DNA of 42,486 nucleotides from assembly GCA_020851595.1 (NCBI GenBank), contig JADZCK010000026.1, forward strand, positions 1 through 42,486. Direction: 5' to 3'. This document shows positions 1 through 42,486 of the stretch, one piece after another. The translations under genes were made by a program, and so were the position numbers. The notes under the pieces are model-generated. The model searched no databases. It was given only the letters and a program-made list of their open reading frames with translations, and was not told the DNA's origin. Within the stretch, counting starts at the first letter, position 1. Each line of letters starts with the position of its first letter. Source of the DNA: Candidatus Nomurabacteria bacterium (lineage in GTDB: Bacteria > Patescibacteriota > Minisyncoccia > Phycocordibacterales > UBA9973).

Positions 1-21
1 AGATTAAATACAGAGAAAGAA

Positions 22-645
22 CTATTTTAGATTATTTTTTGGAAGAGACTGAAGAACAATCCATCTAATATCGTCAGCTATTTCCACCTCCCTATCTGCT
101 GGAGTTTCAAGAGTTAGAACTTCCGCATTTTTGGGAATATATCTCCTCGCACCACGAAATTTATCTTTACCCATAAATTTATGAAGCGAAGTTTCTATAA
201 TCCCCTCTTTTTTATTTGCAGCATGAACTATTGTTCCGTCACCGGTTGCTATACCAACATGACCAACGCCATTCGCGGGATCGTCATGATAGTAATCAAT
301 CCACCCAGAGACAAAAACAACATCACCCGCAATAATTTCATTAATTTTAACAACTTCACCAAGTTCTCGTTGTTGAATTGAACGCCGTGGCAACCAAATA
401 CCATGCATTCCGTAAAGCCACTTCATAAAACTAGAACAGTCAAATGTTAGAGACGCTTCGGAAAGTTTTGCTCCTCTCTGATATTTTGATGTTCCAACGC
501 ACTGTCGAGCAAGAGAAGTAATATCGACTTGTACTACACGAAACCCCTTGTTGTTTAGAATGTTTAAAATTTCTTCATGAGAAATTGGTAAGTTTAAAGA
601 ATCAAGAATCACGGCACAACGGTTTTTCACAGCTCGATATTCCAT
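22..645 (-). CDS. NlpC/P60-like cysteine peptidase
   Basis: FDCSSF...GHVGIATGDGTIVHAA motif pattern. Start moved to ATG at 645 (MEYRAV) because AAGGAGAG precedes it and the longer ORF crosses a terminator hairpin. Confidence 0.8.
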   Translation of the reverse strand: MEYRAVKNRCAVILDSLNLPISHEEILNILNNKGFRVVQVDITSLARQCVGTSKYQRGAKLSEASLTFDCSSFMKWLYGMHGIWLPRRSIQQRELGEVVKINEIIAGDVVFVSGWIDYYHDDPANGVGHVGIATGDGTIVHAANKKEGIIETSLHKFMGKDKFRGARRYIPKNAEVLTLETPADREVEIADDIRWIVLQSLPKNNLK

Positions 646-681
646 CTTCTCTCCTTTTTGTTTTGAGTTTTTTGTAAATAG

Positions 682-718
682 AAAAAACAAAACGCCCGAA
701 ATGGGCGCCTTGTTTTTT
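682..718 (-). terminator. Rho-independent terminator after the secE-nusG-rplK cluster
   Basis: AAAAAACAA-aa-CGCCC-gaaat-GGGCG-cc-TTGTTTTTT inverted repeat just downstream of rplK. Confidence 0.7.
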
Positions 719-809
719 GAGAGTCTCAACTTACAAAGTACCCAATTAAAGTACTTTCCCTGCAAAACTAGACCAAGTTGAGATTGTTTTATTCGTAAGC
801 ATTAAAAAT

Positions 810-1232
810 TTATTTCACCTCTATCCCCATAGATCTCGCAGAGCCAGCGACGATATTGATTGCTCCTTCGTCGTCTTTTGCATTCAAATCTGCGCGTTTC
901 TTGTTTGCTATTTCGAGAGCTTGAGCTCGGGTGATTTTACCTACTTTGGTAGTAGCATTCTTTCCAGAACCCTTTTCTACTCCAGCAGCTTTCAAAATAA
1001 GACCAGTGACAGGAGGAGTTTTGACAACGAAATCATAACTGCGATCTTCGTAAACTGTGATAGATACTCCGACTTTGTCGCCAGCCATCTTTGCGGTAGC
1101 AGCATTGAATTTCGTAACGAAATCTCCGATGTTTATACCAGCCTGACCGAGCGCAGGACCTAAAGGTGGCGCAGGGGTAGCTTTAGCAGCTTGGATTTGT
1201 AATTTAATTTTTTTGGTTATCTTTTTTGACAT
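810..1232 (-). CDS. rplK: 50S ribosomal protein L11
   Basis: [39 protein letters not shown] is the canonical L11 N-terminus. Confidence 0.97.
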
Positions 1233-1250
1233 AACAATGTATAGACTAGC

Positions 1251-1796
1251 TTAAATTTTCTTAACTTGCAAGAAGTCGAGCTCGACTGGGGTTTCGCGAC
1301 CGAACATGGATACTAATACTTTCACCTTACCTCTATCTTGATCAACTGAGTTTACTTTACCCTCAAGGTCCTTAAACGGACCGTCGTTTATGCGTACAGT
1401 CTCTCCGACAACCATATCGATATTGTGCTTGGCAGTACCAGAATCCATTTTACTAAATAAATAATCAACTTCTTCTTTTTTTAATGGCACAGGGTTCACT
1501 CCAGCTCCTACGAATCCAGTGACACGAGGAGTATTGCGAACAACATACCAAGAATCGTCGGTAACTATCATATCAACAAGAACATAACCTGGGTATATCT
1601 TCTCTTCTACTTCTACTCTCTTGCCGGCTTTTATTTTTATTTTCTTTTCAACTGGAACAATCACATTGAATATCTTATCGTTCATTCCAAGAGAATCAAT
1701 ACGCTGGCGTAAATTGCGAAGCACAACATTCTCGTACCCTGCGTACGTATGTATGGCATACCAATTTCGAACTCCTTGTGTTTCTTGTTTTGACAT
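1251..1796 (-). CDS. nusG: Transcription termination/antitermination protein NusG
   Basis: NWYAIHTYAGYENVV...YPGYVLVDM...TPRVTGFVG...VGETVRINDGPFKDLEGKV. Confidence 0.97.
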   Translation of the reverse strand: MSKQETQGVRNWYAIHTYAGYENVVLRNLRQRIDSLGMNDKIFNVIVPVEKKIKIKAGKRVEVEEKIYPGYVLVDMIVTDDSWYVVRNTPRVTGFVGAGVNPVPLKKEEVDYLFSKMDSGTAKHNIDMVVGETVRINDGPFKDLEGKVNSVDQDRGKVKVLVSMFGRETPVELDFLQVKKI

Positions 1797-1814
1797 AAAT
1801 TAAAATTACGAAAT

Positions 1815-2000
1815 TTATATAGCTATTATTTTCTGTAAACCTTGTGAAAATAGAAAATCAAAAAAACCTAAATAGTAAGATATAACCACAGACAAAAGAA
1901 TAACTATGATTGTATAGTATAAAGTCTGGTTTCTGGAAGGCCAAATTACGTGTTTCAATTCAGTTTTTGTTTCTTCAAAAAATTCAGTAATTTTTGACAT
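1815..2000 (-). CDS. secE: Preprotein translocase subunit SecE
   Basis: 61 aa with one TM helix (FFEETKTELKHVIWPSRNQT...), directly upstream of nusG. Confidence 0.9.
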   Translation of the reverse strand: MSKITEFFEETKTELKHVIWPSRNQTLYYTIIVILLSVVISYYLGFFDFLFSQGLQKIIAI

Positions 2001-2023
2001 AGTATAATTGATTTTATCTTATA

Positions 2024-2048
2024 AAAAAGCCCCCGGAAGGGCTCTTTT
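2024..2048 (-). terminator. Rho-independent terminator-like hairpin
   Basis: AAAAGCCCCCGGAAGGGCTCTTTT between secE and the surface-protein gene. Confidence 0.55.
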
Positions 2049-2150
2049 AATAATACTCTTTTTGTCTTAAATAGTCAATAAAAACACCAAAAGCCTAAGA
2101 ACACAAATTTTATTTTATTACTTTCAGAATACAATCTACCATATCTATCT

Positions 2151-3818
2151 TTAAAAACTCCTCACAGCACGAACAAGATACTGGCTGACTTTACCACCAC
2201 CACCATCAGTACCATCAAAAAAGAATCTAACATGCGCACTAGAATTATTAATCTCCGATGAACTCCAATAGAAGTAATTTAAAAATCCACCAATTGCCAT
2301 CCTATTTAAATAAAGCTTAGACAATTCATCCCTACTCGGCAAATACCAGTCAGAATATCCCCCACCAGTATAAGCTCGAGCGACACCAGCAGCATAGCTT
2401 GTGGTAACTGCCCCTTGTGATGTAATTATCGTATCAGTATTTGTTAATCCTGTACCAATAACAGTGCCTGTTGCATTTGTTGTTATGTCACTCCCATTGT
2501 TCCAACGTATAATACTTCCTTGATCAGCCGTAGCCGCAATCAATCCATGGGTTTCTCCTGATACATATCCTAGATCTCCAGATTGTAAAATATATGCAAT
2601 AATTCCACCTTGATAACTGACACCCACAGCTAAAACTGTCTCCGGAAACACCGCTGTAATTACTCCAGAATTAATTGGATTCGTAGCACTCGTTGCTCCA
2701 GCTATGGTGAATTGATTAGCTGTTACTCCAGTTAGGGTATAACCAGCAGTTGGAGTGATGGTTATAGTAGCCGTGTAAATAGTGTTTGAAGCAAACGTTA
2801 CAGGACTTCCACTCCAAGTAACAGTACCGGTATAACCTGTGCCAGCAGTTACAGTGGTTACAGGGGTAGCTCCAGTAACCGGTGGTGTAACACCAGCAAT
2901 AGCTGCGGTATTGATTGTAGTATCCGTCACAGGAAACACCGCGCTCACTACTCCAGAATCAGCACTATTCGTAGCCGTCGCTCCAGCAACAGTAAAGAAG
3001 TTTGCTGGGACACCAGATAAGGTGTAACCGGTTTTAGGAGTGATAGTAATAGTAGCAGTGTAGATAGTATTTGATGCAAAAGTTACAGGATTTGTGTTCC
3101 AAGATATGGTAGCGGTATATTCTGTAGTATCAGCTATGGTAGCGGTAGGGGTAGCTCCAGTAACAGGAGCTGTCACTCCAGCGATAGCTGCGGTAGCGAT
3201 AGTGGGTATGAATGTAGCTGTGATTGATTTGTCATTAGTAACGTTAGTATCTGTTCTAGTAGCTGTTAGAACTCCATCACTCCAAATATCAAACACATAA
3301 CCAGTATCTGGAGTAGCGGTTACAGCAGAACCATTATTTCCACTATTAATTCGCTGAGAAGCTATCCCAGTGATAGAACCACCCGTACCGGCTGTGTACG
3401 AAAGAGAATAAGTGGTGATGTGAATTCCACCGCCTCTTTGAAAGGTTTGAGTTCTAGGTATGGATATAGTATTAGGAGTACAAGATTTACCTGTGATTGT
3501 ATTAAATAGTTCTCCTTGTGTGCAAGGTTGCTTAATTTCTTTCTTATTGAGCAAATCTCTAGTTAACTTCCCTACTATTCCATCTCCTTTTAGATTGTTT
3601 GAAGTTTGGAAAGTAATGACTGATGTTTTAGTGTTTTTACCAAACTTTCCATCTGCTGTTATGTTTAGTTTTTGTTGGAGACATTGTACTTGTTCTCCTT
3701 TCATACTTTGCTTGAGTGTTACGGTAAGAACACAATCAGTAGAAGCTTGAGAGAAAGGGGTTAAAGAAAAAAATATTAAAACTAATATTATTACGAGAAT
3801 AAAAAATTTAGATTTCAT
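2151..3818 (-). CDS. Secreted surface protein: peptidoglycan-binding domain, InlB-like repeat, two ~95-aa repeats, DUF1566/Lcl_C-like C-terminus
   Basis: Signal peptide MKSKFFILVIILVLIFFSLTPFSQA; LKQSMKGEQVQCLQQKLNITADGKFG; duplicated AAIAGVT.PVTGATP...SNTIYTATITITP.GYTL; C-terminal WYLPSRDELSKLY...YWSSSE...VRAVRSF. Start moved to ATG at 3818. Confidence 0.75.
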   Translation of the reverse strand: MKSKFFILVIILVLIFFSLTPFSQASTDCVLTVTLKQSMKGEQVQCLQQKLNITADGKFGKNTKTSVITFQTSNNLKGDGIVGKLTRDLLNKKEIKQPCTQGELFNTITGKSCTPNTISIPRTQTFQRGGGIHITTYSLSYTAGTGGSITGIASQRINSGNNGSAVTATPDTGYVFDIWSDGVLTATRTDTNVTNDKSITATFIPTIATAAIAGVTAPVTGATPTATIADTTEYTATISWNTNPVTFASNTIYTATITITPKTGYTLSGVPANFFTVAGATATNSADSGVVSAVFPVTDTTINTAAIAGVTPPVTGATPVTTVTAGTGYTGTVTWSGSPVTFASNTIYTATITITPTAGYTLTGVTANQFTIAGATSATNPINSGVITAVFPETVLAVGVSYQGGIIAYILQSGDLGYVSGETHGLIAATADQGSIIRWNNGSDITTNATGTVIGTGLTNTDTIITSQGAVTTSYAAGVARAYTGGGYSDWYLPSRDELSKLYLNRMAIGGFLNYFYWSSSEINNSSAHVRFFFDGTDGGGGKVSQYLVRAVRSF

Positions 3819-3832
3819 GCTTACAATTATAA

Positions 3833-3844
3833 CCCCCCCCCCCC
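3833..3844. repeat. C12/G12 homopolymer tract in the surface-protein promoter region
   Basis: 12 C on the + strand directly next to TTATAAT (minus strand) upstream of ATG 3818. Confidence 0.85.
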
Positions 3845-3906
3845 GAAGATTTTGCAAATTTTGGTGGAGATAACTTCGTGATTTTAGATCCCAAAATCTA
3901 ACAACA

Positions 3907-3938
3907 AAAAATACCCGCAAGAAAATACGGGTATTTTT
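3907..3938 (-). terminator. Rho-independent terminator
   Basis: AAAAATACCCG-N10-CGGGTATTTTT, 11-bp stem, downstream of the SIMPL gene. Confidence 0.75.
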
Positions 3939-3962
3939 TAATGAGAATATTTAATTTATGAC

Positions 3963-4757
3963 TTATCTTATTTCGTAAGTTATTGTTACGTTTGAGGTGA
4001 TTTTGTTCTCTCCTGTTGGAAGAGCTGGGGCTGGAGCAGTTGCGCTTTCAGCTCTGCTGTCCGCTTTCATTAGACCTGCTGCGTAGTAAGGATAATTGCC
4101 ATTTTCAGAGAAATTTACGATTCTTACAAGATTTACTCCGAGATCTTTGGCGAGAGCCTCAGCTTTGGTCTTGGCTTCTTCGATTGCCATTTTTCTAGCT
4201 TGCTCTTTCAATTGATCTTCTTTTTCTATAGAGAAATCAGGTCCTGATATTTCAGAAATACCAGCTTCACCAATTCCTTTTACTATCTCGCCTGCTTTGG
4301 CTAGATCGCGAATTTTTACGGAAACATATTCTGAAACTTCATAGCCAGTAACCTTTGGTTCTTGCCTGCAAGGCATCATATAACTATAACAAGGAGTACC
4401 GTAATCATATTTTGGATATGAATTATAGCTCTCTGTCTTAATATCTTTCTTTGCTACTCCACTTTTTTCTAAGAAAGCAAGTACGGCTGTTTCTTTTGCG
4501 GTAGCTTTAGTCTGCGCATCTTTTACATCTTTAGAAGTCTCGCGAATTGTAAAGCTTACAGTCGCCATATCTGGAGCGGCAAATACTTCTCCTTTCCCGT
4601 CAAAACTCATAGTGTTTGATGCAGTAGATCCGCCACCAATAAATCTGTAATTCTTAATTTCAGAAACGGTCTTTGCTCCAAAGTAAATAGTTACTACAAC
4701 TGCCAAAACAATCAGACTTTTTGCTAAATAAGATTTTTCGTTTGTTGAAAATTCCAT
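3963..4757 (-). CDS. SIMPL (DUF541) domain protein
   Basis: FDGKGEVFAAPDMATVSFTIRETSKDVKDAQTKA...NVTITYEIR. Confidence 0.8.
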   Translation of the reverse strand: MEFSTNEKSYLAKSLIVLAVVVTIYFGAKTVSEIKNYRFIGGGSTASNTMSFDGKGEVFAAPDMATVSFTIRETSKDVKDAQTKATAKETAVLAFLEKSGVAKKDIKTESYNSYPKYDYGTPCYSYMMPCRQEPKVTGYEVSEYVSVKIRDLAKAGEIVKGIGEAGISEISGPDFSIEKEDQLKEQARKMAIEEAKTKAEALAKDLGVNLVRIVNFSENGNYPYYAAGLMKADSRAESATAPAPALPTGENKITSNVTITYEIR

Positions 4758-4762
4758 AAAAA

Positions 4763-5212
4763 TTATTTTTTAATTGCTAATAATTCGACATCAAATATTA
4801 ATGTTGAGTTTGGGGGTATAACTCCAGGAACTCCGTTTGCGCCATATCCGTCCTCTGGAGCTATCGTAAGAGTTTTCTTTTCCCCTACTTTCATACCAAC
4901 AATGCCCTTATCCCAACCAGCTATCACCTGTCCTGCGCCCAAGTTGAACACAAAAGGTTCTACGTGCTTAAATTTTGGATCTACGTTTGAATCAAAAACT
5001 GTGCCGTTTTCTAAACGACCAGTGTAATTCATCGAAACCACATCCCCTACTTTTGCGACTTCACCAGAATCAGTCGCTGTATTTTCTGCCACATTATTAT
5101 CTGTTGTCATATTTGTTTTATTTCTTATGCTGATAAATATTAATAATCCTACCAAAGCTAAGCAGATTATGACTGCTAGAATTGTACTCATATATTTTTT
5201 ATTTTCTTCCAT
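4763..5212 (-). CDS. FKBP-type peptidyl-prolyl cis-trans isomerase
   Basis: VSMNYTGRLENGTVFDSN...GAGQVIAGWDKGIVGMKVGEKKTLTIAPEDGYG...LIFDVELL. Confidence 0.95.
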   Translation of the reverse strand: MEENKKYMSTILAVIICLALVGLLIFISIRNKTNMTTDNNVAENTATDSGEVAKVGDVVSMNYTGRLENGTVFDSNVDPKFKHVEPFVFNLGAGQVIAGWDKGIVGMKVGEKKTLTIAPEDGYGANGVPGVIPPNSTLIFDVELLAIKK

Positions 5213-5285
5213 AAATCTTACCCTGCAAAAGCAGAGCTAATTACTTTTTATTTATAATAATACACATTATAGACTGTATATTTTT

Positions 5286-6299
5286 TTACACAATGTTGAC
5301 TTCTGGAGAAAGCACAAGGTCGAATTTATCTTTCACTGAAGCTATTATTTCATTTGCTAAATTCATTATTTCTTCACCAGTTGCCCCTCCATGATTCACC
5401 AATACCAAAGCCTGTTTATCGTGGACACCTACGCGGCCCACTCTTTTGCCCTTCCACCCACATTGCTCTATGAGCCAGCCTGCTGGTATTTTAATTGTTC
5501 CTTCTTCTTTAAAGAAAGGTATATCTTTGTAATTTTCTTGTAATTTATCCAGTTTATCTTGATCAATAAAAACATTTTTGAAAAAACTACCCGCATTACC
5601 TAAAACTTTTGGATCTGGCAATTTACTTTTACGTATTAAGGCAACTGCATTGCTTATATCTTTTGGGCTTTTAACTTCTATTTTGTTTTGCTCCAAATAC
5701 TCAGCCAAAATTTTATAAGACAGATTCTTTTTTTCTTTTTTGCTCAATTTGAGAGTTACAGCTGCAATAAAATATTTGCCTTTTAGTTTGTTTTTAAAAA
5801 CGCTATCTCTATATCCGAGTTCACATTCTTCTAAGCTAAAAACTTTCTTCTCCCCTCCCTCTATTGGAAAAGCTTCTACGTTAAAAAGAGAGTCTTTAAG
5901 TTCTGTGCCGTACGCACCGATATTTTGTATTGGACTTGCTCCGACTGTGCCAGGAATGAGTGCCAAGTTTTCAATTCCCCAATACCCGCGCTCTACTGTG
6001 AAATCAACAAAATCTTGCCAGCATTCTCCCCCCATAGCTCGAACCAAAACATTTTCATTGTCTTCTTCCAAAACATTTATTCCTTTTAATTTATTTACAA
6101 TAACTATCCCATCAAAATCCTTTGCAAATAAAATATTACTTCCACCACCGAGAAAAATTTTCTTATTATCCTTAAATTCTTGTAAGCCAAAAAGCTCCAC
6201 CAGATCAGCCTCTGTCTTGAGTTCTACAAAATATTTCGCATTTGCTTTTATCCCAAAAGTATTTAGTTTGGATAAATCGTAATTTTTCTCTATTGTCAT
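5286..6299 (-). CDS. murB: UDP-N-acetylmuramate dehydrogenase
   Basis: LGGGSNILFAKDFDGIVI...LALIPGTVGASPIQNIGAYGTEL...NAGSFFKNVF. Confidence 0.95.
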   Translation of the reverse strand: MTIEKNYDLSKLNTFGIKANAKYFVELKTEADLVELFGLQEFKDNKKIFLGGGSNILFAKDFDGIVIVNKLKGINVLEEDNENVLVRAMGGECWQDFVDFTVERGYWGIENLALIPGTVGASPIQNIGAYGTELKDSLFNVEAFPIEGGEKKVFSLEECELGYRDSVFKNKLKGKYFIAAVTLKLSKKEKKNLSYKILAEYLEQNKIEVKSPKDISNAVALIRKSKLPDPKVLGNAGSFFKNVFIDQDKLDKLQENYKDIPFFKEEGTIKIPAGWLIEQCGWKGKRVGRVGVHDKQALVLVNHGGATGEEIMNLANEIIASVKDKFDLVLSPEVNIV

Positions 6300-6303
6300 T
6301 TTT

Positions 6304-7674
6304 TTATATTAGAAGTGAAATAATAGCGCCTATTCCGACCAAGGAAATTAAAACAAAAGTAAGCCAGCCTATTATATTACTTATTTTTTTATTTTTAAAA
6401 TTACCCATCACACCCCTATCTCCACTCAAATGCACAATAAAAAATATCATAAACGGAGATACAATACCATTCAACACAGCAGAATAGATAAGCATTTTGA
6501 TTGGATCAAGTCCAATAAAATTTAAAAGAATTCCTAGCCCCATAGCGACGATGATAACTCCGTAGAAAGATGTCGCTTGTTTTAATTTTCTGTAAAGGCC
6601 CGTCTTCCAACCAAAAGATTCAGAGATAGCATACGAAGCAGAACCCGCTAATACTGGTATGGCGAGAAGCCCTGTCCCCAAAATTCCCAAAGCAAAAAGC
6701 ACAAATGCAAAATCTCCAGCAAAAGGACGGAGAGCAATAGCAGCATCAGAAGCAGTGGCAATATTTGTAATACCATTTGCATACAAAGTAGCGGCACATG
6801 CAGCAATAATGAAAAACATTACAATGTTTGATACAAACATCCCGGACCACACATCGATACGCATTTTATGAATTTCTTCTTTATTGTTGTCAGCGCGCCT
6901 CATAGCCACTGTCGTTTCTCCTTTTAATACTTCCTCTTCTACTTCTTGGGAGGATTGCCAGAAAAATAAATATGGACTGATAGTAGTACCCAAGGCAGCG
7001 CAAATAAGAATAATAATATCTTTAGAAAAGTGAATATTTGGAATAACAGTATTTTTAAAAACTTCCATCCAATTTATATCGACAGAAAAAGCAGATACGA
7101 CGTAAGCAAAAAGAATAAGGGTAAGATATTTTAAATATTTTGAGTATTTTCTGTATGAAATAAAAATTTGTAAAAATAAAGAAAGGACAGCAAAAAATAA
7201 AATCAGAAAAATAAAGTTTAAATATGGGAAAAGCAATTGTACTCCTTTTGCCATGGCGCCCAAGTCCGCCCCGATGTTAAAAACATTTGCAAAAAGAAGC
7301 AAAGCTGTACACAAATAAAGAATTTTTTTGGAATAATGTTTCTTTATGTTTGCTGCGAGGCCTACTCCTGTAGCGAGCCCTATACGCGCGCACATTTCTT
7401 GAATAGTTACCAGAAAAGGAAAAGAAAAAAGAGATAACCAAATAAGGCTGAAACCCTGCGAAGCCCCCATCTGCGAATAAGTAGCAATACCAGAAGGATC
7501 GTCGTCCGCTGCGCCAGTAATAAGCCCCGGACCCAAAGTTTTCCAATATTCTACCGCCTCTTTTACTGGCTCTTCTTTGGCGATATCTTGTTTGAGCTCT
7601 TTGCCAACTTCCACGCTCTTTTCGAGTATTTCTGCCGGAGCGCTAAAAAGTTTCTTCAGAATATTTTTACTCAT
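6304..7674 (-). CDS. NRAMP-family divalent metal transporter
   Basis: LGPGLITGAADDDPSGIATYSQMGA and multiple TM helices. Confidence 0.85.
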   Translation of the reverse strand: MSKNILKKLFSAPAEILEKSVEVGKELKQDIAKEEPVKEAVEYWKTLGPGLITGAADDDPSGIATYSQMGASQGFSLIWLSLFSFPFLVTIQEMCARIGLATGVGLAANIKKHYSKKILYLCTALLLFANVFNIGADLGAMAKGVQLLFPYLNFIFLILFFAVLSLFLQIFISYRKYSKYLKYLTLILFAYVVSAFSVDINWMEVFKNTVIPNIHFSKDIIILICAALGTTISPYLFFWQSSQEVEEEVLKGETTVAMRRADNNKEEIHKMRIDVWSGMFVSNIVMFFIIAACAATLYANGITNIATASDAAIALRPFAGDFAFVLFALGILGTGLLAIPVLAGSASYAISESFGWKTGLYRKLKQATSFYGVIIVAMGLGILLNFIGLDPIKMLIYSAVLNGIVSPFMIFFIVHLSGDRGVMGNFKNKKISNIIGWLTFVLISLVGIGAIISLLI

Positions 7675-7681
7675 ATTTTAA

Positions 7682-8656
7682 TTATCGCATATTTTTAGTT
7701 AGTTTATAAGTATTTCCATGCTTCAACATTCCCAAATACGACTGCTTTGTTTCTTTTCTTGAATTATCTTTCAAACTCTTCAACATTCTTCTTTTTGTCA
7801 CAGTTCTTAATACTCTATGATATGGAAATTGCACCCATCCAAGAAAATCAACTCCAGAAGCAAGAGTTTTAATAAAAACTTTATCTGGATGTATATTTAG
7901 TTTTAATTTGTTTTTTAGATAACCTATCATATATGATAGGTTAAACAAAAGCTCATTTTTGTCTTTAGACAGTATCACAAAATCATCCGCATATCGAACG
8001 TAATATTTTACTTTCAATTCCCTTTTCACAAACTGATCAAATTCATTCATGTAAATGTTTACTAAGAGTTGAGAAGTTAAGTTGCCTAGAGGTAGGCCTA
8101 CTTCCGCTAGGTCTTTCCTAGCGGAGAAGCTATCTATAACTTGTGAAAGTAACCAAATAATATTTTTGTCTTTAATATATTTTGTTAAAACTTGCTTTAA
8201 AATTTCATGATCTATATTCGCAAAAAATTTTCTGATGTCACATTTTAAAACAAAACATGTTTTTGTGTTGTTTTTTGAAACCTTACAAGCAAAATCACGA
8301 AATCTGTTTATCGCTTTATGTGTTCCTTTCATTAGTCTGCATGAATATGAATCAGCGATAAATTTAGAATCAAAATACGGATACAAAATTCTGTAAATTG
8401 CATGGTGCAGAAGTCTGTCTCGGACAGTTGCTTTATGAATATTTCGTGGCTTCGGATCGGATATATTGAAGGCATAATATCCGCCATGAATATAAGTTTT
8501 GTTTTTTAAATCCTGATGCAAAAACAAAAGATTATCTATCACATGCAATTGAAATTCTTGCAAGTCTTTTTTGTTTCGTTTACCACGGAGAAATTCGTTC
8601 CAAGCCAGAAGTAAATTATCAACCGAAATTATTTTTTCAAAAGTTATTGCATTCAT
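7682..8656 (-). CDS. Diversity-generating retroelement reverse transcriptase
   Basis: RT motifs KCDIRKFFANIDHEIL, YVRYADDFVIL, DFLGW; the motif LPLGNLTSQ carries the DGR-type GxxxSQ instead of QGxxxSP. Next to an Avd-like ORF and a TR/VR pair. Confidence 0.95.
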   Translation of the reverse strand: MNAITFEKIISVDNLLLAWNEFLRGKRNKKDLQEFQLHVIDNLLFLHQDLKNKTYIHGGYYAFNISDPKPRNIHKATVRDRLLHHAIYRILYPYFDSKFIADSYSCRLMKGTHKAINRFRDFACKVSKNNTKTCFVLKCDIRKFFANIDHEILKQVLTKYIKDKNIIWLLSQVIDSFSARKDLAEVGLPLGNLTSQLLVNIYMNEFDQFVKRELKVKYYVRYADDFVILSKDKNELLFNLSYMIGYLKNKLKLNIHPDKVFIKTLASGVDFLGWVQFPYHRVLRTVTKRRMLKSLKDNSRKETKQSYLGMLKHGNTYKLTKNMR

Positions 8657-8658
8657 GT

Positions 8659-8668
8659 TATAATTCTA
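8659..8668. promoter_or_regulatory. Overlapping divergent -10 elements for avd (+) and RT (-)
   Basis: + strand TGTTATAAT-N6-ATG (8671); - strand TAGAAT-N6-ATG (8656). The -10 hexamers share bases 8663-8664. Confidence 0.5.
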
Positions 8669-8677
8669 CTATGAAGA

Positions 8678-8686
8678 CCCCCCCCC
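8678..8686. repeat. C9 homopolymer tract at the avd 5' end
   Basis: ATGAAGA-CCCCCCCCC-GCAGTTAAATTATTG. ATG 8671 is in frame 1 and the avd body in frame 2, so deleting one C would join them. Confidence 0.9.
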
Positions 8687-8698
8687 GCAGTTAAATTA

Positions 8699-9058
8699 TT
8701 GCCAGTTTTGGAAATTTTAAAGTCCGCGTACCTTTTGTGGCAAAACTATTTAGCACTTGTTCCTAAGACTTCAAAATACTCTCTAGGTAAAACGATAGAT
8801 AAATATTTTATTCAGGTGATTGAGAACATCTTGATTGCTAGTTTTTTAGAGAAACAAGAAAAACAGCCATTTGTTAGAAAAGCGATTATTTCGCTGGATA
8901 CTTTGAAATTTATTTTATACATTCTTTGGGGAATTAAAGGAGCAGATGTAAAAAAGTTTACCCAACTTTCTGAAAAACTCGCTGAAGCAGGCAAACAGCT
9001 TGGCGGTTGGCATGGACAGCTCGTAAAACAAAACTCTCCCGCTAAAGGAGAGAAATGA
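8699..9058 (+). CDS. avd: DGR accessory variability determinant (Avd/bAvd-like four-helix protein)
   Basis: YSLGKTIDKYFIQVIENILIASFLEK...SLDTLKFILYILWGIKGADVKKFTQLSEKLAEAGKQLGGW. Track start is TTG 8699. The likely true start is ATG 8671 with 8 C, giving MKTPPAVKLLPVLEILKSAYLLWQNYL. Confidence 0.88.
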   Translation: MPVLEILKSAYLLWQNYLALVPKTSKYSLGKTIDKYFIQVIENILIASFLEKQEKQPFVRKAIISLDTLKFILYILWGIKGADVKKFTQLSEKLAEAGKQLGGWHGQLVKQNSPAKGEK

Positions 9059-9064
9059 AAAGAG

Positions 9065-9175
9065 TTGTGACGGAGACCGGGGTTGTTCGAGTTCCAGTTG
9101 TTATCGAGCCAGTTCCAGTTCAGCACCACCTTGTCGTCGTTCTCGATGAGGTACGGCACGTTGTCGTCCTGGACA
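9065..9175 (-). repeat. DGR template repeat (TR)
   Basis: 111 bp aligned without gaps to 9534-9644. 11 mismatches, each an A in the TR on the minus strand. Confidence 0.96.
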
Positions 9176-9426
9176 AACGTATAGAGTGCCATCTATGCCA
9201 CCACCCCTTGAAATCTTTTGTAGATAGCTTGGAGTTGAATATTATTTCGCATCATAATGCGTCAGCATTCTATACCAAGTATTTTCATTTTTTATGAAGT
9301 TTCTGCATACACCACTCTATCCGAAACCTTGATCTCAGATATTCTCGATGCATGGATACTGGTTTCGGTTGCAAGCATCCGTGAACGCTTGCAGATTAAC
9401 CTACTCCCATTTGAATTTTATCAAAA

Positions 9427-9453
9427 GAAAAACCGTCCTCCAAGCGGTTTTTC
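9427..9453. terminator. Bidirectional-looking terminator downstream of the DGR target gene
   Basis: GAAAAACCG-TCCTCCAAG-CGGTTTTTC, perfect 9-bp inverted repeat. Confidence 0.7.
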
Positions 9454-9480
9454 TTGCTTGTGAGAACGGTTGATATGAAA

Positions 9481-9522
9481 GGCTAAGGCCAGAGGATCCG
9501 AGAGATCCAAGTGGCCAAAGCC
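9481..9522. promoter_or_regulatory. Hairpin/cruciform-forming repeat 11 bp beyond the VR
   Basis: GGC-taa-GGCCA-gag-GGATC-CGAGA-GATCC-aag-TGGCC-aaa-GCC nested inverted repeats. Confidence 0.65.
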
Positions 9523-9529
9523 CGAGGAC

Positions 9530-10012
9530 TTACTTGCGACGGAGACCGGGGTTGTTCGAGCTCCAGTGGCTATCGAGCCAGCGCCAGATCAGCACCACCT
9601 CGTCGTCGCTCTCGATGAGGCACGGCACGTAGTCGTCCTGGACACCTCGCCACCCGAAGACGACCTTTCCGGCAAAATGCCACCGGAAAAAGTCGATGTC
9701 CTTGGCCTTCACAGCCTCGAGCTCAGCGAGGTCAGCGAAGCTCGAGAGGAGGCCGGTCTCCTGGAGGTGTGCGTAGATCACGCACCCCCGGACGTACCTG
9801 GAACCCTGCTGCTTCTCGTGGAGCCACAGCTCTGTCCGACCCTCGACGATCGCGGTGACGATGTCGCCACCGCGCCGCAGGGAATCCCGGATCCCAATCA
9901 GTCGATCCCGTCCGGCCTGACCGAAGAGAGTGACGTCCTCTGGTGTCCAGTCGGCCGCCGTGAGGGAGTTACCGAGCTGACGCAACTGTCCTGCGGAAAG
10001 AGGTGAAGACAT
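9530..10012 (-). CDS. DGR variable (target) protein, about 160 aa, VR at C-terminus
   Basis: C-terminus VQDDYVPCLIESDDEVVLIWRWLDSHWSSNNPGLRRK is an adenine-diversified version of the TR translation. Start set at ATG 10012, preceded by AAGGAG. Confidence 0.9.
   Translation of the reverse strand: MSSPLSAGQLRQLGNSLTAADWTPEDVTLFGQAGRDRLIGIRDSLRRGGDIVTAIVEGRTELWLHEKQQGSRYVRGCVIYAHLQETGLLSSFADLAELEAVKAKDIDFFRWHFAGKVVFGWRGVQDDYVPCLIESDDEVVLIWRWLDSHWSSNNPGLRRK
9534..9644 (-). repeat. DGR variable repeat (VR)
   Basis: See TR. 7 A-to-G, 2 A-to-C and 2 A-to-T changes; the invariant end CTCGAACAACCCCGGTCTCCGTC resembles an IMH-type segment. Confidence 0.95.
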
Positions 10013-10061
10013 GTCTTTCTCCTTGTGACACATGTGCCACTTCGCTGTTTGATTTTGGCTT

Positions 10062-10113
10062 TCGCCACAGCTTTTAACTTACAAAATTATTTATATGCTA
10101 AAAGCTATGGCGA
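10062..10113. repeat. Imperfect inverted repeat between tsaC and the DGR target gene
   Basis: TCGCCAcAGCTTTTA (10062-10076) and TAAAAGCTaTGGCGA (10099-10113), one mismatch. Confidence 0.75.
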
Positions 10114-10167
10114 GTTTCTATTTTCACAACAATTTAAAAGAACAAATTTAATTCCCGTATTAAACAC

Positions 10168-10671
10168 CTAATTTCTTAAAATGTCAATACTTCCATCACT
10201 ATTTAATTTAATTATTCTTGAAGCTTTGCCAGATATTTCTCCCCCATCTAAATAAAAATCGATTGAATCACCAAAATATTCTTTAGCTTGAGAAATATTT
10301 TCTGCTGGAGGTAAACCTTCGGGGTTTGCAGATGGAGCTACAAGTGGGCCTGTTTTTAAAAGTAATTTACGAAGTTCTGGCACATTAGGAAACCTAAAAG
10401 AAACTCCTTTAATTATATAAGTAGTTGGTTCTGTATTTTCTGGAATTTTATATTGAGAAGCCTCAATTCCAAATTTTCTTGTCTCACTCCAATCACCGAT
10501 AAGAGTGATAAATGGCTTACCTAGGGATCTTTTTTTTATTTTATTTATTCGTTCTACGGTTTTTTCATTTAATGCAAGCCCCACAATGCCATAAATAGTG
10601 TCAGTAGGCATTATAGCCACACCGCCTTTTGCTAAGCAATCAATTAAATTTTTATCTTTAAAATCTGGCAT
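10168..10671 (-). CDS. tsaC: L-threonylcarbamoyladenylate synthase (TsaC/Sua5/YrdC family)
   Basis: GGVAIMPTDTIYGIVGLALN...KRSLGKPFITLI...GPLVAPSANPEGLPPA. Confidence 0.9.
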   Translation of the reverse strand: MPDFKDKNLIDCLAKGGVAIMPTDTIYGIVGLALNEKTVERINKIKKRSLGKPFITLIGDWSETRKFGIEASQYKIPENTEPTTYIIKGVSFRFPNVPELRKLLLKTGPLVAPSANPEGLPPAENISQAKEYFGDSIDFYLDGGEISGKASRIIKLNSDGSIDILRN

Positions 10672-10672
10672 T

Positions 10673-11110
10673 TTATTTTAAATTAAAATTTCTTTCTTCC
10701 TCCCCCAAATGCTCTATCTCTATAAAACGCGAATCTTTTGGAATAATATTTTTTACATTTTCCGGCCATTCGATAAAAACCAAGTGTTCTTTGTTGTTTA
10801 TAATTTCATCCCAACCCAAAAGCAATAATTCTTTTTCATCTTTAAGACGATACGCGTCTATATGAAAAAAGAATTTATAACCTTCTAAATTTATTGGGTA
10901 TCTTTTCATAATCACAAAAGTAGGGCTATTCACTTTTTCTTTTATTCCCAAAATTTCAGCAACTGCTTTTGTGAAAGCAGTCTTACCTGCGCCCAAATCA
11001 CCAGACAAAGCGACGATTTTAGCATTCTCTCGCGTATCTTTTTTATGCAAGATTCTGCCAATAAAATCTTTTGCTATTTTGAATGTTTCTTCCACACTTT
11101 TTGAAATCAT
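10673..11110 (-). CDS. tsaE: tRNA threonylcarbamoyladenosine biosynthesis ATPase TsaE
   Basis: ALSGDLGAGKTAFTKAVAEILGI...VNSPTFVIMKRY...HIDAYRL...FIEWPE. Confidence 0.93.
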   Translation of the reverse strand: MISKSVEETFKIAKDFIGRILHKKDTRENAKIVALSGDLGAGKTAFTKAVAEILGIKEKVNSPTFVIMKRYPINLEGYKFFFHIDAYRLKDEKELLLLGWDEIINNKEHLVFIEWPENVKNIIPKDSRFIEIEHLGEEERNFNLK

Positions 11111-11220
11111 ACTGTCATGTTAGCATATTTTAGTGTATTATTAAGTCATACTTGTCCCGTACCAAATTTTTGATTACGGGATATAAAGATTAAAATTAAT
11201 ATTAAAATTTTGGTACTGGG

Positions 11221-11613
11221 ATGATAATAAAGAAAATTGTAAAATTATTCGACAAATTAGAAGATAAAATACGCGGCAAATTGAGCCATTATCCTATTTT
11301 ATACGCTATCATTGGAGGTATTGGAGTAGTTCTTTTCTGGCGAGGAGTGTGGCACACTGCAGACGATATGAATTTAGGAAGTATTATGTCTTTAGTCTTG
11401 GGAACAGTGATTCTTTTGCTCATCGGGGTTTTTGTTTCAGCATTTATCGGTAATCGTCTTATAATATCTGGGCTTGTCGGAGAGAAAAAACTTGAAGAAA
11501 AAGAGGAAGCTGAGATAGAATCCGAAGAAACTCAAATAAAAAATATTCAAAATAGTTTGAATAGAGTAGAAAAAAAACTTGAAACGCTAGAAGAGGAAAT
11601 CGAGAAAAAATAA
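11221..11613 (+). CDS. Hypothetical membrane protein with C-terminal coiled coil
   Basis: Two TM segments, then EEKEEAEIESEETQIKNIQNSLNRVEKKLETLEEEIEKK. Confidence 0.7.
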   Translation: MIIKKIVKLFDKLEDKIRGKLSHYPILYAIIGGIGVVLFWRGVWHTADDMNLGSIMSLVLGTVILLLIGVFVSAFIGNRLIISGLVGEKKLEEKEEAEIESEETQIKNIQNSLNRVEKKLETLEEEIEKK

Positions 11614-11614
11614 A

Positions 11615-11998
11615 TTAAAATTTTTCTGAAATTTTAAAAGTTGCATACCCTAGCAAGCCGAGCTGTATTGTCGGCGTTATTCCTGTTTCTAAAATTGGAA
11701 TAATTGGCATAAGTGCATTGTAAGCCCAACGGCTAGTATTCAAACCATACCACTCATTCAAGATAGCAATAACAGTGCCAAAAACAAGTATCAACCAGCT
11801 TTTGTTTTTCAAGAAATACAAATATAAAAAGGGTAATGAAATAAGAGTAATGAGCAAAGCATCAAAAAGAGAAGCTCGTAGCAAAATAAATTCTGTAATC
11901 TTGCCACCCATATAGTTATCATAAAGAAAAGAATGCAAATTTTCCCAAATTGCATTCAAAACAAAAGCTGTAATAAATATAAAAATTATTTTTTTCAT
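11615..11998 (-). CDS. Hypothetical polytopic membrane protein
   Basis: Intact ORF with hydrophobic helices and a WYGLNTSRWAYN segment. Confidence 0.65.
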   Translation of the reverse strand: MKKIIFIFITAFVLNAIWENLHSFLYDNYMGGKITEFILLRASLFDALLITLISLPFLYLYFLKNKSWLILVFGTVIAILNEWYGLNTSRWAYNALMPIIPILETGITPTIQLGLLGYATFKISEKF

Positions 11999-12088
11999 AT
12001 TTTATTGGGTCGCGTGGTCGCGCGCGTTAGGACGATATTCGAGCGAATCGACGATGCAACGATTTACATCCCGAGCTTCAAAGATTGT

Positions 12089-12125
12089 TACCCCACACCT
12101 GCTCTCACTACATCTAGTAAATAAT
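12089..12125. repeat. ACCCCACA-family repeat, copy A0
   Basis: TTACCCCACACCTGCTCTCACTACATCTAGTAAATAA, close to TTACCCCACACTTGCGCTCACTATATCTAAAAAATAA at 20525. Confidence 0.8.
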
Positions 12126-12144
12126 CTAGGCTATAAAAAGAAAG

Positions 12145-13338
12145 TTATAAACTGTCTTGAAATTCACCCTTCGTCGCTTGAAAGTTGTTTATTTCTGTCT
12201 GAGACACAGCTTCGCCACGAGGAAAATCTGTAGTTAGAGGATTAATAGGTGACCCGTTTTCAAACATGGCATATTGAAGATGGGGACCGGTAGAAATCCC
12301 TGTTGATCCTACATATCCGATCACGTCACCTTGCTCAACCGTTGCTCCGGTCTCTACGTCTTTGGCAATCTTTGAAAGATGAGCATACTGAGTAAGGTAG
12401 TTCCCGTGTTTAACTTCAACTGTGATGCCCAAACCTCCCTTTGATCCTGCAACGGTCACTTTGCCATCAGCAGTAGCAATAACTGGTGTGCCTGAGTCAG
12501 CCGCATAATCAATCGCTCGGTGTGGTGTGACTTGCTTAGTCACAGGATTGGTACGCTTGTAACTAAATCCGGAGCTTATACGAGCGTAATTAAGTGGCGA
12601 TTTAAGAAACTGGCGAGCAAGAGACTTTCCCTCAGAATCATAAAATTTATCATTGTAACGAAAAGCGGTATATGTTTTGTCGCCGTTTGTGAATTTTGTA
12701 GCCAGTATTCTTCCTGCGCCTGCGTCCTTGCCATCAAGAGTTCGCTTTTCATACACAACAGAAAAAGAATCTCCCTCGCGTATGTCAGTTGCGAAATCAA
12801 TATCGCTTGAAAAGACATCTGCAATTCCCATAGTTGTCTTGTCTTCGAGTCCTACAGATTGTGCCGCTAAAAACAGAGAGTCGGTAATCGTTCCTTTGGC
12901 TGTCGCATTCTCAATCACATAAGGAATTTCTTCCTCCGTAGCAACGAAAGCATCTTCCTGCTTTTTTACATGAACCACCGTATCACTATTTAATGGATAC
13001 TCCATCGCTGCAAATGCTTCTTGGACAAACACGAGCTTGAGGACCTTTCCGGCGTTCATTTTTGTAAAATCAAAAACATCCTTCGAGGAGCTAAGGATGG
13101 AGTACGCTTGCTCATGGGGAACATTCATACCAGTCATTACCTCGGCGAAGGTATCTCCTGGTTCAATTTTATACTCTTTTACTATACCCTGAGGTAGATC
13201 GCTCTGAGGCAGTAATTGAAGCGCCTCACCTTGCTTTGATACTGCTTTTACATTCTCCGATGCTCCAATTTTGATGCTGACGAGGGGGATGGTCGCTACA
13301 AGCGCGAGCCCAAATCCCCACAGGGCAAATTTCTTCAT
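12145..13338 (-). CDS. M23-family metallopeptidase with LysM/OapA-like region
   Basis: YKIEPGDTFAEVMTGM...HRAIDYAADSGTPVIATADGKVTVAG...HLSKIAKDVETGATVEQGDVIGYVGSTGISTGPHLQY. Confidence 0.88.
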   Translation of the reverse strand: MKKFALWGFGLALVATIPLVSIKIGASENVKAVSKQGEALQLLPQSDLPQGIVKEYKIEPGDTFAEVMTGMNVPHEQAYSILSSSKDVFDFTKMNAGKVLKLVFVQEAFAAMEYPLNSDTVVHVKKQEDAFVATEEEIPYVIENATAKGTITDSLFLAAQSVGLEDKTTMGIADVFSSDIDFATDIREGDSFSVVYEKRTLDGKDAGAGRILATKFTNGDKTYTAFRYNDKFYDSEGKSLARQFLKSPLNYARISSGFSYKRTNPVTKQVTPHRAIDYAADSGTPVIATADGKVTVAGSKGGLGITVEVKHGNYLTQYAHLSKIAKDVETGATVEQGDVIGYVGSTGISTGPHLQYAMFENGSPINPLTTDFPRGEAVSQTEINNFQATKGEFQDSL

Positions 13339-13395
13339 AGGTTATATATTGTAGCGAAAAATGCCGAGCTTATCAAGCTCCTAAAAGCCCTTATT

Positions 13396-15333
13396 CTATG
13401 AGGTTTTAAACAATCTTAGTCCGTTAAGTATTACCAGAATCGCCACTCCGGTATCGGCAGCAATGGCAATGCCGAGGTTCGATATACCAAAGACGGCAAG
13501 GACGATGAAGGCGAGCTTGGAAATGAGTGCTGCGGTCACGTTCTGTTTGACTGTACGGAGTGCTTTCTTTGAAAGTCCTACGGCATATGGGATGTTCAGG
13601 ATGTTGTCATTCATGAGAGCAATGTCAGCCGTTTCAATTGCCACATCAGACCCTTTTGCTCCCATAGCAATACCGACATTTGAAAGTGCCAAAGAGGGGG
13701 CGTCATTGACTCCGTCCCCGACCATCGCCACCGATCCGTATTTGTCTTTGAGCATCTGAATCTTCTTCACCTTTTCATCGGGAAGAAGAGACCCGTGTGC
13801 TTCCTTGATGCCGAGAGTTTCTGCAACGTATGAAGCAGTGTGCTGATTGTCCCCCGTAAGCATAATAGAAGCCACTCCCATTGCAGTAAGTTTCTCAATA
13901 GTCTGCTTAGCTTCATCTTTTATCCTGTCTGAAATGGCAAGAGCACCCATGATTTTGTCGCCTTCGCTTACAAGGACCACGGTCTTGCCTTCACGCTCAA
14001 GCTTTTCTGTCTTTTCCAGAATTTCCTTGGTTGTGACACCATGGGCATCCATGAGCTTTAAATTGCCGACGCAGTGCTCCAGATCGTCGCAAACCATGCA
14101 GGTTGCCTTTCCACCTTTTCCCGCAATATTCTGATAATCCTGCATAGAGTGAGGATTGATCCCTTTTTCTTTTGCATAGGCGAGAATACTTTTCGAGAGC
14201 GGATGTGAAGAAAACTGCTCAACACCTGCAGCATCTTCAAGGACGTCTTTTTCTGTGAAGCCATTGAAAGCGATCACATCTGATATGTATGGCTCCCCGA
14301 GAGTGAGCGTGCCGGTTTTGTCGAACGCAACAGCCCTGACATTCTTGAGCTCCTCAAGATGCTTACCTCCTTTGATGAGCACACCTCGATGCGATGCTCC
14401 ACCGATCGCCGACGTGATGGCGACGGGAGTGGAAATGACAAGAGCACATGGGCATGCGATGACGAGAAGCGTGATCGCCCTCTCAAGCCATATTGCAAAA
14501 GGTTCACCGGTTATGAGAGGTAAGGCAGCAGCAAGGATGAGAGCGATTACAACCACTGCTGGTGTATAGTATTTCGCAAAACTATCGATAAATTCCTGCG
14601 TAGGAGCTTTTGCCTTCTGTGCCTGCTCGACAAGGGCTATGATTTTTGAAAAAGTGGAATTCTTGCTCTCCTTAGTCACCTCAATTTCTAAATATCCATT
14701 TTCATTCAGGGTTCCCGCAAAAACAGTGTCACCTTCTCGCTTGTCCTTCGGAATAGATTCACCGGTGATAGTTGCTTCATTTACCGCTGATAGACCTTTA
14801 ACAACTTTGCCGTCGAGTGGTATGAGTTCTCCGGGCTTTACCTGCACCTTCTGTCCGACAAGCACTTCGCTTACTGGAATAGTCTTTCCATCAAGAAGCG
14901 TTGCAGTCTGTGGCGACTTATGAAGAAGTGCTTGGAGTGCCCTGCGGGACCTGTCTATACCATAATCCTCAAATGCTTCCGCGAGTGAGAAAAAGAATAT
15001 TACAGCTGCTGCTTCGGGTAGCTCTCCAAGATATATCGCACCGAGCGAAGCAATCACCACGAGAAAATCAATGTTGAGAAATTTCTGTTTTGTGAGTCCA
15101 CGCCATGCGCCCTTGATTACATAGATGCCCCCTGAAGCAATGGCGAGGGAGTAGACCGCTGTCACTATCTCTGGATTGAATCCGGAGAGATTGAGAAAAA
15201 AACCTACAACAACGGAAATCCCCGCGACCCAGGTAAGGAGTTTTTTCCAATTCACACTCAATGACGAAACCGCAGACTTATCTGTCTCGGGTTCGCAATG
15301 GTCACATGTGTTGTTTTGGATTTGGCTTGGCAT
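13396..15333 (-). CDS. Heavy-metal P1B-type ATPase (CadA/ZntA-like)
   Basis: CPC motif [51 protein letters not shown]. No complete N-terminal HMA domain seen. Confidence 0.9.
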   Translation of the reverse strand: MPSQIQNNTCDHCEPETDKSAVSSLSVNWKKLLTWVAGISVVVGFFLNLSGFNPEIVTAVYSLAIASGGIYVIKGAWRGLTKQKFLNIDFLVVIASLGAIYLGELPEAAAVIFFFSLAEAFEDYGIDRSRRALQALLHKSPQTATLLDGKTIPVSEVLVGQKVQVKPGELIPLDGKVVKGLSAVNEATITGESIPKDKREGDTVFAGTLNENGYLEIEVTKESKNSTFSKIIALVEQAQKAKAPTQEFIDSFAKYYTPAVVVIALILAAALPLITGEPFAIWLERAITLLVIACPCALVISTPVAITSAIGGASHRGVLIKGGKHLEELKNVRAVAFDKTGTLTLGEPYISDVIAFNGFTEKDVLEDAAGVEQFSSHPLSKSILAYAKEKGINPHSMQDYQNIAGKGGKATCMVCDDLEHCVGNLKLMDAHGVTTKEILEKTEKLEREGKTVVLVSEGDKIMGALAISDRIKDEAKQTIEKLTAMGVASIMLTGDNQHTASYVAETLGIKEAHGSLLPDEKVKKIQMLKDKYGSVAMVGDGVNDAPSLALSNVGIAMGAKGSDVAIETADIALMNDNILNIPYAVGLSKKALRTVKQNVTAALISKLAFIVLAVFGISNLGIAIAADTGVAILVILNGLRLFKTS

Positions 15334-15336
15334 TGA

Positions 15337-15534
15337 TTATTTGTTACCGCTCTTGCTCTTTGCGGCAGCCTTTAACTCTTTCCAAAAAGCTTTGTGTATC
15401 GACATTGTATCTTTCAGATGTTTTCTGACCAACTTCTTAACGTCGGTTTTCGCATCAGTGAATACCTCTTTGTGAATACGTACCTCTTCGTTAGTGTGAT
15501 CTTTTAAAGATTTCAATATTTTTTGAATGTTCAT
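15337..15534 (-). CDS. Small hypothetical protein
   Basis: 65-aa intact, highly charged ORF in the operon, adjacent to the ATPase. Confidence 0.5.
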   Translation of the reverse strand: MNIQKILKSLKDHTNEEVRIHKEVFTDAKTDVKKLVRKHLKDTMSIHKAFWKELKAAAKSKSGNK

Positions 15535-15548
15535 GAATTTAAATTAGA

Positions 15549-16211
15549 TTAATAGCTAACATAATACTTAATTTTAGCATTTGTCGTGAGGTCAGACACC
15601 CATTGCTGTGCTTCAGACTGGAATTTCTGTTGCTTTAGTTGCTCGCTGATCTGCTTTCTGAAATCCTCCATTTTCACATCTTTCGGAAGAGTAGCTTTTG
15701 AATCTTTGATGTATGCATCTATTTCTGCCTCGCTTACAGCCACTTTGTCAGCAAGCAATTTTTCAAGCTTCTTCTGAATGGTGATCTGCTCTCTTAATTT
15801 TTCTTCTGTAAGTCCTTGTTGAGCAAGCGCAGCTTCAAGTGTGCCTCCTTGGCTTGCTACCTGGGCTTTTATTTTCTCAATTTCTGCATCAATTTCTTCT
15901 TTTGAGACATCTATTTTCTGCTTGTTTAATTCGGTCTCGATAAGTTTTTTATCGATGATAGCCTCAAGAGCCTGCTTGCCACCTTGCTTCTCCAGTTCCT
16001 TGATAACTGAAAGACGGCTGATCGGACTGCCGTTTACCGTTGCGGCCACAAAGACACCTTTAGCAAAGAACAATGCAATGAGGATAAGAACAACTGCGAC
16101 ACCGATCGCAATAACGAGCGGTTTGGGCTTCTTAAATTTCAAGTTTACATACCCTGATTTGTGTTCTTGCGGGAAGTTCTGTGTTTCTAATTTATTTATG
16201 TCCTGTTCCAT
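15549..16211 (-). CDS. Membrane-anchored SurA-N-like chaperone domain protein
   Basis: VNGSPISRLSVIKELEKQGGKQALEAIIDKKLIETELNKQKIDVSKEEIDAEIEKIK. Confidence 0.75.
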   Translation of the reverse strand: MEQDINKLETQNFPQEHKSGYVNLKFKKPKPLVIAIGVAVVLILIALFFAKGVFVAATVNGSPISRLSVIKELEKQGGKQALEAIIDKKLIETELNKQKIDVSKEEIDAEIEKIKAQVASQGGTLEAALAQQGLTEEKLREQITIQKKLEKLLADKVAVSEAEIDAYIKDSKATLPKDVKMEDFRKQISEQLKQQKFQSEAQQWVSDLTTNAKIKYYVSY

Positions 16212-16222
16212 ATTTTTATATC

Positions 16223-16972
16223 TTAATTATTAATTTTAAGAGCATCGTCTAACATTTTTTTGAATTCCTCATATCCTCTTGGATTCTCAATCTTTTTGCC
16301 GTTGAGGAAGAAGGTTGGGGTACCTTGAATGCCTAATTTTGTTCCAGTATTTTTATCACGTTCAATGCGATTATTAACCTCTTGCGAAGTTACATCTTGT
16401 TGAAATTTGGTGAGGTCGAGGCCAAGCTGTTTCGCATATCCTTCAAAAATCTCAGGGGTAGCGTTTTGCTTTTCTCCCCAATCTCTCTGGTTTTCAAAGA
16501 CAATATCGTGCATCTCCCAGTATTTTCCTTGTTTGCCGGCGGCTTCAACGGCAGATGCTGATGTCATGCTGTTTTTGTGTCCGGGGAGCGGAAAGTATCT
16601 TACAACAAATTTCACCCTATCTTTATATTCTTCAGACAAGCGTTTTACCACAGGATAGTACGCGCCACATGCTTCACATTCGAAATCAAGATATTCAACA
16701 AGCGTGACTGTCCCTTCTTTATTCCCCTTAACCCAATCATCCGATGCAACCGTGAGAAGTTCACTAGTTGGAACAGTCGGTCGGGTCGCTCCATACCAGA
16801 AAAGTCCGCCAATTGCTCCGGCAATGACGAGTATCACCGCGAACCTTTTTGTCCATTTTTTAACTTTATTTGAGTTTTGATGCGACTGTTCTTCTTTGGC
16901 TCTTTCTTGCCGCCTTAGTTCTTTTCGCTCTTTTTTGGTGAGAGGTTTATTATTTTGTTCATTTAATTCCAT
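16223..16972 (-). CDS. DsbA-family thiol oxidoreductase, membrane-anchored
   Basis: VTLVEYLDFECEACGAYYPVVKRL...GIQGTPTFFLNGKKI (CEAC active site). Confidence 0.9.
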   Translation of the reverse strand: MELNEQNNKPLTKKERKELRRQERAKEEQSHQNSNKVKKWTKRFAVILVIAGAIGGLFWYGATRPTVPTSELLTVASDDWVKGNKEGTVTLVEYLDFECEACGAYYPVVKRLSEEYKDRVKFVVRYFPLPGHKNSMTSASAVEAAGKQGKYWEMHDIVFENQRDWGEKQNATPEIFEGYAKQLGLDLTKFQQDVTSQEVNNRIERDKNTGTKLGIQGTPTFFLNGKKIENPRGYEEFKKMLDDALKINN

Positions 16973-16995
16973 AATGGTATATAAATTAATGTTAA

Positions 16996-18072
16996 TTACT
17001 TAACGAGCTTTTCTGGTCCCACTGCCCGATCATATCTTCTGCCATCAAACATAATTGTGGGTATTTTGATCGTTTTTATTCTGTTCTCTACAATCTCTTT
17101 TTGACTAGCTAATCTTGTTTGTATTTCGCCTGAATTGACAGCTTGCTGTATCTTGTTGCGATCATCTTCTGAGTACCCAAAATCAGTAAGCCACGAAAGG
17201 ATTTTATCTTCGGCCTCCTTTGCGGTATACATCGTGTTGAATTTTATCTGATAGTCCACATTGTCTGTATCTTTGCCAGTGAACATCCTTTCCAAAATCT
17301 GCCAATCAGCTGGTGTTTTTGCCGAAGGTAATGGATAGAGCTTCACCGCCTCCAGATATGAGGCAATCATTTTAGAATGTGGAAAGCGATAACCACCCGA
17401 CTGTTTATTGTCCGGTATTGGGTATACCAGGTAGGTTAGGTTGTAGCGGTCGGCAAAATCAGTCTCCTTAATATTACCAAACAACTTGGCGCAGAATTTA
17501 CAGCTTGGATCGATTATCTCAAGAGCGACAGATTTGCTAGAGTCATATGGTTTGTAGTAGGTGTTGGACTCGGAAATAAATTCGTTCGGGTTCCACTCTT
17601 TAAATCGGTTTGGGATCATTGTGATCGTCTCGCCCAAGGTAAGCACTCCGTCTTTAGCCCACATGAGCACTTGTCCTTCTTTAACTGACACCCAGAATCC
17701 TGGTTTTCCAGAGTTTATTCCACAACCCCCACCACCCAATGAACAGGACTCTGGATTATTTGGGTTACAAGTGTCATAGACGAACAAATTGAGACCACTA
17801 TTAAGCACCACTAAAAGACTCCACATGCTTAGAATCACAAAAACCGAAGCCATGACCCCGATCCATCGGTCAAGAAACCTGGCCAAGCGTGGCTTGGTGA
17901 TAATAAATTTACCCAAAAGCTTGGCCTTGGCTTCTTCCTGAAAATTAATATCACATGGCCGGAAAGTCATTTTCCTCAGTGTGCATTTCCAGGCTTTCTT
18001 TGCCAAAGATCGGTAGCTGGCTGAAAATATTCCCAAGATTGCGAAGATGATAAATGCTGCAATGCAAAACAT
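16996..18072 (-). CDS. Membrane protein with thioredoxin-like CxxC domain
   Basis: N-terminal TM segments; LEIIDPSCKFCAKLFGNIKE; IKTIKIPTIMFDGRRY. Confidence 0.7.
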   Translation of the reverse strand: MFCIAAFIIFAILGIFSASYRSLAKKAWKCTLRKMTFRPCDINFQEEAKAKLLGKFIITKPRLARFLDRWIGVMASVFVILSMWSLLVVLNSGLNLFVYDTCNPNNPESCSLGGGGCGINSGKPGFWVSVKEGQVLMWAKDGVLTLGETITMIPNRFKEWNPNEFISESNTYYKPYDSSKSVALEIIDPSCKFCAKLFGNIKETDFADRYNLTYLVYPIPDNKQSGGYRFPHSKMIASYLEAVKLYPLPSAKTPADWQILERMFTGKDTDNVDYQIKFNTMYTAKEAEDKILSWLTDFGYSEDDRNKIQQAVNSGEIQTRLASQKEIVENRIKTIKIPTIMFDGRRYDRAVGPEKLVK

Positions 18073-18077
18073 ATTTT

Positions 18078-19274
18078 TTATGAGTTAATGATAATTGTTT
18101 TAAGTGTCTTCACAAAGAACTCGACTTGTTCTTGAGTATTATTTAGACCGAGCGATACTCTCACCAAAGGCGGATATTTTTTCAGATTTTTCAAGTAATA
18201 GTGACAACAGAAATAGCCACTTCGAACCATGATGTTCTGTGTGGAGAGAAAAATTGCCAGACGATGAGCATCGATCTTGTCGGACCAGAAGCTCAAGATG
18301 GGACTCGGGGAACTATTAATGAGCTTAAGTGTCGGAATTTGAGATAGCTCATTAAAAAGAAACTGTGCGAGGTTTTTTTGGTGAGTATTCGTAGATACTC
18401 CTTCAGGCTTGTAACTTTTGAGCCAGTCGATACAAGTATTTAACCCAACTATTCCGGCAAAATCCTGAAGACCAATTTCCAGTCGACTACTCAAATCATC
18501 AGAATCAGATATTAGTCGGTATGTTTCGATTTCCACGTCTTCCACCATACCACCGCCGATAAATCCAATATCGAGTGTTGTGAGAAGTGATTTCTTAATG
18601 ACAATCACCCCAATGCTGGGGCCGTACATTTTGTGTCCGGAAAAAAATAGTGCGTCAAAATCACTCTTTGAGATGATGTCCCAATTATGACTTATACCTT
18701 GGGCGGCATCAATGAGAATAATGCCACCTGTCTTGTGGAGATCATTTGCAATTTCCTTCAGATTCACAAGTTCCCTACCATCAATGTTTGACATGCTGTT
18801 TAAGACAGCAATCGCATTTGAAATTTTCTCCTTGTCATAAGACAATGATCCATTTTCTGAACGTTCCAAAACAACTCGTGGAATATTGAGCCTTTTCGCA
18901 AATGCCATGGTTGGCAGAAATACCGAGTTATGCTCAATGTCCGAGGTAATGATTTTCGCAAATCTCCGCGGTAGCTGACCGAGAACCAGATTTATACCGT
19001 AGGTGGTATTAAGTGTGAATGCTACTGCATATTCGGAAGGCGACTTACCTACAAAGGCCAGCACTTTTTTTCTTGTTTCTTGTATTTTCTCGTCCAATTT
19101 TATACCCCAGTCATACTTTACCCGCCCACCACAAGAGTTATATTCTTGATAATACTCCGCCATAGCATCAATAACCTGCTGTGGACGCATTGTTTGGCAC
19201 GCTGAATCAAGATAGATAGTTTCTTTACGGAGATATTCGAAATTCTGAATATTATTTGTTAATTGTTGATTCAT
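18078..19274 (-). CDS. Class V aminotransferase / cysteine desulfurase-like
   Basis: IYLDSACQTMRPQQV...TLNTTYGINLVL...GGIILIDAAQG...DALFFSGHKMYGPSIGVI. Start set at MNQQL (19274). Confidence 0.85.
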   Translation of the reverse strand: MNQQLTNNIQNFEYLRKETIYLDSACQTMRPQQVIDAMAEYYQEYNSCGGRVKYDWGIKLDEKIQETRKKVLAFVGKSPSEYAVAFTLNTTYGINLVLGQLPRRFAKIITSDIEHNSVFLPTMAFAKRLNIPRVVLERSENGSLSYDKEKISNAIAVLNSMSNIDGRELVNLKEIANDLHKTGGIILIDAAQGISHNWDIISKSDFDALFFSGHKMYGPSIGVIVIKKSLLTTLDIGFIGGGMVEDVEIETYRLISDSDDLSSRLEIGLQDFAGIVGLNTCIDWLKSYKPEGVSTNTHQKNLAQFLFNELSQIPTLKLINSSPSPILSFWSDKIDAHRLAIFLSTQNIMVRSGYFCCHYYLKNLKKYPPLVRVSLGLNNTQEQVEFFVKTLKTIIINS

Positions 19275-19276
19275 GA

Positions 19277-20020
19277 CTATTTTTCTTGTAATGCCTGCTC
19301 GACGATTTGTTTTATTGAAGCATATGGCTGTGCGCCAGAGAGTGGATATTTTTTGCCATTTTTGGCAACAACAATACTCCACGGTGTGCCATTGCCACCA
19401 GTTGCTTGAGCATTTTGCACCTCGTCTTCTATGTGTTTATCGTATTTAGTACTTGCAAGACATGTGCTAAATTTCGTCTTATCTAAACCGACATACTCTG
19501 CGATCTTTGGTAGCTCTGCAAGGTCGAGTCCGTTGTTTGCAGGAGTGACTTCATAGAGGCGATCAGCATATTCCCAGAATTTGTCGTTTCCTCCCTGGTC
19601 GTTTGCACACTCAAGCGCAACAGCTTCTTTTCGCGCTTTAGAGTGAAGCTGATCAAGTGGAAAATGTCTGTACACCCAAGCTACTTTTCCGTCTTTGCCG
19701 TAGGTATCGATTACTTCTTTCATTGTTGTATGAAATCTCTTACAGAACGGGCATTCGGTATCCGAGTATTCGACTATCTTCACAGGTGCGTTTATATCAC
19801 CTCGGATGTGATCTTTAGATGTGACAGGTGTCATCTGTTCTAGGTCACCTGTTTGCTGAGCCACTTGCTGTTGTTGTGGCTGATTTGCAGTACCGGCCGT
19901 AGGTGCTTTTCCACCACTGTAAATTACTGCTCCTGCAATGATTACTCCAGCAATAACTACAGCTATGGGCATTGCCAGCGGATGTGTATTTTTTTGTGTT
20001 TGTTGATTATTTTCTTCCAT
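19277..20020 (-). CDS. DsbA-family thiol oxidoreductase
   Basis: VKIVEYSDTECPFCKRFHTTMKEVI...GGNGTPWSIVVAKNGKKYPLSGAQPY (CPFC). Confidence 0.9.
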   Translation of the reverse strand: MEENNQQTQKNTHPLAMPIAVVIAGVIIAGAVIYSGGKAPTAGTANQPQQQQVAQQTGDLEQMTPVTSKDHIRGDINAPVKIVEYSDTECPFCKRFHTTMKEVIDTYGKDGKVAWVYRHFPLDQLHSKARKEAVALECANDQGGNDKFWEYADRLYEVTPANNGLDLAELPKIAEYVGLDKTKFSTCLASTKYDKHIEDEVQNAQATGGNGTPWSIVVAKNGKKYPLSGAQPYASIKQIVEQALQEK

Positions 20021-20084
20021 AGCGACATAAAGTTAATAGTAAAAGCCGCAGTCCGAAAAACTGACGGCCAGCATTTCTTTGCCG

Positions 20085-20489
20085 CTAGAAAAGTTTAGGG
20101 TTTAGAATACCCCTTGAGAAAGCTTCCTTTAGAGGATTCGGGATGGAGATCCTGTTTTTTAGGAAAAAGTTTCTGTATAAATTTGAAAGAGGCGGATTGG
20201 ATGTATAAAAGATTTCACGCACGCCAAGCAATGCAAGCAGAGCGAGTAGAGAAAAGACGAGAGAAAGTGCTTCCTTTGCCGGAAGGACAGTAAACATATT
20301 TTGCCATGCCTGTATGTGCTCCATTGGCGACATTTTACAGATAGAGCTGTGGCCCGGCATGAACGGACAGTTGACCATCTTAGGTCCATAGTGACCCGAC
20401 ATTCCAAAGTGAGATAACCCAAAAAAAACCGTAAAGAGAGTGAGTCCTACAATAGCGAAAGTTAGGATTTTGAAGATTTTTGATCGCAC
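20085..20489 (-). CDS. Small membrane protein
   Basis: Two TM segments; MEHIQAWQNMFTVLPAKEALSLVFSLLALLALLG, similar in plan to the ORF at 24251-24868. Confidence 0.6.
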   Translation of the reverse strand: MRSKIFKILTFAIVGLTLFTVFFGLSHFGMSGHYGPKMVNCPFMPGHSSICKMSPMEHIQAWQNMFTVLPAKEALSLVFSLLALLALLGVREIFYTSNPPLSNLYRNFFLKNRISIPNPLKEAFSRGILNPKLF

Positions 20490-20524
20490 GTTGTTAATTA
20501 TATATTTTTATTGGCTAATCGTCA

Positions 20525-20975
20525 TTACCCCACACTTGCGCTCACTATATCTAAAAAATAACCCTGAACCTCCATTTTGTCTGTAAATGCAGGTGACCAC
20601 CATTTTCCACCCTTTTTAAATGGGGGTTGACCACCGTTTTTTCACCGTTTTTAAACGGTGCTACCCCACACTCTCACTCGATATATCGCACAAAAAGAGG
20701 TTCCCGTTAATTTCCCGTTATTACGGGAACTTGGAAAGGCCTACCCCACAGTCTCATTCACTATTTCGAGCCACTTCACCGATAACCGTAATCACCGTAA
20801 TTTTGGACCGGACCAGCCCACCTGTTATTCTCCTGTTCTATCAGGTGAGTGCCCGCTAATTCACCGCTAATACGGGTAGGAGAAACAGGTGCTTATCAGG
20901 AGTTACAGGCTGCGAGGTTTTACCGTAAATGACAGCTTGCGATTATTTCACCCCACCTTGCTCCTCACTATTTCC
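20525..20975. repeat. Cluster of ACCCCACA-family repeats (A1-A4) alternating with six three-armed repeat units
   Basis: A copies near 20525, 20662, 20742 and 20949; units at 20598-20626, 20632-20660, 20700-20730, 20777-20806, 20819-20847 and 20852-20877. Confidence 0.8.
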
Positions 20976-21464
20976 AAGAACCTCTTTAACTTTCTGTGCG
21001 AGGTCACTCGGATCGAAGCGTCCATGATTGCCCAATCTCAAGAGCGGCACACCGACTGATTTGAGAATACGCTCGACTTCATGGTCCCGATCTTGTCTGT
21101 CGGAACGCTCATGCGTTTGGTCATCAAGCTCAATGGCGAGCTTCGGAGCGATGTACGCCCGGTCGCAGAGCACGAAATCTACCGACTTACCGTTGATGTG
21201 GCTGAACGCACCGCGCCAGTTCTGGCCGGTTACCTTATGGTCAACGATGGTTGGGAGATGCACTTGGGCGAAAATCAGATAGTCCTTGCCGACAGTCTGG
21301 ACCAAAGCGTCATGGCACTCATGCTCTGCCCGGGAGAGGAAGAAAGGCTTTCGTTTGTAGAGGTAGCCTTTGGGACCAATTGGACCAGTGCCACCTTTTC
21401 TAAAAAACTCAATGAGTGCGATAGCTGCGATAATTATGACTAATAAAATAATAAGTTTTGTCAT
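20943..21464 (-). CDS. DUF2726-like (restriction-endonuclease-like fold) protein
   Basis: YLYKRKPFFLSRAEHECHDALVQTVGKDYLIFAQVHL...VDFVLCDRAYIAPKLAIELDDQTH. Confidence 0.8.
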   Translation of the reverse strand: MTKLIILLVIIIAAIALIEFFRKGGTGPIGPKGYLYKRKPFFLSRAEHECHDALVQTVGKDYLIFAQVHLPTIVDHKVTGQNWRGAFSHINGKSVDFVLCDRAYIAPKLAIELDDQTHERSDRQDRDHEVERILKSVGVPLLRLGNHGRFDPSDLAQKVKEVLGNSEEQGGVK

Positions 21465-21468
21465 TGAT

Positions 21469-21807
21469 TTATTTTTGAATCTGCTCGTAGTCTTCCTTAT
21501 TTCCGATCATGCGAATATATCCCTCAGTACCGTCTACAGAAATAGCGCCGCATGCACATGGAGTCATTTTCTTATGCGTATTCCAGTAAATCTCTGTGCC
21601 ACACTTTTTACACCTGATGTATGCCTCTTTCTTATTTTTCTTGTTGTAAGCATCAAACTCGTCTTTGGTGATTGGCCGATAGACTTTATCCATGATCGTC
21701 AAAAGTGCCGTCGCCTCGTCCATAGCGGTTTGATCATCGATATCCTGACCGGGATTCTCTTTACGCCAGATTGCTTTGTATTCTTCTAGTGCTTGTTTTG
21801 AAATCAT
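21469..21807 (-). CDS. Small protein with zinc-ribbon-like C-terminus
   Basis: N-terminus YKAIWRKENPGQDIDDQTAMDEATALLTIMDKVYRPIT; CKKCGTEIYWNTHKKMTPCACGAISVDGTEGYIRM. Confidence 0.7.
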   Translation of the reverse strand: MISKQALEEYKAIWRKENPGQDIDDQTAMDEATALLTIMDKVYRPITKDEFDAYNKKNKKEAYIRCKKCGTEIYWNTHKKMTPCACGAISVDGTEGYIRMIGNKEDYEQIQK

Positions 21808-21903
21808 ATAATTTGGGGTTAGTTTGGTTATTCCTCGAATACTTGCCGAAAAGCGTACACGAGGGCAAACAGGTGGCAAGAAGGCCTAAGATAAAGGGGT
21901 GGT

Positions 21904-22293
21904 TTAACTCTGAAACTCCACCTCAAACGGATACATTCCCATTCCGCATGAACCTTGAAGCGTGCCGAGTTTTCCTTCGCCAATATCAATATCCGTTGCT
22001 CCTGACTGCGGTAAAGACTTGCTTATATTCAAGCTCGGAATACGAACTGATGACGAGCAGTCGAAGGTTCCTTTTGTGTTGAATCGAATGATTGTTGGAA
22101 TGCCTGCCTTGGCAATACTCTTTCGTGGCTGATATCCGCCTTTAGCACTTATCTCTATAATTTGTTTTCCATCAACAATGGTGACATTGTTTGCATTTGC
22201 TACCTGTCCGGCATTACCACCACTTCGGGTGAGCATAAAAGCACCTCCAATGAGGACGACTGCAGCGATGATTGAAATGGTAGTTGCTTTCAT
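21904..22293 (-). CDS. Membrane-anchored cupredoxin-like protein
   Basis: GGYQPRKSIAKAGIPTIIRFNTKGTFDCSSSVRIPSLNISKSLPQSGATDIDIGEGKLGTLQGSCGMGMYPFEVEF. Confidence 0.8.
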   Translation of the reverse strand: MKATTISIIAAVVLIGGAFMLTRSGGNAGQVANANNVTIVDGKQIIEISAKGGYQPRKSIAKAGIPTIIRFNTKGTFDCSSSVRIPSLNISKSLPQSGATDIDIGEGKLGTLQGSCGMGMYPFEVEFQS

Positions 22294-22306
22294 AAGGACA
22301 ATTATA

Positions 22307-23326
22307 CTAGAAATTAAAGACTGGCGGTATAACCCCAATCACGACCAAGCTATTAATAAGATTGAAGAGTGCGAACATGATGACGATCAGTCCGGCCGTC
22401 TTGAAGAATACTCCGGCCTTTGAACTCTTTTGAATACTGAACGAGCTGAAGCTGATCAAAGCCAGGACTGGCAGTGTACCCAATGCGAATGAAAGCATCG
22501 TAAGTCCACCACTGAGGAAACTCCCCGTTGTTAGGGTGTAGAGCTGCATCGATTGCGTAAAGCCACACGGCAGGAAGAATGTTGCCACACCCACAAGAAG
22601 CGGAGTGAGAGTATGGTTGAACTTTGAAACCCCGTGCGCATGCTTTGCGATAAACTTTGGCATTGATGGCTGAAGTTTCTTGGCCCAATGGAAGGTATCA
22701 AGAAGATTGATACCGAGGATAAGCATTACGATGCCAATGATTAGACTCAAGATAAATGTAGCTGAGGTGTTCAGAGTAAAGGCTGAACCAATAGCACCAA
22801 TTACTCCACCGAGAATAAAGAACGCTACTATTCGGCCACCATGGAACATGAGCTGAGGTCGTATCTTATCGCCCTCTTTTGCAAACGTTGCAGACATAGA
22901 GAGGACCAAGCCACCAACAACGGCCATACACGTTGAGAGCGACGCAATGATTCCGATCACAAAAGCTGTTCCGTAGGTTACGTTACCAGCACTCACAAGA
23001 TTTACGATTCCCATTTTCTGCAGAACGACAAAGAGTACGGCAAAGCCGAGAGCGATCGGGACCGCAATCTTGAAGTCCCCCCATTTGGCATTATGTTGAT
23101 GTTTCTCGATTGAAACTGTGTAGCCATGAGGCTTTAGCGGGATAGTCAGCTCTTCCGCAATTTGCTCTTCCGTCTTGTCACCGAACTCTCCGGTAACTTC
23201 TACCGAATGATTTTTAAGGCTTGATTTAACATGAGTGATATTGGGCAGGTCCCCAAGCTCGCTTTCTGTCATGAGCACACAAGCATTGCAGTGCATGCCG
23301 TGTACGTGAAAGGTTAATGTTTTCAT
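22307..23326 (-). CDS. HMA domain plus sulfite-exporter TauE/SafE-like (DsbD/CcdA-like) membrane protein
   Basis: FHVHGMHCNACVLMTESEL then multi-TM region with GGRIVAFFILGGVIGAIGS and FLPCGFTQSMQLYTLTTGS. Confidence 0.8.
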   Translation of the reverse strand: MKTLTFHVHGMHCNACVLMTESELGDLPNITHVKSSLKNHSVEVTGEFGDKTEEQIAEELTIPLKPHGYTVSIEKHQHNAKWGDFKIAVPIALGFAVLFVVLQKMGIVNLVSAGNVTYGTAFVIGIIASLSTCMAVVGGLVLSMSATFAKEGDKIRPQLMFHGGRIVAFFILGGVIGAIGSAFTLNTSATFILSLIIGIVMLILGINLLDTFHWAKKLQPSMPKFIAKHAHGVSKFNHTLTPLLVGVATFFLPCGFTQSMQLYTLTTGSFLSGGLTMLSFALGTLPVLALISFSSFSIQKSSKAGVFFKTAGLIVIMFALFNLINSLVVIGVIPPVFNF

Positions 23327-23348
23327 GATTTGATAATATTTCTCAGGA

Positions 23349-23570
23349 TTATATAACCTCTCCTTTTTTCTCAAGCATCATGTGATGGATGGTTGCAATC
23401 TGAAGCCATATTGCGATGAGGATAAGAATTGCCGAACATGCTAATGCATCCATTTTTGTAATTCCGAACACTAGATTGTCACCACCACCGATGAGTGTCC
23501 CCACAAATGCGATTACTCCAATAAAACCCGTGATAACACTTCCTACATGCATTACTTTTGATAGTTTCAT
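23349..23570 (-). CDS. Small two-TM membrane protein
   Basis: 73 aa, two hydrophobic segments, within the copper gene cluster. Confidence 0.6.
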   Translation of the reverse strand: MKLSKVMHVGSVITGFIGVIAFVGTLIGGGDNLVFGITKMDALACSAILILIAIWLQIATIHHMMLEKKGEVI

Positions 23571-23600
23571 ATATTTTTATGTTTAATTATTTTAATAAGT

Positions 23601-24209
23601 TTATTTATACCAAGTTGCGTACCAGCCCTGCATTTGCTGAATCTCTTTTGCCTGGGAGCTAATAATGTTTTTTGCGAGCTGCTGCATTTCGGGCTGATTG
23701 CTTCCAGGTTCAAGCATGTTCGCCATCATGATTGCCATTTGATGATGTGGAATCATCTGCTCTATGAATGCCTTATCGAAGTCTTGTGCATTTCTAAGAG
23801 CAGTAAGGTCTTCTGACCCACCCATGTGCATACCACCTTGCGACATCATTCCGCCCATAATCGCACTACCTTTTGGCACATCTTTTCCAAACCAGTTCTT
23901 ATACCAGCTTTTCATCTGCTGATTCTCAGATTCTTGTGCGCCTATAATCGCCTGAGCCAATGCTTTTATTTCAGGTCGCTTTGCTTTTTCTAAAGCAAGA
24001 TTAGCCATAGCGATTGCCCCTTCGTGGTGAGGAATCATCTGTTCGATAAAGTGCTTATCAAGCGCATTTGCAGTTACAGCATTATTGGTTGAATCTTGAA
24101 CAGTATTTGTGACAGTCGAGCCGCCACGCATCATTGGGCTGATAAACATCCCAAGAATGAGACCGACCACAATTCCTCCTATAACGAATCCAATTTTATT
24201 ATTGTTCAT
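23601..24209 (-). CDS. DUF305 protein (CopM-like)
   Basis: Two FIEQMIPHHEGAIAMA/FIEQMIPHHQMAIMMA motifs, Met/His rich. Confidence 0.9.
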   Translation of the reverse strand: MNNNKIGFVIGGIVVGLILGMFISPMMRGGSTVTNTVQDSTNNAVTANALDKHFIEQMIPHHEGAIAMANLALEKAKRPEIKALAQAIIGAQESENQQMKSWYKNWFGKDVPKGSAIMGGMMSQGGMHMGGSEDLTALRNAQDFDKAFIEQMIPHHQMAIMMANMLEPGSNQPEMQQLAKNIISSQAKEIQQMQGWYATWYK

Positions 24210-24233
24210 ATATTTTTATAGTTAAGTTAATAG

Positions 24234-24434
24234 TTACTCTCCGGCATACTTCACAGGATCGGCTGTAAAGTGATTCTTGCAGTGGATAGCGCAAAAGTAG
24301 TAGGTTTTACCTTTGTAGTCTGCAGTTGCCTTAATGCTGTCTGCATCAAGCTCCATGCCGCAGACGAGATCGAAAGCCACGTCTGGGTCAGCAGGGTTAT
24401 GGTTTTTATTATGTTTGTGATTTTTTGTTTGCAT
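24234..24434 (-). CDS. YHS-domain metal-binding protein
   Basis: DLVCGMELDADSIKATADYKGKTYYFCAIHCKNHFTADPVKY. Confidence 0.9.
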   Translation of the reverse strand: MQTKNHKHNKNHNPADPDVAFDLVCGMELDADSIKATADYKGKTYYFCAIHCKNHFTADPVKYAGE

Positions 24435-24868
24435 AGATTTTTAAGATTAGAAATAGTAATAGAAGCTCTATGCAACGAAGGACTGTTTTCAAATAACGAA
24501 AGCCAACGGGTAATTTTCCGAGGACGACTGAGCTGGCGTTCCGGATCATGCCGGACTCGCCAAGATACCAGATTGGTTAAAAGTAAACCCCGATGTTTTA
24601 TATAGATAAATCCTACGCTTAGAAATAGGGCCAAGAGTAATGCAAGGAGAAAAATAAACGGAATTGACGGGACCACGCTGAAGAATGAAATGAATGCCTG
24701 GATGTGATGGACCGACATCGCCGCAATGTTTTCCGGACATGGAGTATTGTCTACGGATGATGCAATACAACCTGTGGAGTGACCAATTCCATGATTCATT
24801 GAGGTAAAGCCAAACACCCCTATTACTAGGACACTTGTGATTATTAGTAATGAGAGGAGTTTTTTCAT
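24251..24868 (-). CDS. Small membrane protein; C-terminal part of the ORF is probably not coding
   Basis: N-terminal TM segments and HHIQAFISFFSVVPSIPFIFLLALLLALFLS; the 3' part overlaps the YHS gene in another frame. Confidence 0.5.
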   Translation of the reverse strand: MKKLLSLLIITSVLVIGVFGFTSMNHGIGHSTGCIASSVDNTPCPENIAAMSVHHIQAFISFFSVVPSIPFIFLLALLLALFLSVGFIYIKHRGLLLTNLVSWRVRHDPERQLSRPRKITRWLSLFENSPSLHRASITISNLKNLCKQKITNIIKTITLLTQTWLSISSAAWSLMQTALRQLQTTKVKPTTFALSTARITLQPIL

Positions 24869-27195
24869 TATAGTTTTTTAGCTTTAATGCGAAGCGAGTT
24901 CGACACGACTGACACTGACGACATGGCCATAGCAAATCCTGCAAAGACTGGATTCAAGAGCCATCCGAAAACCGGATACAAAGCTCCTGCTGCAAGCGGT
25001 ATTCCTACAATGTTATAGATAAAGGCCCAGAAGAGATTCTGCTTGATGCCACGCATAGTGATCTTTGAAAGCTTGATTGCTTTCACAAGCTTTGAAATAT
25101 CTCCACCAAGAAGCGTGATGCCAGCCGATTCGATCGCCACATCTGTTCCAGTCCCCATGGCGATACCCACATCTGCCTGAGCGAGTGCAGGAGCATCGTT
25201 TACGCCATCACCAGCCATAGCAACCACTCGACCTTGTGACTGTAGTTCTTGAATCTTTTTCAGCTTATCTTCTGGAAGCACATGAGCGACTACGTCATCG
25301 ATTCCCACTAGAGAAGCAATATATTTAGCTGCCTTTTCATCATCTCCGGTAAGCATGACTACTTTGATTCCGAGAGCATGGAGATTTTTTACTGCCTCGA
25401 CCGACTCTGCTTTTATTTCATCAGCTACCATAACAAAACCGAGAACCTTCTCTTTGATAGAAAGAATGACTGGCGTTTTACCCTGGGAAGTGAACTCGTT
25501 AAGTTTTGCGGTATCAAAGGAAACCTTAAGATCGCTTACGAGCTTAGCGTTGCCTACAAAGTATTCAGTACCTTTAACTATTCCCTTGAGACCCTTGCCT
25601 TGTATACCCTCGAAATTTGAAATGTCTGATGTTGAAATGTTTTTCTCTTGGGCGTAATTTACAATCGCATGAGCAATTGGATGCTCTGATTTTTTCTCAA
25701 GTGAAGCGAGAATTGAAACAAGTTCATCGTCTTTTAAATCAGAAAGGTTTTGTATATCAACGAGTGTTGGCTTGCCCTTGGTAATGGTCCCTGTTTTATC
25801 AACCACAACTGTATTTACTTTATGGAGCTTTTCAAGTGTTGCTGCATCTTTAATGAGAATGCCTTCTTTTGCACCTTTACCAACTCCAACGATAATTGCC
25901 GTGGGAGTGGCGAGACCAAGAGCACAGGGGCATGCAATGACTAAGATTCCCACAAATGATACGAGGCCGAATGAGAGAGCTTGAGAAAAACCAAGATACT
26001 GTGAACCGATAATAAGCCATGCTCCCAGGGTCAGGAATGCGATTACCAAAACTATTGGCACAAAGATTGATGATATTTTGTCAGCGAGTGCTTGAATTGG
26101 AGCTTTACTGCCTTGGGCGTCTTCCACCATCTTTATGATCTGAGCCAGGAGAGTTTCGGACCCGACTTTTGTGGCTTTGAATGTGAATGACCCACTTGTG
26201 TTTATGGTTCCAGAAACAACACTGTCTCCAGTCTTCTTTTGTGCTGGCATCGGCTCTCCGGTAACCATAGATTCATCTACGAATGATGAGCCTTCAGTAA
26301 TCACACCGTCTACAGGAATCTTTGCGCCTGGCTTAACGATAATGAGATCGCCATGCTTTACGTCATTCACTGAAATCTCCATTTCTTTTCCGTCACGAAT
26401 CACCAATGCTGTTTTGGCTTGGAGATTAAGGAGCTTTTCTATAGCATCACCGGTCTTTATCTTTGATCGAGCTTCAAGATATTTACCGAGCGCGATAAAG
26501 GTGATAACCACGATCGTCACATCGTAGTATTGATACTCAACATTAATAAAAGGCCGGAGAACGTCTTCAAATGCGGTGACTGCAAAGCTGTATAAAAAGG
26601 CGGCACTCGTTCCGATACCGATCAATGTATCCATGTTTGCCTTGCCGTATCGTAGGAACCTGTAAAAACCAAGGAGGTAAGGCTTACCAACTACAAAGAG
26701 TATATATGTTGCAAATATTGGAAGAAGATGGTGAAAAAACTCTTTGATCGTATAGCTCATTTCTCCGACGACACCATATTGAGCAAGAATGTCCCATCCC
26801 ATAACGATAGCCGCAAAAATTGCCAAAGGTATTGCCGAGATCACCTTTGTTCTCATATCAGCTACCTCGGCAAGTTTCTCTTTCTTTGACTGATTGAGTC
26901 CAAGGTGTGCAGCATGTTCATCTGCCGACATACCCATATCCTTAGCTGATTGATCACCATGCTCGTGTGACATCTCCTGGTCCAGAGCAAGAGAGTAACC
27001 AAGCGGTTCTATCTTCTTTGAAAGTTCTTGTGCGCTTATTTTTGATTCATCAAAAGCTACCTTTGCTTTTTCGGTCCCATAGTTTACTTCAGCAGAGTGA
27101 ACTCCTTCGGTTTTCTTAAAGGTTTTCTCAATGATGCCAGCACAGGAGGCGCAATGCATTCCTTTTATTCTGTAAGTTTTGGTGGGATGATTCAT
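24868..27195 (-). CDS. copA: Cu(+)-translocating P1B-type ATPase
   Basis: [90 protein letters not shown]. Start set at MNHPTK (27195). Confidence 0.95.
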
Positions 27196-27199
27196 ATTT

Positions 27200-27472
27200 T
27201 TATTTACGCTTAAGCTTATAAACCTTAAGAATCTCATCGACCGCTTTCTTTTCGCTCCCATGCTTCATTTGATGAACAACGTGTGTGGAAAGGTGGTTTT
27301 CAAGAACCAGGCCTTCAATTCCAGTAAGCGCCTCTTTAATTGCCGACGCTTGAGTAATAATGTCGATGCAATACTTCTCATCCTCAACCATTTTCTGGAG
27401 GCCCCTAATCTGTCCCTCAACAATTTTTAATCGACGAATAGCTTTTGTTTTGATATCTTGTCTCATATACAT
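27200..27472 (-). CDS. CsoR/RcnR-family metal-sensing repressor
   Basis: [56 protein letters not shown]. Confidence 0.93.
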
Positions 27473-27477
27473 ACATA

Positions 27478-27494
27478 ATACCCCCTAGGGGTAT
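27478..27494. promoter_or_regulatory. CsoR-type operator
   Basis: ATACCCC-CTA-GGGGTAT perfect 7-bp half-sites just upstream of the csoR-like gene. Confidence 0.85.
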
Positions 27495-27570
27495 AGACTG
27501 TCAAATCAGTAAATGCAAACATTGGAAAAAAGGCGAATTCGTTGTAGATTTGTAGCAAATTACTATTACC

Positions 27571-28212
27571 ATGACTCCAGCTGCCAAAATCAGGTTTGTG
27601 AAAAACCGAATTGAAGATCAGGTCGCCATAAGCCCGAAAGGGCCTATTGTTCTGCCTGTGCATGATATTTTCACTAATTCTTTTACCTTTCTGGCCAAGG
27701 AGCAATATTTGATACTCAAAAAACTTCAGGAGGACGGCTACATAAAAGGCCTCTTTCCTCTTGAGAAAAAGGAGGTCTGGTTTGAAATGACCGGCAAGCC
27801 TCTCGATCCGTTCGGCCTCATCGCCATGAATGCTGCCAAAGGCAGGAAGCCCGCGCGAGTGGCTGTAAAAGATACTCTGCTCATGACCAAGGAGCTTGAG
27901 CCCGACTTCGAGGTGAGCGGTCTTGCCTCATATTCTGACGGGACCATTCGCTACAAAGACACGATCGTCCCTCTCCGTGGCCAGATCAAGGATTTGTGCC
28001 GCCTGTTCATGCGCAATCCGAAACGGCTTATTACCCGCGAGGACATCAAGGAGAACATCATCGCCGCCGACAAGCGCAAATCTGTTCCGAAAATCACCAT
28101 TTCCAAATATGTAAGCGAGCTTCGTAATTCATTGAGAGTTCATTTCAAGAAAGACGTGATCTACAGCCAGAAAGATGAGGGCTGGTACTTCGACCCGAGC
28201 AAAAAGAGCTAG
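27571..28212 (+). CDS. Putative DNA-binding protein with C-terminal winged helix
   Basis: Trans_reg_C-like tail: LCRLFMRNPKRLITREDIKENI...ITISKYVSELRNSLRVHFKKDVIYSQKDEGWYF. Confidence 0.65.
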   Translation: MTPAAKIRFVKNRIEDQVAISPKGPIVLPVHDIFTNSFTFLAKEQYLILKKLQEDGYIKGLFPLEKKEVWFEMTGKPLDPFGLIAMNAAKGRKPARVAVKDTLLMTKELEPDFEVSGLASYSDGTIRYKDTIVPLRGQIKDLCRLFMRNPKRLITREDIKENIIAADKRKSVPKITISKYVSELRNSLRVHFKKDVIYSQKDEGWYFDPSKKS

Positions 28213-28243
28213 AAATCCGATTCATTTCTGAATATTGAATGAG

Positions 28244-28272
28244 CGCACTCACCGAAACTGTGAGTGCGTTTT
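28244..28272 (+). terminator. Rho-independent terminator
   Basis: CGCACTCAC-CGAAACT-GTGAGTGCG-TTTT. Confidence 0.8.
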
Positions 28273-28313
28273 CATATTGAATACGCGCATTACTAATCTA
28301 GCGAAATTACTCT

Positions 28314-28586
28314 ATGACAAGAAAATTAAAGCCTCGGTCCCACCAGGACGACGAGGCATCAGTGTTTACTACTTACGACCTTGGAGTATCGGCGGCACTC
28401 TTGTGCCTCGGGTACAAGCTTATTCGCTTGGACCGTAACGATCCTCGCAAGGCTCTTTTCGTATTCAAAAAAGATGCCGAAATCGATAGCCACGCCAATC
28501 AATACTTTTCAGATCAACTGAAAGTCAAAGCTCGGTCGTTCTTTGACAGCATCAAAGCATTGAAGAATAAGCTTTACTCCGAATAG
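28314..28586 (+). CDS. Small DUF5659-like protein
   Basis: TTYDLGVSAALLCLGYKLIRLDRNDPRKALFVFKKDAEID. Confidence 0.65.
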   Translation: MTRKLKPRSHQDDEASVFTTYDLGVSAALLCLGYKLIRLDRNDPRKALFVFKKDAEIDSHANQYFSDQLKVKARSFFDSIKALKNKLYSE

Positions 28587-28588
28587 CC

Positions 28589-28855
28589 ATGCTGCTTTTG
28601 GACGTGGACATCAGGAAGTTCCAGGAGCTCTACAAGGCTCGTTTTGGAATGGATATAAGCAAAGAAGAAGCCCTGGCAAAAGGCACTCAGCTTGTGCGCC
28701 TGATGGAGCTTGTCTATAAGCCGATGTCCGAAGAAGAACACGAGCAGATCCACAAGCGACGGCTCGAAACGCTTCCCTTACTAGCACATAAATTACAAAA
28801 TCATGAATCAGAATCTAGAGTCACTTACGATCAAAGAGGAACTCAACAAAATTAA
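28589..28855 (+). CDS. Small conserved recombinase-associated protein
   Basis: FQELYKARFGMDISKEEALAKGTQLVRLMELVYKPMSEEEHEQ, similar to the N-terminus of the ORF at 21469-21807. Confidence 0.6.
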   Translation: MLLLDVDIRKFQELYKARFGMDISKEEALAKGTQLVRLMELVYKPMSEEEHEQIHKRRLETLPLLAHKLQNHESESRVTYDQRGTQQN

Positions 28856-30164
28856 GGAACGCATTACTCCACCCGAACCGATCACCCTCGATCAGGTTCG
28901 CCAAGTGTTGGACCTTACCATCAAAAAAGATGATGGAAATAAAATCATTACGTTTCTCGCCATGCTCGCCGCTTACACCGACAACGCGCAATTCAATATC
29001 AGTTTTAATGCTCCATCGTCATCAGGTAAGAGTTTTATTCCCCTCGAGATCTCGAATCTTTTTCCGCAAGAGGATGTAATGAAGCTCGCCGGAGCATCGC
29101 CTACGTCATTTCTCCACGAGAGTGGCGTGTACAAAAAGGAAACGAATGAACGTTTTATCGACCTCTCGAGGAAAATTATTATCTTCCTCGATATGCCACA
29201 TGCGACCCTTTTAACAAAACTTCGATCTCTCTTATCTCACGACGAGAAAGAGACGAGACATAAGATCACCGACAAAACAGAGAAAGGCGGTACACGCACA
29301 AAGACCGCTGTCATCAGAGGCTTCCCGTCGGTTATATTCTGTTCGGCCAATGCCAAAATGGACCAGCAGGAAATGACCCGCTTCCTGCTTCTCAGTCCTG
29401 AAATAAATCAGGAGAAGATCCTTGCCGGTATTCATCAGTCCTCTCGCAAGGAATCCGACAAAAAGAAATATTATAAAGAGCTCAATGAGAATCCCTTGCG
29501 TAAAGCTCTGATCGAGCGCATCGCTTTAATCAAAGCTGCCGGTGTCGATGAGATTATCATCGAGAATGAGAAAGCTGTTCAGCAGAGATTCCTCTCTCAC
29601 ATACAAAATCCTCAACCAAGAAATCAGCGCGACATCAAACGTATCTATTCGATCATCAAGGCGGTTGCGCTTTTGAATGTCTGGCATCGTAAGCGCGAAG
29701 GCACTACGCTCTACGCATCCGAACTAGACATTGATACCGGCTTTGAGATTTGGGATAAGATATCGCTCTTTCAGGAGCTCGAGATATCGCCCTACCTCTA
29801 CGAATTCTACTCGCAGATTATTCTTCCCCTTTGGAACCGGGACCAGATCGATGGGTTTGGCGATCCTGTATCTGAAGAAAAGAAAATAGGTGTTAGCCGA
29901 CAAGATATTCTCAAGAAATATGCCCACGTCTATGGCGGTAACCTCGGCATGTTCAGACTTCGCTATGACTACCTGCCGAACATCGAATCGGCTGGCCTCA
30001 TCTTCCAGGAACCGGACCCGAATGACCGTCGGCAACTCCTGACGTATCCAACAACTGCCATAAGAAAGCTTGAGAAAGCTGAGGAAATAAATAGTGCGTA
30101 CGAGTCGGGGGTAGACAATGCCAAGCCTGAATCTGAGATAAAAGCCGAAGATGTTCCGTTCTAA
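28803..30164 (+). CDS. P-loop ATPase, phage/plasmid primase-helicase-like
   Basis: FNAPSSSGKSFIPLEI Walker A; KIIIFLDMPHATLL Walker B-like; GFPSVIFCSANAKMDQQEMTRFLL. Confidence 0.7.
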   Translation: MNQNLESLTIKEELNKIKERITPPEPITLDQVRQVLDLTIKKDDGNKIITFLAMLAAYTDNAQFNISFNAPSSSGKSFIPLEISNLFPQEDVMKLAGASPTSFLHESGVYKKETNERFIDLSRKIIIFLDMPHATLLTKLRSLLSHDEKETRHKITDKTEKGGTRTKTAVIRGFPSVIFCSANAKMDQQEMTRFLLLSPEINQEKILAGIHQSSRKESDKKKYYKELNENPLRKALIERIALIKAAGVDEIIIENEKAVQQRFLSHIQNPQPRNQRDIKRIYSIIKAVALLNVWHRKREGTTLYASELDIDTGFEIWDKISLFQELEISPYLYEFYSQIILPLWNRDQIDGFGDPVSEEKKIGVSRQDILKKYAHVYGGNLGMFRLRYDYLPNIESAGLIFQEPDPNDRRQLLTYPTTAIRKLEKAEEINSAYESGVDNAKPESEIKAEDVPF

Positions 30165-30233
30165 GGGACTTGCAATTACCTCACGAAGAAGGTAACACAG
30201 CAACACCCTTTAGCATTAACATTACCCAATTAT

Positions 30234-31841
30234 ATGGCTACAAACGTTGAATATTTCATGTACGCCCGCAAGTCCTCTGAGTCCGAGGATCGGCAGGAGC
30301 AGTCCATCGAGGACCAGATAAACCGCCTCAAAGAGCGGGCTAATTCCCTTGGCATTTCAGTCAAAGAAATCTTGACCGAAGCTAAGTCGGCCAAACAGCC
30401 AGGACGACCTGTATTCAACGATATGTTGAACCGAATCAAGAAAGGTGAAGCTCAAGGAATTCTCTGTTGGCAGATAAACCGCCTCTCACGTAATCCAATT
30501 GATAGTGGCGCGCTCTCGTGGATGCTTCAGCAGGGTGCTTTGAAGGCTATACAGACGATGGAACGAGAGTACTTACCGGAGGACAATGTACTTCTCTTTA
30601 GCGTTGAAAGCGGAATGGCGAATCAGTTCATCATCGAGCTCCGCAAAAACACAAAGCGAGGCATGCATGGTAAAGCTGATCGTGGATGGTTCCCTTCCAA
30701 AGCTCCAGCTGGTTACATCAATGAGAGACTCGAACATACAATTCAACCTGATCCCGAGCGCTTCGATCTCATCCGAAAGATGTGGGACCTTATGCTTACC
30801 GGAAATTACACACCGGTATCGATAGCTGAAATCGCAAGCAAGGAATGGGGCTATCGGTCTCTGAAAAGTAAGCGGAGCGGTGGAGTCGAGATGGCTCCGA
30901 GCGTAATCTACAAAATGTTTAAGAATATTTTCTATACCGGTAACTTTGAATGGGGTAAGAAAATCTACAGAGGCAATCACAAGCCCATGATTACTCTTGA
31001 AGAATATGATCGGGTCCAGGCTATCTTCGGCAGGACCGGAAAGCCTAGAGGTCAGACACACGAGTTTGCATTCACCGGACTCATACGCTGCGGTCTATGC
31101 GGTGCTATGTATACCGGCACTGAAAAAACTAAGACGATAAAGAAAACTGGCAACCTGAAAACTTATACTTACTACCACTGTTCCGGCCACAAGAAAGGCG
31201 TGCCATGTCCTAAGCGGAATCCAATTAACCTCATTGACCTCGAACAGCAGATCGAGCTTCTGCTTGAGGAGTACACAATACTCCCAGAGTTTCAGACGTG
31301 GGCTATCGAGGCTTTGAATCGTAACAACGATAAAGAGATCGAGGAGCGTACTAAGATTTATGAAATGCAGCACAAGACCGTAGTCGAGTCGCAGACTGAG
31401 CTCGATAACCTGACCAAGATGCGCTACCGCGATCTTATCGATGACGACATGTTCGTAAAGGAACGCGATACTCTCAAAGAGAAAATTACCCGCTTACAAG
31501 CAAAACTCCGGGAAACCGAGGGACGTGCCTCAAAGTGGCTGGACCTTACGGAACAGGTATTCAGCTTCGCATGCTTTGCTCGAAAGGAGTTCGTTATGGG
31601 TAATCTCCAGCGAAAGCGCGAGATATTCTCGGCACTTGGCCAAAACTTCTACATCAAAAACGGGAAAGTTTTCATCACAGCCAACGAATGGCTCCAGCCA
31701 ATCAAAGAAGCATACCCTGAATTTAGGGCTGAATTTGAGAGGTTAGGACTGAGAGAATACACTTCTGTTGAGGCGCGAAATGTCGCTTTTCAACAACTGA
31801 TTCTCGAATGGGGTGCCTACAGGGATTCGAACCCTGACTAA
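30234..31841 (+). CDS. Large serine site-specific recombinase
   Basis: YARKSSESEDRQEQSIEDQINRLKERA; NRLSRNPIDSGALSW; Recombinase domain; zinc ribbon CGLCGAMYTGTEK...YHCSGHKKGVPC. The last codons lie in antisense tRNA-His. Confidence 0.93.
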   Translation: MATNVEYFMYARKSSESEDRQEQSIEDQINRLKERANSLGISVKEILTEAKSAKQPGRPVFNDMLNRIKKGEAQGILCWQINRLSRNPIDSGALSWMLQQGALKAIQTMEREYLPEDNVLLFSVESGMANQFIIELRKNTKRGMHGKADRGWFPSKAPAGYINERLEHTIQPDPERFDLIRKMWDLMLTGNYTPVSIAEIASKEWGYRSLKSKRSGGVEMAPSVIYKMFKNIFYTGNFEWGKKIYRGNHKPMITLEEYDRVQAIFGRTGKPRGQTHEFAFTGLIRCGLCGAMYTGTEKTKTIKKTGNLKTYTYYHCSGHKKGVPCPKRNPINLIDLEQQIELLLEEYTILPEFQTWAIEALNRNNDKEIEERTKIYEMQHKTVVESQTELDNLTKMRYRDLIDDDMFVKERDTLKEKITRLQAKLRETEGRASKWLDLTEQVFSFACFARKEFVMGNLQRKREIFSALGQNFYIKNGKVFITANEWLQPIKEAYPEFRAEFERLGLREYTSVEARNVAFQQLILEWGAYRDSNPD

Positions 31842-31884
31842 GAGCTCCACAAGCTCTGGTGCTAACCATTACACTATAGGCACC
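31809..31884 (-). tRNA. tRNA-His(GTG)
   Basis: GGTGCCTATAGTGTAATGGTTAGCACCAGAGCTTGTGGAGCTCTTAGTCAGGGTTCGAATCCCTGTAGGCACC plus encoded CCA; anticodon GTG; extra G-1:C73 pair. Confidence 0.95.
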
Positions 31885-32009
31885 ATGTGTAATCTGAACA
31901 TATTATTTATAGCAATAAATGAGGAGCATATGCAAGTTTATTTGCATAATGTCCGAATGCCATTGTTATATGGTAATCCATATAACAAAAAAAGTTGTAA
32001 AATGCTACT

Positions 32010-34613
32010 TTATATTGTGCGTTTACGCAAAACATATTTTGCTCCTTCTACCAAGATAACATTCAAAACCAACCACAAAAAAATAAAAGGGATAGCCCAC
32101 AATGGTAATTTTGCAATCTTAAACACATCTCTCATAAAAGGAATAGTCATCGTAAGGGTAAGTAAGGTCGTGGCAATGACAATACTCCAAGTCAATTTCT
32201 TGTTTGAAAAAATATTGTAAGAAAAAATCGGTAATCTTAAGCTACGGAAAGAAAAAGCGATAATAAGAATATAAGAAGAGAAACACACAAAGAAAATAGA
32301 ACGAGCGACAGACAGTTCAAGACCTATCTTGATCATAAAATAATACAAAACAAAAAGTAAAACAGAACTCAAAACTCCAATACCAAAAGTTAGCAACTTA
32401 ACCTCTTTAGAAAAGATTAACTTTAATTCCTTGCCAGCGAATCTTTCGCCATCTATATCTTGATCGAAAGCAAATGCCAATGATGGGAGAGAACCAGTGA
32501 AAAGATTTACCCAGATTATTTGAAGAGCAGTCAAAGGTATCGGCAAAGAAAATATCAAACTTCCTCCAATTATAAAAACTTCATCAAGAGAATTCGACAT
32601 TAAATAAACAAAGGTTTTCCTTATATTCCCCAGTATTTTACGCCCCTCATCGATAGCAAGGCTAATAGTTTCAAAATTATCATCAAGCAATACGAGATCT
32701 GCTGCGGATTTTGCCACATCACTTCCTGACCCCAAAGAAATACCAATATCTGCAGCTTTTAAGGCTGGAGCATCATTCACACCATCTCCCGTCATAGCTA
32801 CTATCTCCCCTAATTTTTGATAAAGTTTGCCAATACGCAATTTATCTTCTGGGGTAACGCGAGCAAAAATTTTAATTTTTGGAATTATCTCAACAAGTTC
32901 TTCGTCAGACAATGCTCGCACATCTCCCCCGGACAAAACTTCATCTTCTTTCACATGCCAATTCAGATCTTTTGCTACAGACAAAGCGGTACCTACCAAG
33001 TCTCCCGTCACCAATACCATTTTTATGCCGTGTAACTCTATGTTTAAGATAGCCTTAGGAACTTCTGGCCTGATAGGATCTACAAAAGTTAACATGCCGA
33101 GAAATTCTATATTTTCCACTTCAGAAATTGAAAAATCTTTTCTAGAATGCTTTTTTTCTATTCTACCCATTCCTATTATTCTTTTCCCTTCTCTGCTTTC
33201 TTTTTCTATCCAATCTTCTATTTTTAAATATTCCTCTTTAGATAAGTTTGATTTCTTTAAAAGAATATCTGGAGCTCCCATTAAAGTATAAACTTCATCT
33301 TTTAGAGCGACTGAAAATTTATTTGTAGAATTGAAAGGCAAAACTAAATGTGATACAGGAGAAGAAAGAAAATTGATAGGAATATTATGAAGACGACAAG
33401 CTTTTGCTATATTCACTTCAAATGCGCGTCCTTTAAAAGACCATTTTTCTTTATCTTCATTTGGATTCTCAACAGAAACATCTACATTACGTAATGCTAA
33501 TTCTAGTAAAGACTTCTGCTCACCAGTAAACCCCTGTTCTTGTTTTAAAGGATCACTCGAATTTAATAAATGGTGAGTCCCATAAATACCCGTAAGTTTC
33601 ATGTCTGCCAATGTAAGTGTCCCGGTCTTGTCTGTCATAATTAAAGTGGTAGAACCCAGAGTCTCCGAGGCAGAAAGCTGCCTCACCACTCCTCTTTTTT
33701 TTGCAATACGCAAAGACCCTATGGCTAAAATAACAGTAAGAGCGATGGGCAAAGATTCTGGAACAGCTCCGATGGCTACAGCAGAAGACAACAATAGCAT
33801 TTCTATAAAAGATTCCCCGCGAATAATTCCTAAAAACAAAATAAAGGAAACTATTATCATCACGACAAAGAAGATGAGCCAAGCCAAACGATCTACGCCT
33901 TTTTGAAGCGGAGTTTTTGTTTTGTTTGTTTTGGAAACTATTCCAGCAATTTGTCCTATTTCAGTATCGTTCCCTGTCGCCACGACGACAGCGATAGCAT
34001 ATCCTTGTACGACGAGAGTACCGGCGTGAGCAATATTTTTCCTCTCAGCTACAAGAGCGCTAATATTTAAAACCTCTTCGTTTTTTTCTACAGGCAAAGC
34101 TTCCCCCGTCAATATAGCCTCATCAACTCTGAAATTGTTTACAGATAAAATCCTTGCATCAGCAGGGACACGAGAACCGTATGAAAGTTTGATGACATCT
34201 CCTTGTACGATTAATTCAGAATCTATTTCTTGCTCTATCCCATTTCTTATCACTCGCGCCCTATCTTTTATATATGTTTTTAATTTATCTAAAGTATTTT
34301 CTGCATTATATTCATGAAAAAATCCAAGAACAGCGTTCAAAATAACTGCAAATAAAATGACACTCATATCTAGCCACTCATGCAAAACAGCAGTAAGAGT
34401 CACAGAACCTAAAAGTAAAAATATTAACGGACTTAAAAATTGTTTTAAAAATAAAAGTATTGGGTTTGTTTTACCCTTACCATGAAAAACATTTTTGCCA
34501 TATTGACTAATTCTATCCTCCGCTTCTTTTTCAGTGATCCCCTTTTCAGAAGTTTTTAATAAATCAAATACCTCGGGTAAAGACAAGGACCAAGCTTGTT
34601 TAATTTTTTGCAT
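32010..34613 (-). CDS. Cation-transporting P2-type ATPase (Ca2+-ATPase-like)
   Basis: GLTEKEAE-like N-terminus; [62 protein letters not shown]. Confidence 0.93.
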   Translation of the reverse strand: MQKIKQAWSLSLPEVFDLLKTSEKGITEKEAEDRISQYGKNVFHGKGKTNPILLFLKQFLSPLIFLLLGSVTLTAVLHEWLDMSVILFAVILNAVLGFFHEYNAENTLDKLKTYIKDRARVIRNGIEQEIDSELIVQGDVIKLSYGSRVPADARILSVNNFRVDEAILTGEALPVEKNEEVLNISALVAERKNIAHAGTLVVQGYAIAVVVATGNDTEIGQIAGIVSKTNKTKTPLQKGVDRLAWLIFFVVMIIVSFILFLGIIRGESFIEMLLLSSAVAIGAVPESLPIALTVILAIGSLRIAKKRGVVRQLSASETLGSTTLIMTDKTGTLTLADMKLTGIYGTHHLLNSSDPLKQEQGFTGEQKSLLELALRNVDVSVENPNEDKEKWSFKGRAFEVNIAKACRLHNIPINFLSSPVSHLVLPFNSTNKFSVALKDEVYTLMGAPDILLKKSNLSKEEYLKIEDWIEKESREGKRIIGMGRIEKKHSRKDFSISEVENIEFLGMLTFVDPIRPEVPKAILNIELHGIKMVLVTGDLVGTALSVAKDLNWHVKEDEVLSGGDVRALSDEELVEIIPKIKIFARVTPEDKLRIGKLYQKLGEIVAMTGDGVNDAPALKAADIGISLGSGSDVAKSAADLVLLDDNFETISLAIDEGRKILGNIRKTFVYLMSNSLDEVFIIGGSLIFSLPIPLTALQIIWVNLFTGSLPSLAFAFDQDIDGERFAGKELKLIFSKEVKLLTFGIGVLSSVLLFVLYYFMIKIGLELSVARSIFFVCFSSYILIIAFSFRSLRLPIFSYNIFSNKKLTWSIVIATTLLTLTMTIPFMRDVFKIAKLPLWAIPFIFLWLVLNVILVEGAKYVLRKRTI

Positions 34614-34691
34614 GTTAAATTTATTTTAACATGCAAATGTGCCTTTTTGTAAATTCGTTGCTTAAGCAAAGCAAAGTTATATAATAATCTC

Positions 34692-34994
34692 ATGGGCAAA
34701 ATTTTTGCATTGCTGTCTGGATGGCTTCTTACCCTTATATACATAGGTATTTTTTCTATGATCAACATTTTCGCAAGCGGAGGAATAGTCAACAATAAAA
34801 ATCTTTCTGAATTTACTCAAGGCGTGCTTAATGCTTCAATTTTTATAATACCAGTAATCTGTATTATCTCTGCAATGCTGATGACAATCGGATATTTCCA
34901 CAATTCGCAAATCGTTTATCGATGGCTTCTCTTGCCACCGGCTGTTTTTATTATTTGGATAATAATCCTTCTTCTTTTCTCTAAATTTTCCTAA
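34692..34994 (+). CDS. Small hypothetical membrane protein
   Basis: Three TM segments; TATAAT-N6-ATG upstream. Confidence 0.65.
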   Translation: MGKIFALLSGWLLTLIYIGIFSMINIFASGGIVNNKNLSEFTQGVLNASIFIIPVICIISAMLMTIGYFHNSQIVYRWLLLPPAVFIIWIIILLLFSKFS

Positions 34995-35004
34995 ATTTCC
35001 TTAC

Positions 35005-35091
35005 TGGTGCGCGGGAGAGGATTCGCACCTCCACGCCCTTAACGGGCACCAACACCTCAAGCTGGCGAGTCTACTGTTTCTCCACCCGCGC
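35005..35091 (-). tRNA. tRNA-Leu(GAG)
   Basis: Class II tRNA GCGCGGGTGGAGAAACAGTAGACTCGCCAGCTTGAGGTGTTGG...CTCCCGCGCACCA; anticodon loop TTGAGGT. Confidence 0.93.
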
Positions 35092-35093
35092 AT

Positions 35094-35768
35094 TTATTTA
35101 TATTTTTTCTGTTGTTGTGCTTCCACCTCTAAAGCTTTTTTTATTTTAACCCTCTTTCGAGACAAACAAACAACACTAGGGTTATAATACATTTTTTTAA
35201 TAATTTGTATAGCCTCTCTTTTAGCATATTTTAATTGAAAAGTAGAATTCTTTCCGTTTTTACCAATATGCCCAAAAACGCTAATTGTATTTTTTAAATG
35301 TTCTCTTAGCCAATCAATATGTTTTTTACTCGCAGAAACAAATTCTAAATAAAACACATGACTGGATTTCCATCTTTTATCCCAATAAGAATAAAAGGTT
35401 CCGTCCCCATCGAAACACCCCCGCAAGAAATCAAAAAAATATTTATCTGGTATTCTTAATTTACCCATAGTCAATGATTTTTTAGGAGTTAATCCAATAG
35501 ACAAAAGGAAATTGTAGAATATTTTATTTTTAAACTGAATCCTTGAACAAATACCTTTATTACCATTCCTTTTCTTACCAATACTAAAATTTACACCGAC
35601 ACATTTAGAAAAATTTAATAATTGCTCTTTGTCTTTGGAGGTTAAATCAATTAATAAACCGTCACCGACCAAACACCCGTCCGTAGTAATTAAACCAATT
35701 GCATAGGCTAAATTTTCATTCCAGGTTTCACCTATAATTCTTTTTGGTTTTGGTCCCCTCTTGCTCAT
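35094..35768 (-). CDS. Free-standing LAGLIDADG-type homing endonuclease
   Basis: Two motifs LAYAIGLITTDGCL and FLRGCFDGDGTF. Confidence 0.85.
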   Translation of the reverse strand: MSKRGPKPKRIIGETWNENLAYAIGLITTDGCLVGDGLLIDLTSKDKEQLLNFSKCVGVNFSIGKKRNGNKGICSRIQFKNKIFYNFLLSIGLTPKKSLTMGKLRIPDKYFFDFLRGCFDGDGTFYSYWDKRWKSSHVFYLEFVSASKKHIDWLREHLKNTISVFGHIGKNGKNSTFQLKYAKREAIQIIKKMYYNPSVVCLSRKRVKIKKALEVEAQQQKKYK

Positions 35769-35820
35769 ACCTACATTGTATCACCTCAAGGTAGTAGCGT
35801 CTACTAATTATATACAAACA

Positions 35821-35846
35821 AAAAAACTCCATTTAGGAGCTTTTTG
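35821..35846 (-). terminator. Rho-independent terminator downstream of rplS
   Basis: AAAAAACTCC-ATTTA-GGAGCTTTTT. Confidence 0.7.
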
Positions 35847-35862
35847 TTTATTGTTTTTAAAT

Positions 35863-36267
35863 TTATTCTGCAGACTTTTCTTCTTCTACCTCCTCTACAT
35901 TAGTAACAGAACGCATTTTATTGCGAACGTCTTTGACGGCTTTTGTACGAATATAATAGAGCTTTGATCTTCGCGCGCGAGCTCTTTTTGTTATTTCAAT
36001 TTTTCCTATCATTGGAGAGTAAAGCGGGAAAATTCTTTCAACACCCACACCAGAAGCCACCTTGCGAACAGTAAAAGTAGCACCAGCTTCGGTGCCATGT
36101 TTTCTAGCAAGCACAATTCCTTCGAAAGCCTGCAAACGATACTTACCTTTTTCATCTAAAATCTTAGATGAAACGTTTACAGTGTCGCCAGCTTTGAAAT
36201 CAAGCTTCTTTCGCTCTTCGATATCTACTGGACTAAACTTTATTTTGTTGATTTTATTTCCTGCCAT
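35863..36267 (-). CDS. rplS: 50S ribosomal protein L19
   Basis: FKAGDTVNVSSKI...RLQAFEGIVLARKHGTEAGATFTVRKVASGVGVERIFPLYSPMIGKIEITKRARARRSKLYYIR. Confidence 0.97.
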   Translation of the reverse strand: MAGNKINKIKFSPVDIEERKKLDFKAGDTVNVSSKILDEKGKYRLQAFEGIVLARKHGTEAGATFTVRKVASGVGVERIFPLYSPMIGKIEITKRARARRSKLYYIRTKAVKDVRNKMRSVTNVEEVEEEKSAE

Positions 36268-36293
36268 AGTGGCCTTAATTTAACACAAACTAT

Positions 36294-37025
36294 TTATTTT
36301 TGCAATTTTATGAATTCTTTTGGCACTGATGATTCTATTTTTAGAGTATTTCCTTTTAGGTCTTTGAATTCAATAGACTTCGCGTGTAATGCCATACGCT
36401 TGATACCTTTTGGGCAAGGATTGTCGGGATTATAAAGTGAATCACATACAACAGGATGATTGAGGTATTTCATATGCACACGTATCTGATGTGTGCGACC
36501 AGTCTTTGGATATATTTCCAAATAAGTAAATTTACTATGCTCCGCTTCAAATCTTTTTAAAACTTTATATTGAGTTGTAGCTTCCCTCATCTCTCCCCTA
36601 GCTCCACGACCAGCAGAATATCTACGAAAATCAGTTGGACTTCGACCTATCGGTTTGTTTATAATTCCACGATCATTTTTAACAGAACCAGAAACTATTG
36701 CCACATAAGTTTTTTTTATTTCTTTGTTTTGAAATTGATTTTTCAAAAATTTATAAGCTTTTTGATTTTTTGCCAAAAGCAAAACTCCGGAAGTTTCCCT
36801 GTCTAATCTGTGTACAATGCCTGGCTTTTTTATGTTTGTTTTAATGTTTTTATTTTCGTACACTTCATCCTCGCCAACATTTTTCATTTTTGGATATTTT
36901 TCTAAAACCCAATCAGCTATCGTTTTTTCCTTGCTTTTACCATCAAAGTGCACAGAAATACCTGAAGGCTTTTCTATGGCCAAAATATTTGAATCTTCGT
37001 ATAAAATTTTAATTTTTGTAGGCAT
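36294..37025 (-). CDS. RluA-family pseudouridine synthase
   Basis: PGIVHRLDRETSGVLLLAKNQKAYKFLKNQF...KTGRTHQIRVHMKYLNHPVVCDSLY. Confidence 0.93.
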   Translation of the reverse strand: MPTKIKILYEDSNILAIEKPSGISVHFDGKSKEKTIADWVLEKYPKMKNVGEDEVYENKNIKTNIKKPGIVHRLDRETSGVLLLAKNQKAYKFLKNQFQNKEIKKTYVAIVSGSVKNDRGIINKPIGRSPTDFRRYSAGRGARGEMREATTQYKVLKRFEAEHSKFTYLEIYPKTGRTHQIRVHMKYLNHPVVCDSLYNPDNPCPKGIKRMALHAKSIEFKDLKGNTLKIESSVPKEFIKLQK

Positions 37026-37076
37026 TTATTTTTCTTAAGTTATACAACTCTATTATACATTAGAAACAAAAGCAAA

Positions 37077-37589
37077 ATGAAAATTGACAAAGCTTCAAAT
37101 TTAGTAATAATCAATTCTAGACAAACCAAACAACTTTTGTTTGGAAATAGAACAAAAAAAGGAGAAGAAATGGGACAACATCTTTTGGATCTGAGAAAGG
37201 TCCAGCCAGAAGATATGATCAACGTGTCTTTCCATGACACCAAAGAGAAAAAACAAATAGAAGCCTCTTTGGTTGTAATGGAGTGTCAACCTGGGAAAAC
37301 TATCATGTTGATGGAGTATCCCAAACAAGACCACAGGGTGGTAAAAATCTATCTCAAAAAAACACGTTTTGATACAACAAACCTACCCTGCCATCTGATC
37401 ACGGGTGGTAAACTTGTTTTTTGGCAAATTTCGACAACAACAGAAGACGGCTCAGCCTCTCTTTTAAAAGAATTTGAGGTTGAGTGTTTCTATGTAACCC
37501 GCAACCCGTTTGGCGTTAGACAGATCGAGGCTAGATACAACCTGTCTGACCTGACAGAACGTGGGTCAATATTCTCCCGACTTTGCTAA
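37077..37589 (+). CDS. Hypothetical protein
   Basis: 170-aa intact ORF followed by a strong terminator. Confidence 0.6.
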   Translation: MKIDKASNLVIINSRQTKQLLFGNRTKKGEEMGQHLLDLRKVQPEDMINVSFHDTKEKKQIEASLVVMECQPGKTIMLMEYPKQDHRVVKIYLKKTRFDTTNLPCHLITGGKLVFWQISTTTEDGSASLLKEFEVECFYVTRNPFGVRQIEARYNLSDLTERGSIFSRLC

Positions 37590-37606
37590 TCTAGTAAAGA
37601 TCATCC

Positions 37607-37632
37607 CCCGCCCCAATACAGGGCGGGTTTTT
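37607..37632 (+). terminator. Rho-independent terminator
   Basis: CCCGCCC-CAATACA-GGGCGGG-TTTTTG. Confidence 0.85.
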
Positions 37633-37734
37633 GTTTTTTGAAATAGGTTAGGTCGCAAATATTTTTCTGTTGAAAAATTTCGCGACCCGCTCCTCGCGCC
37701 GTCGCGCTGCGGACTCACAAAACTTACAGTTTTG

Positions 37735-37806
37735 TGCCCTTGGTAGGAATCGAACCTACATCAAGGCCTTAGAAGAGCCTCGTTCTATCCATTGAACTAC
37801 AAGGGC
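37735..37806 (-). tRNA. tRNA-Arg(TCT)
   Basis: GCCCTTGTAGTTCAATGGATAGAACGAGGCTCTTCTAAGGCCT...GGTTCGATTCCTACCAAGGGC; anticodon loop CTTCTAA. Confidence 0.92.
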
Positions 37807-37831
37807 TAGCTTCCCCGCTCTATGGCGTGGG

Positions 37832-37907
37832 TGGTGCGCGGTGTAGGACTCGAACCTACGACCTTCCCGGTGTAAACGGGTTGCTCTACCAACTGAGCTA
37901 ACCGCGC
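37832..37907 (-). tRNA. tRNA-Val(TAC)
   Basis: GCGCGGTTAGCTCAGTTGGTAGAGCAACCCGTTTACACCGGGAAGGTCGTAGGTTCGAGTCCTACACCGCGCACCA. Confidence 0.95.
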
Positions 37908-38039
37908 AAATATTATTTTTATATCAAAAAAGAACGATATTACTTCAACTAGGTTAACGACCTACCAAAACAGCTAACCGCGCAAATACAAAACAATAAA
38001 CTACATATTTATAACAAATACCTACTTAAATTAGCATTT

Positions 38040-38348
38040 TTATAACGAAGGGTCAACGACCGGGGCTCTTGAATTAATTATTTGTAAAGATTTTTCTTCT
38101 TTTCCAGAAAAAATATTTAATACTTTTTCAAGCTTTTCTTTATTTACTGTAGGACTCTGACCCCCAGCACTACTGTCAGGCAAAATCGTCTCTTTATTGA
38201 TTTGTACAAACAAATTATAACCAAAAAAGAAAACTAAAATTATCATTAAAAATCCACTAATTACCGCAATTTTCCAATAAAAACTAGTATTGAAATTAAA
38301 ATCTCTTTTTTTAAAACTATTCTTTTTTGTAAAAAAATTTATTTTCAT
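38040..38348 (-). CDS. Small single-TM protein in the pilus assembly cluster
   Basis: One TM helix, position after the pilM/N/O-like genes. Confidence 0.5.
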   Translation of the reverse strand: MKINFFTKKNSFKKRDFNFNTSFYWKIAVISGFLMIILVFFFGYNLFVQINKETILPDSSAGGQSPTVNKEKLEKVLNIFSGKEEKSLQIINSRAPVVDPSL

Positions 38349-38355
38349 ATTTTGT

Positions 38356-38877
38356 TTAAGGTATAAAACTTAAAAGTTGCATTTTAAAAACAGCTTCCCA
38401 TTTTGTATTTTTTATATCACCCGATGACTTATGAAAATCTACCGAAAGAAAAGCAAGCTCATATGGGGAATTTTCCAAAAGCAATAAAAATTTATAAAGT
38501 GATTCAAATTTACCAGTAGCTTTTAATTGAACTATAAATTTATCATTGGAAGCCCCCGTATTGAGCGAATCCACCATTGCAGTAGCCCCCACTTTTGTAG
38601 CCAATTTTTCGGTTGTGTCTAAAAATGGTACAACATCTGAACTTTTAGCAAAATGATTTTCTAGATTTATTCTTTTATCCTTAACTTCTTCAAGGGTGCG
38701 ATTTAAATTTATGATATTTTCTCTCCTGTTCATTTCTTTTTGCCAAATAATAGTAATCTCTTCTGTCTCTTTATTTATGTTATTTATTTTCTGATAAAGA
38801 AAAACAGAAAAAAAAGAAAAAGCTATAAAAAATATAATAGATAATATAAGCGGTATTTTTAAAGGATTGTTTTTCAT
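38356..38877 (-). CDS. PilO-like type IV pilus assembly protein
   Basis: N-terminal TM, coiled coil, KATGKFESLYKFLLLLENSPYELAFLSVDFHK; cluster position. Confidence 0.7.
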   Translation of the reverse strand: MKNNPLKIPLILSIIFFIAFSFFSVFLYQKINNINKETEEITIIWQKEMNRRENIINLNRTLEEVKDKRINLENHFAKSSDVVPFLDTTEKLATKVGATAMVDSLNTGASNDKFIVQLKATGKFESLYKFLLLLENSPYELAFLSVDFHKSSGDIKNTKWEAVFKMQLLSFIP

Positions 38878-38890
38878 AAAATGAAATAAA

Positions 38891-39433
38891 TCAAGAAGGT
38901 ATCAAATTTAAATAAAATTGTATATTTGAACCCTTCACGAAATTCGAAATTGGTAGATCGACCTTTTTAAATAAACCGCTATCTTCAAGAGCAACACGAA
39001 ACAAAAGCAATACTTCGCGAGAAGGAGCCAAGCCAGTAATACTTATCTTTTTACCTTTTATTTCGTCATTTTCATACAAAATTTGGGTTATCTTTATATC
39101 TGATCTTTTATTTAATAAAATTGCATTTATAACATTATTCGAAGGTAAAAATCTGTTTTTTTCTGAATTTTCAATTAAACTAATTTTTTTATTTATATCT
39201 TTTACTGAAGCCATTGCTTGTTCCCCTCCTTGAGGTAATGGTTCATTTTTTTGAAACTCTAATTTAGAATTAATTTCTGATAATTTAACAGAGGAAATAA
39301 AATAGGAAGGAAAAAGAGAAATAATGGCTATTAAAATACAAAGATCCAGGGTTGTAAAAAACAAAACAGCAAGTTTATAGTAGAAATTTGCAACCATTAT
39401 TTTCTTATCTTCTTTTGGAATTAAATTTATCAC
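38891..39433 (-). CDS. PilN-like type IV pilus assembly protein
   Basis: MINLIPKEDKK start, TM, ITGLAPSREVLLLFRVALEDSGLFKKVDLPISNF; after pilM. Confidence 0.75.
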   Translation of the reverse strand: MINLIPKEDKKIMVANFYYKLAVLFFTTLDLCILIAIISLFPSYFISSVKLSEINSKLEFQKNEPLPQGGEQAMASVKDINKKISLIENSEKNRFLPSNNVINAILLNKRSDIKITQILYENDEIKGKKISITGLAPSREVLLLFRVALEDSGLFKKVDLPISNFVKGSNIQFYLNLIPS

Positions 39434-39442
39434 TTTAATCTT

Positions 39443-40537
39443 TTAATTATTTGTAAAATCTCCCAAAGCAAGGCCTAAAGCTGTAGCAAAAGCAAGCGCC
39501 TGTCTAAAACTCATTTCTGGAACTGAATTTGAAGTGTCCAGTATGTTTACCCAAACATTTGCCATGTCTACAGGCGTTTTCATACTTACAGAAATATAAT
39601 CTGAAAGACCTGTAAGATTAGAATCACCGCCACAAAATATTATTTTTTCAATTGGTGTATTATTTTTACCATCTTCATCTTTATGTGTTTGCCAATATAA
39701 AAAATGCCTTACTATTTCGTCACGCAACACGGAAACACTGTTTAGTAAAACAGGGAATATTTCTTGATTCTCAGTGTTGCGTTGAAGACCGTATTTTTGC
39801 TTCATTCTATCTGCTTCTTCAAAGCTAACATTAAAGGTTTTCTTTATCATGTTTGTAAGCATTACTCCACCAACATCAAGAGTAAAAGTAAACATAACAA
39901 TACCCTTAGACACAATGAAAATACCAGTTCGCTTTTTACCAAAATCAACAATCATATAAGTATCAAGGTCGCCATTTTTCACAACAGCTCTAGATATAGC
40001 TTGCGCTTCTAATTCAAAAGATTTAACCTTCATGCCGGAGTTTTTAAAAACACACATATAACTTTCTATGACATTTTTTTGCATTGCTGTAACTTGGATC
40101 TCTAGACTTTGTGAATTTTCTTCAACTAAATCATAATCAAAAATGGCATCTTCTGCTAATATTGGGATATGTTCTTCAAGAACTAGTTCTATGCCCTCTT
40201 TTATGCTTCGCAAACCGGCTTTATCCAATTTAAGATGAAAAAGGTAAACTTGTTCTTCGGGTAATGAAACACGGACAGATTTTATCCCCTCTTCTTTTTT
40301 TAAAGTTGATAAAATTTCTTCCATTTTTTTAGTATTTTGTATTTTCCCAGCCTCTACTATTCCTGGTGGAATTATTTTTTCACCATAACGGCCAAGTTTT
40401 AGACCATTTTTTGTCATCAAAAGCTCTACATATTTTATCGATTCATCAGAGATATCAACACCAAAAGAAGGCTCCGTTAAAAATTCTGGAGGAGGAAAAA
40501 AATTTAAGAGAAATCTATTAAACGAATTTCCAAACAT
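39443..40537 (-). CDS. pilM: Type IV pilus assembly ATPase-like protein PilM
   Basis: FGVDISDESIKYVELL...VRVSLPEEQVYLFHL...MIVDFGKKRTGIFIVSKGIVMFTFTLDVGG. Confidence 0.9.
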   Translation of the reverse strand: MFGNSFNRFLLNFFPPPEFLTEPSFGVDISDESIKYVELLMTKNGLKLGRYGEKIIPPGIVEAGKIQNTKKMEEILSTLKKEEGIKSVRVSLPEEQVYLFHLKLDKAGLRSIKEGIELVLEEHIPILAEDAIFDYDLVEENSQSLEIQVTAMQKNVIESYMCVFKNSGMKVKSFELEAQAISRAVVKNGDLDTYMIVDFGKKRTGIFIVSKGIVMFTFTLDVGGVMLTNMIKKTFNVSFEEADRMKQKYGLQRNTENQEIFPVLLNSVSVLRDEIVRHFLYWQTHKDEDGKNNTPIEKIIFCGGDSNLTGLSDYISVSMKTPVDMANVWVNILDTSNSVPEMSFRQALAFATALGLALGDFTNN

Positions 40538-40572
40538 AATAATATTATACGATATTTAAATTCTTATCGCTA

Positions 40573-40902
40573 TTATTTTGTGTGAGTTCCGGTTGGAATT
40601 TCTTGATTTGGTTCTAAAAGAGAAAATTTACCGTCTTCGGTAGACACTGCCAGTATCATTCCGTTACTTTCTAGTCCACGAATTGTTCTTGGTTCCAAAT
40701 TTGCGACAAACATACACTTTTTACCAATCAAAACAGAACAGTCTGGAAAATATAAAGAAATTCCCGAAACAATCTGTCTTGGATTTTCTTCTCCAAGATC
40801 GACAGACAGCTTTAAAAGTTTGTCTGTTTCTGGGACTTTTTCTGCAGATAATATTTTACCTACAACAATATCAACTTTTTTAAAATCTTCTATGTTTATC
40901 AT
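40573..40902 (-). CDS. Stand-alone EMAP/tRNA-binding domain protein (MetG C-terminal-like)
   Basis: FKKVDIVVGKILSAEKVPETDKLLKLSVDLGEENPRQIVSGIS...NLEPRTIRGLESNGMILA. Confidence 0.9.
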   Translation of the reverse strand: MINIEDFKKVDIVVGKILSAEKVPETDKLLKLSVDLGEENPRQIVSGISLYFPDCSVLIGKKCMFVANLEPRTIRGLESNGMILAVSTEDGKFSLLEPNQEIPTGTHTK

Positions 40903-41372
40903 GATTTTTTGTTATTTATTTTATCTAAATATCTTTGCAAGATTAGGGCCGCAGCTGATGCATCTACCCTGCCCGACTTTATTTGTTTTATTTTACTATG
41001 AGATTGCGAAGGGTTAGAATCTTTTTTTGTGATTCCAGACTTTCGCGCTTGCCCGCCATGATTGGAATATCGGCGGGCTTCTACTGAAGTAAGAAATTCT
41101 TTTTGTTTGTGTACCGGTAAATTAAACTTCTCTTTTAACTCTAAAATAAAAACTTCTATCCTTCCAGACAAAGCGTTTAGCTTACCAGAAAAATCTACAG
41201 ACTCACCGATTATTATTTCTGAAACTTTTTCCTTTTTTAAAATCTCACCAATGTATGAAATTTCATTTCCATCATTTTTTATGATTTCTTTTGGGAAGGC
41301 CAAGGTTCCATTTTCATCAGAAATCGCCACACCGATCCTTTTTGTTCCATAATCTATTCCTAGAAATCTCAT
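40899..41372 (-). CDS. ruvX: Putative Holliday junction resolvase YqgF/RuvX
   Basis: RFLGIDYGTKRIGVAISDENGTLAFPKEII; C-terminal VDASAAALILQRYLD. Confidence 0.92.
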   Translation of the reverse strand: MRFLGIDYGTKRIGVAISDENGTLAFPKEIIKNDGNEISYIGEILKKEKVSEIIIGESVDFSGKLNALSGRIEVFILELKEKFNLPVHKQKEFLTSVEARRYSNHGGQARKSGITKKDSNPSQSHSKIKQIKSGRVDASAAALILQRYLDKINNKKS

Positions 41373-41443
41373 AATAATGAATATATCACATGTTTGGTAT
41401 TTATAAAAGTGACTGGTTTAAGGGAAAATGCTATAATACTCCT

Positions 41444-42148
41444 ATGAATAAGAAGTGCGCACGGTGTAAGATTGAGTTCGATAATAAGTATCCTAAACAA
41501 AAATTCTGCTCAATTTTATGTTCTAATAGACATAATCTCAATCATAAAAATATATTTAAAAAACCATCCAGGTATTCCAATGAGCTTGCAGAACTTTTTG
41601 GCATATTGCTCGGAGACGGAAGTGTTGAAAAATATTACGTAAAAATATATTTAAATATGATTGCCGACAAAGGATATACACGAAATATTACCAGATTAAT
41701 TACGAGCGCTCTGCCTGGGGTAAAACCATCAATACACATCAGGAAAGAACGCGGCACAGAAGAAGTTCAAATTTCATGCACAGATGTTTGTGATTATTTT
41801 AAATCCCTGGGGTTTAACCCACAAAAGAGGATTGTGCCAGGGTGGATTACAGAAAACCAAACTTTTACCAAAAGAACACTAAGAGGTCTTTTTGATACAG
41901 AAGGATCAATTGGTATTAAACGTTTTGTAGGGAAAAATAATTTACATATATATAAACAGTTGACGTTTACAAACAAAAATAAGGACATCCTGCAGTTCGT
42001 CGTGAACAGTTTGTCAAATCTTGGGTTTTCTCCAACGAAGACTTCAAGATACAATATCTACATAAGCAACAGAAAAGACATAGAAAGATATTTTAATCTT
42101 ATTGGAACAAGCAACCCAAAACTTGAGAAAAAGATGAAAATAAAGTAA
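41444..42148 (+). CDS. Free-standing LAGLIDADG-type homing endonuclease with N-terminal zinc finger
   Basis: CARCKIEFDNKYPKQKFCSILC finger; LAELFGILLGDGSV and TLRGLFDTEGSI motifs. Start set at ATG 41444. Confidence 0.85.
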   Translation: MNKKCARCKIEFDNKYPKQKFCSILCSNRHNLNHKNIFKKPSRYSNELAELFGILLGDGSVEKYYVKIYLNMIADKGYTRNITRLITSALPGVKPSIHIRKERGTEEVQISCTDVCDYFKSLGFNPQKRIVPGWITENQTFTKRTLRGLFDTEGSIGIKRFVGKNNLHIYKQLTFTNKNKDILQFVVNSLSNLGFSPTKTSRYNIYISNRKDIERYFNLIGTSNPKLEKKMKIK

Positions 42149-42160
42149 TGTTACAGGCAA

Positions 42161-42250
42161 GGAGGCGTGTCCGAGTGGTCTATGGAGATAGTCTTGAAAA
42201 CTATTAAGGGTTTACACCCTTCGTGAGTTCGAATCTCACCGCCTCCGCCA
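42161..42250 (+). tRNA. tRNA-Ser(TGA)
   Basis: GGAGGCGTGTCCGAGTGGTCTATGGAGATAGTCTTGAAAACTATTAAGGGTTTACACCCTTCGTGAGTTCGAATCTCACCGCCTCCGCCA. Confidence 0.95.
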
Positions 42251-42486
42251 GAAATCGAAATCGCATTTTGAAGCCGAATCGGGGTCGGCACGAAGTGCCG
42301 ACACAAACGCATTCCCGCCAAAAATTCCCGAATCCAAAAGGTTTTTCCACGCTCCGCGCGGCTCAAAAAGTACGGTTCGATCCTTAATTTGAAAGTTCGA
42401 ACCGACTTTTTTGAACAAATGAAGTTTTTCTTCATTTGTTCCCTCGTTTGCCAATTCCATATTGTATTTCAAAAACTTTTCGGTAA

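Follow-up and report, generated by a model that had tools for sequence, protein, structure and literature searches.

The window analysed here, the whole stretch of 42,486 bases, contains an array of short three-arm units interspersed with four copies of a 26-bp repeat, and on balance we regard this array as probably the replication origin, or a replication-control region, of an SCC-like integrated element. The three-arm array is real, and the four interspersed repeat copies and additional units give it an extent of about 20526 to 20974, in the context of a mobile element of about 20 kb. The units, the repeats, the element, the association between them and their conservation are all features read from the sequence itself.

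The original prediction described a cluster of three-armed repeats with differing arms and a single layout, and the units are present in the sequence as described; the 26-bp repeat that alternates with them had been overlooked. All well-formed units share one orientation, direct-direct-inverted (DDI) on the plus strand and IDD on the minus strand. In the best register the layout on the minus strand comprises an arm of 6 nt, an A/T-rich loop of 5–6 nt, a second 6-nt arm, an A-rich linker of 5 nt, often AATAA, and a third 6-nt arm. The pitch from arm 1 to arm 2, measured between the starts of like arms, is 11 nt in 15 of 16 compared units and 10 nt in the other. One C:G pair never varies among the 13 units compared. 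Arm identity is 0.87 within a unit, compared with 0.32 between units. A scan with 7-nt arms finds two perfect DDI units in the window, which start at 20632 and 20701; 100 dinucleotide shuffles of 20490–20942 contain none. At the relaxed level, four DDI units are observed against 0.29 expected. Counts of unit pairing against shuffles, made on paralogous units chosen for pairing, are circular for pairing itself, a circularity that does not affect the constant linkers, the pitch or the fixed C:G pair. A looser unit of the same design had been placed at 20777; a unit is indeed found there (unit F), but its three arms are all direct rather than DDI.

Table 1. Features of the array and of the element that surrounds it, with the basis for each assignment.
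Feature	Position	Strand	Basis
Integrated mobile element, about 19.8 kb, contains array	12013-31811		Left-end sequence common with G521, outside host DNA differs; right end tRNA-His in both
Left-terminal module, about 75 bp, plus one 26-bp repeat (12089-12114)	12013-12114	+	Homologous module at G521 left end; related modules by repeat in many genomes
26-bp repeat, left-end copy (fifth)	12089-12114	+	Homologous repeat at G521 left end
26-bp repeat, copy 1	20526-20551	+	Orthologue in G521
Unit Z, three-arm, decayed	20568-20594	-	Decayed in window; G521 orthologue well formed (CCTGCATTTTACCTGCATTTGCAGGTG)
Unit A, three-arm	20598-20625	-	Sequence, DDI scan
Unit B, three-arm, perfect arms CACCGT/ACGGTG/ACGGTG on minus strand	20632-20660	-	Best score in 1.25-Mb scan
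26-bp repeat, copy 2, divergent	20662-20687	+	Sequence, PWM
Unit C, three-arm, perfect arms	20701-20729	-	DDI scan; identical in G521
26-bp repeat, copy 3	20742-20767	+	Sequence, PWM
Unit F, loose, three direct CACCG-type arms	20776-20803		Sequence
Unit D, three-arm	20819-20847	-	DDI scan, 1.25-Mb scan
Unit E, three-arm	20850-20878	-	Both direct arms changed in concert versus G521
Unit G, three direct CAGG arms, partly complementary to unit D	20886-20911		Sequence; inverted-repeat pair I5
26-bp repeat, copy 4, overlaps DUF2726 gene 3' end	20949-20974	+	Sequence, PWM
MCM-like AAA+ helicase gene, C-terminal MarR-like winged helix, putative replication initiator	28803-30164	+	AlphaFold, Foldseek, weak sequence match, homologue search
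26-bp repeat, weak copy inside helicase gene 3' end	30088-30113	-	PWM 17.9; relatives have repeat at same place
Large serine recombinase gene, XisF/CcrB/CcrC-related, 3' end overlaps tRNA-His	30234-31841	+	Profile matches
tRNA-His, integration target	31809-31883	-	Right end in window and G521

The 26-bp repeat has the consensus TACCCCAC-N7-CTCACTATWTC, its two boxes being TACCCCAC and CTCACTAT. It is present in 19 of 380 sampled genomes of the phylum, in which read-backwards control patterns give no match, and a reversed-sequence control of the PWM gives no score above 10. Across 85k species genomes it occurs at 50 places, compared with about 4 expected by chance by our own estimate, mostly in Patescibacteria and also in Planctomycetota, Melainabacteria, Omnitrophota and others. 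We conclude that the repeat is the hallmark of a family of integrated elements, which is found in Patescibacteria and in some further phyla. Many genomes carry it at the helicase gene 3' end, frequently in inverted pairs and in the form of imperfect palindromes; unrelated genes can also have direct-oriented copies, 0.1–5 kb apart, at their 3' ends, and single repeats occur at element ends. The recurrent peptides EIVSxxVG and NSExxGGV arise because the repeat overlaps gene 3' ends in several frames, and the idea that it encodes a protein C-terminus was rejected. A second motif, CCGCAC..TCACTATTTA, occurs once per genome in many relatives; it probably represents a conserved gene with no relation to the repeat and was left aside. 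Searches for the array in plasmid collections and in IMG/VR found no match. Only one IMG/VR contig carries the repeat as an inverted pair (L071:9816-9879, two copies 12 nt apart), with no helicase homologue detected.

The element begins at its left end with GGGTCGCGTGGTCGCGCG, as does a homologous element in a second genome (G521), whereas the host DNA outside the two differs. The core common to both element ends is short, GGGT or TGGGGT. At the right end the order is MCM-like AAA+ helicase gene, large serine recombinase gene and tRNA-His; in relatives, other tRNA genes occupy the 3' end of the recombinase gene. The left-terminal module (12013-12088) reads like a conserved peptide, VRTIIQQQNEYIYIPDLR, and is found in tandem in L079, L085, L088, L103, L123 and others, a recurrence that suggests the accretion of several elements at one place. 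The VRTIIQ..YIYIPDLR peptide seen beside many repeats, which had been a candidate in its own right, is this left-end module and no intact gene. Among the cargo of such elements are metal transporters and restriction-modification genes; in the window, genes for P-type metal ATPases, DsbA/DsbD-like proteins, a cupredoxin and DUF305 proteins at 13396-27261 form a metal or redox island. Little is known of how ultra-small symbiotic bacteria exchange genes, a question to which the cargo of these elements is relevant. Two further observations concern the rest of the window. A reverse transcriptase gene (7682-8656) and two 111-nt repeats (9065-9175 and 9534-9644) make up a likely diversity-generating retroelement, in which the repeats differ at 11 positions, all of them T on the plus strand of the 9065 copy and hence template adenines on the minus strand. 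A LAGLIDADG-type endonuclease gene (35094-35768) has the ribosomal protein L19 gene on one side and tRNA-Leu on the other.

The AlphaFold model of the helicase has a pLDDT of 82.5, and its best Foldseek matches are MCM proteins (E 6e-9); weak sequence matches point to MarR winged-helix likeness at the C-terminus. The helicase of relatives carries a fused Toprim primase part. A helicase search of plasmid and phage collections gave no match. The recombinase matches the XisF, CcrB and CcrC models with E-values from 7e-28 to 2e-12, far below the curated cut-offs, and is therefore related to these proteins but not an equivalog. Most genomes in the phylum sample that contain the helicase gene have it next to the recombinase gene. 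Among the 380 genomes, 15 have the helicase, 19 the repeat and five both, compared with 0.75 expected (Fisher p = 4e-4); in these five, repeat and helicase are always on one contig, mostly 5–15 kb apart. When 16 helicase homologues were compared for PWM-scored repeats, either close to the helicase gene or elsewhere on its contig, all eight with at least 47% identity had the repeat, against none of the eight more distant ones.

A homologous array is present in a Parcubacteria MAG from a different family of the same order (JAAZAU010000011.1, also handled as L138, G521 and G558), where it is surrounded by the same integrated element. The helicase genes of the two elements are 88–92% identical and the serine recombinase genes 89%. 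Over the well-aligned part of the array, identity is 87% in the repeats and 85% in the arms, compared with 64% in the linkers and 58% in the rest. Unit C is unchanged, and in D and E the two direct arms have undergone the same changes, which improve their pairing with the third arm in G521. In units A and B, pairing has been lost between the orthologues, with no compensatory maintenance. Selection on the arms is likely from this comparison, but a strictly maintained two-state hairpin does not follow from it. The G521 array also contains two units that are absent from the window. A small gene family (MISKQALEEFKEIW...) lies beside it (L138:5487-5741), and similar 34-nt starts occur in the window at 21775-21808 and 11078-11111.

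Further occurrences of the units, whose absence had been set beforehand as counting against the original prediction, were found in other genomes. The known set comprises the two full arrays and three single units, in L092 (G132), L094 (G060) and L132; these three, which were first noticed near repeats, lie 50–90 bp from a repeat, and the strand relation between unit and repeat is the same in all five loci. In L094 and L132 the unit begins about 20 nt past the helicase match. Between L092 and L094 arms 1 and 2 co-vary, GCTG/CAGC becoming ACTG/CAGT. An unrestricted scan of 1.25 Mb, with linker weights chosen after units had been seen and scoring partly tuned on known units, returned 12 strong units, ten of them no more than 300 bp from a 26-bp repeat. 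Most repeat-bearing helicase loci have no recognisable three-arm unit, and no convincing one was found at further repeat loci of the order. A weak match in G134 proved to be coding sequence.

We propose that the serine recombinase would excise the element at tRNA-His, and that the MCM-like helicase of the element would then bind the 26-bp repeats as iterons by means of the winged helix at its C-terminus, in the way that SaPI Rep and SCCmec Cch2 bind theirs. The three-arm units would constitute hairpin-forming, helically phased DNA between the repeats, and the hairpins may act once the region is single-stranded, in origin opening, in priming or in limiting initiation. As a whole, the array of 450 bp would serve either as the main origin or for copy control. 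Origin activity and a role for the hairpins are put forward here by analogy, and binding of the repeat by the helicase is suggested by their association. In favour of this proposal we count the adjacency of helicase and recombinase genes, the MCM-like fold and MarR-like C-terminus of the helicase, the likeness of the recombinase to XisF, CcrB and CcrC, the co-occurrence of repeat and helicase, the repeat at the helicase gene 3' end, close to where SaPI and SCCmec have their origins, the units that follow the helicase in L094 and L132, the clustering in the scan, the constant strand relation of unit and repeat, and the conservation of arms and repeats. Against it we count the distance of 8–10 kb between array and helicase gene, seen in both the window and G521, the many repeat-bearing helicase loci that have no units, and the failure to maintain units A and B. 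The context gives good support to the earlier suggestion of a replication or recombination site in a serine-recombinase island: a large serine recombinase at tRNA-His bounds the element that contains the array, and the MCM-like helicase gene has related units beside it. A bolder form of the proposal, which we consider doubtful, is that the units are sequence-free signals read by structure, the replication machinery recognising a switchable single-strand hairpin and not a sequence. Two direct arms and one inverted arm would then be held on a fixed 11-nt pitch while their letters drift in concert; if true, this would be a new kind of origin element.

The array could instead be an operator, in which the repeats bind the helicase or another regulator of the element, the units serve as accessory sites on one helix face, and the array initiates no replication. 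The arm pitch of about 11 nt and the A/T-rich linkers would suit wrapping around a protein, the array sits between genes, simple hairpins are impossible in units F and G with their all-direct arms, and repeats occur alone at element ends. The free variation of the arms between units is a poor fit to one sequence-specific protein, however, and the third arms remain complementary; we consider this reading unlikely.

A transcribed regulatory RNA, in which minus-strand arm 1 would pair with either later arm in a two-state manner and act by attenuation, as an antisense or as a sponge, seems rather improbable. The flanking genes are on the minus strand, every unit has alternative pairings, and the co-variation of arms 1 and 2 between L092 and L094 is consistent with such an RNA; the neighbouring genes differ in every locus, which argues against the leader of one gene, and the hairpins have no following U-run. 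Folding of both strands, as had been proposed, does give better values than shuffles, but modestly so, with z-scores of about -1.6 as RNA on both strands and -2.2 as DNA on the plus strand. Outside tRNAs no Rfam family scores above its gathering threshold, and a relaxed threshold gives nothing credible. These values do not suffice to establish the structured RNA of the original prediction, and its two-state hairpin is best described as a possible switch of the arms, the pairing being kept in D and E, unchanged in C and lost in A and B.

It is quite improbable that the repeats or units are att-like or attC-like recombination sites that collect gene cassettes. Such sites would fit the palindromic form of the repeat at helicase genes and the direct copies that unrelated genes have at their 3' ends, but the element itself is delimited by GGGT and by tRNA-His and has a serine recombinase, a general scan of the ORFs near the array showed no recognisable tyrosine integrase, and the left-end modules repeated beside many repeats fit the accretion of elements. 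Least probable is a mutational by-product, functionless triplets generated by slippage and template switching in hairpin-prone DNA. Although the like changes in the direct arms of D and E are what slippage or conversion would produce, the fixed orientation of unit and repeat in five loci, the conserved linkers, the constant C:G pair and arms as conserved as the repeats speak against it.

In the open literature we found no description of these elements, which does not prove that none exists. They appear to be a widespread, undescribed family of SCC-like elements, characterised by their MCM-like helicase, serine recombinase and diagnostic 26-bp repeat, and they offer a testable candidate origin. 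A close likeness is with the pattern-2 SCC elements, in which an MCM-like helicase gene (Cch2) also lies beside a Ccr-type large serine recombinase gene. In SCCmec the C-terminal domain of Cch2 binds a region of 23-bp direct repeats between cch2 and ccrC, and adjacent inverted repeats could form hairpins that binding does not need (PMC7581432). Direct repeats and potential hairpins downstream of the helicase gene are found there, and here the order is helicase gene, repeat, hairpin unit and recombinase gene. SCCmec inserts at rlmH/orfX, whereas the present element uses tRNA-His; the present element also differs in its inverted pairs of the 26-bp repeat and separate 450-bp array, in three-arm units with free arm sequence, in its occurrence in Patescibacteria and in the Toprim-helicase fusion of relatives.

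The SaPI origin is immediately downstream of the gene for the helicase, which binds the iterons with its C-terminal domain (PMC7581432). The present element would resemble it in having an initiator helicase with predicted iterons at the 3' end of its own gene. SaPI iterons share one sequence, and the SaPI recombination system differs from that of the present element; we know of no three-arm units described in SaPI. Integron attC arrays also consist of direct-oriented sites, each with two 8-bp boxes, close to gene 3' ends, and some are imperfect palindromes. The present element is mobilised by a serine recombinase, and neither attC boxes nor, among the ORFs scanned near the array, a tyrosine integrase were recognised in it. 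Geminivirus iterons consist of two direct and one inverted short site near the origin, with a lineage-specific sequence and one iteron sequence per virus. Here, in contrast, each unit of one array has its own sequence, and the three-arm units raise the question of whether an origin can be marked by architecture instead of sequence.
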